A stretch of DNA of 43,347 bases. Source: a virus. The stretch covers positions 1 through 43,347 of the IMG/VR virus record IMGVR_UViG_3300003324_000374; one strand, written 5' to 3'. Both the position numbers and the translations under genes were made by a program. The notes beneath the pieces were generated by a model. The model worked only from the letters and a program-made list of their open reading frames with translations, was not told the DNA's origin and did no database searches. Below are positions 1-43,347 of this stretch, piece by piece. How positions within the stretch are numbered: position 1 is the stretch's first letter; each line of letters opens with the position of its first letter.

Positions 1-22
1 AGATTTCTTTAAATCTTCAATG
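1..22. repeat. Terminal direct repeat, left copy
   Basis: These 22 bases are identical to 43326-43347. This is the signature of a circular assembly closed by a short overlap. The repeat also contains a small hairpin, AGATTT-CTTT-AAATCT (1-16). It may be only an assembly overlap, so it says nothing certain about physical ends such as cos or pac. Confidence 0.9.
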
Positions 23-69
23 GCAACTTCTGGTATTCCCCACTTACTTGCCCATGCTGTCAGTTTCAT
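1..69 (-). CDS. VRR-NUC nuclease, N-terminal fragment running off the left edge
   Basis: The start is ATG at 67-69, preceded by GGAG 4 bases upstream, and it overlaps the stop of the 63-residue gene by ATGA. It encodes 23 residues (MKLTAWASKWGIPEV and on). In phage VRR-NUC proteins a tryptophan- and alanine-rich leader of this kind precedes the nuclease domain. Closing the circle at the 22-base repeat continues this frame into a stop after about 40 codons, while the nuclease domain at 42940-43341 lies in another frame. One extra base in the AAA run at the junction would fuse the two into one protein. Confidence 0.6.
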   Translation of the reverse strand, partial: MKLTAWASKWGIPEVAIEDLKKS

Positions 70-257
70 ATCTCCATCCCCATAATAAATTTAAATATTT
101 TAACCAATCTGGGAGTTTTGCAATGTTTATCTTCTTTACAATATTTGCAGAGTGCAGTTTTAAATTTTGGGCAATGGCAATTACATATACAGTCTATTCC
201 TAAAAACTTACCTGCATTTTTACTTTTAAATATATTCCATAATAATTTTAGTTTCAT
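66..257 (-). CDS. Cys-rich small protein (63 aa)
   Basis: The middle is packed with cysteines (CICNCHCP, then CKYC and HCKTP), about seven Cys and two His in 30 residues. This suggests a zinc-binding mini-domain, though no named family is recognised. It lies between the helicase and the VRR-NUC gene in the minus-strand replication operon, and its stop overlaps the next start by ATGA, which points to coupled translation. A GGGGA lies about 8 bases before the ATG. A class 2 promoter module sits just upstream, inside the end of the helicase gene. Confidence 0.65.
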   Translation of the reverse strand: MKLKLLWNIFKSKNAGKFLGIDCICNCHCPKFKTALCKYCKEDKHCKTPRLVKIFKFIMGMEI

Positions 258-284
258 ACCAATATCCCCAATTATCTTTTACAT

Positions 285-313
285 ACATTAACCCTTATTA
301 ACTATTTCGTCAA
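285..313 (-). promoter_or_regulatory. Class 2 promoter/operator module inside helicase 3' end
   Basis: Read on the minus strand, TTGACG (308-313) is followed after 17 bases by a weak -10 TAATGT (285-290). The -35 belongs to the near-palindrome TTGAC-N6-GTTAA (298-313), which matches the palindrome at 2101-2116 except for one base. It would supply transcription of the 63-residue gene, VRR-NUC and the primase block independently of the main early promoter. The -10 is poor, so it may act only as an operator. Confidence 0.45.
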
Positions 314-1904
314 TAGTATTTTTTAATTTTTCTGCATCTGCTGTATTTAAAGTTTGCGCAGTTAATATATCTGTACCAAAAGTGTAAAAGAATTTCCGGT
401 ATATTTCAGCATCGCTGAGCGCAGGGTGATGGTAACCCGCCCATTGCGCGATAGAATTACGAAGTGCCTGCTGTGCTTCTTGCCGAGCGCGGTGCCTTTT
501 CTTAATTGCAAGTTCCGCCGGTAAAGTCAGTCCGCTTGGTATTCTAGCCACGTCATCAATTCTTTTTATTTCTCCACGAAGATGTGCTAATACGGTTGGG
601 TCTAATTCGTATAAATCTCCTTCGACATGCTCTGGAGATGAACGTTCTTTTGGGGGTGTTGTATATCCGCAGTAAGGGCACGATTTTCTATAGGCTTCAT
701 ATACACTAAAACATCCTATATTAAGACAAGTTTTTACCGCCATCGCGTCATTTGATTTACTTCGCGCTCTACGTTCTCTTCGGTCTAAAGTCCATTCGCG
801 AGGGGCATCAGGTAGCCCATGGAGCTTAACGTTATCCACGTGGTCTATTATAATAGCATGGGATTTACCTGGTAGCGGACGAAGCGCTCGTCCAAACTGT
901 TGGCTGTATAATCCGTATGACTGAGTGGGACGTGCCATTGATACTACTTCTAATGCCGGCACATCTACGCCTTCACCTAATAAATCGACATTGACTATTT
1001 GAAGTATTTCTCTGTTTCTAAATTTTCGCATAATAGTTTGACGTAATAAATCTGGAGTTTTTGCGCTGATAGCTTCCGCGGGGACTCCTTGTTGTTTGAA
1101 AGCTAATGCAATATCGGTTGCTGATTTTACATCTACTGCAAAAGTAATTCCTAGTTTACCTGGCGCTATTTTTAGGTAATGGTCTACGACATCCCCAGTA
1201 ATGTGCGATTTATGTACAGCTTCTCTAAGTTTAGGATTGCTATAATCTCCCCCGGAGGATATCGGAACAGCGGATAAATCTAAATCAGAAGGAGGAGCAA
1301 ATATCCTATAGTCAGTCAGATATCCCACTTTTATTAATTCGCGCATAGATGGCCCAATTACCATGTAATCTATTATACCATCTGCATGTCTTCCCAAACC
1401 TTTACCATCCGTACGGCATGGAGTTGCGGTCGGGTATAACCCTATTGCATTTGGAAATAAACTAGCTGCCGTTCCCCACTTGTTTTCTCTCAAAGGATGA
1501 TGCCCTTCATCTTGTACGACTAGGGTTATTTCTTTGAACCAAGGAGTAGAGGGATCTAGTCGTATCAATGTGTCCACCCCCGCAACGATACATTTAGCAT
1601 TAGGGTCATAATAACGTTTACCGAATTCTTGAACCTGCATAGATACTATTTCTCGTATCACAGATTTTTGAGCAAGTATATTATGGCGAACCCCATATTT
1701 GGATAGGGTTAACGATATCTGGCTTACCAGTTCCATTCGATGGGCTATAGCAATACAAGGTGCTTTATGGTTAGCAATGATGTAAGAAAAAACTACAGTT
1801 TTTCCACCCCCTGTAGGGATGACTAGACTTATATTCTTATGACCAGATTGCCATGCGGTATAGACATCATTTATGGCGTCATATTGGTATTGTCTTAATT
1901 CCAT
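288..1904 (-). CDS. SF2 DEAD/DEAH-like DNA helicase
   Basis: ATP-dependent helicase or translocase, presumably acting in phage replication or recombination. Seen directly: Walker A PTGGGKT (residues 30-36), a DEGH box (132-135) as motif II, TATP (159-162) as motif III, and a C-terminal RecA-like lobe with GEGVDVP (310-316) and QQFGRALR (335-342) as motif VI. A four-cysteine zinc ribbon follows (C393, C398, C409, C412). The length of 538 residues is normal for phage SF2 helicases. The start overlaps the end of the upstream 61-residue gene by 10 bases. The last codons double as a class 2 promoter module and give the tail TIDEIVNKG. Confidence 0.93.
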   Translation of the reverse strand: MELRQYQYDAINDVYTAWQSGHKNISLVIPTGGGKTVVFSYIIANHKAPCIAIAHRMELVSQISLTLSKYGVRHNILAQKSVIREIVSMQVQEFGKRYYDPNAKCIVAGVDTLIRLDPSTPWFKEITLVVQDEGHHPLRENKWGTAASLFPNAIGLYPTATPCRTDGKGLGRHADGIIDYMVIGPSMRELIKVGYLTDYRIFAPPSDLDLSAVPISSGGDYSNPKLREAVHKSHITGDVVDHYLKIAPGKLGITFAVDVKSATDIALAFKQQGVPAEAISAKTPDLLRQTIMRKFRNREILQIVNVDLLGEGVDVPALEVVSMARPTQSYGLYSQQFGRALRPLPGKSHAIIIDHVDNVKLHGLPDAPREWTLDRRERRARSKSNDAMAVKTCLNIGCFSVYEAYRKSCPYCGYTTPPKERSSPEHVEGDLYELDPTVLAHLRGEIKRIDDVARIPSGLTLPAELAIKKRHRARQEAQQALRNSIAQWAGYHHPALSDAEIYRKFFYTFGTDILTAQTLNTADAEKLKNTIDEIVNKG

Positions 1905-2080
1905 AAGTCAGAGCCTTGAATAAGATTAGAAGAGCATTTTATGTGAGGAAGTAAATCCTCACCTTTTACATTAAGATAATTACTAGGTATTTTCTTATCG
2001 CATATTGCGCAAGTTATTATTTCTAGGTCATTTTGATCCCATATTATTGGTATTCCGATTTGATTAACTAAAATTTTCAT
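1895..2080 (-). CDS. Small putative zinc-binding protein (61 aa)
   Basis: First gene of the minus-strand early operon. AAGGAAAT lies 4-5 bases before the ATG, a good ribosome binding site. The protein has a CAICDKKI motif and a later HIKC, so one zinc site of the C-x2-C...H-x2-C kind is possible. No family recognised. It overlaps the helicase start by 10 bases, so the two are probably translated together. Confidence 0.7.
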   Translation of the reverse strand: MKILVNQIGIPIIWDQNDLEIITCAICDKKIPSNYLNVKGEDLLPHIKCSSNLIQGSDLWN

Positions 2081-2100
2081 AAATATTTCCTTTTCCCCTA

Positions 2101-2143
2101 TTGACTATTTCGTCAATAATACCCTATACTCTGATTTTGTCAA
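2101..2143. promoter_or_regulatory. Divergent early promoters with a shared palindromic operator (class 2)
   Basis: Plus strand: TTGACT (2101-2106), 18 bases, TATACT (2125-2130), feeding the gene at 2160. Minus strand: TTGACA (2138-2143), 16 bases, TATTAT (2116-2121), feeding the gene at 2080. The palindrome TTGAC-TATTTC-GTCAA (2101-2116) covers the plus -35 and abuts the minus -10, so a single bound protein could control both early operons. The candidate regulators in the genome are the TetR-like, MerR-like and ribbon-helix-helix proteins. Which one binds is unknown. Confidence 0.75.
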
Positions 2144-2159
2144 CTAGGAGATTGTAAAA

Positions 2160-2297
2160 ATGAACATGGAAGAGATAGTAATAATGGAAATACGAAAAGG
2201 AATACTAGAAATATTGGAAGAACTTGAAGGAAATAAAAAACTAGAATGCGAGGTTATACCATTTTCGCATTATTTCGGAAAAGGAGAACGTAAATGA
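2160..2297 (+). CDS. Small hypothetical protein (45 aa), first plus-strand early gene
   Basis: AGGAGA lies about 8 bases before the ATG. The product is glutamate-, isoleucine- and leucine-rich, with a pattern that suggests one amphipathic helix followed by a short tail. Its stop overlaps the next start as ATGA. No family recognised. It is the first gene after the divergent early promoter, a position often used for host-takeover or regulatory peptides. That role is inference only. Confidence 0.65.
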   Translation: MNMEEIVIMEIRKGILEILEELEGNKKLECEVIPFSHYFGKGERK

Positions 2298-2542
2298 GTT
2301 TAGAACAAAGAGTAAAAGAAATGTCCGAAGCGCTAATGGCATTTTGTAAAACGGAAATGGAAAAAGTAACTGATGAGCATGGGGTTGTTGTTCTTCATTT
2401 GGCATCAATAAATTTGATAGCAACAAATATTTTGGTTCTTTGTGATTTTACCCCTTTAACTTATGAACAAGTAAGAGATGATTTTATTAGAAGTTTAGAT
2501 GACACTTGTAAATTTATTAAGGAGAAGGCAAATGAACATTAA
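2294..2542 (+). CDS. Hypothetical protein (82 aa)
   Basis: Good start with AAAAGGAG upstream. The composition is soluble and mixed, probably all-helical, with C18 and C55 as isolated cysteines. No motif recognised. It overlaps the next gene start by 11 bases, which fits an operon of coupled early genes. Confidence 0.7.
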   Translation: MSLEQRVKEMSEALMAFCKTEMEKVTDEHGVVVLHLASINLIATNILVLCDFTPLTYEQVRDDFIRSLDDTCKFIKEKANEH

Positions 2543-2723
2543 AGATATCTTGAAAAACATCTTAGATTGGTTCAAGAATGCTGAAAAGCCAGTAGCTGTT
2601 GAAGGTATTATTGTAGCCACAGCGAAAGCTTTAAAGAAATCGGTTAAGCAATGTCAAAAACTTCAACCTGAATTAACAGAAGAAGTTATTTTAAAGAGAA
2701 TTATGAACGCATACGCGGAATAG
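2532..2723 (+). CDS. Hypothetical protein (63 aa)
   Basis: The start at 2532 (MNIKDILKN) is chosen because GGAGAAGG precedes it; the longer frame back to 2499 has no ribosome binding site and lies within the previous gene. The protein is lysine-rich and helical. It is followed directly by a GC-rich structured intergenic stretch. Confidence 0.7.
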   Translation: MNIKDILKNILDWFKNAEKPVAVEGIIVATAKALKKSVKQCQKLQPELTEEVILKRIMNAYAE

Positions 2724-2830
2724 GTTTTCACACGTCAAGTCGTGAGTGACGAATAACCGCGACAGACCTTGGAGTGCCACACGTCTCCGTGATAGCTTTC
2801 CCCACTCGCGAAGGTCACTTTATTAACTTT
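2724..2830 (+). ncRNA. Structured, GC-rich intergenic RNA element
   Basis: This stretch is clearly richer in G and C than its surroundings and has no credible reading frame. A hairpin can form between GACCTT-GGAGTG (2765-2776) and CACTC-GCG-AAGGTC (2803-2816), with 6 and 5 base pairs around an internal loop. A smaller CGTCA/TGACG hairpin (2733-2737 with 2747-2751) precedes it. It lies within a plus-strand operon just before a strong ribosome binding site, so a leader, processing site or small RNA is possible. It does not fold as a tRNA. Confidence 0.4.
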
Positions 2831-2843
2831 AAGGAGATTTAAA

Positions 2844-3479
2844 ATGAGTATCCGAATCGAAATTACAGATGTTACAAATGAAGATAGAGCCTCACTGGTT
2901 AAATTGGCTAAATACTTATTAGAAAGTGCAGGGCATCAAATGGTATACCAAATGCCTAAGGAAAATCTAAAGCCCATTCCACCTGAAGGTGTTACCCCGG
3001 AAACCACGGTTGCTCCAGTTAAAGAATCTGAAGAATTAGTTGAATTTTATAATGCCGAAATAGGAAAAATGGAAAAAATTACTAAAAAAGAATTAGTTAA
3101 AAAAATAATAAAACATGATGAAGATAGGTCTGAAAGAATCATGGATGTAATTGAGAAAGCGTTAGATAAACCTAAACGTAAGAAATCCACCTCAGATATC
3201 GGAAAGGAAATTGCTAAAACTAATGAAGATATTATGACGGAAGTTGCGATCCCTCCCTATGGCCACTGCGCAGTTCCAACACCCCCAATATCTCCCATAA
3301 ACTTCAACACGTTTATGACGAAGATAACTGGATTACGTGCAGATGGGAAAATAACAGATTTAGAATTGTTAAATATTGTCCGTAGCCATGGGTTGGATAG
3401 AACTCATAAGCTTTCAACTAATCCTGAATTAGTGCCATTAGTGAACGCAGATGTCGATAAATTTGTGGAGGGTAAATAA
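2844..3479 (+). CDS. Hypothetical phage protein (211 aa)
   Basis: AAGGAG lies 8 bases before the ATG. The N-terminal half is charged and lysine/glutamate-rich, with a proline-rich linker near residues 43-60. The C-terminal 60 residues have the layout F..FM..I.gL..dGkit...L..iv..hGl, followed by a 'PeLVPLV' segment. I recall a similar C-terminal segment in proteins of phage replication and recombination blocks, but no role is assigned. Co-transcription with nuclease, DUF2815 and polymerase genes supports DNA metabolism. Confidence 0.75.
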   Translation: MSIRIEITDVTNEDRASLVKLAKYLLESAGHQMVYQMPKENLKPIPPEGVTPETTVAPVKESEELVEFYNAEIGKMEKITKKELVKKIIKHDEDRSERIMDVIEKALDKPKRKKSTSDIGKEIAKTNEDIMTEVAIPPYGHCAVPTPPISPINFNTFMTKITGLRADGKITDLELLNIVRSHGLDRTHKLSTNPELVPLVNADVDKFVEGK

Positions 3480-3590
3480 ATGAAATCTTTAGCGTTATGT
3501 ATTTTAGTAGGTTTTGCATTGTATCTTATGGAATTTAGGGGTTGGGGTCCACCTACTGTTTTAATTCCAGCTTTTATTTTATTAGTTTAA
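3480..3590 (+). CDS. Tiny membrane protein (36 aa)
   Basis: The ATG follows the previous stop without a gap (TAA then ATG), with GGAGG within the end of the previous gene. The product has two hydrophobic stretches (residues 3-14 and 25-36) around a short EFRGWGPP turn. This fits a membrane hairpin or one membrane segment. No family recognised. Confidence 0.55.
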   Translation: MKSLALCILVGFALYLMEFRGWGPPTVLIPAFILLV

Positions 3591-3605
3591 TGAGAGGGTA
3601 AATAA

Positions 3606-3764
3606 ATGAGATATTTACTATTAATAATATTTTTATTTTCGCAACAAACATGGGCTAAACAGAATTTTTATACTCATAGACAAATCATAGAAATCGAAAT
3701 AGCTTTATGCGATCAGCTACCAAAAAATCGTATATTTCGATGTTTGATGGAGATCAGCCAATGA
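3606..3764 (+). CDS. Small secreted protein with Sec signal peptide (52 aa)
   Basis: GAGGG precedes the ATG. Residues 1-17 (MRYLLLIIFLFSQQTWA) form a convincing signal peptide with an AxA-like end. The mature part has two cysteines (C35, C46) that could form a disulfide in the periplasm. It overlaps the next start by ATGA. A periplasmic protein inside a replication operon is odd; superinfection exclusion or an envelope role is possible but not shown. Confidence 0.6.
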   Translation: MRYLLLIIFLFSQQTWAKQNFYTHRQIIEIEIALCDQLPKNRIFRCLMEISQ

Positions 3765-4807
3765 ATAATCACTCTAAACTTCCTCCTTCATCAGCAGCGC
3801 GCCGCATGGCGTGCCCTGGGTCTCGAAGAATGGAAGTATTATACCCTAGGGAAAATTCCGATGCATCTAATGAAGGAACATTAGCGCATGAAGAAGCAGC
3901 TAGATGTTTACAAACAGGAGAAATTTCAAATAACCCAGATGTGAAAATGTATGTAGATTATGTAAAACATATATCGAAAGAGTCTCATATTCATGTTGAA
4001 GAAAAAGTAATAATCAGTAGCATACACCCGGACATGTGGGGAACGGTAGATGCATGGTCATCTTATAGTAATGGTTTTCATATTTTTGATTTTAAATATG
4101 GATTTAAGCCTGTAGAAGTTTTTGAAAATTGGCAGTTGATAAGTTATGCAGCGGGAGTGTGCATGTCTAATGCAATTCTACCTAGGTCTGAATTTACTTT
4201 CCATATAGTCCAACCGAGAGATTTCAACAATCCAATAAAAACTTGGAAAATATCCTTAGATAAACTTAATGATTATTGGATTAGGCTAATTAATTCAGAA
4301 GCATTAGCAGCTACTGAAGACGCACCATTAACCCCTGGCATCGGATGTGAATATTGCGCTGCACGTCATGCTTGTCCGGCTCTACGTAGAAATATCTTAG
4401 AAGGAATAGAAAATATGAAAGAACTACCAGAAGAATTAAATGATGAAGAATTAGGTACCGAGCTTAAATCATTACATGAATTCCAAGATTTATTACAGTC
4501 TCGTATTACAGCACTAGAAGAAGAAACATTGGCCAAACTTAAGTTAGGTAAAAGAATTCCGTTTTATCAATTGGGACGTTCTCAACCTAGAGAAAAATGG
4601 GTAAAACCCATAAAAGAAGTTCTAATACTTGGAGACATGTTTGAAGTTAATTTAAAAAAACCTGATGAAGCAATCACGCCTAAGCAGGCCATTAAAGCAG
4701 GAGTTCCAGCAGATTTAGTGCGCGAATATTCTGAAACACCACTCGGGGAATTGAAGTTAGAACGTATTAAAGAATCTGAAATCAAACAAATTTTTGGAGG
4801 TAAGTAA
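3761..4807 (+). CDS. RecB-like PD-(D/E)XK nuclease with four-Cys cluster (DUF2800)
   Basis: The start at 3761 (MNNHSKLPPSS) is chosen for its GGAG and the ATGA overlap; an upstream in-frame ATG at 3707 has no support. The 348-residue protein shows the RecB-family nuclease core: GTVD (94-97), D110-F-K112, and Q125-x3-Y129. It has one N-terminal cysteine in ACPGS (C18) and three later ones in CEYCAARHAC (C196, C199, C205). A one-plus-three spacing of this kind holds a 4Fe-4S cluster in Cas4/AddB-type nucleases. The probable role is exonuclease or recombination nuclease in phage DNA replication, next to the DUF2815 protein, as in many phages with this module. Confidence 0.88.
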   Translation: MNNHSKLPPSSAARRMACPGSRRMEVLYPRENSDASNEGTLAHEEAARCLQTGEISNNPDVKMYVDYVKHISKESHIHVEEKVIISSIHPDMWGTVDAWSSYSNGFHIFDFKYGFKPVEVFENWQLISYAAGVCMSNAILPRSEFTFHIVQPRDFNNPIKTWKISLDKLNDYWIRLINSEALAATEDAPLTPGIGCEYCAARHACPALRRNILEGIENMKELPEELNDEELGTELKSLHEFQDLLQSRITALEEETLAKLKLGKRIPFYQLGRSQPREKWVKPIKEVLILGDMFEVNLKKPDEAITPKQAIKAGVPADLVREYSETPLGELKLERIKESEIKQIFGGK

Positions 4808-4809
4808 TT

Positions 4810-4986
4810 ATGAGAATAACCGCGTTTAAATATTTAGTGTATGAATTAGATTCACATGAACCGATGGAATGTATTTCGCAAGATATTAATAACGCTATTA
4901 AAGAGGGTTGGCAACCTTTTGCTCCGGCAACAATCACGCCGAACGGTTTATACCACATCATGCCGATGGTCAAATTGGGAGAATAG
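4810..4986 (+). CDS. DUF1737-like small protein (58 aa)
   Basis: The ATG follows the DUF2800 stop by 2 bases. The layout is a short strand, then D..nA...GWQPF, then an NGLYHIMPMVK strand. It is typical of the small DUF1737 alpha/beta fold. The next gene encodes a diverged protein with the same plan, so the pair probably arose by duplication. Function unknown. Confidence 0.6.
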   Translation: MRITAFKYLVYELDSHEPMECISQDINNAIKEGWQPFAPATITPNGLYHIMPMVKLGE

Positions 4987-4988
4987 CT

Positions 4989-5225
4989 ATGAATAAAGAA
5001 CTAGCTCAAGATGAATTTAAAAAACTATTATCAACTGTTAATGGTAAGAAAAAATATATTACGGTAGTTGAAACTTCATTCGAGAATTTGGATATTTATG
5101 TTAATAATTTCTTATCGAACGGTTGGGAGCTATATGATAATCAATATGCGATAGGCGATTGCATCTGTCAACCAATGATAAAAATAATTGAAAATACTAT
5201 TGACGAACCCGTCAATAAGAGTTAA
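4989..5225 (+). CDS. DUF1737-like protein (78 aa)
   Basis: The start is at 4989, with GGGAGA upstream. The core (YITVVETS..NLDIYVNNFLSNGWEL...QPMIK) repeats the plan of the preceding 58-residue protein, with an added N-terminal helix. The last nine codons coincide with a class 2 promoter module and give the tail TIDEPVNKS, almost the same tail as the unrelated helicase (TIDEIVNKG). Confidence 0.65.
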   Translation: MNKELAQDEFKKLLSTVNGKKKYITVVETSFENLDIYVNNFLSNGWELYDNQYAIGDCICQPMIKIIENTIDEPVNKS

Positions 5226-5228
5226 ACT
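5200..5228 (+). promoter_or_regulatory. Class 2 promoter/operator upstream of DUF2815 gene
   Basis: TTGACG (5200-5205), 17 bases, TAAACT (5223-5228). The -35 is part of the perfect palindrome TTGAC-GAACCC-GTCAA (5200-5215), followed by TAA as in the other class 2 sites. It lies within the 3' end of the preceding gene and would drive DUF2815, the oxygenase-like gene, polymerase and methyltransferase. The -10 matches only 4 of 6 consensus bases. Confidence 0.55.
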
Positions 5229-5257
5229 ACATTTGTTATTAATTAAAGGAGATTGTT

Positions 5258-6058
5258 ATGAAAGGGGAAAATATATTATTTCCAATCGGTAGATTAGTTA
5301 TGGGTTCTGTTTATAAGCCAAATGATAAAAATGCTGAAGGAGCGCCATTAACCGATAGAAATGGTAATCCACGTGTTCAATATTTCATTGCTTGCGCAAT
5401 AGAAAAGAAGGGAGAAACTCACTGGAACCAAACAGAATGGGGCAAGAAAATCTATGAAATAGGGGCCAGAGGATTTCCAAATGGTCAAGCTCAATCGCCT
5501 AGCTTTGCCTGGAAAATAGTTGATGGAGATAGCCAAATTCCAAATAAGAAAGGGAAGAAACCATGCGACAGAGAAGGTTATCCAGGTCATTGGGTATTAA
5601 GTTTTACTCATGGATTTGCCCCAATACTCTGCAATGACCGAAGTGAACTATTAAATCAACCGGAAGGTTTTATTAACTGCGGAGACTTCATTCAAGTTTA
5701 TGCAACTGTGGCGGATAATGGTAGCCAGCAGCAACCAGGAGTTTACTTAAATGGCACGCATGTCGCTTTTATCGCTTATGGTGAACGTATTGTTTCTGGT
5801 ATTGATACTACAACTATCGGGTTTGGTGGTGCATTACCCTCTGGCGCAAGCAAAACTCCAATTAGCTCAGGATTTAACCCTGCTCCTGCTGCTACATCTG
5901 TAGTTCCTCCTATGCCAGCAGCACCTCCAGCATATCCAAATATCTTAAAACCACCAAAGGTTATGACACCTAAAGCTAATGGAATTGCCTATGAAGAATA
6001 TTTAAAACAAGGTTGGACAGATGAATTATTGATTCAGCACGGTTATATGGTTGGTTAA
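5258..6058 (+). CDS. DUF2815 family single-strand DNA-binding-like protein
   Basis: 266 residues starting after AAAGGAGATTGTT. The N-terminal 180 residues match the DUF2815 pattern: fPiGRLVMGSVYKPN, then RVQYFIACAIEKKGE, then a glycine- and tryptophan-containing core with FINCGDFIQVY. This family is thought to be an OB-fold, SSB-like replication protein. An Ala/Pro-rich linker (about 200-235) leads to a short conserved tail, YEEYLKQGWTDELL, which may contact partner proteins. Neighbouring nuclease and polymerase genes support a role in replication or recombination. Confidence 0.88.
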   Translation: MKGENILFPIGRLVMGSVYKPNDKNAEGAPLTDRNGNPRVQYFIACAIEKKGETHWNQTEWGKKIYEIGARGFPNGQAQSPSFAWKIVDGDSQIPNKKGKKPCDREGYPGHWVLSFTHGFAPILCNDRSELLNQPEGFINCGDFIQVYATVADNGSQQQPGVYLNGTHVAFIAYGERIVSGIDTTTIGFGGALPSGASKTPISSGFNPAPAATSVVPPMPAAPPAYPNILKPPKVMTPKANGIAYEEYLKQGWTDELLIQHGYMVG

Positions 6059-6066
6059 TAACAATT

Positions 6067-6084
6067 GCCCCTGGAAACAGGGGC
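6067..6084 (+). terminator. GNRA-loop hairpin after DUF2815 gene
   Basis: GCCCCTG-GAAA-CAGGGGC forms a perfect 7-bp GC-rich stem with a GAAA tetraloop, 8 bases after the DUF2815 stop. A real U-tract is missing (TTAACTTAAAA follows), so it is more likely a 3' stabiliser or partial terminator that sets a high DUF2815 level relative to downstream genes. Confidence 0.6.
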
Positions 6085-6106
6085 TTAACTTAAAAGGAGA
6101 CAGCGA

Positions 6107-6715
6107 ATGAATATACATAGTCAAGTAAACATTTTAAATAAGATAATTTTTCCAATATTTTCGGGTAAACAATTATATATGCATAAGACTTCAAATAAAA
6201 ATTTGATTTTACCAAATGGATTTGAAGAATATAAAAATCCTATATCCAACATGCTATCCATGATTAATGATTGTGATGGTGACATTTACATAACAATTGA
6301 TGAAAAAATGATTAATAAAAATGAATCTCATAGACGTGGGGGAATCCATACGGATGGGAATTATATTTATGGATGGGGAGGTGGCGGAGGATGGTTAACA
6401 GGAGAAAATGGTAGAGTTTTATCTAAAGAAAAACATGATAGACAATATATGTCTACTTCTGGAGGAATGTTAATAGCTTCTACTTTTAGTGCATGTAAAG
6501 CCTGGAAAGGAAAAGTAAATGGATATATTGGACAAGGAGGAAATTGCGACCATTTATCTTCTCAATTGCATTCTTGCGAAGAAATAACTTTAAAAGAAAA
6601 TATTGTTTATTTCATGAATTCAACAGGTATACATGAATCTTTACCAGTTTTACAAAATGTAAAAAGAAGTTTATTGAGAATAACATTACCGCATGATTTC
6701 ATATTGGAGAATTAA
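6107..6715 (+). CDS. Putative 2-oxoglutarate/Fe(II) oxygenase-fold protein
   Basis: 202 residues with AAAAGGAGA upstream. Seen directly: H81-T-D83 in RRGGIHTDGN, a distal H176 in STGIHESLP, and R187/R191 in a following strand (KRSLLRITLP). This HxD...H...R order and spacing is the metal and co-substrate signature of the double-stranded beta-helix dioxygenases. A glycine-rich loop (GWGGGGGW, 89-96) follows the first strand. Its place between DUF2815 and DNA polymerase suggests a nucleic-acid substrate such as a modified base, but that is inference. It could also act on a protein, or be a cupin-fold protein without this chemistry. Confidence 0.6.
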   Translation: MNIHSQVNILNKIIFPIFSGKQLYMHKTSNKNLILPNGFEEYKNPISNMLSMINDCDGDIYITIDEKMINKNESHRRGGIHTDGNYIYGWGGGGGWLTGENGRVLSKEKHDRQYMSTSGGMLIASTFSACKAWKGKVNGYIGQGGNCDHLSSQLHSCEEITLKENIVYFMNSTGIHESLPVLQNVKRSLLRITLPHDFILEN

Positions 6716-6716
6716 G

Positions 6717-8936
6717 ATGATCCCTTTACCTCCAAAATTAGAAGATTTACGTGCTGGGCATCAATTAAAAGCCGGTCTTGGAATATCCACGATTCTCCCG
6801 GATATCGATTTTGAAACTTATTCTCCGGAAGGATTTGTGTTTAATAAAGATACTCAGAAATTTTCTCCACCACATGGGGCGAACATAAAAGGCTTATCAG
6901 TAGTTGGTGCCGCAAGATATACTGAAAACCCAGATGCAGAAGTATTGTGCTTAGCCTACAACTTGAAAGACGGCTCTGGAGCAAAACTATGGAAACCTGG
7001 AGATCAATTACCTAAAGATTTATTGAATTATATTTCATCAGGGAACCTAATTGAGGCCTGGAATGTTGCATTCGAGTTTTGGGTATGGAATAATATCTGC
7101 GTACGAAAGTACAATTTCCCTCCATTACTTCCTCTCCAAATACGATGCGCGGCTGCCAAGAGCCGCGCCCACGCCCTACCCGGTTCTCTTGATCCTGCGG
7201 GCAAAGTGGTAAATATTAAAAACAAAAAAGATAAAGACGGTAAACGATTAATCACTAAATTCAGCATACCTAGAAATCCGACATTGAAAGATAAACGACT
7301 TCGCATTACTCCAAATGATGATCCCGAAGATGCTTCAAATCTTTATAAATACTGTTTAAGAGATATTGAAGCAGAAGCTGAATTGTCTTCATTAACTCCA
7401 GATTTATCAGAAGATGAGTTGAAATTCTGGCAATGCGATCATGCTATTAATGTTAGAGGCATTCAAATTGACATCGAGCTTATTAATAATTGTATTAGCA
7501 TTTTGGAACAAGCCTATAAAAAATATGATGAAGAATTATGCAAGATTACGTGGGGAACGGTCAGTTCTGCAAGTCAATTACCTAGTCTGAAAAGATGGAT
7601 GATTGAACAGGGTATACCTGTAGATAAATTAACTGCCGATGACTTGGAAGATTTAAAAAAGGTAATACCTAGCAATCGACCTGAAATACATAGAGCTTTA
7701 GACATACGGTCTATGACTGGTTCGGCTTCTGTTAAAAAACTCTATGCGATGGCAAATCAAGTAACACGTGACAATCGTCTACATGATTTGTTTATTTATC
7801 ATTCAGCACGTACCGGACGCGCGGCAGGTACTGGGCCCCAACCTCAGAACTTGCCGAATAGCGGGCCAAATGTCAATGAATGTATTTGCGGTAAATATTA
7901 TCGAGTTCATGGAGATTGTCCATGGTGTGGTTCTCTTAAAGATAAATCTGTTGAATGGAACCCCAAAGCTGTAGAAGACGCCATTGAAATATTAAATACT
8001 GGCAGCCTGGAATGCGTCGAATATTATTTTGGCGATGCGGTTGAAATTATCTCTTCATGTCTTCGAGGTATGTTTATATCTGCTCCAGGTAAAGACCTAA
8101 TCTGTTCTGACTACAGTGCGATTGAAGCAGTAGTATTAGCGGCTTTAGCGGGAGAACAGTGGCGACTAGATGTATTTAATACTCACGGTAAAATTTATGA
8201 AACTTCGGCTTCTAAGATAACCGGAGTTCCTTTAGAAGAATACGAATTATATAAATCATCTTCTGGAACCCATCACCCTGACCGTAAATTAGGAAAAGTG
8301 GCAGAGTTAGCCTCAGGTTACCAAGGTGCACGAGGAGCGTGGAAAGCTTTTGGAGCAGATGAATTTTTCACTGATGAAGTCATTGATGAAAAAGTTAAAG
8401 CATGGCGCGCGGCATCTCCTAATATAGTGAGACTTTGGTATGGATTAGAAAGCGCTGCGCAAAGTGCAGTATTAAATTCGGGAGAATGGTTTGAATATAA
8501 AGGATTAAAATACATCTGTAAACAAAATATACTATACTGTCGTTTACTATCAGGTAGATTAATAACTTACCATAAACCAATATTATCACCTCATGAAAAA
8601 TTTGAAGGTAAACTATCACTCAGTTTTGAAGGTTGGAACACTAATCCAAAGTACGGAAAAATTGGATGGGTGAGAATGAGCACATATGGGGGCAAATTAA
8701 CCGAGAATGTTGTGCAAGCTACCGCGAGAGATATTTTAGCGCACGCTGTGATTAGATTAGAAACCATCGGATACAAAGTCGTATTACACGTGCATGATGA
8801 AATCGTGGTTGAAATAGAAGAAGGATATGGCTGCGTGGAAGAAGTAGAAGCTATTATGAGCGCAATGCCAGAATGGGCAAAAGGGTGGCCGGTCAAGGCT
8901 AAAGGAGGTTGGAGAGCTAAGAGGTATAACAAATGA
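6717..8936 (+). CDS. polA: DNA polymerase, family A, with 3'-5' exonuclease
   Basis: The replicative polymerase, 739 residues. The start at 6717 is chosen for GGAG 8 bases upstream. Exonuclease motifs: D31-F-E33, N116 in AWNVAFE, and Y212-x3-D216. Polymerase motifs: A is D465-YSAIE470, B spans K524 to GYQG (534-537), and C is H693-D-E695. A four-cysteine knuckle (C389, C391, C401, C404) is inserted between the PQPQNLPN segment and motif A. No 5' nuclease domain is present, as is normal for phage enzymes. The stop overlaps the next start (ATGA). Confidence 0.95.
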   Translation: MIPLPPKLEDLRAGHQLKAGLGISTILPDIDFETYSPEGFVFNKDTQKFSPPHGANIKGLSVVGAARYTENPDAEVLCLAYNLKDGSGAKLWKPGDQLPKDLLNYISSGNLIEAWNVAFEFWVWNNICVRKYNFPPLLPLQIRCAAAKSRAHALPGSLDPAGKVVNIKNKKDKDGKRLITKFSIPRNPTLKDKRLRITPNDDPEDASNLYKYCLRDIEAEAELSSLTPDLSEDELKFWQCDHAINVRGIQIDIELINNCISILEQAYKKYDEELCKITWGTVSSASQLPSLKRWMIEQGIPVDKLTADDLEDLKKVIPSNRPEIHRALDIRSMTGSASVKKLYAMANQVTRDNRLHDLFIYHSARTGRAAGTGPQPQNLPNSGPNVNECICGKYYRVHGDCPWCGSLKDKSVEWNPKAVEDAIEILNTGSLECVEYYFGDAVEIISSCLRGMFISAPGKDLICSDYSAIEAVVLAALAGEQWRLDVFNTHGKIYETSASKITGVPLEEYELYKSSSGTHHPDRKLGKVAELASGYQGARGAWKAFGADEFFTDEVIDEKVKAWRAASPNIVRLWYGLESAAQSAVLNSGEWFEYKGLKYICKQNILYCRLLSGRLITYHKPILSPHEKFEGKLSLSFEGWNTNPKYGKIGWVRMSTYGGKLTENVVQATARDILAHAVIRLETIGYKVVLHVHDEIVVEIEEGYGCVEEVEAIMSAMPEWAKGWPVKAKGGWRAKRYNK

Positions 8937-9097
8937 AATACCTATTAATAGTGTTGTTAATAAAAGGATGTACAAATCACGTAGAGACACAATTTATCGG
9001 TCATTATGAAACAAGAGTGCTATGCGAAAATCAAAAAGATACTTTAAATAAATATCATAACACTGAGCATTTTCTTTGTGTAGTGGAGGACAAATGA
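8933..9097 (+). CDS. Small exported or lipoprotein-like protein (54 aa)
   Basis: The ATG overlaps the polymerase stop, with GAGAGCTAAGAGG upstream. A short hydrophobic leader ends in LLIKGC, so C13 could be lipidated, although lysine at -2 is unusual for a lipobox. Two more cysteines (C31, C49) may pair. It overlaps the methyltransferase start by ATGA. Like the gene at 3606, it is an envelope-type protein inside a DNA-metabolism operon. Confidence 0.5.
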   Translation: MKYLLIVLLIKGCTNHVETQFIGHYETRVLCENQKDTLNKYHNTEHFLCVVEDK

Positions 9098-9843
9098 ATC
9101 ACTTGGATATGTTCAGTGGTATTGGAGGCTTCGCTCTAGCCGCAAAATGGGCGGGTATAGAAACAATCGGATTCAGCGAAATAGATAAATTTTGTTGTAA
9201 AGTTTTACAAAAGCATTGGCCAACTGTCAAAAATTATGGAGACATTCGAAATATTGACGAATTGCCCCATGCGGATTTAATGACGGGAGGCTTTCCATGT
9301 CAACCATTCAGTAGTGCGGGAAAGAAAAAGGGGAAAGAAGATGAACGATATTTGTGGCCACAATTCTACAGAGCAATCAAACTCTCTAAGCCAACTTGGA
9401 TTATTATCGAAAATGTTAAGGGAGCAGTTGACTTGGCACTCAACACGGTATGTACTGATTTGGAATCACAAAATTACGAAATGCAATCATTCATTATACC
9501 AGCTTGTGCCGCGAATGCGCCCCACCGAAGAGATAGGTTATGGATCATTGCCCACTCCAACTGCAAGCGAATTGACCTCAGGTTCAGTGATTGGCAAGAA
9601 CGACGTGTACAAGAAAACAAAGACTGGAACTTGGAGGAAATACAATCAGAATGGGAAGAACTCATCTTTAACTCTTGGTCGATTATGCAAAATAGAGACT
9701 GGCTCAAAAGTAACTTCTTGGCTTATGGAGCGCTTGATGGGATATCCGACGAATTGGAGCGATGTAAAGCGCTCGGAAATTCAATCGTGCCTCAAGTAGT
9801 TTTCCCAATATTAAAATTAATAAAAGTAGTTGACAATCTATAG
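9094..9843 (+). CDS. DNA cytosine-C5 methyltransferase
   Basis: Transfers methyl from AdoMet to cytosine C5. The start at 9094 has GGAGG and an ATGA overlap. Motif I is DMFSGIGGF (5-13), the catalytic P68-C69-Q70 lies in GGFPCQPFS, ENV is at 106-108, motif VIII RRDRLW at 145-150, and motif X ALGNSIVPQVV at 226-236. At 249 residues it is short, and the stretch between motifs VIII and X (about 155-220) is not target-recognition-like in this frame. The +1 frame over the same bases (9537-9799) reads as a typical phage methyltransferase segment (LPTPTAS...WLMERLMGYPTNWSD). Compensating frameshifts, and so an altered target domain, are possible. The last codons (VDNL) form a class 1 promoter. Confidence 0.88.
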   Translation: MNHLDMFSGIGGFALAAKWAGIETIGFSEIDKFCCKVLQKHWPTVKNYGDIRNIDELPHADLMTGGFPCQPFSSAGKKKGKEDERYLWPQFYRAIKLSKPTWIIIENVKGAVDLALNTVCTDLESQNYEMQSFIIPACAANAPHRRDRLWIIAHSNCKRIDLRFSDWQERRVQENKDWNLEEIQSEWEELIFNSWSIMQNRDWLKSNFLAYGALDGISDELERCKALGNSIVPQVVFPILKLIKVVDNL

Positions 9844-9858
9844 GCGATGTCCTATAGT
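9830..9858 (+). promoter_or_regulatory. Class 1 promoter with palindromic operator
   Basis: TTGACA (9830-9835), exactly 17 bases, TATAGT (9853-9858). The spacer and -10 hold the palindrome CTATAGG-CGATGT-CCTATAG (9838-9857). The same arrangement, TTGAC(A/T)-N3-TATAG-N8-CTATA(G/C)T, occurs at 38250 and at 39458-39486. A repressor bound here would cover the -10. It drives the five genes 9895-11095. Confidence 0.8.
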
Positions 9859-9894
9859 TATTATGTAACTTAAATTAACACGGAGAGTAAATTT

Positions 9895-10032
9895 ATGGAC
9901 AAGGTTTTAGAATTGGCATTAGTATTATCTATAGTAGCAATAGCCGCTTATTCAATGAAGTTGTCGCATGATTCCATTCAAGCCATGCAAGAAATGAATA
10001 AGCAAATTCAGATGATGTTCGTTAAAAGCTAG
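9895..10032 (+). CDS. Small membrane protein (45 aa)
   Basis: CGGAGAG lies about 8 bases before the ATG. Residues 6-20 (ELALVLSIVAIAAYS) form one membrane segment, followed by a polar helix rich in Gln and Met. First gene of the class 1 promoter unit. No family recognised. Confidence 0.65.
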   Translation: MDKVLELALVLSIVAIAAYSMKLSHDSIQAMQEMNKQIQMMFVKS

Positions 10033-10044
10033 GAGGTTTTAATC

Positions 10045-10224
10045 ATGGATGAAGAAAAACCGGAAGTAATTAATAGATATAAAAATGGAAAATTGTTCTC
10101 TGAAACGAGAATTAAAAATGAAGGTAATAAACAGATAACAAAAGTAACAGTAAAAATTGAACAGAAAGATGATTGTTTTACAAGTTGTTTTAAATCGATA
10201 ACAGAGTGTTTTAAGAGAAGATAG
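10045..10224 (+). CDS. Small hypothetical protein with C-terminal Cys triplet (59 aa)
   Basis: AGGAGG lies 7-8 bases before the ATG. The protein is lysine- and glutamate-rich, with predicted strands (RYKNGKLFSETRIKNEG) and a C-terminal C-x3-C-x6-C ending in KRR. The cysteine pattern could bind metal or attach to a membrane. No family recognised. Confidence 0.6.
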   Translation: MDEEKPEVINRYKNGKLFSETRIKNEGNKQITKVTVKIEQKDDCFTSCFKSITECFKRR

Positions 10225-10230
10225 TTTTAA

Positions 10231-10308
10231 CGGAGTAAAGGAGATGTCAGAACCCTTAAGATTTCAGGCCAAAGAAACCAAATCTTAAGGTATACAGAGA
10301 GCATCTCC
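10231..10308 (+). promoter_or_regulatory. Nested-hairpin leader before the SPFH-like gene
   Basis: Two nested inverted repeats: an outer GGAGATG (10240-10246) with CATCTCC (10302-10308), and an inner perfect CTTAAGATTT (10255-10264) with AAATCTTAAG (10280-10289). A 14-codon frame (ATG at 10244 to TAA at 10286-10288) with GGAG 8 bases upstream runs through the inner arms, so translation of it would disturb the fold. The arrangement resembles a translational attenuator or an RNA switch. No known riboswitch recognised. Confidence 0.4.
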
Positions 10309-10347
10309 CTAATCCTAATTTAACTTAACTTAAAGAGGAATATATAA

Positions 10348-10770
10348 ATGAAAGAGAGTACCTTCATAATATCCGCAATAACGACGGTAGTAATAATAGT
10401 TGGTTCAGCTATGATTGGAATCCCAAAATATAGCGTTTGGACTTCTACCCTTTCTGGGGAAGCTGAACTTAAACATGCTGAATGGAACCGACAAATAGCC
10501 GTCAGAGAAGCAGAAGCTAAAAGAGATTCCGCGAAGTTATTGGCCGAAGCAGAAGTAGAACGTGCAAAAGGAGTCGCTCAAGCTAATCAAATAATCGGAG
10601 ATAGTTTAAAAGAAAATGAGCAATACCTGAGGTACTTGTGGATTGATTCATTAGCTCACACTAAAGATCAAATAATTTACATTCCTACCGAAGCAGGAAT
10701 GCCTATTTTAGAATCAGGTAGGCCGCATAATAATAAAATATTGAACATTGCTAAGGAAATTCTACGATGA
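10348..10770 (+). CDS. Membrane-anchored coiled-coil protein, SPFH/band 7-like tail
   Basis: 140 residues. One N-terminal membrane segment (about 7-25, FIISAITTVVIIVGSAMIG), then a long alanine- and glutamate-rich helix (AEWNRQIAVREAEAKRDSAK, then AEAEVERAKGVAQAN) and a short C-terminal IIYIPTEAGMPIL strand. This AEAE-rich helix plus AKG-x-AxAN resembles the stalk of SPFH/prohibitin-like proteins and a membrane protein seen in many phages. It probably oligomerises at the inner membrane. Its stop overlaps the next start (ATGA). Confidence 0.7.
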   Translation: MKESTFIISAITTVVIIVGSAMIGIPKYSVWTSTLSGEAELKHAEWNRQIAVREAEAKRDSAKLLAEAEVERAKGVAQANQIIGDSLKENEQYLRYLWIDSLAHTKDQIIYIPTEAGMPILESGRPHNNKILNIAKEILR

Positions 10771-10997
10771 GCGAAGACGTGATTAACCATCCAAAACATT
10801 ACACATCTTCTGAGGCCGTATGTGAATCTTGCGGTTTCCCTATTGAATGTATAGATGTAACCCGGCATATGGGATTCAATGTAGGAAATATCGTAAAATA
10901 TCTTTGGAGATTTAGAGATAAAAACGGGCTAGAAGATTTAAAGAAAGCTAAATGGTATTTGGAAGATTTGATTAAACAGATGGAGGTTAAACCATGA
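10767..10997 (+). CDS. DUF3310 family protein
   Basis: 76 residues with the family hallmarks: V-x-NHPKHYTS (5-14), then IECIDVTRHMGFNVGNIVKYLWRF and GLEDLKKAKWYLEDLI. DUF3310 is a small, widespread phage family of unsettled role. An extra C-x2-C (CESC) follows the N-terminal motif. It overlaps both neighbours by ATGA. Confidence 0.88.
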   Translation: MSEDVINHPKHYTSSEAVCESCGFPIECIDVTRHMGFNVGNIVKYLWRFRDKNGLEDLKKAKWYLEDLIKQMEVKP

Positions 10998-11095
10998 AAG
11001 ACCCATTTTACGATATCATTTTTCCACTATGTGTTGGTTTAGTAACATCCTGCGTATTGGTCATCACTATTTGTATTATTAGGAATTTTGGATAA
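10994..11095 (+). CDS. Tiny membrane protein (33 aa)
   Basis: The ATG overlaps the DUF3310 stop, with GGAGG 9 bases upstream. Residues 9-30 form a single hydrophobic membrane segment with three cysteines, ending in RNFG. Last gene of the unit; the stop lies within the A-tract of the bidirectional terminator. Confidence 0.6.
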   Translation: MKDPFYDIIFPLCVGLVTSCVLVITICIIRNFG

Positions 11096-11116
11096 AAAAA
11101 CCGCCCGAAAGGGCGG
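11094..11116 (-). terminator. Intrinsic terminator of the late operon
   Basis: On the minus strand CCGCCC-TTTC-GGGCGG (11101-11116) is followed by a run of seven T residues (11094-11100), an ideal rho-independent terminator for the long late operon. In the plus direction the same hairpin follows the last early gene but lacks a U-tract, so it is weaker there. Confidence 0.9.
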
Positions 11117-11135
11117 ATAACTTAAAAGGAATTTG

Positions 11136-11348
11136 CTAATCATACTCGACTATTGATTTAATTTCAAACATTTTCTTTCTATTAATTTCTTCTTCTTCTA
11201 ATTTTCTAAGACGTGCAATCTCAAGTAATGCCCCATTTGAAAAATGTATTGGTTCAGCAGGTATTAATTTCCACGGAGTATACCAAGATTTTTTGAATTG
11301 AATACCGAAACCACCTTTAACAAATTCAACTACTCTGTATTTTTTCAT
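11136..11348 (-). CDS. Hypothetical protein (70 aa), last late-block gene
   Basis: A basic N-terminal beta region (MKKYRVVEFVKGGFGIQFKK) has the look of small phage proteins with a single beta-hairpin and conserved aromatics. A charged helix with EEEEINRKK follows. It overlaps the upstream ribbon-helix-helix gene by more than 20 bases. No function assigned. Confidence 0.65.
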   Translation of the reverse strand: MKKYRVVEFVKGGFGIQFKKSWYTPWKLIPAEPIHFSNGALLEIARLRKLEEEEINRKKMFEIKSIVEYD

Positions 11349-11469
11349 TTTTTATATACTCTTTTATGAATTCTGTTAATACTTCAGTCATTGATTTGTC
11401 ATTTTCTATACATTTTGTTTTGAATCGAATGAATAAGTCTTTTTCTATTAGAAAATTTATATTGTGCAT
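11326..11469 (-). CDS. Ribbon-helix-helix DNA-binding protein (47 aa)
   Basis: From the ATG at 11469 the product is MHNINFLIEKDLFIRFKTKC and on, a CopG/Arc-like plan: one strand (INFLI), a helix (KDLFIRFKTKCIEN), a KSMTE turn and a second helix. Such dimers repress promoters with short palindromes. The start is uncertain: an ATG further up at 11535 is in frame, and a GGAGGG lies between the two with no standard start at a good distance. It has its own promoter at 11550-11578, and is one of three candidates for the genome's operator-binding protein. Confidence 0.65.
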   Translation of the reverse strand: MHNINFLIEKDLFIRFKTKCIENDKSMTEVLTEFIKEYIKNEKIQSS

Positions 11470-11549
11470 TAAATGAAGGCCGACATATTGTATTAGTGAT
11501 GTTTTTAGAATATGCCGGTCTTCCCTCCGAATCATTAATTACATAAATC

Positions 11550-11578
11550 ATTATACATTAAAAACTCGGAGATGGGAA
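11550..11578 (-). promoter_or_regulatory. Promoter for the ribbon-helix-helix gene
   Basis: On the minus strand TTCCCA (11573-11578), 17 bases, TATAAT (11550-11555). The -10 is perfect and the -35 matches 4 of 6. It lets the RHH gene be expressed apart from the late operon. The 106-base gap 11536-11641 holds nothing else I can support. Confidence 0.5.
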
Positions 11579-11641
11579 GTCCGATTTATACATTCCGTGC
11601 GGTTGTTCGGAATATAATTCAAAATCACTGGCTTGGTTTAT

Positions 11642-11803
11642 TCAGTCTGATTCAAATCTAGCCATGTCGCAATTGGATGAATTTTTAATAGTCTGTACAC
11701 TATTTTTTAATTCATTTAAAGTATTTGCCTGTTGGTATTGAGAGCCACCAAGCAAAGTGATTATCACACTTAACACGGAAATTACTATATTTTTCCAGTT
11801 CAT
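11642..11803 (-). CDS. Small membrane protein of the lysis cassette (53 aa)
   Basis: GGAGG lies 7 bases before the ATG, and the start overlaps the holin stop (ATGA). Residues 6-19 form a membrane anchor (IVISVLSVIITLLG), followed by a polar helix (ANTLNELKNSVQTIK) and one cysteine. Position after endolysin and holin suggests a spanin-like (Rz-type) protein or an antiholin, but it is shorter than known i-spanins. Confidence 0.6.
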   Translation of the reverse strand: MNWKNIVISVLSVIITLLGGSQYQQANTLNELKNSVQTIKNSSNCDMARFESD

Positions 11804-12045
11804 TTCTTTTCCTCCTTTTTGTTGGACTTACCAGTAAGATGCAGATTTATTCCAAAGCCAACTGCCATGGCTGTACATCCACTAGCGAATTCCATGGCAG
11901 ACCAACCATGACCAAGAAAAGCATTGTAGAAAGCAAGCATGTAGTAAAATGTAAAGCTCATGGCACAAATGATACGTCCATTGTCGAATTTCTCATGATC
12001 GTGAGAAGTTATACTATCTTTAAAGATTTTAAATAAGATATTCAT
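11800..12045 (-). CDS. Putative holin (81 aa)
   Basis: A polar N-terminus (KDSITSHDHEKFDNGR) is followed by two membrane segments (about 26-43 and 50-69) and a lysine- and glutamate-rich cytoplasmic tail (GKSNKKEEKK). This is the usual build of a two-helix phage holin. It directly follows the endolysin with an ATGA overlap and GGAGGG upstream. It would permeabilise the inner membrane at lysis. Confidence 0.75.
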   Translation of the reverse strand: MNILFKIFKDSITSHDHEKFDNGRIICAMSFTFYYMLAFYNAFLGHGWSAMEFASGCTAMAVGFGINLHLTGKSNKKEEKK

Positions 12046-12539
12046 AGTAAAGCCCTCCGTATCCAGCCTTCTAAATTTTTTAATTGCCTTCGATTTATCC
12101 TAACACGGTTTAGGTAAAATTTCACCAATTCGAGCCGTAGGTGATCGCCCATATGACATTCTGGTAATTTATTTAGCATATCAATAGTTTTAGAACCGAA
12201 TATCCCATCTTCTTCTACCGATAATTGAATGGAATTAATTGCTTTTTGAACACATGTCGATGCTGACTGAGGGGAGAGATTTACGAATATTAAAAGTAGT
12301 TGAGTAGCTATTGCAGAACTTCTTATGGAATTTAATTTATATTTTAACCAAAAATCTTTATAATAAATATCTATAGCGGAATCAATTGTTAAATTTTTAA
12401 TATCTAAATTTGGATAAGACCTTTTTGATATCCCATATTTCGTTTCGCCTCCTGGATCATCAGGGTCATTAACGTAATCCCCCTCTATTGAAAGGAGGAC
12501 TCCGATAGATTTTTTAAAATTTAGGTCTTGATAATCCAA
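12042..12539 (-). CDS. Endolysin, GH108 N-acetylmuramidase with peptidoglycan-binding domain
   Basis: 165 residues, started by TTG at 12539 (no better start seen), overlapping the collar gene by 19 bases. The GH108 signature is visible: E19-G20 (catalytic glutamate in LLSIEGDYVND), then DDPGGETKYGIS (27-38). The C-terminal part (about 90-165, with VEEDGIFGSKTID) is the PG_binding_3-type domain normally fused to GH108. It hydrolyses the glycan backbone of the host cell wall at lysis. There is no signal peptide, so release through the holin is expected. Confidence 0.88.
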   Translation of the reverse strand: MDYQDLNFKKSIGVLLSIEGDYVNDPDDPGGETKYGISKRSYPNLDIKNLTIDSAIDIYYKDFWLKYKLNSIRSSAIATQLLLIFVNLSPQSASTCVQKAINSIQLSVEEDGIFGSKTIDMLNKLPECHMGDHLRLELVKFYLNRVRINRRQLKNLEGWIRRALL

Positions 12540-13384
12540 TTCATCACCAAGGAAGGTTGAATATTATTATGTGGTTGGCCTGCCCCTCCGGTTACGCTTC
12601 CGGTTTGGGTATCTGGTCCACCGGCTTTAAAAGTGAAAGGATGACCACTACCTCCACTAATACTAATTTGATTTATATGAAAACCTGGGAGTGTCGAATG
12701 CGTATGGTCTCCTATTTGAGCGGCGGTTAGTGTTACGCTTTCGGTTCCTCCTTGGCTTCCTACGGTATTTCCTAAAGTTCCACTGCCAGTTCCTCCCGCT
12801 CCGACAATAACTCTACGCGCCATAAAGGGAAGTTGAAAAGTCGTAGTTCCATCCCCGGCACCAAAAGCCGTGCCGATTGCAGCAAATAAAGATGCATATG
12901 TTGTTCGGCTAATTATCGCCCCATCGCAGAATAAATACCCAGATGGAAGAACAGTTCCAGCAAAAGCAGAAACTACACCGGCTGGCACTGGGTTTCCACT
13001 AACTACCTGCCAAGAAGGATCAGTAGGAAGCGTGGTATTTCCTTGAACTTGGTTTTCATAAATCTTAAATCCTGATCCATCATCATATCTAACATAGGCA
13101 TAAAGATCATATGGAAATGGCGAACCTAAATTATCTGCCGTCGTGATAAAATCCGGAGTCCCATGTGTTTGATATTGGTTAATAGCATTAGTAATATCAT
13201 AATAAAGTCTATTGGTATCATCTCTAGGAATAGGAAGAGCCGCAGGGTCAGTGGTTAAATCCAATGCATAGTCCGGCCCCCACCCTTCATCATAACTAAC
13301 AGACCCACTTCCCTGTTTTGCATCAGGAATTCCAGTCCCTTTATCTCCATTAAGAGCAAAAGGATATACAAAAAACTTAGCCAT
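12521..13384 (-). CDS. Short tail fiber with tail-collar domain
   Basis: 287 residues. The N-terminal half (MAKFFVYPFALNGDKGTGIP) is probably the baseplate-attachment part. The collar domain is clear around residues 127-175 (PAGVVSAFAGTVLPSGYLFCDG, then TYASLFAAIGTAFGAGDGTTTFQLP). A glycine- and threonine-rich tip region with GDHTHST and the final LVMNWIIK is typical of collar fibers. It lies between baseplate and lysis genes. Confidence 0.88.
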   Translation of the reverse strand: MAKFFVYPFALNGDKGTGIPDAKQGSGSVSYDEGWGPDYALDLTTDPAALPIPRDDTNRLYYDITNAINQYQTHGTPDFITTADNLGSPFPYDLYAYVRYDDGSGFKIYENQVQGNTTLPTDPSWQVVSGNPVPAGVVSAFAGTVLPSGYLFCDGAIISRTTYASLFAAIGTAFGAGDGTTTFQLPFMARRVIVGAGGTGSGTLGNTVGSQGGTESVTLTAAQIGDHTHSTLPGFHINQISISGGSGHPFTFKAGGPDTQTGSVTGGAGQPHNNIQPSLVMNWIIKT

Positions 13385-13396
13385 TATTCTACTCCT

Positions 13397-14008
13397 CTAA
13401 GGTGGCACAATATAATTTACATTAACGCCCGCTGGTTTAGGCAATAGCTCATAACTAGCGATAACATTAAGAAGAACGGGATTTATATTAAATGCAAATT
13501 GGTAGGTTATAGTCATATCGAAATTATCTATCATCCAGGCTCCGCCCATATCTCCAAATAGATAATTTAAAAACTGATTAACTTCAGTAACCGCGCCTCT
13601 ACTTACCAATTGATAATATTTTAATTGAAGAGCTATTCTTTGTTCATCTTCAGATAAAGTAGGTACAACTAATGCACCAGCTAAATTACCATGAGTGAAA
13701 TTTAGATTTTCATTAACTGTAGGAAAGGGTAACTCATTAAATCCCCATACTGGCGCATCTGGATCAGGAGATGCAGTTGGAACAAATAAAGGCAAATCTA
13801 ATAAAATAGACCAAACAGTTAAACCAAATAAATTAGCTGTAGCCAAATTGAAAACATTCGAGTACCAACCATCCCAAAAAAATGTACCATAAATAGCATC
13901 CCATACATTCTTATTTACTATTAATGTTTTAACATTTTCGGAATTTTCATATTGCCAAATTAATACGGCAAGAACATCAATGTTGTAATCAAGGATTTCA
14001 ATTTTCAT
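13397..14008 (-). CDS. Baseplate protein, DUF2612 family
   Basis: 203 residues. FFWDGWYSNVFNLATANLFGLTVWSILL (43-70) and the IALQLKYYQLVSRGAVTEVNQFLNYLF segment follow the DUF2612 pattern. In contractile-tailed phages this family sits after baseplate J and connects the wedge to fibers, a role like gpI. It overlaps the baseplate J gene by 4 bases. Confidence 0.82.
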   Translation of the reverse strand: MKIEILDYNIDVLAVLIWQYENSENVKTLIVNKNVWDAIYGTFFWDGWYSNVFNLATANLFGLTVWSILLDLPLFVPTASPDPDAPVWGFNELPFPTVNENLNFTHGNLAGALVVPTLSEDEQRIALQLKYYQLVSRGAVTEVNQFLNYLFGDMGGAWMIDNFDMTITYQFAFNINPVLLNVIASYELLPKPAGVNVNYIVPP

Positions 14009-15225
14009 AAAATGATCACCGTGATATCACTAACTGCAATTGTGGCAATTTGGAATATAGAAATGGCCAAAGTGTTAGTTGAATAAGAAACTGGAGACTG
14101 CAAAGAAACTTCTACCAATGTAACAAAAATCGACCTATTGTAAAAATTTATGGCTCCGGCTATTTCAAAAGGTGAAACACTTGTTCCTACTGTAAATCCA
14201 GCTTCTCCCGGGATTAAACCAGCAGCATAATTTAAAATAGCATTTTGTACGGCAGTAACTGGATCGGATAAAGTATCTGAAACCCGTATGGTGACCCTGA
14301 TTTTAACAGGAACCGGGGTTGGTCTATCGAATAAGATATTCATAACCTGACCGCTAAATGGTTCAGTATAACTTACAGTTACCGGTATGCCTGCGCCATT
14401 AGTATATTGGCACCCACCATTTTTTTTAGCTACCAAAGTTGTGGCAATATCATTATCTGTACCACCGTCTACGCATACATAGATGCTATTAGGGTTCATG
14501 GTCACGCCATCTATTACTTCAGTCGTAGTTAGCACATTTTCTCGGAAAGTAGCACTGTGCACGTTGGGGGTGGCATATAGGCCAGAAAGAATCGCTTCTG
14601 CTAATCCTTCGCCTTGGATTGCTAAAGTATTTTTTCTATATAATCTTAATGCATCATCGCTTTGCGTTTCTGTTCCGATTATTGCTGCGCCGCTATTAGT
14701 AACAGTTTCCCAGCCTAAAACAACGCTAATAATTTGGGTTAATGTTCCTGGGCTAACTGCAATTGGCCCAGCATTCAATGCTTGGAAAGTTACATCAATG
14801 GAACCGCCAACAGGTATTGTTACTGAAGATACGGTTTGAAAGATTTGCTGGCTAACAGTTTCTTTAGCTTGTGAACCTGACGGGATGATGGTTCCGGCTA
14901 CTCCAGTAACTGTACCAACTACGGTGCTAAAAGTAGCAACAGTTCTTTGAATACCAGTTAGCGCACAAATGGCATCTAGAAAAATACCTCCGGCTAAATT
15001 AGGATTTATTTGATTGGCCACTGTAGCATTATTAACCGCTATTCCATCGCGTGATTGGGTTTCTGCGGCTATTAATAAGCCCTGGGGGGTATTAGCGGTA
15101 ACGATTAAATCTTGTCCAAATAATGCTCTGTACTCCGCTATTACTTGGTTATTAATAACTTCGGTATCTGGTATGATTACGCCATCTGGTTCTACATATT
15201 GATAAACATCACCCGACGCTGCCAT
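14005..15225 (-). CDS. Baseplate J-like protein
   Basis: 406 residues; the wedge protein of the contractile baseplate. N-terminal region: TEVINNQVIAEYRALFGQDL, LIAAETQSRDG, then NPNLAGGIFLDAICALTGI (the typical layer before the J domain). The DALRLYRKNTLAIQGEGLAEAILSGLYATPNV segment is the family hallmark. The C-terminus has repeated beta segments and VGTSVSPFEI. It overlaps both neighbours. Confidence 0.93.
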   Translation of the reverse strand: MAASGDVYQYVEPDGVIIPDTEVINNQVIAEYRALFGQDLIVTANTPQGLLIAAETQSRDGIAVNNATVANQINPNLAGGIFLDAICALTGIQRTVATFSTVVGTVTGVAGTIIPSGSQAKETVSQQIFQTVSSVTIPVGGSIDVTFQALNAGPIAVSPGTLTQIISVVLGWETVTNSGAAIIGTETQSDDALRLYRKNTLAIQGEGLAEAILSGLYATPNVHSATFRENVLTTTEVIDGVTMNPNSIYVCVDGGTDNDIATTLVAKKNGGCQYTNGAGIPVTVSYTEPFSGQVMNILFDRPTPVPVKIRVTIRVSDTLSDPVTAVQNAILNYAAGLIPGEAGFTVGTSVSPFEIAGAINFYNRSIFVTLVEVSLQSPVSYSTNTLAISIFQIATIAVSDITVIIL

Positions 15226-15571
15226 TAGTCACTACTCCCACACCATAAATGGTTCGAATTGTAATCGTATATGTTAAAGTATTATCCGATATATTTGCTA
15301 AAAAAGATACCACTTCGGATACTCCATCTATCGCCAATATGGTAGCTCGAACAGCAGCTTCATATTGTTGTAAATTAGGAACTCCCACCCATACCACTTG
15401 AAAATTAGGTAATCCTTGATTAGTGGCGAATATCATTTCGCCTAATATGGTTTTAGCCGCATGAGCACAGGCTTGCAAAGTTCCTTGTAAATTAAACACG
15501 ATGGCTAAATTACCATCTGTCCCCAGATAGATATCGTTATCTGAATTAACTGCAAAACATTGCGCTGTCAT
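15209..15571 (-). CDS. Baseplate wedge protein, GPW/gp25-like
   Basis: 120 residues. The layout DNDIYLGTDGNLAIV, QACAHAAKTILGEMIFATNQGLPNF, then YEAAVRATILAIDGVSEV and a final strand pair fits the gp25/gpW baseplate fold that always precedes baseplate J. It overlaps the J gene by 17 bases. Confidence 0.8.
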   Translation of the reverse strand: MTAQCFAVNSDNDIYLGTDGNLAIVFNLQGTLQACAHAAKTILGEMIFATNQGLPNFQVVWVGVPNLQQYEAAVRATILAIDGVSEVVSFLANISDNTLTYTITIRTIYGVGVVTNGSVG

Positions 15572-15580
15572 AAAATATCC

Positions 15581-16351
15581 TTATGGGGGTGGAGGAGCAG
15601 GAACGCCACCCGCAAATGCGGTAAGAGCATCCCCTTTTCCATTCACGTAAATGTTTCCGCCAAAATATGCAGCATATATGGTCGTTGCTATTCCGGTACA
15701 GCTAAATCCAGCCTGCATTCTTGTTAAACCTTGTACAATTAATTCTCCAGTTACCGTTGTGGTTGGCGCGTCGAGAGTTAAATCCGCCGCAGAAGTGATT
15801 ACCACTCCTGTAGAGTTTACTTCGACAGAATTACTCCCTGAAGACATTTTAATAGCTGTCGAAGATAGAGAAAGCTTAACCGTACCGTTTAAATTTTGTA
15901 AAACAGCATTTCCGTCTTCTCCAGTAACGCTGTATCCCGATAAAACAGAAGGTATGAATACCCCATCCGAAAAACTTTTGACTCGATATGTATTTGGAGG
16001 TGATTCTGAATAATTTTGTAAAAATAAACTAATGTCTCTGTCATTGGCTAAAACAAATCCTAAATCACCTACGGTCAATGGAAAATTTAAAATGTACCCG
16101 CCGCCGCCAAAGTTGATCACAGGGATATTTGCGATTTGCGCGCGACTGACTTGTGTGCCGGAGGTAGACACCATCGCAATCATTAATTCAACCTGGACTC
16201 TATTAGCTGTTCTATCATATGCTAGAACGCGAGCGGGTAGCATACCATCTACATTGCGCAATAATTGACTAAAAGCAAATGAAATTACTCCGGCGAGCGT
16301 ATCATTGTCCGCAGGATTAATGTTTGGGTTATTTCCTCTGCTATCGGTCAT
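15581..16351 (-). CDS. Baseplate spike, Gp138-like (membrane-puncturing)
   Basis: 256 residues. The N-terminal OB-fold (about 35-120; LPARVLAYDRTANRVQVELMI, then PLTVGDLGFVLANDRDISLFL) matches the Gp138 N-terminal domain. It is followed by a beta-helical stretch (NGTVKLSLSSTAIKMSSGS, DLTLDAPTTTV). A proline-rich end (GGVPAPPPP) replaces any metal-binding tip. It is expected to form the trimeric needle of the tail. It overlaps the hub gene by 4 bases. Confidence 0.82.
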   Translation of the reverse strand: MTDSRGNNPNINPADNDTLAGVISFAFSQLLRNVDGMLPARVLAYDRTANRVQVELMIAMVSTSGTQVSRAQIANIPVINFGGGGYILNFPLTVGDLGFVLANDRDISLFLQNYSESPPNTYRVKSFSDGVFIPSVLSGYSVTGEDGNAVLQNLNGTVKLSLSSTAIKMSSGSNSVEVNSTGVVITSAADLTLDAPTTTVTGELIVQGLTRMQAGFSCTGIATTIYAAYFGGNIYVNGKGDALTAFAGGVPAPPPP

Positions 16352-17172
16352 GATCTACGCGCAGCCTCCGCAATGTAATAAAACGGTGTTTCTCTGTTAG
16401 ATATTTCAAACCCTAGTTTATAGATAATGTAACTGCCATTTATGGCTGGATAAATTGAACTAACAATGTCCAATCCACCCCCTAACCTAGATATATTATC
16501 CAATAAATATTTCACTCGTATGCCTTGTTCTGTTATTTCGGGAATCCCTATCATCCCATTTGCAGAACTTAATTCTCTAGTAGCACCACGGATAGGGACT
16601 GCTTGATCCTTTACCACTAGTATATCATCATCTATGAAAGCTACGGAACCCGCACTACCTAATAAACTAACTTGATCTAATGCTGATCCATTAAAAGTAT
16701 AATTACTAATATTTTTATTAGTCGCTTGAAAGTTTAATATCGTGTTAGTATCCTGTGCAATACCTCTGGCTATATCTTGCAATGTAGCTATGCCTGGTTT
16801 ATTTCTAGCTAAAACAGTGCCTTTAGTATAATTTCCAGTTAAGCATTTTAAAACAACGGTGACATCAGGAGGTTGTGAAACAAGAGTGCTCACAATATTA
16901 CCGCTATAAATTAACGTTGTTCCATATGATTGTCGTCCTGCATAAAGCTTTAAAACCTTAGGTGTTCTATTTTGATTAAAAGGTGATGTCTCAGTCAGAA
17001 TATAATCTTGAGTTACCTTATCTAAATTAGTGATCGTTATTTGAGCTTCATTTTGTAAAGCATTTGCATATTTAGTTCCCGTAGCTTTTATTAAAATTTC
17101 ATCATATGTCTTCGTTTCTCCATTTACTTCTATGGATACTTGGACAATCCTAGGGTCTAATTGATTCGTCAT
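16348..17172 (-). CDS. Baseplate hub protein, gp27/gpD-like
   Basis: 274 residues. Strand-rich N-terminus (VQVSIEVNGETKTYDEILIKATG), then EAQITITNLDKVTQDYILTE and LYAGRQSYGTTLIYSGNIVST. This is the typical tail-tube-like domain of hub proteins. The middle has LARNKPGIATLQDIARGIAQ. It sits between the plug and the spike genes, the standard position for the hub. Confidence 0.78.
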   Translation of the reverse strand: MTNQLDPRIVQVSIEVNGETKTYDEILIKATGTKYANALQNEAQITITNLDKVTQDYILTETSPFNQNRTPKVLKLYAGRQSYGTTLIYSGNIVSTLVSQPPDVTVVLKCLTGNYTKGTVLARNKPGIATLQDIARGIAQDTNTILNFQATNKNISNYTFNGSALDQVSLLGSAGSVAFIDDDILVVKDQAVPIRGATRELSSANGMIGIPEITEQGIRVKYLLDNISRLGGGLDIVSSIYPAINGSYIIYKLGFEISNRETPFYYIAEAARRS

Positions 17173-17486
17173 GTAGACATTGCTCTTAATTGGTCTAACT
17201 CAATTTGAGATAAATAGATCAATTGTTGAGTAATGTTAAATTGATCATAAAATGGATAATCTCCGTTTTCAGTATTAAATATGAAATTCCCATTTTCTAA
17301 ATACCTATACGGAATTATTGGATAATAAGGCATAACCCTAATGCCTAATACGATAGGGACATTATTACGAATGATATCCATAGCCATAATATTAGTGGTT
17401 ACATAAAGAGCTAAATCATACGCATTTCCATCTAAAGTAATTGAAAAAGATTGATTCGGTATGGGGCTTATGGGAACAATAATCAT
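17169..17486 (-). CDS. Baseplate plug protein (DUF6983-like)
   Basis: 105 residues. The N-terminal PISPIPNQSFSITLDGNAYDLALYVTTN and the IVLGIRVMPYYPIIPYRYLENGNFIF stretch fit the small baseplate plug family, which closes the tube below the hub. It overlaps both neighbours by 4 bases (ATGA). Confidence 0.72.
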   Translation of the reverse strand: MIIVPISPIPNQSFSITLDGNAYDLALYVTTNIMAMDIIRNNVPIVLGIRVMPYYPIIPYRYLENGNFIFNTENGDYPFYDQFNITQQLIYLSQIELDQLRAMST

Positions 17487-18049
17487 CCAAATAACCTCGA
17501 AAAAAAGTTGCCTCCACTATTAATCAAATATTTTAGTGCAGATTGGTCAACTGTATTATTGGGAGCGGCTTGACTTTGTTGAGCCCCACGGTTCACTTCG
17601 CTACTTTGTTTAACATTCTCTGGAGAATAATCAACCGCTGTGATTGCAAATTGAGCTTCTTTTAAAGTTAAAGCTAAAGTCAAAGCATTATATTGATCCG
17701 GATTTTCTTCATGAGGCATTGAGGCTATTAATTGATTATAATATGACCCCGATTTAGTTTGCACGATTAGCAATGTTGCATTCAAATAAAATTGGCGAAT
17801 TTGTCGATAGGTATCCTGATAATCTCCCGGCGGAAGAATAAAAGATAATTCAATTTCTACTGGTAAAATAACCCGATGGTCTGTGATAGTTGCACCTGAT
17901 TCTAGAGGATGTTCCATCACTCGTGCTTCTTCCTTAACCACGGCTTTTATTGCGCGTGCTCGAGGAAATACCTGATTGAAGTTTTGATCCAGTACTTGTA
18001 CTTGATCATAGGCAGCCGTAGGTAAAAGAGTTTCTAATATATTAGGCAT
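17483..18049 (-). CDS. Dit-like baseplate/tail protein
   Basis: 188 residues. A beta-sandwich N-terminal part (about 20-135) with VVKEEARVMEHPLESGATITDHRV and the LTLALTLKEAQF strand fits the Dit-like tail protein N-terminal domain found next to the tape measure in small myoviruses. The C-terminal 45 residues are Gln/Asn-rich and probably flexible. Its start overlaps the tape measure stop by one base. Confidence 0.72.
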   Translation of the reverse strand: MPNILETLLPTAAYDQVQVLDQNFNQVFPRARAIKAVVKEEARVMEHPLESGATITDHRVILPVEIELSFILPPGDYQDTYRQIRQFYLNATLLIVQTKSGSYYNQLIASMPHEENPDQYNALTLALTLKEAQFAITAVDYSPENVKQSSEVNRGAQQSQAAPNNTVDQSALKYLINSGGNFFSRLFG

Positions 18050-19362
18050 TAGATTAATTGACCTCCGGCGTAATTATTTTGCAATTGGCGCATCTGCCTT
18101 TGGAGTTCTCCTCCAATTGCTCCTGCTATCCCCGTAGCATCTGTAGCTGCCGTATTGATCTGTAATTCACCAATAGTTAAATTTATTTCTTTATTATTAC
18201 CATTGTTAGAATTTAATAGTTGTGATCCAAGCTTAAACCCTAATGGAACATTATTAGCTTCATCAATAGTTTTTTTAGCTTGAGGCAGAAAAGGAAAGGA
18301 GACATTTGCTCCTTGAGCTTTTATTTCAGCCAATCCACCTTCTATAATAGGAGACACCCAATTTTTTAATATTTTTGCTGCTTCTATTATTGTATTTATT
18401 TTATCTAACATTTGTCCTAGGAACCAAAGAACTCCTTTTGCTCCTATTTTGATTGCTTCAAAAACGCCTTGTACTACATCTTTTAGTTCTGGCCACCTTT
18501 TTAACATATCTCCGATAACAGATTCACCGCCGCGCCTAAAAGTTTCAATATCATCATACGCTAAAGCAAAAGCAGCGCCTAAAAGAGCAATCGCTCCAAT
18601 AAAAATAAATAAAGGAATATTGGCTAATATTATACTCCCGGCAATTCCAGCAAAAACCGCAGCTACGGGTATTAATGCTCCTTTTACTAATCCAGAATGC
18701 TTTCTTATATAAATTACAAAATCAGTAACTTTGTCTAATACTTTATCAATAGCTGGAATAATTTTTAACAAATAATCTCTTGTTAAAGATTGAAATCCTT
18801 TTCCAAGATTTTGAGTACTTTCTTGAAAATGTTTGAAAATAGCCGCATCTCGTGCTGATACTACTCCCAATTCTTTTTGTCTTCTTATTAATGATTCAAC
18901 TTCACGTCGTCCTTGCTGAAGTAAGAGAATAGTAGGCGTATCTAGACCTAACATCTTTCCATATTGGAGCGCTTGAATTCGATTTAGTCTAGAAAATTGA
19001 TCTGCTATTTTAGGAAGAAGTTGTAAAGCGATTGTAGGAGTTGTTCCTAAATGAGTAGCTAAAGATTCTAAAGTGCGCGCAAATCCTTCGACAGTTCCAC
19101 CAGTTTTACGTACAGCCGATCCCCATGCATCAAGTTCTTCTATATTTACCGCTAAGGCTTGAGAAGCTTGGGTTAAATCAAAAGCATACCCTACGGCTCG
19201 AGTTAAACTAGAAAAAACAGCATATAAAGATAACCATTTACGTGCAAATTTATTTAAAGAGGCATCCATTCTAACAATAGAATCATTAACGCTTTTGAAT
19301 CCTTTTTCAGCGTCTTTTGAATCTGCTTTAAATAAAATATAAAAGGTATCTAAAATTGCCAC
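18049..19362 (-). CDS. Tail tape measure protein (short)
   Basis: 437 residues. The N-terminal helices (FYILFKADSKDAEKGFKSVN, then MDASLNKFARKWLSLYAVF) are typical tape-measure coiled coil. A hydrophobic block (about 230-275: IPVAAVFAGIAGSIILANIP, then FIGAIALLGAAFALAYDD) is the usual membrane-inserting region. At roughly 0.15 nm per residue the predicted tail is about 65 nm. The position after the overlapping chaperone frames and before Dit and plug supports the call. Confidence 0.85.
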   Translation of the reverse strand: MAILDTFYILFKADSKDAEKGFKSVNDSIVRMDASLNKFARKWLSLYAVFSSLTRAVGYAFDLTQASQALAVNIEELDAWGSAVRKTGGTVEGFARTLESLATHLGTTPTIALQLLPKIADQFSRLNRIQALQYGKMLGLDTPTILLLQQGRREVESLIRRQKELGVVSARDAAIFKHFQESTQNLGKGFQSLTRDYLLKIIPAIDKVLDKVTDFVIYIRKHSGLVKGALIPVAAVFAGIAGSIILANIPLFIFIGAIALLGAAFALAYDDIETFRRGGESVIGDMLKRWPELKDVVQGVFEAIKIGAKGVLWFLGQMLDKINTIIEAAKILKNWVSPIIEGGLAEIKAQGANVSFPFLPQAKKTIDEANNVPLGFKLGSQLLNSNNGNNKEINLTIGELQINTAATDATGIAGAIGGELQRQMRQLQNNYAGGQLI

Positions 19363-19363
19363 T

Positions 19364-19615
19364 TTATTTCCTCGCAGCGTCTTTTTTAGCCTCTTTAATT
19401 GCTAAAAATTCGTTCATTTTAGTAACAGCTATTACTTCCCAGATTAAAAAAGCTTCTTCCAAAGTATATACCGTTTTTAATTCGTGGTAAGTGGCTTTTC
19501 CTTCTGCGATAATTGTTCCAAAGAGTCCATCAATGTTTTTGTAATCCACGCTGGAACCTTCTGGGCTAAACCGCTTAAGAAAGTCGAGGCTAGCCCGTTC
19601 TGAAAAAAACTGCAA
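19364..19615 (-). CDS. Tail assembly chaperone, -1 frame extension (T part)
   Basis: This frame opens at a TTG with no ribosome binding site and lies in the -1 frame relative to the 139-residue chaperone, overlapping it by 139 bases. Only its last half (ATYHELKTVYTLEEAFLIWEVI) looks like conserved protein. This fits a lambda G/GT-like arrangement in which ribosomes slip -1 to make a longer chaperone. A T-T-T run of seven (19603-19609) offers a perfect slip site; a later GGAAAAG (19495-19501) is a second candidate. I do not think it is translated by itself. Confidence 0.6.
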   Translation of the reverse strand: MQFFSERASLDFLKRFSPEGSSVDYKNIDGLFGTIIAEGKATYHELKTVYTLEEAFLIWEVIAVTKMNEFLAIKEAKKDAARK

Positions 19616-19896
19616 TTATACTCTATAACGGCAGCTTCTAATTTCATCAGAGTTTCCCAATCTCGCGTATGCTGATTGATTAGAGCTTCATTAGCTAAAG
19701 CTATCGTAATATCATTAATGGGTACTGAAACATATTTCATCAACTTAAGCATTATTTCTTGATTAGCTTTGTATTCTCCAACTTTTGGCAAAGAAGTAAG
19801 CGGATAATTACAAATTATTTCCCGTCCTTCAATCGCTGGAAATTTGTGTATTATAAATTTTCTACCATTAACCTCGATTTGTTTTGGTTCTAACAT
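19477..19896 (-). CDS. Tail assembly chaperone (G part)
   Basis: 139 residues. The N-terminus (MLEPKQIEVNGRKFIIHKFPAIEGREI) and the helical EALINQHTRDWETLMKLEAAVIEYNCSFF segment followed by LAQKVPAWITKTL fit myovirus tail assembly chaperones. It sits between tail tube and tape measure, where such genes normally lie, and binds the tape measure during tail assembly. The start is one base after the tube gene's stop. Confidence 0.72.
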   Translation of the reverse strand: MLEPKQIEVNGRKFIIHKFPAIEGREIICNYPLTSLPKVGEYKANQEIMLKLMKYVSVPINDITIALANEALINQHTRDWETLMKLEAAVIEYNCSFFQNGLASTFLSGLAQKVPAWITKTLMDSLEQLSQKEKPLTTN

Positions 19897-19897
19897 T

Positions 19898-20344
19898 TTA
19901 TATTCCTATTTTATTTTCAAAATTAAATGTATAAACTTTAGTCTTCATACGTCCATCATTGCTAATTGAATTAGCCGGCATCCCTTCAACAATAAATCCA
20001 TTAGTAAAATTATCAAAATTCCCATTTGGATAACGAATGTTCAAAGTAATAATATCTTGAGCACCTTGTTTTCCTTTACCAACTCGGTTTGCTTCTAACA
20101 AAATACCAAGAGTAATATCGTCGATACTAGCTGGAATTACGCTCAGATTAACTACAATAGGGTTGGCTTTTGACCAAGTTAATAAATCCCCATTTAATCC
20201 CATCGCGGTGCTGCCAATTTGAAGAGATGGGATGTCAATAGCGTCAGTATCATCAGAAAATTGAGTAATCACATATCCGAACGGCAAAGTATTGGAAGCT
20301 TTAACCGTGACGACCGCACCAAAACCTGAAATAACTTGTGTCAT
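19898..20344 (-). CDS. Tail tube protein
   Basis: 148 residues, beta-rich with [24 protein letters not shown] at the start, a central [22 protein letters not shown] and a [14 protein letters not shown] strand at the end. Position directly after the sheath is the standard place for the tube gene of a contractile tail, and the length fits. I recognise the plan (DUF3277-like) rather than exact residues. Confidence 0.8.
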
Positions 20345-20358
20345 GTTCTAACTCCCTT

Positions 20359-22251
20359 TTAGATCAATACTTGTTGTCCAGTTATTAAATTAATATCATC
20401 ATCTTTACTGTAGATCAAAGTATATACTGCTTTATATTCAGTTAAACTGGTATTTGGGTTAACATAAGGAACTATGTCACAATTTACCCAATAACCTATT
20501 GTTTGAACTTGATACCAAGCATTTGGATCACCCGTTGTTGAAGTGATGAAAGCTTTTTGATCTGCTGTTAAAATCTTATTGGCACTAATTGTTCCATTAT
20601 TGGTAGCTTCTTCTATAACTGCCTGTAGGACGGCCAATATTTGACTTTGACCATTTTTATTGGCTGGAATCCGATTTTGATTAATCAAAAGATTCATTAA
20701 AGAAGATTGCGCAGCATCTTTTAACCACATTTCATTAGCGTAAAGATTTAAGAAAAGGGGAGAAACTGCTAACCCCATCATTAACCCTCTTTGATAGAAA
20801 GCAAGAAGAACTCCTGCGGTTTGTGTGACTCCATAGTAATTTACTCGAATTCCATCATAAAAATTAGCATCTGAGTTTGTGGTAACACTTGGTGTCAAAT
20901 TGAATTGTTGGAACATGTAATTTTGTACAGAATTTGGTTGATCATAAGCTGTAGCCGCTAACACCATCATGGGCCCTTGTTCTGGATATTCAGTTGCCAA
21001 AGGGGATAATGTTATTTGAGTACCTGCGAAGCCACTTAAGACATTCGTGTATTGAATGGCAATAGTTTGATTTAATACAGGCACACAATATATGAAAGAT
21101 ACATTTTGCGTAGAATTCCATTGGGCAATATCTGTAATATCATCAATTCCTAATCCGCCCATAAACAAAAATGAGCCAAAATTATTAGAAGCTTCTGCGG
21201 ATATAATCAATGCATCAACTGGAGATAAAACAGCAATACCGTTTATCCACCGTAAAGTAGCACCGCTCACCCACCCTAACGCTGTGCCGATTGGCGTTCC
21301 GGCTGTTCCTTCTTGAACGCTAATAGTAACATCTTGTTCATCTCCACCTAGGAAATTGAAGCTGCCTCTTGTGGCATCATAGGTTACCGTAGCACCTGTA
21401 AACTGAATGCCTCCTGCCGTGAAAGCCTGAATAGCGGTCTCAACCGTGCTAGCCACGTTGGCTAAAGTAAGGTCTGCTGTAAAATCTAGACCTGTGAAAG
21501 CATGAGTCGTAGACCCAATCGTAAGCGTGAAACTTCCATCGGAAACTCCAGAGTATATCCCAATATTTTGGGTCTGAATGTTTCCTAAAATTTGAGGAGG
21601 AGTTGCACCTATGCCATCAGAGACAATTAAAGTCGGACCGGATACCCATCCTAACAAGCCACCAATAGGTTCTCCAAAAGTCCCTTCAGTAACTTGAATA
21701 ACAGCGGGTAAGGTATTATCTCCGCCTTGTAGATTGAAACTACCTCGGATCGGATCATATGTTACTGTTGCCGCAGACCATAAAGTTCCAGCGCCACCTA
21801 ACCTAATTCCCGTCTGTAAGATACTTGCAACGTCTGTTAGACTTGTAGCAGTGGTAAAATTAAAAGCAGAAAATGCAGAAGTATATTCACCCATCGTTAG
21901 GCTAAACGTACCACCCGTAATGGTATTATACATACCTATGTTTTGAGGTTGAATATTACCAAAAATCTGAGGGAAAGTAGCAGTAGTCGCATATCGAGCA
22001 AAATCAATGGAAGGTGGGATATTTCCATTTTTACTCACCCAAGAAAAATAAAAAAGTGCTCGTTTATATTCTTCTGATGATGTACCAAACCAAGTGCCTA
22101 CTTCTGAAGCACTGGTAAAATTAATGAATCCATTAGTAGGTACCAATTCATTTTGAGTAAATATCCTACCGATTAGACTTCTTCGAGGTACGGAAGAACC
22201 AGCACCAACGCTGGATATAATATTTACATATCTAGTTATTGAAATCGCCAT
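20359..22251 (-). CDS. Contractile tail sheath protein (DUF3383) with duplicated insert domain
   Basis: 630 residues, longer than the usual roughly 400-500. N-terminal YVNIISSVGAGSSVPRRSLIGR and the TSASEVGTWFGTSSEEYKRALFYFSW segment are family hallmarks. A domain of about 120 residues occurs twice in tandem (about 95-215 and 220-340): each copy starts with QI(F/L)GNIQ(P/T)QNIG and includes YD..RGSFN and LGWVSG. The C-terminal half holds the conserved subunit core. The protein forms the outer tail tube that contracts on infection. Confidence 0.92.
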   Translation of the reverse strand: MAISITRYVNIISSVGAGSSVPRRSLIGRIFTQNELVPTNGFINFTSASEVGTWFGTSSEEYKRALFYFSWVSKNGNIPPSIDFARYATTATFPQIFGNIQPQNIGMYNTITGGTFSLTMGEYTSAFSAFNFTTATSLTDVASILQTGIRLGGAGTLWSAATVTYDPIRGSFNLQGGDNTLPAVIQVTEGTFGEPIGGLLGWVSGPTLIVSDGIGATPPQILGNIQTQNIGIYSGVSDGSFTLTIGSTTHAFTGLDFTADLTLANVASTVETAIQAFTAGGIQFTGATVTYDATRGSFNFLGGDEQDVTISVQEGTAGTPIGTALGWVSGATLRWINGIAVLSPVDALIISAEASNNFGSFLFMGGLGIDDITDIAQWNSTQNVSFIYCVPVLNQTIAIQYTNVLSGFAGTQITLSPLATEYPEQGPMMVLAATAYDQPNSVQNYMFQQFNLTPSVTTNSDANFYDGIRVNYYGVTQTAGVLLAFYQRGLMMGLAVSPLFLNLYANEMWLKDAAQSSLMNLLINQNRIPANKNGQSQILAVLQAVIEEATNNGTISANKILTADQKAFITSTTGDPNAWYQVQTIGYWVNCDIVPYVNPNTSLTEYKAVYTLIYSKDDDINLITGQQVLI

Positions 22252-22266
22252 ATCGATATCGCTCCC

Positions 22267-22806
22267 TTAAACCCTAAAAATGTCATACTCAACGTGGTCT
22301 ACAACGTTACCGGTAGAAACCCTAGTTTGTGTATGGGTTAATGTAAAATCAAAACTTGGTGAAGCTTCAAAATTATCCATATCGTCCGTAAAATAACCAT
22401 TAGATACGTCCGTTATTCGTAAAATTCCTATGCCATTATTGTACAGTATATCTAAAGTATTATCACTCTGCATTATTGCGGATACTTCATTTACTAAATC
22501 AGAAGCCGTATATTGATTAGGAGTAGACGGATTTTGTCTAACTAAAGCGCTTATTTGAAAAGTGGTTTCATACATTTGTTCTTCAGTATGTTCCATAGTT
22601 AAATTAGAAGGATTCCAATTATTGAATCTCCCTAAAAATCCATATCTATGGTCGGCTATTTTATAAAACGTAACAACTGGACTTAAGGAAACACCCTGCT
22701 GCGTAGGCTGATTTGCTGCAATTACTTTCACTCCGGTATAGCCGTCAGCCGTTAATCCAGTTTGGATTATTGGAAGAAAAACTTGTATTAATTGATTATC
22801 TAACAT
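22267..22806 (-). CDS. Neck/tail terminator-like protein
   Basis: 179 residues. The pattern LDNQLIQVFLPIIQTGL, SPVVTFYKIADHRYGF, then QMYETTFQISALVRQNP and ASDLVNEVSAIMQSD fits the phage neck terminator (gp12-like) family that caps the sheath and tube. It lies just upstream of the sheath, as expected. Confidence 0.75.
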   Translation of the reverse strand: MLDNQLIQVFLPIIQTGLTADGYTGVKVIAANQPTQQGVSLSPVVTFYKIADHRYGFLGRFNNWNPSNLTMEHTEEQMYETTFQISALVRQNPSTPNQYTASDLVNEVSAIMQSDNTLDILYNNGIGILRITDVSNGYFTDDMDNFEASPSFDFTLTHTQTRVSTGNVVDHVEYDIFRV

Positions 22807-22810
22807 TCAA

Positions 22811-23185
22811 TTAGCTACCTGGTAAAATTAAACAACAAAGAACCCCTTTCCACTTATCCATAGCAAACCAATCATTATTCGATTCGCATTGAAATCTTTG
22901 CCCATTAAAAACTATTTGATCATTGGACACGTCTCTTTGTAAATCAATTATGTCATTAAGTGTATAAAAAGTGTAATAACTTTTTTGAAAATCTAATCCA
23001 TATGCTTCATATAAATTTCTAGGAACTGGTTGAAAACTTCCATTTATATCTAAAGGCTCATCATAAGTGGTTACCCATTGCCCCACGGAATTAAGAGTTC
23101 TAGGTAAGGCACGATAATACGTAACTATCTGTCGATTAATAACCGTTAATGCGATACTGAGTAAATTCGATCCAGGTACTTGCAT
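22811..23185 (-). CDS. Head-tail connector protein (124 aa)
   Basis: The sequence has a beta-barrel plan with NSVGQWVTTYDEPLDINGSFQPV and VFNGQRFQCESNNDWFAMDKWKGVLC. Small proteins like this lie between the HK97 gp10-like protein and the terminator in many myoviruses and close the head-tail joint. The start overlaps the stop of the previous gene as TAATG. The exact family was not confirmed. Confidence 0.65.
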   Translation of the reverse strand: MQVPGSNLLSIALTVINRQIVTYYRALPRTLNSVGQWVTTYDEPLDINGSFQPVPRNLYEAYGLDFQKSYYTFYTLNDIIDLQRDVSNDQIVFNGQRFQCESNNDWFAMDKWKGVLCCLILPGS

Positions 23186-23697
23186 TAAGATTTCTCCACT
23201 ACATTAATCAAAGTGGCAAGCATGTGACCAGTATCCACGAGGGGCTTATATAAATTTCCAATTTCAGCTTGGGTATAAGGTCTTCCTTTTCCTCCCAAAC
23301 CTCTTTTAGATAATCTAGCCTGTATTGTTTTAAATGATAATGAGGGAGTATATATTTGAGTTATTTTTGTTCTTATCTGTCCAGCCGCTTTTTGTCCTAT
23401 AATCTCAAAAATATCCGAAGCTCGTAATTTACCTTGAATTACTTCTTTCGATTTTCTCTTAGCTATATTTGACCAATCATTTTTATATTTTACAATAGTT
23501 GGTCTCATAAATGGGCGAGGGGGAATATTTTTAGGAGAATATCCATATTCTTGAATCGTGGCCACATAGGCTACTTGTGTTCCATCTGGATATTTAGCCC
23601 CTTCAAACCAACCCACTTTCCCTACTTGAGTATCTAAGGTATCTAAAGCTACTTCTAAGTAATGACGATCTTTTCCTTTAATCCTTCTGACTAGCAT
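23185..23697 (-). CDS. HK97 gp10-like / virion morphogenesis protein
   Basis: 170 residues. KVGWFEGAKYPDGTQVAYVATIQEYG followed by IPPRPFMRPTI is the recognisable core shared by gp10-like minor tail and head-completion proteins. The C-terminal PLVDTGHMLATLINVV is the matching end motif. It acts at the neck during virion assembly. It overlaps both neighbours. Confidence 0.82.
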   Translation of the reverse strand: MLVRRIKGKDRHYLEVALDTLDTQVGKVGWFEGAKYPDGTQVAYVATIQEYGYSPKNIPPRPFMRPTIVKYKNDWSNIAKRKSKEVIQGKLRASDIFEIIGQKAAGQIRTKITQIYTPSLSFKTIQARLSKRGLGGKGRPYTQAEIGNLYKPLVDTGHMLATLINVVEKS

Positions 23698-24140
23698 GTA
23701 AATTTTCCTCCAACTCTACGAAATGCTGAAAGTTCAGGAAAACCACCAATATAATATCCGCCAACAGCATTTGCCTGAAGCATGGCTAATAGCTGTTGAC
23801 CATAGGGAGAAGTATTTAACCACCATTGCCATTGATTTCTGATAGGGGCTATAGTAAGTCCAACCGATACTTTATCAATTGTTGCAGTGTTAACAATAAT
23901 AGCGGTCTGCCCTTGCGCGATTAAACCAGCAATATAAAGTAAATGCGCAGTCATTAAATTTAAAGCTAAGGTACGGCAATGTACATCCAAATCCCAACAA
24001 AACCCATACGTTTGATCAGATATGTAACAAATTGCCATATCCCAATACATCTGAAGCATAGCATCGGGATACGTGGTCGCATTCGCATACGCAGGAAATT
24101 GTTGTCTAAATAATGTTGGGTCAAATACTATCGTAGTCAC
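23691..24140 (-). CDS. Head-tail connector, DUF4054
   Basis: 149 residues. DPTLFRQQFPAYANATTYPDAMLQMYWDMA at the start and the CRTLALNLMTAHLLYIAGL helix are clear DUF4054 features. The family is a gp6-like adaptor that docks onto the portal. It lies next to the capsid block, in the expected order. Confidence 0.88.
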   Translation of the reverse strand: MTTIVFDPTLFRQQFPAYANATTYPDAMLQMYWDMAICYISDQTYGFCWDLDVHCRTLALNLMTAHLLYIAGLIAQGQTAIIVNTATIDKVSVGLTIAPIRNQWQWWLNTSPYGQQLLAMLQANAVGGYYIGGFPELSAFRRVGGKFTC

Positions 24141-24142
24141 AA

Positions 24143-24529
24143 TTATCCTCTCTTACGTTTGACTCCTTTTGGAATCGGCGCATTTTCGTCAGATTCATTA
24201 AAGTCGTCGGGAGTGATAGGCGCAGAATTATCTCTTTTCTTCATTTTAGCCACTACTTTTTCCATGTCTTCTTGTTTCTTTTCGACATGTATATGGCCTT
24301 CCTTAATATGTTCTTTAAAAGAATAATTATCTTTTAATACTTCGTAGTCGTCATCGTTCACTTGAGTAACGGCGCCACGGGGGGTAATGAGATGTTTATT
24401 AGCTACTCCAACTTTTCCATTAATTAAGATTTCATGCTCAATAATGGCGGGACCTAATTGACCAGGTTGTTGATCGCGGTATTTCGCATATCGCATGTCA
24501 TTCGCTAATGTTGAATAAATATAATACAT
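24143..24529 (-). CDS. Hypothetical virion-block protein (128 aa)
   Basis: The start at 24529 (MYYIYSTLANDMRYAKY) is chosen for GGAGAAAT upstream; the longer frame back to 24619 would run through the terminator hairpin. The N-terminal half looks like a small beta fold with HEILINGKVGVANKHLITP. The C-terminal half is charged, ending in KGVKRKRG. It resembles the small proteins found after the major capsid gene, but no function is assigned. Confidence 0.65.
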   Translation of the reverse strand: MYYIYSTLANDMRYAKYRDQQPGQLGPAIIEHEILINGKVGVANKHLITPRGAVTQVNDDDYEVLKDNYSFKEHIKEGHIHVEKKQEDMEKVVAKMKKRDNSAPITPDDFNESDENAPIPKGVKRKRG

Positions 24530-24544
24530 TATTATTTCTCCTCG

Positions 24545-24571
24545 AAAAAAGCCCGCCCAATTTAGGGCGGG
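24545..24571 (-). terminator. Intrinsic terminator after the major capsid gene
   Basis: On the minus strand CCCGCCC-TAAATT-GGGCGGG (24552-24571) is followed by six T residues. It lies between the capsid gene and the downstream connector and tail genes, with no promoter visible behind it. It is probably partial, giving much more capsid mRNA than tail mRNA. Confidence 0.88.
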
Positions 24572-24588
24572 ATGACTTTTAAGTAAAA

Positions 24589-25686
24589 CTAAATTCCTGA
24601 ATATCGAACAACTGCCCATGGGCGTTTAACTAATACGCCAGCCGTGGCATTTGAATAATCTTCGATATATCCTTTCGCTAATTGTTGTACGCCAAGTACA
24701 TAGAATTTAGCAGGAACATTTTGCATAAATGTTTTACCGTTATCGGTAGAACGATCTTGAATAGAATCCGCATACAGATAGAACACGTTTGCTCCACCAT
24801 TTGCAGCATTCAATTCTGGCGCAGAAACAACACGAACCATCGGGTATGTTTCTTTCAGCCATTGCATTACGGAATAACCGAAATCCGTCGTGGTTGATAA
24901 ACGATCAACAGCGGCGGTAGCTACTGCTAAAGTAAGCTTTACGCGAAATGGATCGATTACGTCACCAGATTGATTTCTAAGTGCAGAAATAGAAGTTAAG
25001 ATATCTTTCTGAATTTCAGCATATGTTTTTGTTGACCATAATGGTGAACCACTAGCACCATTTGGTACGTTAACATAAGCTGGCAAACTTGGATCATTCA
25101 AAAATCCATAAGTTTGATTAGCTCCATTATTATATCCAAAAAAACCAACGGCATTACGTTGAATTTCTAAAGCTAAAGCGCAAGATTCGCGTTTTTCTTT
25201 AGAAGAATCAATTCTCATGCGTGCACTGCGAGCTTCTTCCAAACGGTCAACTTGCATACCTTGTTCAAAACGAACTACAGTACGATAGTTGAAGTTTGTA
25301 TTCCAGCTAGCTTCTGGGACATTTTGAATATCACCATAAGGACGAGCGCGGTTTGTCAATTCCACGATTCCTTGGACAACTTGTTCATCTTCCCAAGAAC
25401 CAACCGTATCAATACCAATGAATTCATCAATATTACGGGCTTGAGTAACTACATACACAAAACCAGGTAACCATTCTTGCAAGAATTGCAATGGCGTGCC
25501 AATGGAAGCCGTCGTAACAGTTGGCTGTAGAGCATCCATAGCCCAAGAAGCCATCTGTTGTAATTCTCGTTTTGGCAAATGAATACCAAGTTTTGATAAA
25601 GCTTGATATTCGGCAACTTTTTCAAAATTCGCAAGAGCGGCATAACCACGAGCCGGAAGCGAAGTATGTATTCTAGAGACTGTCAT
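24589..25686 (-). CDS. Major capsid protein (DUF2184-like)
   Basis: 365 residues. EYQALSKLGIHLPKRELQQMASWAMDALQP at the start, then IDEFIGIDTVGSWEDEQVVQGIVELTNRARPYGDIQNVP and EEARSARMRIDSSKEKRESCALALEIQRNAVGFFG form the recognisable core of the HK97-fold major capsid family seen in such phages. It sits behind the cement protein and the protease/scaffold and just before a strong terminator, as expected for the most abundant virion protein. Confidence 0.88.
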   Translation of the reverse strand: MTVSRIHTSLPARGYAALANFEKVAEYQALSKLGIHLPKRELQQMASWAMDALQPTVTTASIGTPLQFLQEWLPGFVYVVTQARNIDEFIGIDTVGSWEDEQVVQGIVELTNRARPYGDIQNVPEASWNTNFNYRTVVRFEQGMQVDRLEEARSARMRIDSSKEKRESCALALEIQRNAVGFFGYNNGANQTYGFLNDPSLPAYVNVPNGASGSPLWSTKTYAEIQKDILTSISALRNQSGDVIDPFRVKLTLAVATAAVDRLSTTTDFGYSVMQWLKETYPMVRVVSAPELNAANGGANVFYLYADSIQDRSTDNGKTFMQNVPAKFYVLGVQQLAKGYIEDYSNATAGVLVKRPWAVVRYSGI

Positions 25687-25698
25687 GTTATTTCACTC

Positions 25699-26208
25699 CT
25701 AAGCTAAGACGATTAATTTTGGATCAATGGTGATAACCGCTAATCCTGCCGCCGCAACTGTATAGTAATTCACATATGCATTTGCGAAAGTGCTACCTCC
25801 AGGAACGGGAGTAGACGGCGTAATCGTGGAAATAGCGCCCGTTGTGTTGTTAAATATTACATAATCCCCGATAGCGGCTGCGCCTGGAAGAGTAACAACC
25901 AAATCACCCATGCTAACAATGTCAGCTTGTGTATTATTTGGTAATGTTAAACTCGGAGTTAAAGTTTGTCCGCCAGTAGCAAACAAAGCATATTGTTTAG
26001 GATCAGCTAAAAATCCGCAGAATACGCCAGTGCCGCCAGCTTGAGCAATACCTTCGCTCACTAAAGTGTAAGCGGTTGCGCCAATAATATTTAATGAAGA
26101 AGTTGTAGATTGTAAAATATATGATTGAGCGCGGGTAGGACCATCGGTATAAAGTTCACCTGGCACTCCAAATCCCGATAAGCGAGATACTGTAGTTTGA
26201 AAAGCCAT
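25699..26208 (-). CDS. Capsid decoration/cement protein (Gp24-like)
   Basis: 169 residues, rich in Gly, Ala, Thr and Pro. The N-terminal MAFQTTVSRLSGFGVPGELYTDGPTRAQSYIL and the FAGFLADPKQYALFAT-like segment (here VFCGFLADPKQYALFAT) are family hallmarks of the structural cement protein Gp24. Such proteins bind the outer capsid after expansion and stabilise it. Located directly before the major capsid gene. Confidence 0.82.
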   Translation of the reverse strand: MAFQTTVSRLSGFGVPGELYTDGPTRAQSYILQSTTSSLNIIGATAYTLVSEGIAQAGGTGVFCGFLADPKQYALFATGGQTLTPSLTLPNNTQADIVSMGDLVVTLPGAAAIGDYVIFNNTTGAISTITPSTPVPGGSTFANAYVNYYTVAAAGLAVITIDPKLIVLA

Positions 26209-26210
26209 GA

Positions 26211-26810
26211 TTATTTACCTCCTTGAAGTGCATTAGAAATATACGCGTCCACTGAACTTGACGGAATTTCCACGTTGTCCATAGCCGCTTTTACGTGAGG
26301 TTCTTTTTTAGCAGCAGCTAGATAGCCTTCTAAAATAGAACTTTCATGTCCTTTTTTACATTTTAGACCTAATCGTTTAACGCCGTATTCGGCAACTTCT
26401 TTTAAAGTTTTATCAGAATGGTCAAATGTACCAATATGATGAGATAAGCGCTTAGCCAAAGAGTCACGGGCAGATACTTCTTTAAACCATGATTTCTTCA
26501 AAGCATCCATACCGTGCTTGTCTTCTGGTTTTTTCATATCGCCTGGTTTTTCATCTTTCATTTCAACTTTTTCTTCTTCCTCTTCGTCTTCTTCCTCTTC
26601 TACATAATCGTCATCATCTTCAATTTCTTTTTCCTTTTGTTCGGCTTTAAGTTCTTTTTCACCTTCTTTTTCTAATTCCATTTCTGCATCTTCACTCTTT
26701 TTGCCAGATGCCATCATTTCTTTCATGCATTCTTGCAATTCTTTAATCATCGAATGAAGAGATTCTAAACTGACTTCTTCGTCCATGCCTTTCTTCTCTT
26801 GATCTGCCAT
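26211..26810 (-). CDS. Nested scaffold protein from an internal start
   Basis: In frame with the protease gene, AAGGAG (26820-26825) lies 9 bases before an ATG at 26810. Initiation there would give a 199-residue protein starting [12 protein letters not shown]: the coiled-coil and acidic part without the protease. Lambda C/Nu3 and several other phages produce scaffold this way. The Shine-Dalgarno and the domain border coincide, which supports it, but no direct proof is possible from sequence. Confidence 0.6.
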
Positions 26811-27563
26811 TTTCTTAAACTCCTTTGCGTCTAATGTGATTCGAAAATCTGCCTTTTTACTATCCAACACTGCGACATCTGGACCCGATCTCCCTTCATC
26901 AACTAAGGCGACATGGTTTCCTCTAATTTCGCGCTGAATTGCATCATATGGTTGACCATTATACACCCCTGGAGCCAAATCGTACAAGCATCTGTATCCA
27001 ATACTAAGCTCTTTTTTTCCGTTTTGAATTAAACTCATCAATTTCTCAGAAAATACTTTTAGATTTCCTCTTAAATATTCTCCGTCAAAAGATATTTCTT
27101 CTCCTATAACTCCTTGTATGCCTTTTTTTTCAGCAGGAGTTAGTCCATCATCAGATGCCCCAAGCATAACGTGATCATCAATCCAAGGGAGTAATCTAAA
27201 TGATTCTAGAGTTTCTTCTTTTGATAATTCTTCAGCCGGTCGATACACATGATAAATAGTGTCTGGGTCTAAAGATTCATGAATTGTTTTTCCTAAGTAG
27301 GGAAATACTCCTGTTTTAGATAATGGGTTTTCTTTAATTTCATACCATCCATTAGTATCTGCTTTTCTTTTAGATGAAGATTCATCTGGGGTATTTGACA
27401 TATTAAAAGGAACAATATTTTCTCCGATTAAAGGAGAATCTTTACCTTGTCTTTGCTTACTATATGCTATGGCCACGGCTTGTTTTTGAGGATAGCCAGA
27501 ATTCACAAGTTCTGCAATATTTTGAGACAGAACTTTCTTACTTTTACCCTTCTTCAATGGCAT
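26211..27563 (-). CDS. Prohead protease (DUF2213) fused to acidic scaffold region
   Basis: 450 residues. A short N-terminal segment ([26 protein letters not shown]) is a common phage head-gene motif. The protease part (about 70-235) has H131 in DDHVML, S187 in KELSIGY and H217 in [11 protein letters not shown], the likely catalytic and structural residues of the herpes-like protease fold. Residues 250-350 are highly charged, with long Glu/Asp runs, as in capsid scaffolds. A strong internal ribosome binding site and ATG at 26810 divide the two parts, suggesting a nested scaffold gene. Confidence 0.85.
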
Positions 27564-27565
27564 AA

Positions 27566-28453
27566 CTAAATTTCCTCTCCGTCTTCAAATTCTATTACCG
27601 GCACCATGGTGCAACGGCAATTTATGGCTTGTCCTGGGAATTGACCATTAACAAATCCCTCTTCGCCTTTTAGTGGTAAATCGTCAAAACTAAATACTCT
27701 TCCATCCAATTTCATATGAGAAAGTCTTGGATGTTGTCCGCCACCTGAATGAATCCATTCGAATTTTTTTACCCCAACGGACTGCATTCTTTGTTTATTA
27801 ATTGTATTATAAGCTTTTCTTGTTTGATCTAAAGCCAATAATGACACACGGCGGTCAGATTGTCCACTGTACTTTTTTATCTCTGGTTCCAAATCTGCTA
27901 ATCCATTACCAGTAGTAATTGAACGCATCACCGCACCAGATATTTTATCATAATATTCAGAAGGTATTGATTTAATCAAAGATACATTTTCATTAATAAT
28001 TGCTTGTCCAACCTCTTCCATCCCCTTCGGAATCACACCCGTGTTTAAACTAACTCCTCCGCTCAATTGCTTAAGGCTAGTGTGTAAGTTAGATTGACTA
28101 GACTTTAAAGCATTTCCTAGCATATCTTTTGCCAGTTCTTTTGCTTTTAAGCTAAATAATTTTTCAAATTTTTTCATCAGTTTATTCAAAAGTTTTTTGG
28201 ACTTAGAAGTTACACTTTCATCCATAGTGGCTTTTTTTTGTTGTTTAAAGAATTCTTTTGAATTTTCTGTTTTAAACAAAAATAAGATTCGTTTTTGCGT
28301 TTCTTTTACCATAAGGCGTGTTATTTTCAACAATTCTCTACGATATTTAAGTTGGTCACTTATATTATAATTCAAACGGGTTCCTTTTATAGAAACCGTT
28401 CTTTTTCTTACCCAGTCTGATTTTTTTTCTGTTAAGACTATTTTTCTACGCAT
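27566..28453 (-). CDS. Minor head protein, Mu gpF/SPP1 gp7-like
   Basis: 295 residues. A basic, helical N-terminal half is followed by the conserved C-terminal module: [31 protein letters not shown], then [20 protein letters not shown] and [17 protein letters not shown]. The PGQAINCRC end is the family hallmark. It binds the portal and enters the head in early assembly. It overlaps the portal stop by 8 bases. Confidence 0.9.
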
Positions 28454-29945
28454 CTTCTAGCTCTTCTTGGGGATCATTAGTATCTGGCAAAAAATCTTCT
28501 TCATGGACTAACCCATTATATCCAGAGGATGGATCATTTATAATACGTTTTCTTTCATCTTCTCCATTTATTGCTCCACTATTCATTAATAATTGCCCTG
28601 TTTCAGCTTTGGCCTTATTAACTAAAGCTTGTTCTTCTTCAGTCATAGCGTCTAATTTTTCCCACACTATGTGCGTATCAAAAGGAGTGATACCAAAAGT
28701 AGGGGCAATATACGAATGCATCAATAATAAATGATGCCGCTGAATTAGAGCGGTAACAGGAACTTGCAAACTTTCCAAGAATTCATGATAGCTAGATTCT
28801 TCAAATTCTCCTGTTGCATTAAATCCTTTGGGACTGGTTCCTAATAATTTAGTGGCAGGAACGTTACTGGCCGCAGCCACAATTTGATATTGAGTCATAA
28901 TCACTGCATCTAGCTCTGATAGAGACACGTCGAACTGTTGATAATCCTCGGTTTCATCTATCGTAAATACGCCATAATTATCTTGGTTTTCTGTATTTTG
29001 AGTCATTCTTTTTATAAAATTTCCTTGATTTGCTAAGGCCATGGATGTGTCTGTTTTTATGACTTTCACTCGCTTAGTTAGAGCCAGCATAGGAGCTTCA
29101 TTAGCCGTACGCTCGGCAGCATAAACTCGTTCATATATTTTTTGGGGAATCGGAATACCGCCATACATATAAGTTGGTTTAAGAATATCTGCCACTTCTT
29201 CTGTTCTATATATAACCAAATGGGTTCTGTGAATTAAAGTTCCATTTATTTGCCACCAAGTTGGTTCATAGAAATGTTCACTAGCGGGATTTCCGGCAGC
29301 TTCATCATCTAATAAGAAAGACATCCAATACGGATCTATTTGAGAAATTCCTTTATATGATCCTGGCGTAATCCCATCTATATTAAAAGGTTTGTAATAA
29401 TACTCTGGATCATCTGAATCTACGATAAACATGGCAACTCGAATACCGAATACTCTTCCCATTTGCAAGAATTGCACAGTGTTGTGGTTTATATCATATT
29501 TCAAATCACCTTCTCGAAAGGCGTTTAATATTTCAGGAGAAATTTCTTCTCCATCGTTTGAAGTAATTTCATAGCCTTTTCTAACGGCATCCTGCGCCGG
29601 CATGAGACAGGCTTTACTTATCAACCAATGTTGGGCTAATAGAGCAGAATTTTGCCACCCTATGAATCCTTGAGAGGCATACCAAAGTAAAACAGATTCA
29701 GACATTCCGGTGGCATTGCTTACTGATTTAAATGACCCAATTGCTGAATCCATGGTGGAATTGATTTTACCTTTGATATTTTTTGAATTCAAAGGCTTAA
29801 AAGTATTTTCTAATAATCCTTCTAATTTCATCTTTCTTTCAAAAGAATCATCAAATGAATCAGTAGTAAATACCCTATTTTCAGGCTTTTTAATTTCTGG
29901 TTCAATTTTCTTATCTCTTTTAAAAATGTTTTTAAGGAATTGCAT
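28446..29945 (-). CDS. Portal protein (DUF1073-type)
   Basis: 499 residues; forms the dodecameric DNA gate at the capsid vertex. [26 protein letters not shown], then [23 protein letters not shown] and [40 protein letters not shown] are clear portal features, the last being the conserved wing/stem border. GGAGGG lies 7 bases before the start. It overlaps TerL by 14 bases. Confidence 0.92.
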
Positions 29946-31560
29946 CGAATATCCCTCCGCCTCTTTTTTTCTGTGGTGAAAAAGCTATCATAACAGCATC
30001 CGCTAAGTTAGGGGAAGCCACGCCATCTGGAGTTTTATCAACAATTATTTTACCCACATTATTCTGGGTATAAGTCGGTCGCGATAATTCCGTTATCAAT
30101 CTATTTAATTCTGGTAATTCTTTAGGAATACTGATTATATTTTCTACATCATACTCTATATTTTCGGTAACTGCACGATGTGTTTGTTGAAATCTTAATC
30201 GAAGTGACCACCACGCTTGGGCTTTTGCATTTGCGAAGAAGTCGAAATTAGTTCGGCCCTTCCCTGGACCTCTAGCTTGTCCTTGTTTCAAATATGGGTC
30301 TTTATCCGGGTCAACAACTTCTCCAGACCCTCTGAAACTATTGAAGCGTATGTCTTTAATGTTTTGGGAAATTCGTCTTTCGTTAATAACTCTAGCGTCT
30401 CCCCTAACACCGGCTCCCAAACCGTCTGCGTCATATAACACGCTAGCATAATCCAAAATATCGCATAAAGTGAAAACTTTTTCAACACTTTTAAAGATGT
30501 CCTCGCCTTTTCCAGACCAAGATTCCAAATATTCGAGTAATATGCCAAATCTACCGCAGAAAGCATTTTTATCTTTTCCTTCATCCGCTACGTCCATTCC
30601 CGCTATTCTAATTCCAGAAGGTTCTATCTTTAATTTTTTATGGGCATCTATAGCTGATTGAACCCATGCGCTTGGAATTAAAACACCCTCAATTGACGCA
30701 GAGTAATCTAAATCTACTTCTTGAGCAACCACTACTGGATCATCAAGTTGGTCGCATATTTTTTTATACCATTCATCATCTTTGCGCGGGTCATCTCTCC
30801 AATGCAACGTAAAAACAGAAACTTTCCCGCTGTGCCTTTTTTGGGCAAAAGGATTATTCATTCCTCTCGGTGTGCTAATATCTATTCTGCAATTTGTAGT
30901 ATTTGATAAGGAAGCTTCTACTAACATCGGCCTAGGTAGCCATGCGGATTCATCAACAAAATAAATTGCTTTACGATCTCCACGCCCTATACCATCTCCT
31001 GCTTCTCCTGATATGACAGCGCGTGTTTCTGGAAAAGTAATTCTCATATGCGCTGAATGTTTTTTAGCATCCCACCCATTGCTAAATTCAGGAGGTATTA
31101 CTCTAAGAAACATCCTTGCTTTTTCAAAGATAGATTTTGGGTCTCCTCTTTGGTCCACATATTCTTCTTTTCTACTTCCAAAACCAATGGAGAGCCCATC
31201 ATAAAATAAACACATTGTGCAAGCGAACGCAATCGATAACCAACTTAATCCCATGTCTCTGCTTTTGTCACTTATTCCTCTTTCTCTATTTTTCCAATTA
31301 TTAAATGCCCAATTGACCCATTCTTCCTGTTTTTCAAATAATAAAAAGGGAATACTGGCAGGTAATCCAATTTCAACATTTCTTGGATCACTAGTGCACC
31401 CCCAATCTATTATAAATTGAGCAGGATTTTCTTTGTAGAATAATTTTAATGCAGATAAGCATGACGGATTTTTACGAATAGCTGCAAGGCGTTCGACTCT
31501 ATAGCCAAACACCCTTGCATAGTCAGGTTTTTTAAAATCAAATTCAAAAGGAATTGGCAT
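29932..31560 (-). CDS. terL: Terminase large subunit
   Basis: 542 residues; the packaging motor with ATPase and nuclease domains. Walker A is the deviant K99-SRDMGLS (99-106), Walker B is IYFVD203-E204 and the coupling motif is DISTPRG (227-232). Nuclease acids: D323 in GMDVADEG, D377/D379 in [10 protein letters not shown], and a late aspartate in [10 protein letters not shown]. The start overlaps the stop of the previous gene (TAATG). The small subunit is not adjacent but lies about 5.5 kb upstream, separated by the fiber genes. Confidence 0.95.
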
Positions 31561-31820
31561 TATTCTGCCTTATCTAATTCTTCCTTTGCTTTTTTATCTG
31601 CTTCTTCCTTCGCTTTTTTATCTGCTTCTTCTTTTGCTTTTTGTTCAGCTTCAATTTTTTCCCTTTGAAGTTTAGCGTGAGCTTCTTGAGCGGCTTTATT
31701 TAATCCATTTCTCACATTATCTACATATTTTTGCGGTAAATGGACACTAGATTCGCTCAGAACCGTGAATATTTCTTTAACTAACCCTAATGAAATTTCA
31801 ACAATAGCATTATCTTCCAT
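31560..31820 (-). CDS. Coiled-coil protein with KAKEEAD repeats (86 aa)
   Basis: A hydrophobic N-terminal helix ([20 protein letters not shown]) precedes a Lys/Glu/Ala-rich helix that ends in three near-identical repeats of A(D/E)KKAKEE. GAGGAAATT precedes the ATG. The repeat is encoded by repeated DNA (about 31570-31640), so copy number may vary. No function assigned. Confidence 0.7.
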
Positions 31821-31851
31821 AATTTCCTCAAATGAAATAAATTAAACAACT

Positions 31852-31880
31852 ATTATACTCTATCTATAGTTCAGAAGCTA
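31852..31880 (-). promoter_or_regulatory. Possible promoter before the TerL block
   Basis: A perfect -10 TATAAT (31852-31857, minus strand) lies in the 60-base gap before the 86-residue gene, preceded by AACTATAGATAGAG. The -35 is poor. The TATAG element recalls class 1 sites but the second half-site is missing. It could raise expression of TerL, portal and head genes. Confidence 0.35.
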
Positions 31881-32420
31881 CTAGTAAGTCTCAATAATAG
31901 TAGATACTGAAGTTGTACCTGTACCAGAGGCCATTAGTCGATAAGTAGCTCCAGCAGGAACTAAGAAACTTAAAGTATTTGTTGCATTGGATAATGCAAG
32001 CCCACCTACTCCCCATTGTCCTACGGTTATATATCCAGAACCCGTATCTACTTGAGCAGTAATCACGCTAGTCTGAAGAACAGTAACTGAAATTCCAACT
32101 AAGGCATTCACGTGGACGTCAGCATTAACATTCGGAGTTCTTGGGGAATTGAAAGCTGGACTAGAAACAGAATGTAATGTTTTCGAAGCCGGTACCGAGT
32201 CTTCTAAAGTTTTTAAAAACTTCCACACTAATTGGGTATTAACTGCGGGATCGCCATATGAAGTATTAGGTGCAGCTGTGCAAAACCATATTCTATTGTT
32301 AATAGAATTACGCCATTGGCAGCCATATTGAATTATACCGTCATCCCAAGGTTCACTCGAAGTAGGATCGTGATCAGCAGTTAGTCCACCATTCATCCAA
32401 TCATATACTGGTTGAGCCAT
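31881..32420 (-). CDS. Virion surface/fiber-associated protein (179 aa)
   Basis: The start at 32420 (MAQPVYDWMNGG) is chosen for TAAGGAGATTTAAA upstream. The N-terminal 85 residues have aromatic and Cys features (YGCQWRNSINNRIWFCTAAPN) of a small attachment domain. The last 90 residues are beta-rich with a Gly/Thr-rich repeat-like tail (ALSNATNTLSFLVPAGATYRLMASG), a common build of phage head-fiber or receptor tip proteins. It continues the C1q-like cluster. Confidence 0.65.
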   Translation of the reverse strand: MAQPVYDWMNGGLTADHDPTSSEPWDDGIIQYGCQWRNSINNRIWFCTAAPNTSYGDPAVNTQLVWKFLKTLEDSVPASKTLHSVSSPAFNSPRTPNVNADVHVNALVGISVTVLQTSVITAQVDTGSGYITVGQWGVGGLALSNATNTLSFLVPAGATYRLMASGTGTTSVSTIIETY

Positions 32421-32431
32421 TTTAAATCTCC

Positions 32432-32896
32432 TTATCCTAAATATTTTACAAACATCCACGAAACATATGGGCCAGTGCCTCCGGCTATTCCTACAGAAGC
32501 AGTAGAGCCATTGTTTAATTGTGCTCCTACTGAAATTGTAGAGGCTGCCGCACAATCAGTTACTATCATACCATTTGTGCAGAAAGTATTAGTTGTAGTT
32601 TTAGCAGCTGTACAAGCATATTCCGATAGCCTATATGTGTTACCACCACCTGCAATAGTGCTTAAATTTCCATTTGCGCCGTTAATAATATTAGTAAACT
32701 TAAACGATGTACAAATCAAATAATTACCTGCGACTGGAACTGTATATTGACCTGTAGCCGCATTGTATCCAGAACCGAATAATACCGTATCAAATAAAAT
32801 TGTATAACCCGTGCCATTACCTGTAACGTTGGATACTGGAGTATTCAAATACACGAATAAAGCTGGCACTGTTCCTCTGTTTAAAATACTTGTCAT
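32432..32896 (-). CDS. C1q-like beta-sandwich virion protein (154 aa), paralog 3
   Basis: The start at 32896 overlaps the previous stop as TAATG. The core reads SNVTGNGTGYTILFDTVLFG, YNAATGQYTVPVAGNYLICTSF, the strand order of C1q/TNF-like jelly rolls. Two upstream neighbours share the same (S)NVTG(N/D)GT start and the G..tcaG.YlfC core, so all three are paralogs. They are probably trimeric receptor-binding or head-fiber tips. Confidence 0.7.
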   Translation of the reverse strand: MTSILNRGTVPALFVYLNTPVSNVTGNGTGYTILFDTVLFGSGYNAATGQYTVPVAGNYLICTSFKFTNIINGANGNLSTIAGGGNTYRLSEYACTAAKTTTNTFCTNGMIVTDCAAASTISVGAQLNNGSTASVGIAGGTGPYVSWMFVKYLG

Positions 32897-33339
32897 TAAA
32901 ATAACCTCGTGGCTTGAAAAGTACATCCATTTCCAAATCCAATAGATAAAGTTGTTCCAGATACTTGAACAGTGAGTTTCGCGGTATCATTTGCTGCCAT
33001 CGGAGCAATTACATATCCCCCCATGGTGCCTACTGAAGCTTGACTTCTAAGAGCTCCCGCGTTGAAATTAGCAAAAGTATAGGTTCTTTGAGTAGTAACT
33101 AAATTAAAAACAGCGGTAGTGGCTGAAGAATTTAAAGAAGTAACACTCGGGATTGCGCAGAATAAAAACGTTCCTGGAACTGTACATGTGAATACGCCTG
33201 AAGCAATTACAAACCCAGAACCTTGCGTTAAACTACTATAAACTGTTTGATAAACGGTGCCATTTCCTGTAACATTGCTGACCCCCGTTTGTATGGCAAT
33301 GAATCTTTGCGAAGTATTACTATTAACCATGTTAGCCAT
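32896..33339 (-). CDS. C1q-like beta-sandwich virion protein (147 aa), paralog 2
   Basis: Shares SNVTGNGTVYQTVYSSLTQGSGF and GVFTCTVPGTFLFCAIPSV with its neighbours. The start overlaps the previous stop (TAATG), and its own stop overlaps the next start. Sequence drift among the three copies is large in the second half, as expected for receptor-binding surfaces. Confidence 0.7.
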   Translation of the reverse strand: MANMVNSNTSQRFIAIQTGVSNVTGNGTVYQTVYSSLTQGSGFVIASGVFTCTVPGTFLFCAIPSVTSLNSSATTAVFNLVTTQRTYTFANFNAGALRSQASVGTMGGYVIAPMAANDTAKLTVQVSGTTLSIGFGNGCTFQATRLF

Positions 33340-33788
33340 TAGGGTAATCTCGTTATTGATAATGTGCTTAATGTATCAAAATTAACCGTTTTAGTGCTTC
33401 CGCTAACTACAACATTCCATTGAGCCGTATCACCTACTGCCATTCTAACTGGGGTAACGCATGGCGTAAGAGTCATTGAATTTGCCGCATTTCTCCCATT
33501 TCCGATTCTAAATTCACATGTTTGAAAACTTCCCCCAGTTGCTACCAATGTTGCGGTGCATAAAGTATGGGAAACAGTAAGATTACTCATTTGTATCACC
33601 GGACAAAACAAATAATCCCCCGCAATTGCGCATGTGAAAACACCAGTTCCGGTATTATATCCACTTCCATAAACAACATTGTTCCAAACTAGCGTATATA
33701 ATGTACCATCTCCAGTAACACTTGTTGCAGCTACTGTCAAAGTAGCAAACAAATTTGGAGTAGTTTGAGCCTGTATGATATTTGTCAT
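33339..33788 (-). CDS. C1q-like beta-sandwich virion protein (149 aa), paralog 1
   Basis: The start at 33788 (MTNIIQAQTTPNLF) is chosen because it overlaps the fiber stop as TAATG. The core is TSVTGDGTLYTLVWNNVVYG, YNTGTGVFTCAIAGDYLFCPVI. It is the first of three tandem paralogs that follow the long fiber, and probably forms a distal tip or accessory fiber. Confidence 0.7.
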   Translation of the reverse strand: MTNIIQAQTTPNLFATLTVAATSVTGDGTLYTLVWNNVVYGSGYNTGTGVFTCAIAGDYLFCPVIQMSNLTVSHTLCTATLVATGGSFQTCEFRIGNGRNAANSMTLTPCVTPVRMAVGDTAQWNVVVSGSTKTVNFDTLSTLSITRLP

Positions 33789-36700
33789 TAAGTTACCACC
33801 AAATTTAACCCCAAGGCTGGATAAACTATCCACTTACCTGCAATTGGTTTTAAAGTAATTGCATCTGTTGCTGACCCAGAAGTTGCTTGAATGTTTCCAG
33901 CCGCCGCACTCACAGATGATCCAAATTGGATAACATCTGTTCCTACCGCAGTCGCCATGAAGCCAGAAGTACTTGAAGTTGAAAGCCCAACAATTTCAAT
34001 GGGCGCTCCACCAGCCGTAGCCGCAGGAAGAGTAATCGCGCATTGGCCTCCTGAATAATTAACATAATATCGAACCCCATTGACCGCAGTTTGTGTTGAA
34101 CCTGTAATGGTAGATTCGCTTGTTATGATTAAATTAGAAGCACTTCTAAAGTTACCGCTGCCATCTGTAATAACCAGAGAACTAGCCGAAACCAATCCTA
34201 CTTGGAAATTTCCGCTGGTATCTACTCTCCATGCTGTATTCCAAGCAATGGTACTACCTTGAGCAACGCCCCCTTTACAATTTAAAGAGAATAAGTCTAA
34301 TATTTTTACAAATTGATAATTGCTTCCACTACTATAGGAAGACCGCGAATTTGTTCCATCAAAATAGCAATCAAAGTTTAAATATTGTTCTCCATGTTGT
34401 CTGGCTATCAAATTGACTAAAGGAAAACCATCTGTTTGCGTATATAAATTCAAAGAGCTATTTGTGGTGGAATTATTACCGACAATGTTTAAACGTGCTG
34501 CCTGCGTTAAAGTAGGAGGGGCTACAGAATTCAACATCAACTGAGCTAAATCAAAACTGCCGCCACTAGCAGTCGTGATCGTTCCTCCTACTCGCGCCAT
34601 GATAGTATTATCTGTTACAAATGGAATGTCCACTGCTCCCGCAGCTTGCATCTGAAAACCAATGGCTGGGACAATAGGAGTTCCCGCTGATCCACTTGTC
34701 GCACTCTTAAAGAATATACCACTTGACCCTACTTCAACTGTAAAAGCATTTCCAGTTCCATTAAATTTGTAGGTTCCTGCTCCACCGTCCCAATCTAAAT
34801 TGTAAGATAAAAATGCAGTTCCTGCGGAAGTCACGCCAACATTTCTACCGGATCCTCCAAGATTAATATAATCTCCATCCGAAAGAATCGAAGCAAAAAT
34901 AACGGGAGCTACTGTCCCTAATAATGGTCCACCACTTCCACCATTATTAAAAGTTAATCCGCCAAGTGTATAAAATCCAGTTGCATTATTTATTATCCTG
35001 CCCGTATCAACAGATAATAAACTACTAGCGGAAGGTAAAGTTGGTAATTGTATAAATCCATCATTTAATATTAATAGACTTGTATTTAGAGAAGCTGTTG
35101 CACCACCAGTTGGGTTTTGTTGATATCTGAATGCAATTCCACCGCTAGCTACTTCAATGGCAAATACATCTCCTGTATTTACAACCTGATATCCTGGAAT
35201 TGAATTATTATAATTTAAATTATATGTTAAAAACATTGTATTTGAATAAACACCGATGTTTCTACCTGATCCTTCTAAATTCATTAAATTACCAGTGCTA
35301 TAGTTTGTTGCAAAACTAATTGCTGGTGTAGTATTAGTCAAACCAGTAGAAGAAGTCCCTAATCGTAAAGTTTCTAGTGAACTTCCAAATGGAATAGTCA
35401 CTCGTCCAGCAGAGTCTATTTCCATTCCAAGATTCATTGTTCCTAGAATATTACCTTGCGCTGCAGTTCCCCATAGAAAATTAAGATGTCCTGAATTTTT
35501 AGTTATTTGCCAAGCTATTGAACCAGTAGAAGCTCTTAAAAAAGAACCGTCAAAATAACAATCAAAATTTAAATCAACATTATCATGGTTTAATGGGGAG
35601 ATTTGGAACAATGGATAATTGTCAGTATTATTGTACCAATTTTGCGCATTTGCCCCTGCAGTTCCTGTGGCATACAAATTCAACATTTGTGGGGAGATTA
35701 AAGATGTCGGAGGTGTAATTCCAAAATAAATTCCAGAATCACCTTGTTTTACAAACCCTGAAAGAGGCAATCCTGAATCTTGGAGCTTACCTCCAATTGT
35801 ATTAAAGGTAGCCACATTGCCGACAACTACCGGTAGGCCGGCTACATTTTGGAAAGTTGTGCCACCATCTTGGCTTAAATACCAATTCAAAGCACCTTGT
35901 GCAAGATTATCAGTAGAATTAAATCCGCCGAATTGCGAAGTATCTAAGATAGTAACACCAGCTTGCGTTATTATAACGGGGTCAGCCGTTGCGCTATCAT
36001 TTGATATCCAAAATTGAATTGATTCACTTGGGCCAGTTACAGGCAAATTATAAGATATGTTTATTTCTTGTGGTCCTGGAGCACCTGAAGGGCTTACCGT
36101 AACAGAACTAATGGCCGCTGTTGTTATAGTTGGGCTACCAGCAATTACTAAATAAATTGAATATGTTTGCGTAAGTACGCTTGATGTTCTTAGCGTAAAT
36201 ACTGCATCTACTTTCAATTGTCTTAAGGCACCTGTTAAAAAATTCGCATTAGGAGTATCGCCAACTAAAGTACCATTGAAGTTATTTTGATAAATAACAT
36301 GCATGTTGTCCGATAAGATTGGCGTTGGTGTCATTGAACCACTAAAAGTAGTGGGCATAGAATTTGCATATATGTAAAAATTGCATTGTCCAGAAGTTAC
36401 CGCAGAAGGACCGCTAGTAGCGGCGATGGCTATTGTACCGTCACCATTGTTAATAATGCTGACATTGGCTCCTGGTAAAACTTTACCAACAGTTAGCATG
36501 TTTAAAAATTGAGTTCCGTCCCATTGATCTACACTTTGAAAATCGGTGTTGTAAACCATTAATCCACTATCGGGAGTACTTAGAGTCGTGCCTAATGCTT
36601 CTTCTTCTACCAAAGTCATTCTAGGAAAAGGAAGGGTACCTTGTGTCGTAGAATCTACTTGGAAAGATGCATTAGGATTTGCAGTACCTATATTTATGCC

Positions 36701-36862
36701 AAAAGTACCATTTATAAAATTCAAATTTCCCGCAGAAATATCTATCTGCTTAGGGGATGAATTATCGTAAGCAACCTGAAGAGAAACCGTCGTAGGAGGA
36801 TTCCCGCCCGTTGCAACATGGAAAACTTCACACCATTTTAAAAATTCTGCGGCTGTTATCAT
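33788..36862 (-). CDS. Long tail fiber protein (about 1024 aa)
   Basis: The start is taken at 36862 (MITAAEFLKWCEVF) for its ATGA overlap with the previous stop; an ATG 12 bases earlier is possible. The sequence is low in charge, rich in Gly, Ser, Thr and Asn, and strand-dominated. FGINIGTANPNASFQVDSTTQGTLPFPRMT and the SGLMVYNTD..SVDQWDGTQF pair are typical of fibers built on long beta stems. Several sub-repeats recur with GS/GR(N)(I/V)G(V)(Y/T)S and LNFDCYFDGS/T (about residues 420 and 850). Host recognition is the probable role. Confidence 0.82.
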   Translation of the reverse strand: MITAAEFLKWCEVFHVATGGNPPTTVSLQVAYDNSSPKQIDISAGNLNFINGTFGINIGTANPNASFQVDSTTQGTLPFPRMTLVEEEALGTTLSTPDSGLMVYNTDFQSVDQWDGTQFLNMLTVGKVLPGANVSIINNGDGTIAIAATSGPSAVTSGQCNFYIYANSMPTTFSGSMTPTPILSDNMHVIYQNNFNGTLVGDTPNANFLTGALRQLKVDAVFTLRTSSVLTQTYSIYLVIAGSPTITTAAISSVTVSPSGAPGPQEINISYNLPVTGPSESIQFWISNDSATADPVIITQAGVTILDTSQFGGFNSTDNLAQGALNWYLSQDGGTTFQNVAGLPVVVGNVATFNTIGGKLQDSGLPLSGFVKQGDSGIYFGITPPTSLISPQMLNLYATGTAGANAQNWYNNTDNYPLFQISPLNHDNVDLNFDCYFDGSFLRASTGSIAWQITKNSGHLNFLWGTAAQGNILGTMNLGMEIDSAGRVTIPFGSSLETLRLGTSSTGLTNTTPAISFATNYSTGNLMNLEGSGRNIGVYSNTMFLTYNLNYNNSIPGYQVVNTGDVFAIEVASGGIAFRYQQNPTGGATASLNTSLLILNDGFIQLPTLPSASSLLSVDTGRIINNATGFYTLGGLTFNNGGSGGPLLGTVAPVIFASILSDGDYINLGGSGRNVGVTSAGTAFLSYNLDWDGGAGTYKFNGTGNAFTVEVGSSGIFFKSATSGSAGTPIVPAIGFQMQAAGAVDIPFVTDNTIMARVGGTITTASGGSFDLAQLMLNSVAPPTLTQAARLNIVGNNSTTNSSLNLYTQTDGFPLVNLIARQHGEQYLNFDCYFDGTNSRSSYSSGSNYQFVKILDLFSLNCKGGVAQGSTIAWNTAWRVDTSGNFQVGLVSASSLVITDGSGNFRSASNLIITSESTITGSTQTAVNGVRYYVNYSGGQCAITLPAATAGGAPIEIVGLSTSSTSGFMATAVGTDVIQFGSSVSAAAGNIQATSGSATDAITLKPIAGKWIVYPALGLNLVVT

Positions 36863-37062
36863 TGTGCTATCCATTGAGAAATGTTAGTGACATCGCTTCC
36901 GTTGTATGTAAAAGTTTGAACATAATCTGTTTCTACTCCTGTCTGACGACTTGGATAAGTTACAGTTATTGTTTGCACATTGCTTCCAGCATAAGTGAAA
37001 GTCATTTCTAGGCTATCTAAGGGCAATTGCGTGCCATCATTGGCACTGACGGTTTCTGACAT
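36859..37062 (-). CDS. Small beta-rich virion protein (67 aa)
   Basis: Two strand repeats of the pattern MTFTYAGSNVQTITVTYP and VQTFTYNGSDVTNISQW suggest a short duplicated hairpin. It lies between TerS and the long fiber and overlaps the fiber start (ATGA). It may be a fiber adaptor. No family recognised. Confidence 0.65.
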   Translation of the reverse strand: MSETVSANDGTQLPLDSLEMTFTYAGSNVQTITVTYPSRQTGVETDYVQTFTYNGSDVTNISQWIAQ

Positions 37063-37066
37063 CTGA

Positions 37067-37501
37067 CTAACTCCCTGTTGTCGTCATGATTTGTTCATAT
37101 ATTCTACCTGCTTCTATTGGGTCAGTGGTAGTTATTTTTAACTCAAGAGGCGAATTTTTGTCTGTTTTGATTTTAGCGTCTAAATTAAATTTACTTTCTT
37201 GCAGCCATTTCGCTTTTCGTTCTAGATAAAATAAAATACATTTAACATCGCCTTCTTCTACTTTTTCAAAGAATTTACTTACTACGAAATCTAAAGTTTT
37301 AGTTCTTCCTTTTTTAATTCGTTTCTTTATTTCAGGATGTTTTTTAGAAAGCAAATACCAAGAACCCTTTTTTATACCAAAATGAGCGCGTATTTGCTCT
37401 TGAGTGAACTCTTTACTTGATAATTCCTCTATTTTGTTCAAAAACTCATCATTGACATCGGCCACGGGTTTTGGCCCCGGTTTCTCTCGTTTCTTAGTCA
37501 T
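37067..37501 (-). CDS. terS: Terminase small subunit
   Basis: 144 residues, first late gene after the promoter at 37521-37549, with GGAGGA 7 bases before the ATG. A helix-turn-helix follows a disordered start (FTQEQIRAHFGIKKGSWYLLSKKHPEIKKRI, about 35-65), then a helical oligomerisation part (FFEKVEEGDVKCILFYLERKAKWL). This is the common TerS plan: it recognises the packaging site and feeds DNA to TerL. The adjacent structured DNA at 37560-37900 could contain that site. Confidence 0.8.
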   Translation of the reverse strand: MTKKREKPGPKPVADVNDEFLNKIEELSSKEFTQEQIRAHFGIKKGSWYLLSKKHPEIKKRIKKGRTKTLDFVVSKFFEKVEEGDVKCILFYLERKAKWLQESKFNLDAKIKTDKNSPLELKITTTDPIEAGRIYEQIMTTTGS

Positions 37502-37520
37502 GTTAAATCCTCCTGCCTAA

Positions 37521-37549
37521 ATTATACCCTTTTAATTTCCCACAGTAAA
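37521..37549 (-). promoter_or_regulatory. Late promoter
   Basis: On the minus strand TTTACT (37544-37549), 17 bases, TATAAT (37521-37526), then GGAGGA and the terS start. The -10 is perfect. It is the only strong promoter upstream of the 26-kb late block. It carries neither class 1 nor class 2 palindrome. Confidence 0.75.
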
Positions 37550-37659
37550 CACGTGCCCGAAGCAACCAATTTTATTCATATTTTTGGTTAAGTCCGCGTT
37601 CGGATTTTCGTTCGGTCTTCTATATAACTCTTTAATTATATTAATAATATTAATAATAA

Positions 37660-37883
37660 TGGACTGAAGCCCGAACCATATATAAATTTTCTAGAAAACA
37701 GAAGGTATAGTATAGAATATATGTATAAGTATGGTATACTATACCTTCTGTTTTATATAGGATGTATCATGACGATTTGTTCGGGGATTGGGTAATACAA
37801 AACCCTGCAGCCCTTGGTAGACGTGGGTTTCCCGAAGACCGGAGTAAATTTTGTCCGTTCGGGCTTGTTCGGGCTTCAGTCCA
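37660..37883. repeat. 17-bp perfect inverted repeat (outer)
   Basis: Left arm TGGACTGAAGCCCGAAC (37660-37676) and right arm GTTCGGGCTTCAGTCCA (37867-37883) are exact reverse complements 190 bases apart. They flank the inner hairpin. The right arm ends a doubled GTTCGGGCTT. Confidence 0.9.
37695..37754. repeat. 20-bp perfect hairpin (inner)
   Basis: Arms 37695-37714 and 37735-37754 are exact reverse complements (the right arm contains CTATACCTTCTG), with a 20-base loop. A 20-bp perfect stem could extrude as a cruciform in supercoiled DNA. No U-tract pattern of a terminator for any neighbouring gene is obvious. Confidence 0.92.
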
Positions 37884-37958
37884 GAATTCTTGATAGGTTT
37901 ATTGCTAGAGGGATTAGTAGGTTATCATTAAATATTGATATAGTAAAGAGGATTAAAT

Positions 37959-38249
37959 ATGATTTCATATTACGACGCCGTTTCAAATAATTTAGCCGTA
38001 TATAATGATGGAAAACCGTGTAAACAGAACCACCCAAACGCTAGGTATGTTAAAACAAATCAATGTGTTTATTGTTCTCGCGAAGCTAAAAAACGAAGTC
38101 ATGAGAAAATTAGGATTGAAAAAATTAACAATGGGACTAGGACATACATTCAAGTTACCGTTCAAATACATCGAGAAGACCATCAAGCTTTACAGATTTT
38201 TGTAAATCAATTAAATATTGACCGTCAATTAACAGAAGCTGGATTATAG
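37959..38249 (+). CDS. Small zinc-binding protein, HNH/treble-clef-like knuckles (96 aa)
   Basis: GAGGAT lies 7 bases before the ATG. DGKPCKQNHPNARYVKTNQCVYCSREAKKR (17-46) has the C-x3-H...C-x2-C layout seen at the start of phage HNH-type and treble-clef proteins, but no HNH catalytic histidines follow. The C-terminal part (TYIQVTVQIHREDHQALQIFVNQLN) looks like a short dimerisation or DNA-contact strand and helix. Confidence 0.7.
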   Translation: MISYYDAVSNNLAVYNDGKPCKQNHPNARYVKTNQCVYCSREAKKRSHEKIRIEKINNGTRTYIQVTVQIHREDHQALQIFVNQLNIDRQLTEAGL

Positions 38250-38278
38250 TTGACTAAATATAGGTTATCCTCTATAGT
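38250..38278 (+). promoter_or_regulatory. Class 1 promoter with operator, accessory cassette
   Basis: TTGACT (38250-38255), 17 bases, TATAGT (38273-38278). Half-sites TATAG (38259-38263) and CTATA (38272-38276) are 8 bases apart, the same geometry as at 9830 and 39458. It directly follows the stop of the preceding gene and drives the secreted-protein and HTH genes at 38318-39317. Confidence 0.78.
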
Positions 38279-38317
38279 TGATTTGTCATTAACCAATTAT
38301 GGAGGACGCTGTTATTT

Positions 38318-38728
38318 ATGTTTTTAAAAAAACTATGCGCATTTAGCTTTGCGTTTTTTATGACGACTGCTACATTCGCGGCAAACGAGGAAATAGCCGT
38401 ATGTTCCATGAGCGTGATATTGGCCGTTCATTCTCCTATGCCTACCGATTTTTTTAGCGACCATGGCGTACAAATCACAAATGCATCTTCATACCCCATG
38501 AATTACAAAATAGTTTATGCTCATGAGATAATGAATATGCTTAACGATAAAACTACGTTAAATATTGTAGTAAATCCGGGTCAGACTTACACTGACATAA
38601 AAAGATTCACTAGTAAGAAAGTATGGGATACTAACGGACAATACTATACTCGTTCTATGACGATGATCAGTGTTGACGGTAAAAAAGTAGCTAGTTGCGC
38701 GAATAACAATTATGCATATGTAACTTAA
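38318..38728 (+). CDS. Secreted protein (136 aa)
   Basis: A clear Sec signal peptide (residues 1-21: KKLCAFSFAFFMTTATFA) ends in TFA-A. The mature 115 residues are beta-rich with a few cysteines (C28, C129), and the strand pattern YPMNYKIVYAHEIMN...LNIVVNPGQTYTDI looks like a small immunoglobulin-like or chaperone-type domain. GGAGG lies 12 bases before the ATG, a long spacing. No family recognised. Periplasmic or secreted; an envelope-modifying or superinfection-exclusion protein is possible. Confidence 0.7.
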   Translation: MFLKKLCAFSFAFFMTTATFAANEEIAVCSMSVILAVHSPMPTDFFSDHGVQITNASSYPMNYKIVYAHEIMNMLNDKTTLNIVVNPGQTYTDIKRFTSKKVWDTNGQYYTRSMTMISVDGKKVASCANNNYAYVT

Positions 38729-38740
38729 TCTAGGCGGACT

Positions 38741-38968
38741 ATGAAGAAATACTCTACTAAAGAAGTTGCCGAAGTATTGGGGGTGTGTCACCAACGTATT
38801 TCGGCAAAATTAAAGCAAGGCCACTTCCCCGGCGCTCACAAATGTGAATGTGGTCGTAGTATACTAATACCTGAACATGACGTTCTTAATCAACCTAAGA
38901 AGAGGAATGACAGGTATGAAAAAATTAATCGTAATTCTCCTCGCGAGTCTGATATCGATCACGGCTGA
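38741..38968 (+). CDS. MerR/excisionase-like HTH protein (75 aa)
   Basis: YSTKEVAEVLGVCHQRISAKLKQGHFPGAHKC (4-35) is a winged-helix MerR/Xis-type DNA-binding motif, with the typical FPGA turn. GRSILIPEHDV follows. C33/C35 are near each other. The tail is polar and overlaps the next gene. It may regulate its own class 1 promoter or act in DNA organisation. There is no integrase, so an excisionase role is unlikely. Confidence 0.8.
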   Translation: MKKYSTKEVAEVLGVCHQRISAKLKQGHFPGAHKCECGRSILIPEHDVLNQPKKRNDRYEKINRNSPRESDIDHG

Positions 38969-39317
38969 TGCTGGAAGTAGCGGCTCATGCGGCTCGAAAA
39001 TATCATGCAAATCGGGACAAAGTGCCAATTGTGAAATGATGGACGGCACTTATAATATCTTCTTCCAGGCTTCTTTTTTGAATTTAACTTTCCCAATAGA
39101 TTTATTTTTAAGCGAAGTCTATGCTTATAAAATAAATAATAACGGAATTGTGGACTGTTATTATTCAAAAAATTCAAAGCCGGAAGAAGTAGTGGTGTTT
39201 AAAACAAAGGAACATCATAACGTGATACCAAGGGATGCATCAGAGTGGATAGCGAGATACGACGTTTTATTTTGTGATCCCGTTAACCACCCTTGCTTTT
39301 TATATATACTATATTAA
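38916..39317 (+). CDS. Secreted Cys-rich protein (133 aa)
   Basis: The start at 38916 (MKKLIVILLASLISITADA) gives a clean signal peptide; AGGAATGACAGG precedes it. The mature part begins GSSGSCGSKISCKSGQSANC, with C-x5-C-x7-C spacing, and has three more cysteines (DCYY, FCDPVNHPC), so disulfides in the periplasm are likely. It overlaps the HTH gene by 53 bases in another frame. No family recognised. Confidence 0.65.
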   Translation: MKKLIVILLASLISITADAGSSGSCGSKISCKSGQSANCEMMDGTYNIFFQASFLNLTFPIDLFLSEVYAYKINNNGIVDCYYSKNSKPEEVVVFKTKEHHNVIPRDASEWIARYDVLFCDPVNHPCFLYILY

Positions 39318-39425
39318 TATAGCTATGCAATTAAAAACCAATGTGACAGATATTCCCAAGAGTAAAAACTTAAATATCTGTTTTATTGTTGTTGAGCCTT
39401 GATTAACCCTTATTGCTTGAATCAT
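39309..39425 (-). CDS. Tiny membrane protein behind a class 1 promoter (38 aa)
   Basis: ATG at 39423-39425 with AAAGGGAATTAAAG upstream, 33 bases below the -10 of the class 1 promoter. Residues 18-38 (FKFLLLGISVTLVFNCIAILI) form one membrane segment; the N-terminal 17 residues are polar. The stop is 8 bases into the 3' end of the convergent secreted-protein gene. Size alone would not convince, but promoter, ribosome binding site and membrane segment together do. Confidence 0.55.
   Translation of the reverse strand: MIQAIRVNQGSTTIKQIFKFLLLGISVTLVFNCIAILI
39346..39384 (+). terminator. Possible terminator of the accessory cassette
   Basis: ACAGATATT (39346-39354) pairs perfectly with AATATCTGT (39373-39381) and is followed by TTTT. 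The stem is AT-rich with an 18-base loop, so it would be weak. It lies inside the convergent 38-codon frame. Confidence 0.35.
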
Positions 39426-39457
39426 ACTTTAATTCCCTTTAATTGAATGACCATTTA

Positions 39458-39486
39458 AGTATAGAGTTATAGCTATAGTTTGTCAA
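39458..39486 (-). promoter_or_regulatory. Class 1 promoter with operator, minus strand
   Basis: On the minus strand TTGACA (39481-39486), 17 bases, TATACT (39458-39463), with TATAG-CTATAACT-CTATA across the spacer and -10. The -35 and first half-site are encoded by the last codons (VDKL, stop) of the gene at 39473-39688. It feeds the 38-residue membrane protein. Confidence 0.78.
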
Positions 39487-39688
39487 CACTATGCTTTAAT
39501 TTAGCTACTGCTTCTGTTATCGCGTCATTGAATGAATTAAAACAATCCGTGCATACATCTTCTTGCTTGAAACGATCTCTCAAAATATCCATTAGTGCTA
39601 CCGCAGCGCCCGATTTGGGCGCATACAGCATTTTTGCATCGTGAGATTCTTTTTTACATAAATCGCATTTATATATGGTAATTTTCAT
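39473..39688 (-). CDS. Small zinc-finger protein (71 aa)
   Basis: Two knuckles, CDLC (8-11) and CTDC (46-49), with a helix between, make a simple four-cysteine zinc site. The protein ends in an alanine- and lysine-rich helix. It overlaps the primase stop by ATGA. A role in the replisome or in regulation is possible. The C-terminal codons double as a class 1 promoter. Confidence 0.7.
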   Translation of the reverse strand: MKITIYKCDLCKKESHDAKMLYAPKSGAAVALMDILRDRFKQEDVCTDCFNSFNDAITEAVAKLKHSVDKL

Positions 39689-42012
39689 GATTGTGCTTCC
39701 TTATAAGCTTTGATGATTAATTTAGGATCAGTTATTTCCATGTCTTTATGGCCAATTTTTATATATAACCTGGGCTTATTTGTTTCTCCCGGCATTACGA
39801 TTGGTGTCCTGCCTTCTTTAAGATGAGGGTGCCAATCATATCCTAAAGATTGCAATAGCTCTCTTCTTTTGTTCCTCGCAATGCGTTTGTCTGCTCCAAT
39901 TTCTTTAAGTAATAAATCTAATGGCGCAGAGCATATCCAACCACCTTTGAATCCTACCTTCTCAGATTCCACGGCTTCTAATATCTCATGCTCAACTCTT
40001 CCGAAACCATGTTGAATAGCGTCTTCCGTAGTTGAAGTAATAGGCGCACGTGTGCATTTAAGAGGATTAAACTCATCTTGAATTGGATAATTTAAGAAGA
40101 AATGAGCCATATTAGCGAAGCCGCCTTTATTAGCCCATTCATATAAGTCTGGGAAATATTCTCCCATCATGTCATCTTTAATTAAATCTTCTACGCATTG
40201 TTGCGCTGTATAAAATATAGCAAATCTCCTATCATCTTTAGATTTTCTAAGAGCGTCCTTGTGGTTAGAGTTAATGATGTAGTTACAACAAACGTCTTTC
40301 ATGACCTTCTTTTTACCTTTTCCTTCAATCATTCTACGTTCGAGATCGATCATAGGTTTGAGGGCTTCCATAATCTCAGCGCGAGAATCAGGATAATAAG
40401 CATCTTCAATGGACACAAATATTGTGCCTTCTTCCCAATCGTTAAACTTGCTGGCGATTTCTTCTGCGCGAGGAGAACGTGTATAGCAATCGCCTATTAT
40501 GTATGCGACTAATCTTGAAAAGAACGTTTTACCATTACCTTGCGTTCCTTGAAGCACAATACACCATTTAAACTTCTTACCGATATATTGAACAAGAGCA
40601 GCTATATAATTTATGATAATATCTTGGTCTCTTTTGTTGGGAAATAATTTTTGGATATGATTCATTAATGGCGTGATATCACCTTCAGTAGCTACGCATT
40701 TATATGGCCAATATCGGTTAACAACTAACTCTCCATCATTATTAAACACGTGGCCAAAAGGTAAGTCTGGCCGAAAAGTACTACTGTTAACTTTTGGAAA
40801 TTTTGCCCCTGTTGATAAGGTAAATGAGTCCCAGGCTTTGTTCGTTGTCTTGGCATTGTTATGATCCATGACGAAGGTATAGCCGCCATACATCACGTTA
40901 AATCGATCTCTATCTAATAAATATCCGCCTGGAATTAAAATTGAATTTTCATGACAAACATAAGTGCACCCCTGATAATATTCAATCTGTTCCTGGATAG
41001 TAAGAAACCCGTTCCCAGACGTGCCTATGATTTGACCTTTATCTTCAGTCTTGTTAGAATCCTGTTGCTTGTTTTTAGAAAAACATCCTGTGTTCTTACC
41101 GCGGGCGTTCCTAATCGTTCGCGGTAAATAATCCTCTCTTTCCCATTTCTCGCGATATAATTTTGATTTTTTCATAAGGGTTAACATCCGCTCTGCATTA
41201 CATCCAGTCCAGAAAGCTAGATGCTGCGCAAGTGCCGCGTCTGCACTAGAACGGTTATATACGTCAGTATCGTGCGGATAAAACCGGGACAATTCATCCT
41301 CATTATTTTCCCATAAATCTTGAAACGTAGCGCTGGTATTTTGACCAAATTTAGCTTTCATGCTCTTTGATGAGCATGCCATTCTGATAAGTTCCTCATC
41401 ATCTTCTGGCCCATTCCACTCTTCCATTGGTTTGTCAGACCACCAGTCCTTATCGATAGTTGAAACTGATTGAGAATTAAAATATTCAGCATTAATTTCT
41501 TTAAGAGCTTCCGTAAAATCTAAAGCTGCATCTCCTGCCGCGTGAATACCTGTTAAAGCAATAAAACGTTTGGATGTATAGAATTCCAAGCCTAATTTAT
41601 CATTTCTACATCCATGATCAAAATCAGCGCAAGAAGCAATAATATGTAATCCTCTTCCTGATGTTGATACTTCTATTGCGGCGCCAGCTAATTTCTGCAA
41701 TAGAGATTTTGATAGTTCCGACCATCCAGTAGCTTGGTCATAGCATGAGTCTATATCTAACAAAAAGAACGGATCGGACTCAGTAAGAACGAATCCTACT
41801 CCATAAGACTCACCCAATGATTTTGCAGCGATTGAAGCTAAATCAAAATCCATCCATATGGACGGATCGTGAGCATCCCAAGTTTGTCCAGTTTTATGAT
41901 TTATTGGACGTTTGATTTTTTTATTTACATTAGATGGATTATCGGTTATTGAGTATACTATAAATTGATGATATTTTTTAAGTGAATTGAATGCCGCTGG
42001 TAATATATCCAT
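39685..42012 (-). CDS. Primase-helicase: PrimPol-like N-terminus, SF3 helicase C-terminus
   Basis: 775 residues. N-terminal primase-polymerase domain (about 1-180): FFLLDIDSC (82-90) with the metal-binding acidic pair, STSGRGLHI (116-124) and KRFIALTG (148-155). A linker leads to a D5/DUF5906-type helicase: Walker A GTQGNGKT (489-496), Walker B-like IFVSIED (531-537) and the NSNHKDALRKSKDDRRF sensor/arginine region. It would prime and unwind at the replication fork, working with the DNA polymerase and SF2 helicase. AAAGGGAAT precedes the ATG. Confidence 0.92.
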   Translation of the reverse strand: MDILPAAFNSLKKYHQFIVYSITDNPSNVNKKIKRPINHKTGQTWDAHDPSIWMDFDLASIAAKSLGESYGVGFVLTESDPFFLLDIDSCYDQATGWSELSKSLLQKLAGAAIEVSTSGRGLHIIASCADFDHGCRNDKLGLEFYTSKRFIALTGIHAAGDAALDFTEALKEINAEYFNSQSVSTIDKDWWSDKPMEEWNGPEDDEELIRMACSSKSMKAKFGQNTSATFQDLWENNEDELSRFYPHDTDVYNRSSADAALAQHLAFWTGCNAERMLTLMKKSKLYREKWEREDYLPRTIRNARGKNTGCFSKNKQQDSNKTEDKGQIIGTSGNGFLTIQEQIEYYQGCTYVCHENSILIPGGYLLDRDRFNVMYGGYTFVMDHNNAKTTNKAWDSFTLSTGAKFPKVNSSTFRPDLPFGHVFNNDGELVVNRYWPYKCVATEGDITPLMNHIQKLFPNKRDQDIIINYIAALVQYIGKKFKWCIVLQGTQGNGKTFFSRLVAYIIGDCYTRSPRAEEIASKFNDWEEGTIFVSIEDAYYPDSRAEIMEALKPMIDLERRMIEGKGKKKVMKDVCCNYIINSNHKDALRKSKDDRRFAIFYTAQQCVEDLIKDDMMGEYFPDLYEWANKGGFANMAHFFLNYPIQDEFNPLKCTRAPITSTTEDAIQHGFGRVEHEILEAVESEKVGFKGGWICSAPLDLLLKEIGADKRIARNKRRELLQSLGYDWHPHLKEGRTPIVMPGETNKPRLYIKIGHKDMEITDPKLIIKAYKEAQS

Positions 42013-42033
42013 GTGAGATATTCCCTTTAAAAG

Positions 42034-42339
42034 TTATTTGGAGAGATACAAAATTACCTTTGCCCGAAGTTTCGAGTCAAGCTTTTTAGTCAAAGGATCG
42101 TTAAGTACCATGCCTTGCGCAATTATTTCCACGATTTCATCTGAGATAGCCTGCTTCATCACCAAGTGTTTAAGGTTATCTATGGATTGAAAATATCGTG
42201 TCACTAAACCATACGACACACCCGCTCGTTTTGCCACTCCATCTCTTGTTATATGGCTATAGCCTATCTCTTTGGATAGGTCTATAGCTACTGATAATAA
42301 TTCCCCTTTTCGTTCTGTTGGTAATTTTCTTTCTCTCAT
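42034..42339 (-). CDS. TetR-like HTH regulator, short (101 aa)
   Basis: The start at 42339 (MRERKLPTERKGELL) lies one base after the previous stop, with GGGAT upstream; an earlier in-frame ATG at 42444 is within the neighbouring zinc-protein gene. GYSHITRDGVAKRAGVSYGLVTRYFQSIDNLKHLV is a textbook TetR DNA-binding domain. The ligand-binding domain is missing; only about 35 residues follow. Short TetR-like proteins of this build are known from phages. It is the best candidate to bind one of the two palindrome classes. Confidence 0.82.
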   Translation of the reverse strand: MRERKLPTERKGELLSVAIDLSKEIGYSHITRDGVAKRAGVSYGLVTRYFQSIDNLKHLVMKQAISDEIVEIIAQGMVLNDPLTKKLDSKLRAKVILYLSK

Positions 42340-42340
42340 T

Positions 42341-42535
42341 TTATAAATCCCGTTGTTCCCCGCAGTCCTTACATACCGTGTAAGAGCCGCCTTCAGGGTC
42401 AGTAAAATTTTTGTAAACTTTCGTTCGAGAATGTTTACAGCCATTTATTTTGGCCAAGCATTTCTTGCAGACTATGGCCTTTTCTCTTAACATGATTTTC
42501 AATCCATCGAGTCTTCCGCATTCCTTGCACATCAT
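42341..42535 (-). CDS. Zinc-ribbon protein (64 aa)
   Basis: The start at 42535 is chosen because GGAG lies 7 bases upstream; an ATG at 42550 has no site. Two pairs of C-x2-C knuckles, CKEC and CKKC, then a third, CKDC near the C-terminus, suggest a zinc ribbon plus an extra knuckle. YKNFTDPEGGSYTVCKDCGEQ resembles small phage zinc fingers. Its stop is one base before the TetR-like start. Confidence 0.72.
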   Translation of the reverse strand: MMCKECGRLDGLKIMLREKAIVCKKCLAKINGCKHSRTKVYKNFTDPEGGSYTVCKDCGEQRDL

Positions 42536-42536
42536 C

Positions 42537-42608
42537 TCAATCGTCTCCATTCAATAATTTTTCAAGTTCTTCCAATTGTTGCTCATCTAACTCCCTATCT
42601 TCTAGCAC
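42537..42608 (-). CDS. Micro-ORF with strong ribosome binding site (23 aa)
   Basis: A GTG start at 42608 has GGGAGG about 10 bases upstream and runs 23 codons of mostly Glu/Leu/Asp (LEDRELDEQQLEELEKLLNGDD). It overlaps the end of the 55-residue gene and the start of the zinc-ribbon gene, so it could be a coupling peptide or a small acidic inhibitor. Evidence is only the strong site and position. Confidence 0.35.
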   Translation of the reverse strand: MLEDRELDEQQLEELEKLLNGDD

Positions 42609-42762
42609 CTTTAATTTCCTCCCAAATAAATCCTAATAAAAATTTCATCCAAAAACGTTGCCACTTGCTCGGTTTGTACCACGTGGAAATTGAATATTGA
42701 TTATTTCCACCTAAATATAATGACCAATAACCTATTTCTAACTCTGGTTTAATAAAGTTCAT
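42595..42762 (-). CDS. Small hypothetical protein, Trp-rich (55 aa)
   Basis: AAAAGGAGATACGGAA precedes the ATG at 42762. SLYLGGNNQYSISTWYKPSKWQRFWMKFLLGFIWEE (14-49) matches a motif (y.SistWYKPs.wQR...k.LLG..WEE) that I have seen in small proteins of many phages. It is aromatic and probably membrane-peripheral. Function unknown. It overlaps the previous gene by 14 bases. Confidence 0.72.
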   Translation of the reverse strand: MNFIKPELEIGYWSLYLGGNNQYSISTWYKPSKWQRFWMKFLLGFIWEEIKGARR

Positions 42763-42943
42763 TTCCGTATCTCCTTTTAGCTAAACATTGAACAACTACG
42801 TCAATACAGTCATGGCATGGGATTAATTCACCGTGTGCTCCATTAATAACTGCTGCTTCCGTATCTTTAAAATAAAAAGATAAATCTAGTTCTTTACCAC
42901 ACCACGCTTTATTATCTTCGCAAGTATTTTTAATGTGATTCAT
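42749..42943 (-). CDS. Small Cys-containing protein (64 aa)
   Basis: The start at 42943 (MNHIKNTCEDNKAWCGKEL) is chosen for AAGGA upstream and the ATGA overlap with the VRR-NUC stop. Two pairs, C-x6-C and C-x2-C (CHDC), could bind one zinc. A middle strand pair (LDLSFYFKDTEAAVINGAHG) separates them. No family recognised. Confidence 0.7.
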   Translation of the reverse strand: MNHIKNTCEDNKAWCGKELDLSFYFKDTEAAVINGAHGELIPCHDCIDVVVQCLAKRRYGNELY

Positions 42944-43341
42944 AAAGTTCCTTCTCCTGTCGCGAAACAAGCATCTCCACCCTGACTAGTGATAAGTTCT
43001 ATCCATCTCATTTGCGCTATTTCGTGGGGGGTGCCTCTATATTTCCAGCCACTATGTTTAATCTCTCTACTAACAAATTGCCCTATTACCATTCCTACCA
43101 TTGTTTCTCTTATTTTAATTGGCCTGATACCAATTAAATCGGCAGATTTAATAAAATCATTCATTTTTCCTGATTCATTAGCTAACCCAAATCTAATCCA
43201 TCTGCCGTCTATTGATTGTAGTGCTCCTACATTATTTTTCCAAAGGCGGCAACCTTTCTTACTGGCTTCTAATCTTACGATACTAGTAACCGCTGCTTCC
43301 GATTTACCTTCTTCACAATTGATAAAGATTTCTTTAAATCT
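42940..43341 (-). CDS. VRR-NUC nuclease domain, C-terminal part (split by frameshift at the junction)
   Basis: About 134 codons without a stop, from 43341 to the TGA at 42940-42942. The VRR-NUC fold is clear: SEAAVTSIVRLEASKKGCRLWKNNVGAL, RFGLANES..MNDFIKSADLIGI (catalytic D), FVSREIKHSGWKY (E-x-K) and PHEIAQMRWIELITSQGG. This nuclease family resolves or cleaves branched DNA in phage replication. There is no ATG, GTG or TTG before the domain in this frame. Read across the junction, the leader at 1-69 is one base out of frame. Either the circle is mis-joined or missequenced by one A, or the gene is broken. An internal ATG at 43162-43164 would give only 74 residues. Confidence 0.85.
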   Translation of the reverse strand, partial: RFKEIFINCEEGKSEAAVTSIVRLEASKKGCRLWKNNVGALQSIDGRWIRFGLANESGKMNDFIKSADLIGIRPIKIRETMVGMVIGQFVSREIKHSGWKYRGTPHEIAQMRWIELITSQGGDACFATGEGTL

Positions 43342-43347
43342 TCAATG
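43326..43347. repeat. Terminal direct repeat, right copy
   Basis: Identical to bases 1-22. When one copy is removed the genome closes as a circle, but the VRR-NUC frame does not. This leaves the exact junction sequence open. Confidence 0.9.

Follow-up and report, generated by a model that had tools for sequence, protein, structure and literature searches.

The window, i.e., the whole 43,347-nucleotide stretch of DNA that was analysed, belongs to a phage that encodes a contractile tail and a TerL protein (phrog_2). It is near complete, since its two ends are contiguous in relatives. The region under study is the gap at 37502..37958 (457 bp), all of which is referred to as the element in the following. 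On one side it is bounded by terS, which starts at 37501 and is read leftward (minus strand), and on the other by an accessory cassette on the plus strand, where the next sizeable ORF begins at 37959. The respective genes and the replication set of the window are:

37067..37501, minus strand: terminase small subunit (terS; phrog_309, phrog_24579)
37959..38249, plus strand: accessory cassette gene 1, 96 aa, phrog_1081 of unassigned function
39685..42012, minus strand: PrimPol / SF3-type helicase replication protein (NrS-1 polymerase family), candidate initiator
42034..42444, minus strand: TetR_N helix-turn-helix protein just before the primase (PF00440, phrog_8723), candidate box-binding protein
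288-1904: helicase
3707-4807: exonuclease
5258-6058: Gp2.5-like SSB
6693-8936: DNA polymerase

The PrimPol/SF3 helicase matches phrog_1829 (E 1e-123), PF22763 and PF19263 and is related in sequence to the NrS-1 polymerase of known structure (PDB 6k9a, 6k9e and relatives). That is, a replication protein made of an AEP primase and an SF3-type helicase, as expected for an origin of the pRN1 type, is encoded in the window. The element follows about 1.7 kb downstream of the primase gene, where the primase module ends. With regard to the remaining gene content, about 5.5 kb of other genes lie between terS and terL in the window (31560-37062), including one for a 1028-aa protein without Pfam or PHROG match, while both are adjacent in Jedunavirus and Scuro. 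Two cassette proteins (38318-38728 and 38877-39317) have signal-peptide-like N termini and no family match; both are kept in the related contigs L005 and L007. Furthermore, a Klebsiella pneumoniae MAG contig (L041) gives a partial match, with a PrimPol that is 47% identical.

Within and around the gap, the following features were located:

37521..37549, minus strand: predicted late promoter of terS, TTTACT-17-TATAAT, followed by the ribosome binding site GGCAGGAGG; conserved in L005 and L007
37556..37561, minus strand: TTCGGG box immediately upstream of the -35 of the late promoter, kept in both L005 and L007
37598..37619, plus strand: two TTCGG boxes (37599, 37611), the second being GTTCGGTCTT
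37617..37766, no strand: AT-rich core, candidate unwinding element; least stable 150 bp of the 43-kb window
37660..37676, plus strand: left arm of the 17-bp repeat, holding an inverted TTCGGG box and starting with GGACTGAAG, which is conserved in L005 and L007
37695..37754, no strand: 20-bp perfect hairpin with 20-nt loop; lineage-specific
37762..37893, plus strand: 43-codon ORF read from the sequence, possible leader peptide, weak ribosome binding site
37780..37785, plus strand: TTCGGG box
37811..37827, no strand: 17-bp segment CCCTTGGTAGACGTGGG; at the corresponding position, L005 has its exact reverse complement and L007 the same with one mismatch
37831..37836, minus strand: TTCGGG box
37857..37876, plus strand: tandem GTTCGGGCTT pair with 10 bp spacing, within a 31-bp block identical in L005
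37867..37883, plus strand: right arm of the 17-bp repeat

A preliminary description of this DNA had pointed to the gap, its two inverted repeats, an AT-only-like run, a doubled GTTCGGGCTT and further GTTCGG motifs. All its coordinates proved correct when rechecked on the sequence: the run is located at about 37620-37660, the two copies of the doubled motif start at 37857 and 37867, a third, inverted one is found at 37667, and boxes of the form TTCGGG cluster in the gap. The latter motif occurs there 6 times compared to 0.06 expected (P 9e-11), and at most 1 is found in any other segment of the same size. A repeat cluster, as known from iteron-type origins, is thus present, with TTCGG clustering likewise in the partial contigs L009 and L010. 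Besides the 17-bp (37660-37676/37867-37883) and the 20-bp repeat (37695-37714/37735-37754), the whole 43-kb window holds no perfect inverted repeat that is 14 bp or longer and falls within 300 bp. Averaged over 20 random sequences of first order, the expected numbers are 0.25 (14 bp) and 0 (17 bp). No tRNA, no terminator and no Rfam family at gathering score were found in the region.

The same gap is found in two IMG/VR contigs, L005 and L007, which are about 71% identical. Kept in all three are the late promoter TTTACT-17-TATAAT, the ribosome binding site of terS, most TTCGG boxes and the AT run, as well as GGACTGAAG at the left and the pair GTTCGGGC(C/T)TGTTCGGGCTT at the right. We rejected the central hairpin as a conserved core: its sequence differs in L005, and folding is strong only in the window (z -7.1) and L005 (z -2.9), with no significant hairpin in L007, Jedunavirus, Scuro and SppYZU01. 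That is, the large stem-loop of conserved structure that marks pRN1-type origins is not found here. The 17-bp arms were likewise rejected as a conserved long-range stem, with relatives showing only 5-7 bp of perfect complement, which is at chance level. The two perfect repeats are largely specific to the window phage. The preliminary description had named missing conservation of the arms in relatives as part of what would refute it; the perfect arms are indeed not conserved, but the element taken as a unit is. In addition, the 17-bp CCC...GGG segment at 37811-37827 is inverted in the window compared to both relatives (L005 about 5674-5690, L007 at the same place), perhaps by a small template-switch event.

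More distant homologues are visible only via synteny, since a direct BLAST search of the region against phage records gave no match. Phages with a related primase have the same layout, i.e., a gap of 400-410 bp beside terS or the late operon, which was seen in Acinetobacter phage Scuro, Shewanella phage SppYZU01 and Klebsiella phage JD001. The JD001 gap in turn matches 71 phage records, mostly of Klebsiella and usually in 2-3 places each. In the six genomes inspected entire, on which the copy count rests (JD001, KpV52, SBP, PEAT2, LAPP1, pKp383), there are two copies, one beside terS and one beside a neck gene; a third matching place arises because the record end splits a copy (KpV52, SBP). 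Copies within a genome are more alike than expected by chance pairing (3/720 pairings are as good or better, the true one included), with diverged copies in PEAT2 and LAPP1. The neck-side copies of JD001 (L020 38885-39414) and pKp383 (L025 41389-42042) carry extra tandem units GTTCACTTTTTGATCGGAATGAAATTA... to the right of the element.

A profile of the Jedunavirus copies detects the element on the right strand in Scuro (E 1.6e-6) and SppYZU01 (E 3.7e-9) and nothing else comparable in these two genomes. For the profile of the window clade, the top match is the element on the right strand in 4/5 genomes, at E-values that are not significant given the divergence; neither 60 block-shuffled profiles (0/60) nor the reversed profile reproduced this placement. 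Homology of the window element therefore rests on place and orientation rather than on score. The boxes vary in consensus by lineage: GGGGTA clusters in the elements of Scuro, JD001 and LAPP1, and boxes are weak or absent in SppYZU01, PEAT2 and pKp383. What recurs are G-rich boxes, an AT-rich core and a position next to terS where the primase module ends. An apparent compensatory change is seen in the left box pair, which is TACCCCG/CGGGGTA in JD001 and TACCCTGA/TCAGGGTA in pKp383; it resembles a single event and was discarded as proof of a stem.

The Jedunavirus copies contain a short ORF that starts with ATGTA(C/T)GGGGT and reads MYGVFGYARK(L/P)(L/M)IVKV. An alternative reading of the region is a transcribed leader: a short RNA would encode a leader peptide, its inverted repeats would form alternative stems, and the rightward cassette would be attenuated in this way. 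The Jedunavirus ORF (MYGVFGYARKLLIVKV...) is intact in 24/25 copies having its start, and its N/S per site is 0.20 in frame compared to 1.2-1.4 in the other frames (computed over 16 codons, frameshifted MEW1 omitted), such that it looks coding and under protein-level selection. The ORFs of the window and L005 start at the corresponding place, and the plus strand folds well (z -8.1 in the window, -3.5 in L005). This folding signal, however, stems from the lineage-specific repeats and is equally strong on the other strand, and neither a terminator nor an Rfam match at gathering score was detected. Also, the terS-side copies of PEAT2 and LAPP1 have no such ORF. We rejected the window ORF (37762-37893) as a conserved gene: changes between window and L005 are mainly nonsynonymous and the frame is broken in L007. 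The best-conserved block shows no synonymous change, which argues for constraint at the DNA level. A leader as the main role of the region is thus improbable. With regard to the preliminary description, which had called the gap noncoding, this holds for the 43-codon ORF, which gains no coding support from L005, but less so for its Jedunavirus counterpart. Within the Jedunavirus copies (e.g., L021 13985-14389), the short ORF MYGVFGYARKLLIVKVNSPP shows coding-like substitutions and is unannotated in the records inspected.

We also calculated duplex stability along the genomes. For stretches of 150 bp, the minimum falls on the element in the window phage, Scuro, SppYZU01, KpV52, LAPP1 and pKp383. 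In JD001, PEAT2, LAPP1 and pKp383, no other site is as unstable as either of the two copies. An easily unwound AT-rich segment adjacent to the repeats, as in iteron origins, is therefore found as the least stable site in six phages and with both copies on top in four. In the partial contigs L009 and L010, the element ranks high in instability but not first. DnaA boxes and IHF sites show no consistent excess in the elements compared; in L010, the element contains a single exact DnaA box and a single IHF match. GC skew, which the preliminary description had proposed for locating an origin, gave no signal: the skew tracks gene orientation, and at third codon positions it is about zero on both sides, such that we dropped it.

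A further option is that the region is a packaging initiation site (pac or cos) recognised by TerS. It adjoins terS in all genomes inspected, and the Jedunavirus records KpV52, SBP, ZCEC13, KpTDp1 and HHU1 open inside the element. To judge this, we compared which genes accompany it. The window, Scuro, SppYZU01 and JD001 all have homologous primases, TetR_N proteins, SSBs and exonucleases, and the helicases that were compared are homologous as well. For TerS and the major capsid protein, in contrast, blastp finds no similarity between the window, the Jedunavirus group and the Scuro/SppYZU01 pair. Even within Jedunavirus, TerL is of two types, i.e., type 1 (482 aa) in JD001, SBP and pKp383 and type 2 (461-475 aa) in KpV52, LAPP1 and PEAT2, which have no blastp similarity to each other. 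Still, the JD001 and KpV52 elements are more than 90% identical, i.e., the exchange of TerL left the element unaffected. All these dissimilarities are subject to blastp missing remote homologues. Furthermore, the separation of the element from the head genes is incomplete, since the KpV52-type TerL is distantly related to that of the window (36% over 242 aa) and the portals of window and Jedunavirus are weakly related. The DNA polymerase differs between Jedunavirus and the others, so the element accompanies the primase set and not the polymerase. The swap of terminases itself (L020, L022, L025 versus L021, L023, L024) places unlike TerL at the same locus next to related TerS.

Conservation together with a cognate terminase, as required of a packaging site, is thus not observed; judged by these comparisons, the element is independent of the terminase. 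Moreover, the second Jedunavirus copy lies beside a neck gene and far from terS, the window and two related contigs end elsewhere, and the record ends fall at differing positions of the element, where an AT-rich repeat in two copies is a usual cause of assembly breaks. Jedunavirus IME346, which carries the element, is reported to have no fixed genome termini (PMC9007800). Given the dissimilar TerS, the replaced TerL and the reported lack of fixed ends in this Jedunavirus, a packaging site is very unlikely. In SBP, about 43 bp of the neck copy are missing at the record ends, probably as an assembly artefact; users of published Jedunavirus assemblies should be aware that the repeated element often breaks them.

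The promoters around the element suggest another function, namely a purely regulatory divergent region. Here, a phage transcription factor, most likely the TetR_N protein, would bind the TTCGGG boxes beside the two promoters and switch between accessory/early and late genes, with the AT core providing promoter elements and DNA bending. The conserved leftward late promoter TTTACT-17-TATAAT has a box just upstream of its -35, in JD001 and Scuro the last box is closely followed on its right by cassette promoters (TTGAC-17-TAnnnn), and the TetR_N protein is kept in all phages compared (window, Scuro, SppYZU01, JD001). In Jedunavirus, each of the two copies is also flanked by a block of late genes on one side and by small genes running towards it on the other. 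However, the other divergent junctions of KpV52 span only 58-140 bp and lack such an element, i.e., divergent promoters do without it. The boxes cluster nowhere else, and 300 conserved bp including the core are large for a switch. We therefore regard a switch without further function as rather unlikely, albeit as the strongest of the alternatives.

Our preferred reading, to which we assign a probability of about 0.52, is a replication origin inside the divergent control region from which the late operon with terS is read leftward and the accessory cassette rightward. Since the element follows the genes for DNA copying and not those for DNA packaging, it probably marks where genome copying starts. 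From the preliminary description's proposal of an origin, a packaging site or both, the origin part is thus favoured by the repeat cluster, the weakest duplex, the conservation with the replication module and the place at the end of the primase operon, while the packaging part is weakened by unlike TerS, swapped TerL, the second copy and the reported lack of fixed termini in one Jedunavirus. Origin and transcription-switch functions may coexist. Counting against an origin are the missing skew signal and the lack of a consistent excess of DnaA or IHF sites. In addition, low stability would be expected of AT-rich divergent promoter regions in any case, two Jedunavirus copies would imply two origins, and the box consensus depends on the lineage, down to weak or absent boxes in SppYZU01, PEAT2 and pKp383.

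For such an origin, we envisage that a phage-encoded protein would bind the TTCGGG boxes flanking the AT-rich core; the likeliest candidates are the PrimPol/SF3 helicase (39685-42012) and the TetR_N protein of its operon (42034-42444). The ring helicase would assemble at the boxes and open the core, whose weakness is calculated. PrimPol could then lay the first primers on the exposed strands, and, judging from the gene content, the phage polymerase, the Gp2.5-like SSB and the helicase would continue. Extruded hairpins may aid loading in the window lineage but not in general, and the box beside the late promoter could link replication to late transcription. A more far-reaching version, which we consider doubtful, is a transferable origin-plus-late-switch cassette of virulent myophages with an NrS-1-type PrimPol. 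It would unwind, drive the late promoter and encode a selected leader peptide for the opposing genes, would be duplicated within genomes with a tendency of its copies to stay alike, and would be retained through exchange of head and packaging genes.

For virulent phages, few replication origins have been mapped beyond some model systems. If true, our preferred reading would provide a defined origin of 300-400 bp for a widespread replication module (Jedunavirus, Peatvirus, Scuro-like, SppYZU01-like and uncultivated phages). The PrimPol family of this module has known biochemistry, and we found no mapped phage origin for it. Such an origin would be directly testable in cultured Klebsiella phages.

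Finally, we compared the element with known systems. Phage divergent operator-promoter regions resemble it in their outward promoters with repeated boxes alongside; unlike these, the element is long, occurs once or twice per genome and holds the weakest duplex, while other divergent junctions lack it. For phage NrS-1, to whose polymerase the replication protein of the window is homologous, the PrimPol start site is TTTGGTTA, 8 nt in length (PMC8718748, PMC7102993). We dropped this site as a marker: it is present at 37583, but its 3 genome-wide occurrences in the window are about what base composition predicts (an estimate), and it is absent in L009 and L010. The iteron origins of satellite phage P4 (ori/crr) and of SaPIs, to which an initiator helicase binds, share the repeated boxes near an AT-rich segment. 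P4 also has two cis regions in one genome. In both SaPI and P4, the helicase comes with or is fused to a primase (PMC7581432, PMC4234260), with the difference that P4 alpha has a primase of TOPRIM type. For pRN1 and phage BIP-1, which have AEP-SF3 proteins, origins were proposed downstream of the replication gene (PMC4234260). The pRN1 origin depends on an intact stem-loop of about 100 nt and lacks iterons, whereas here the stem-loop is unconserved and boxes and AT-rich core are kept; in addition, other genes separate the element from the primase, and it is doubled in Jedunavirus. Shared with pRN1 and BIP-1 are the build of AEP PrimPol plus SF3 helicase, the noncoding element downstream of it and a co-encoded small DNA-binding protein.
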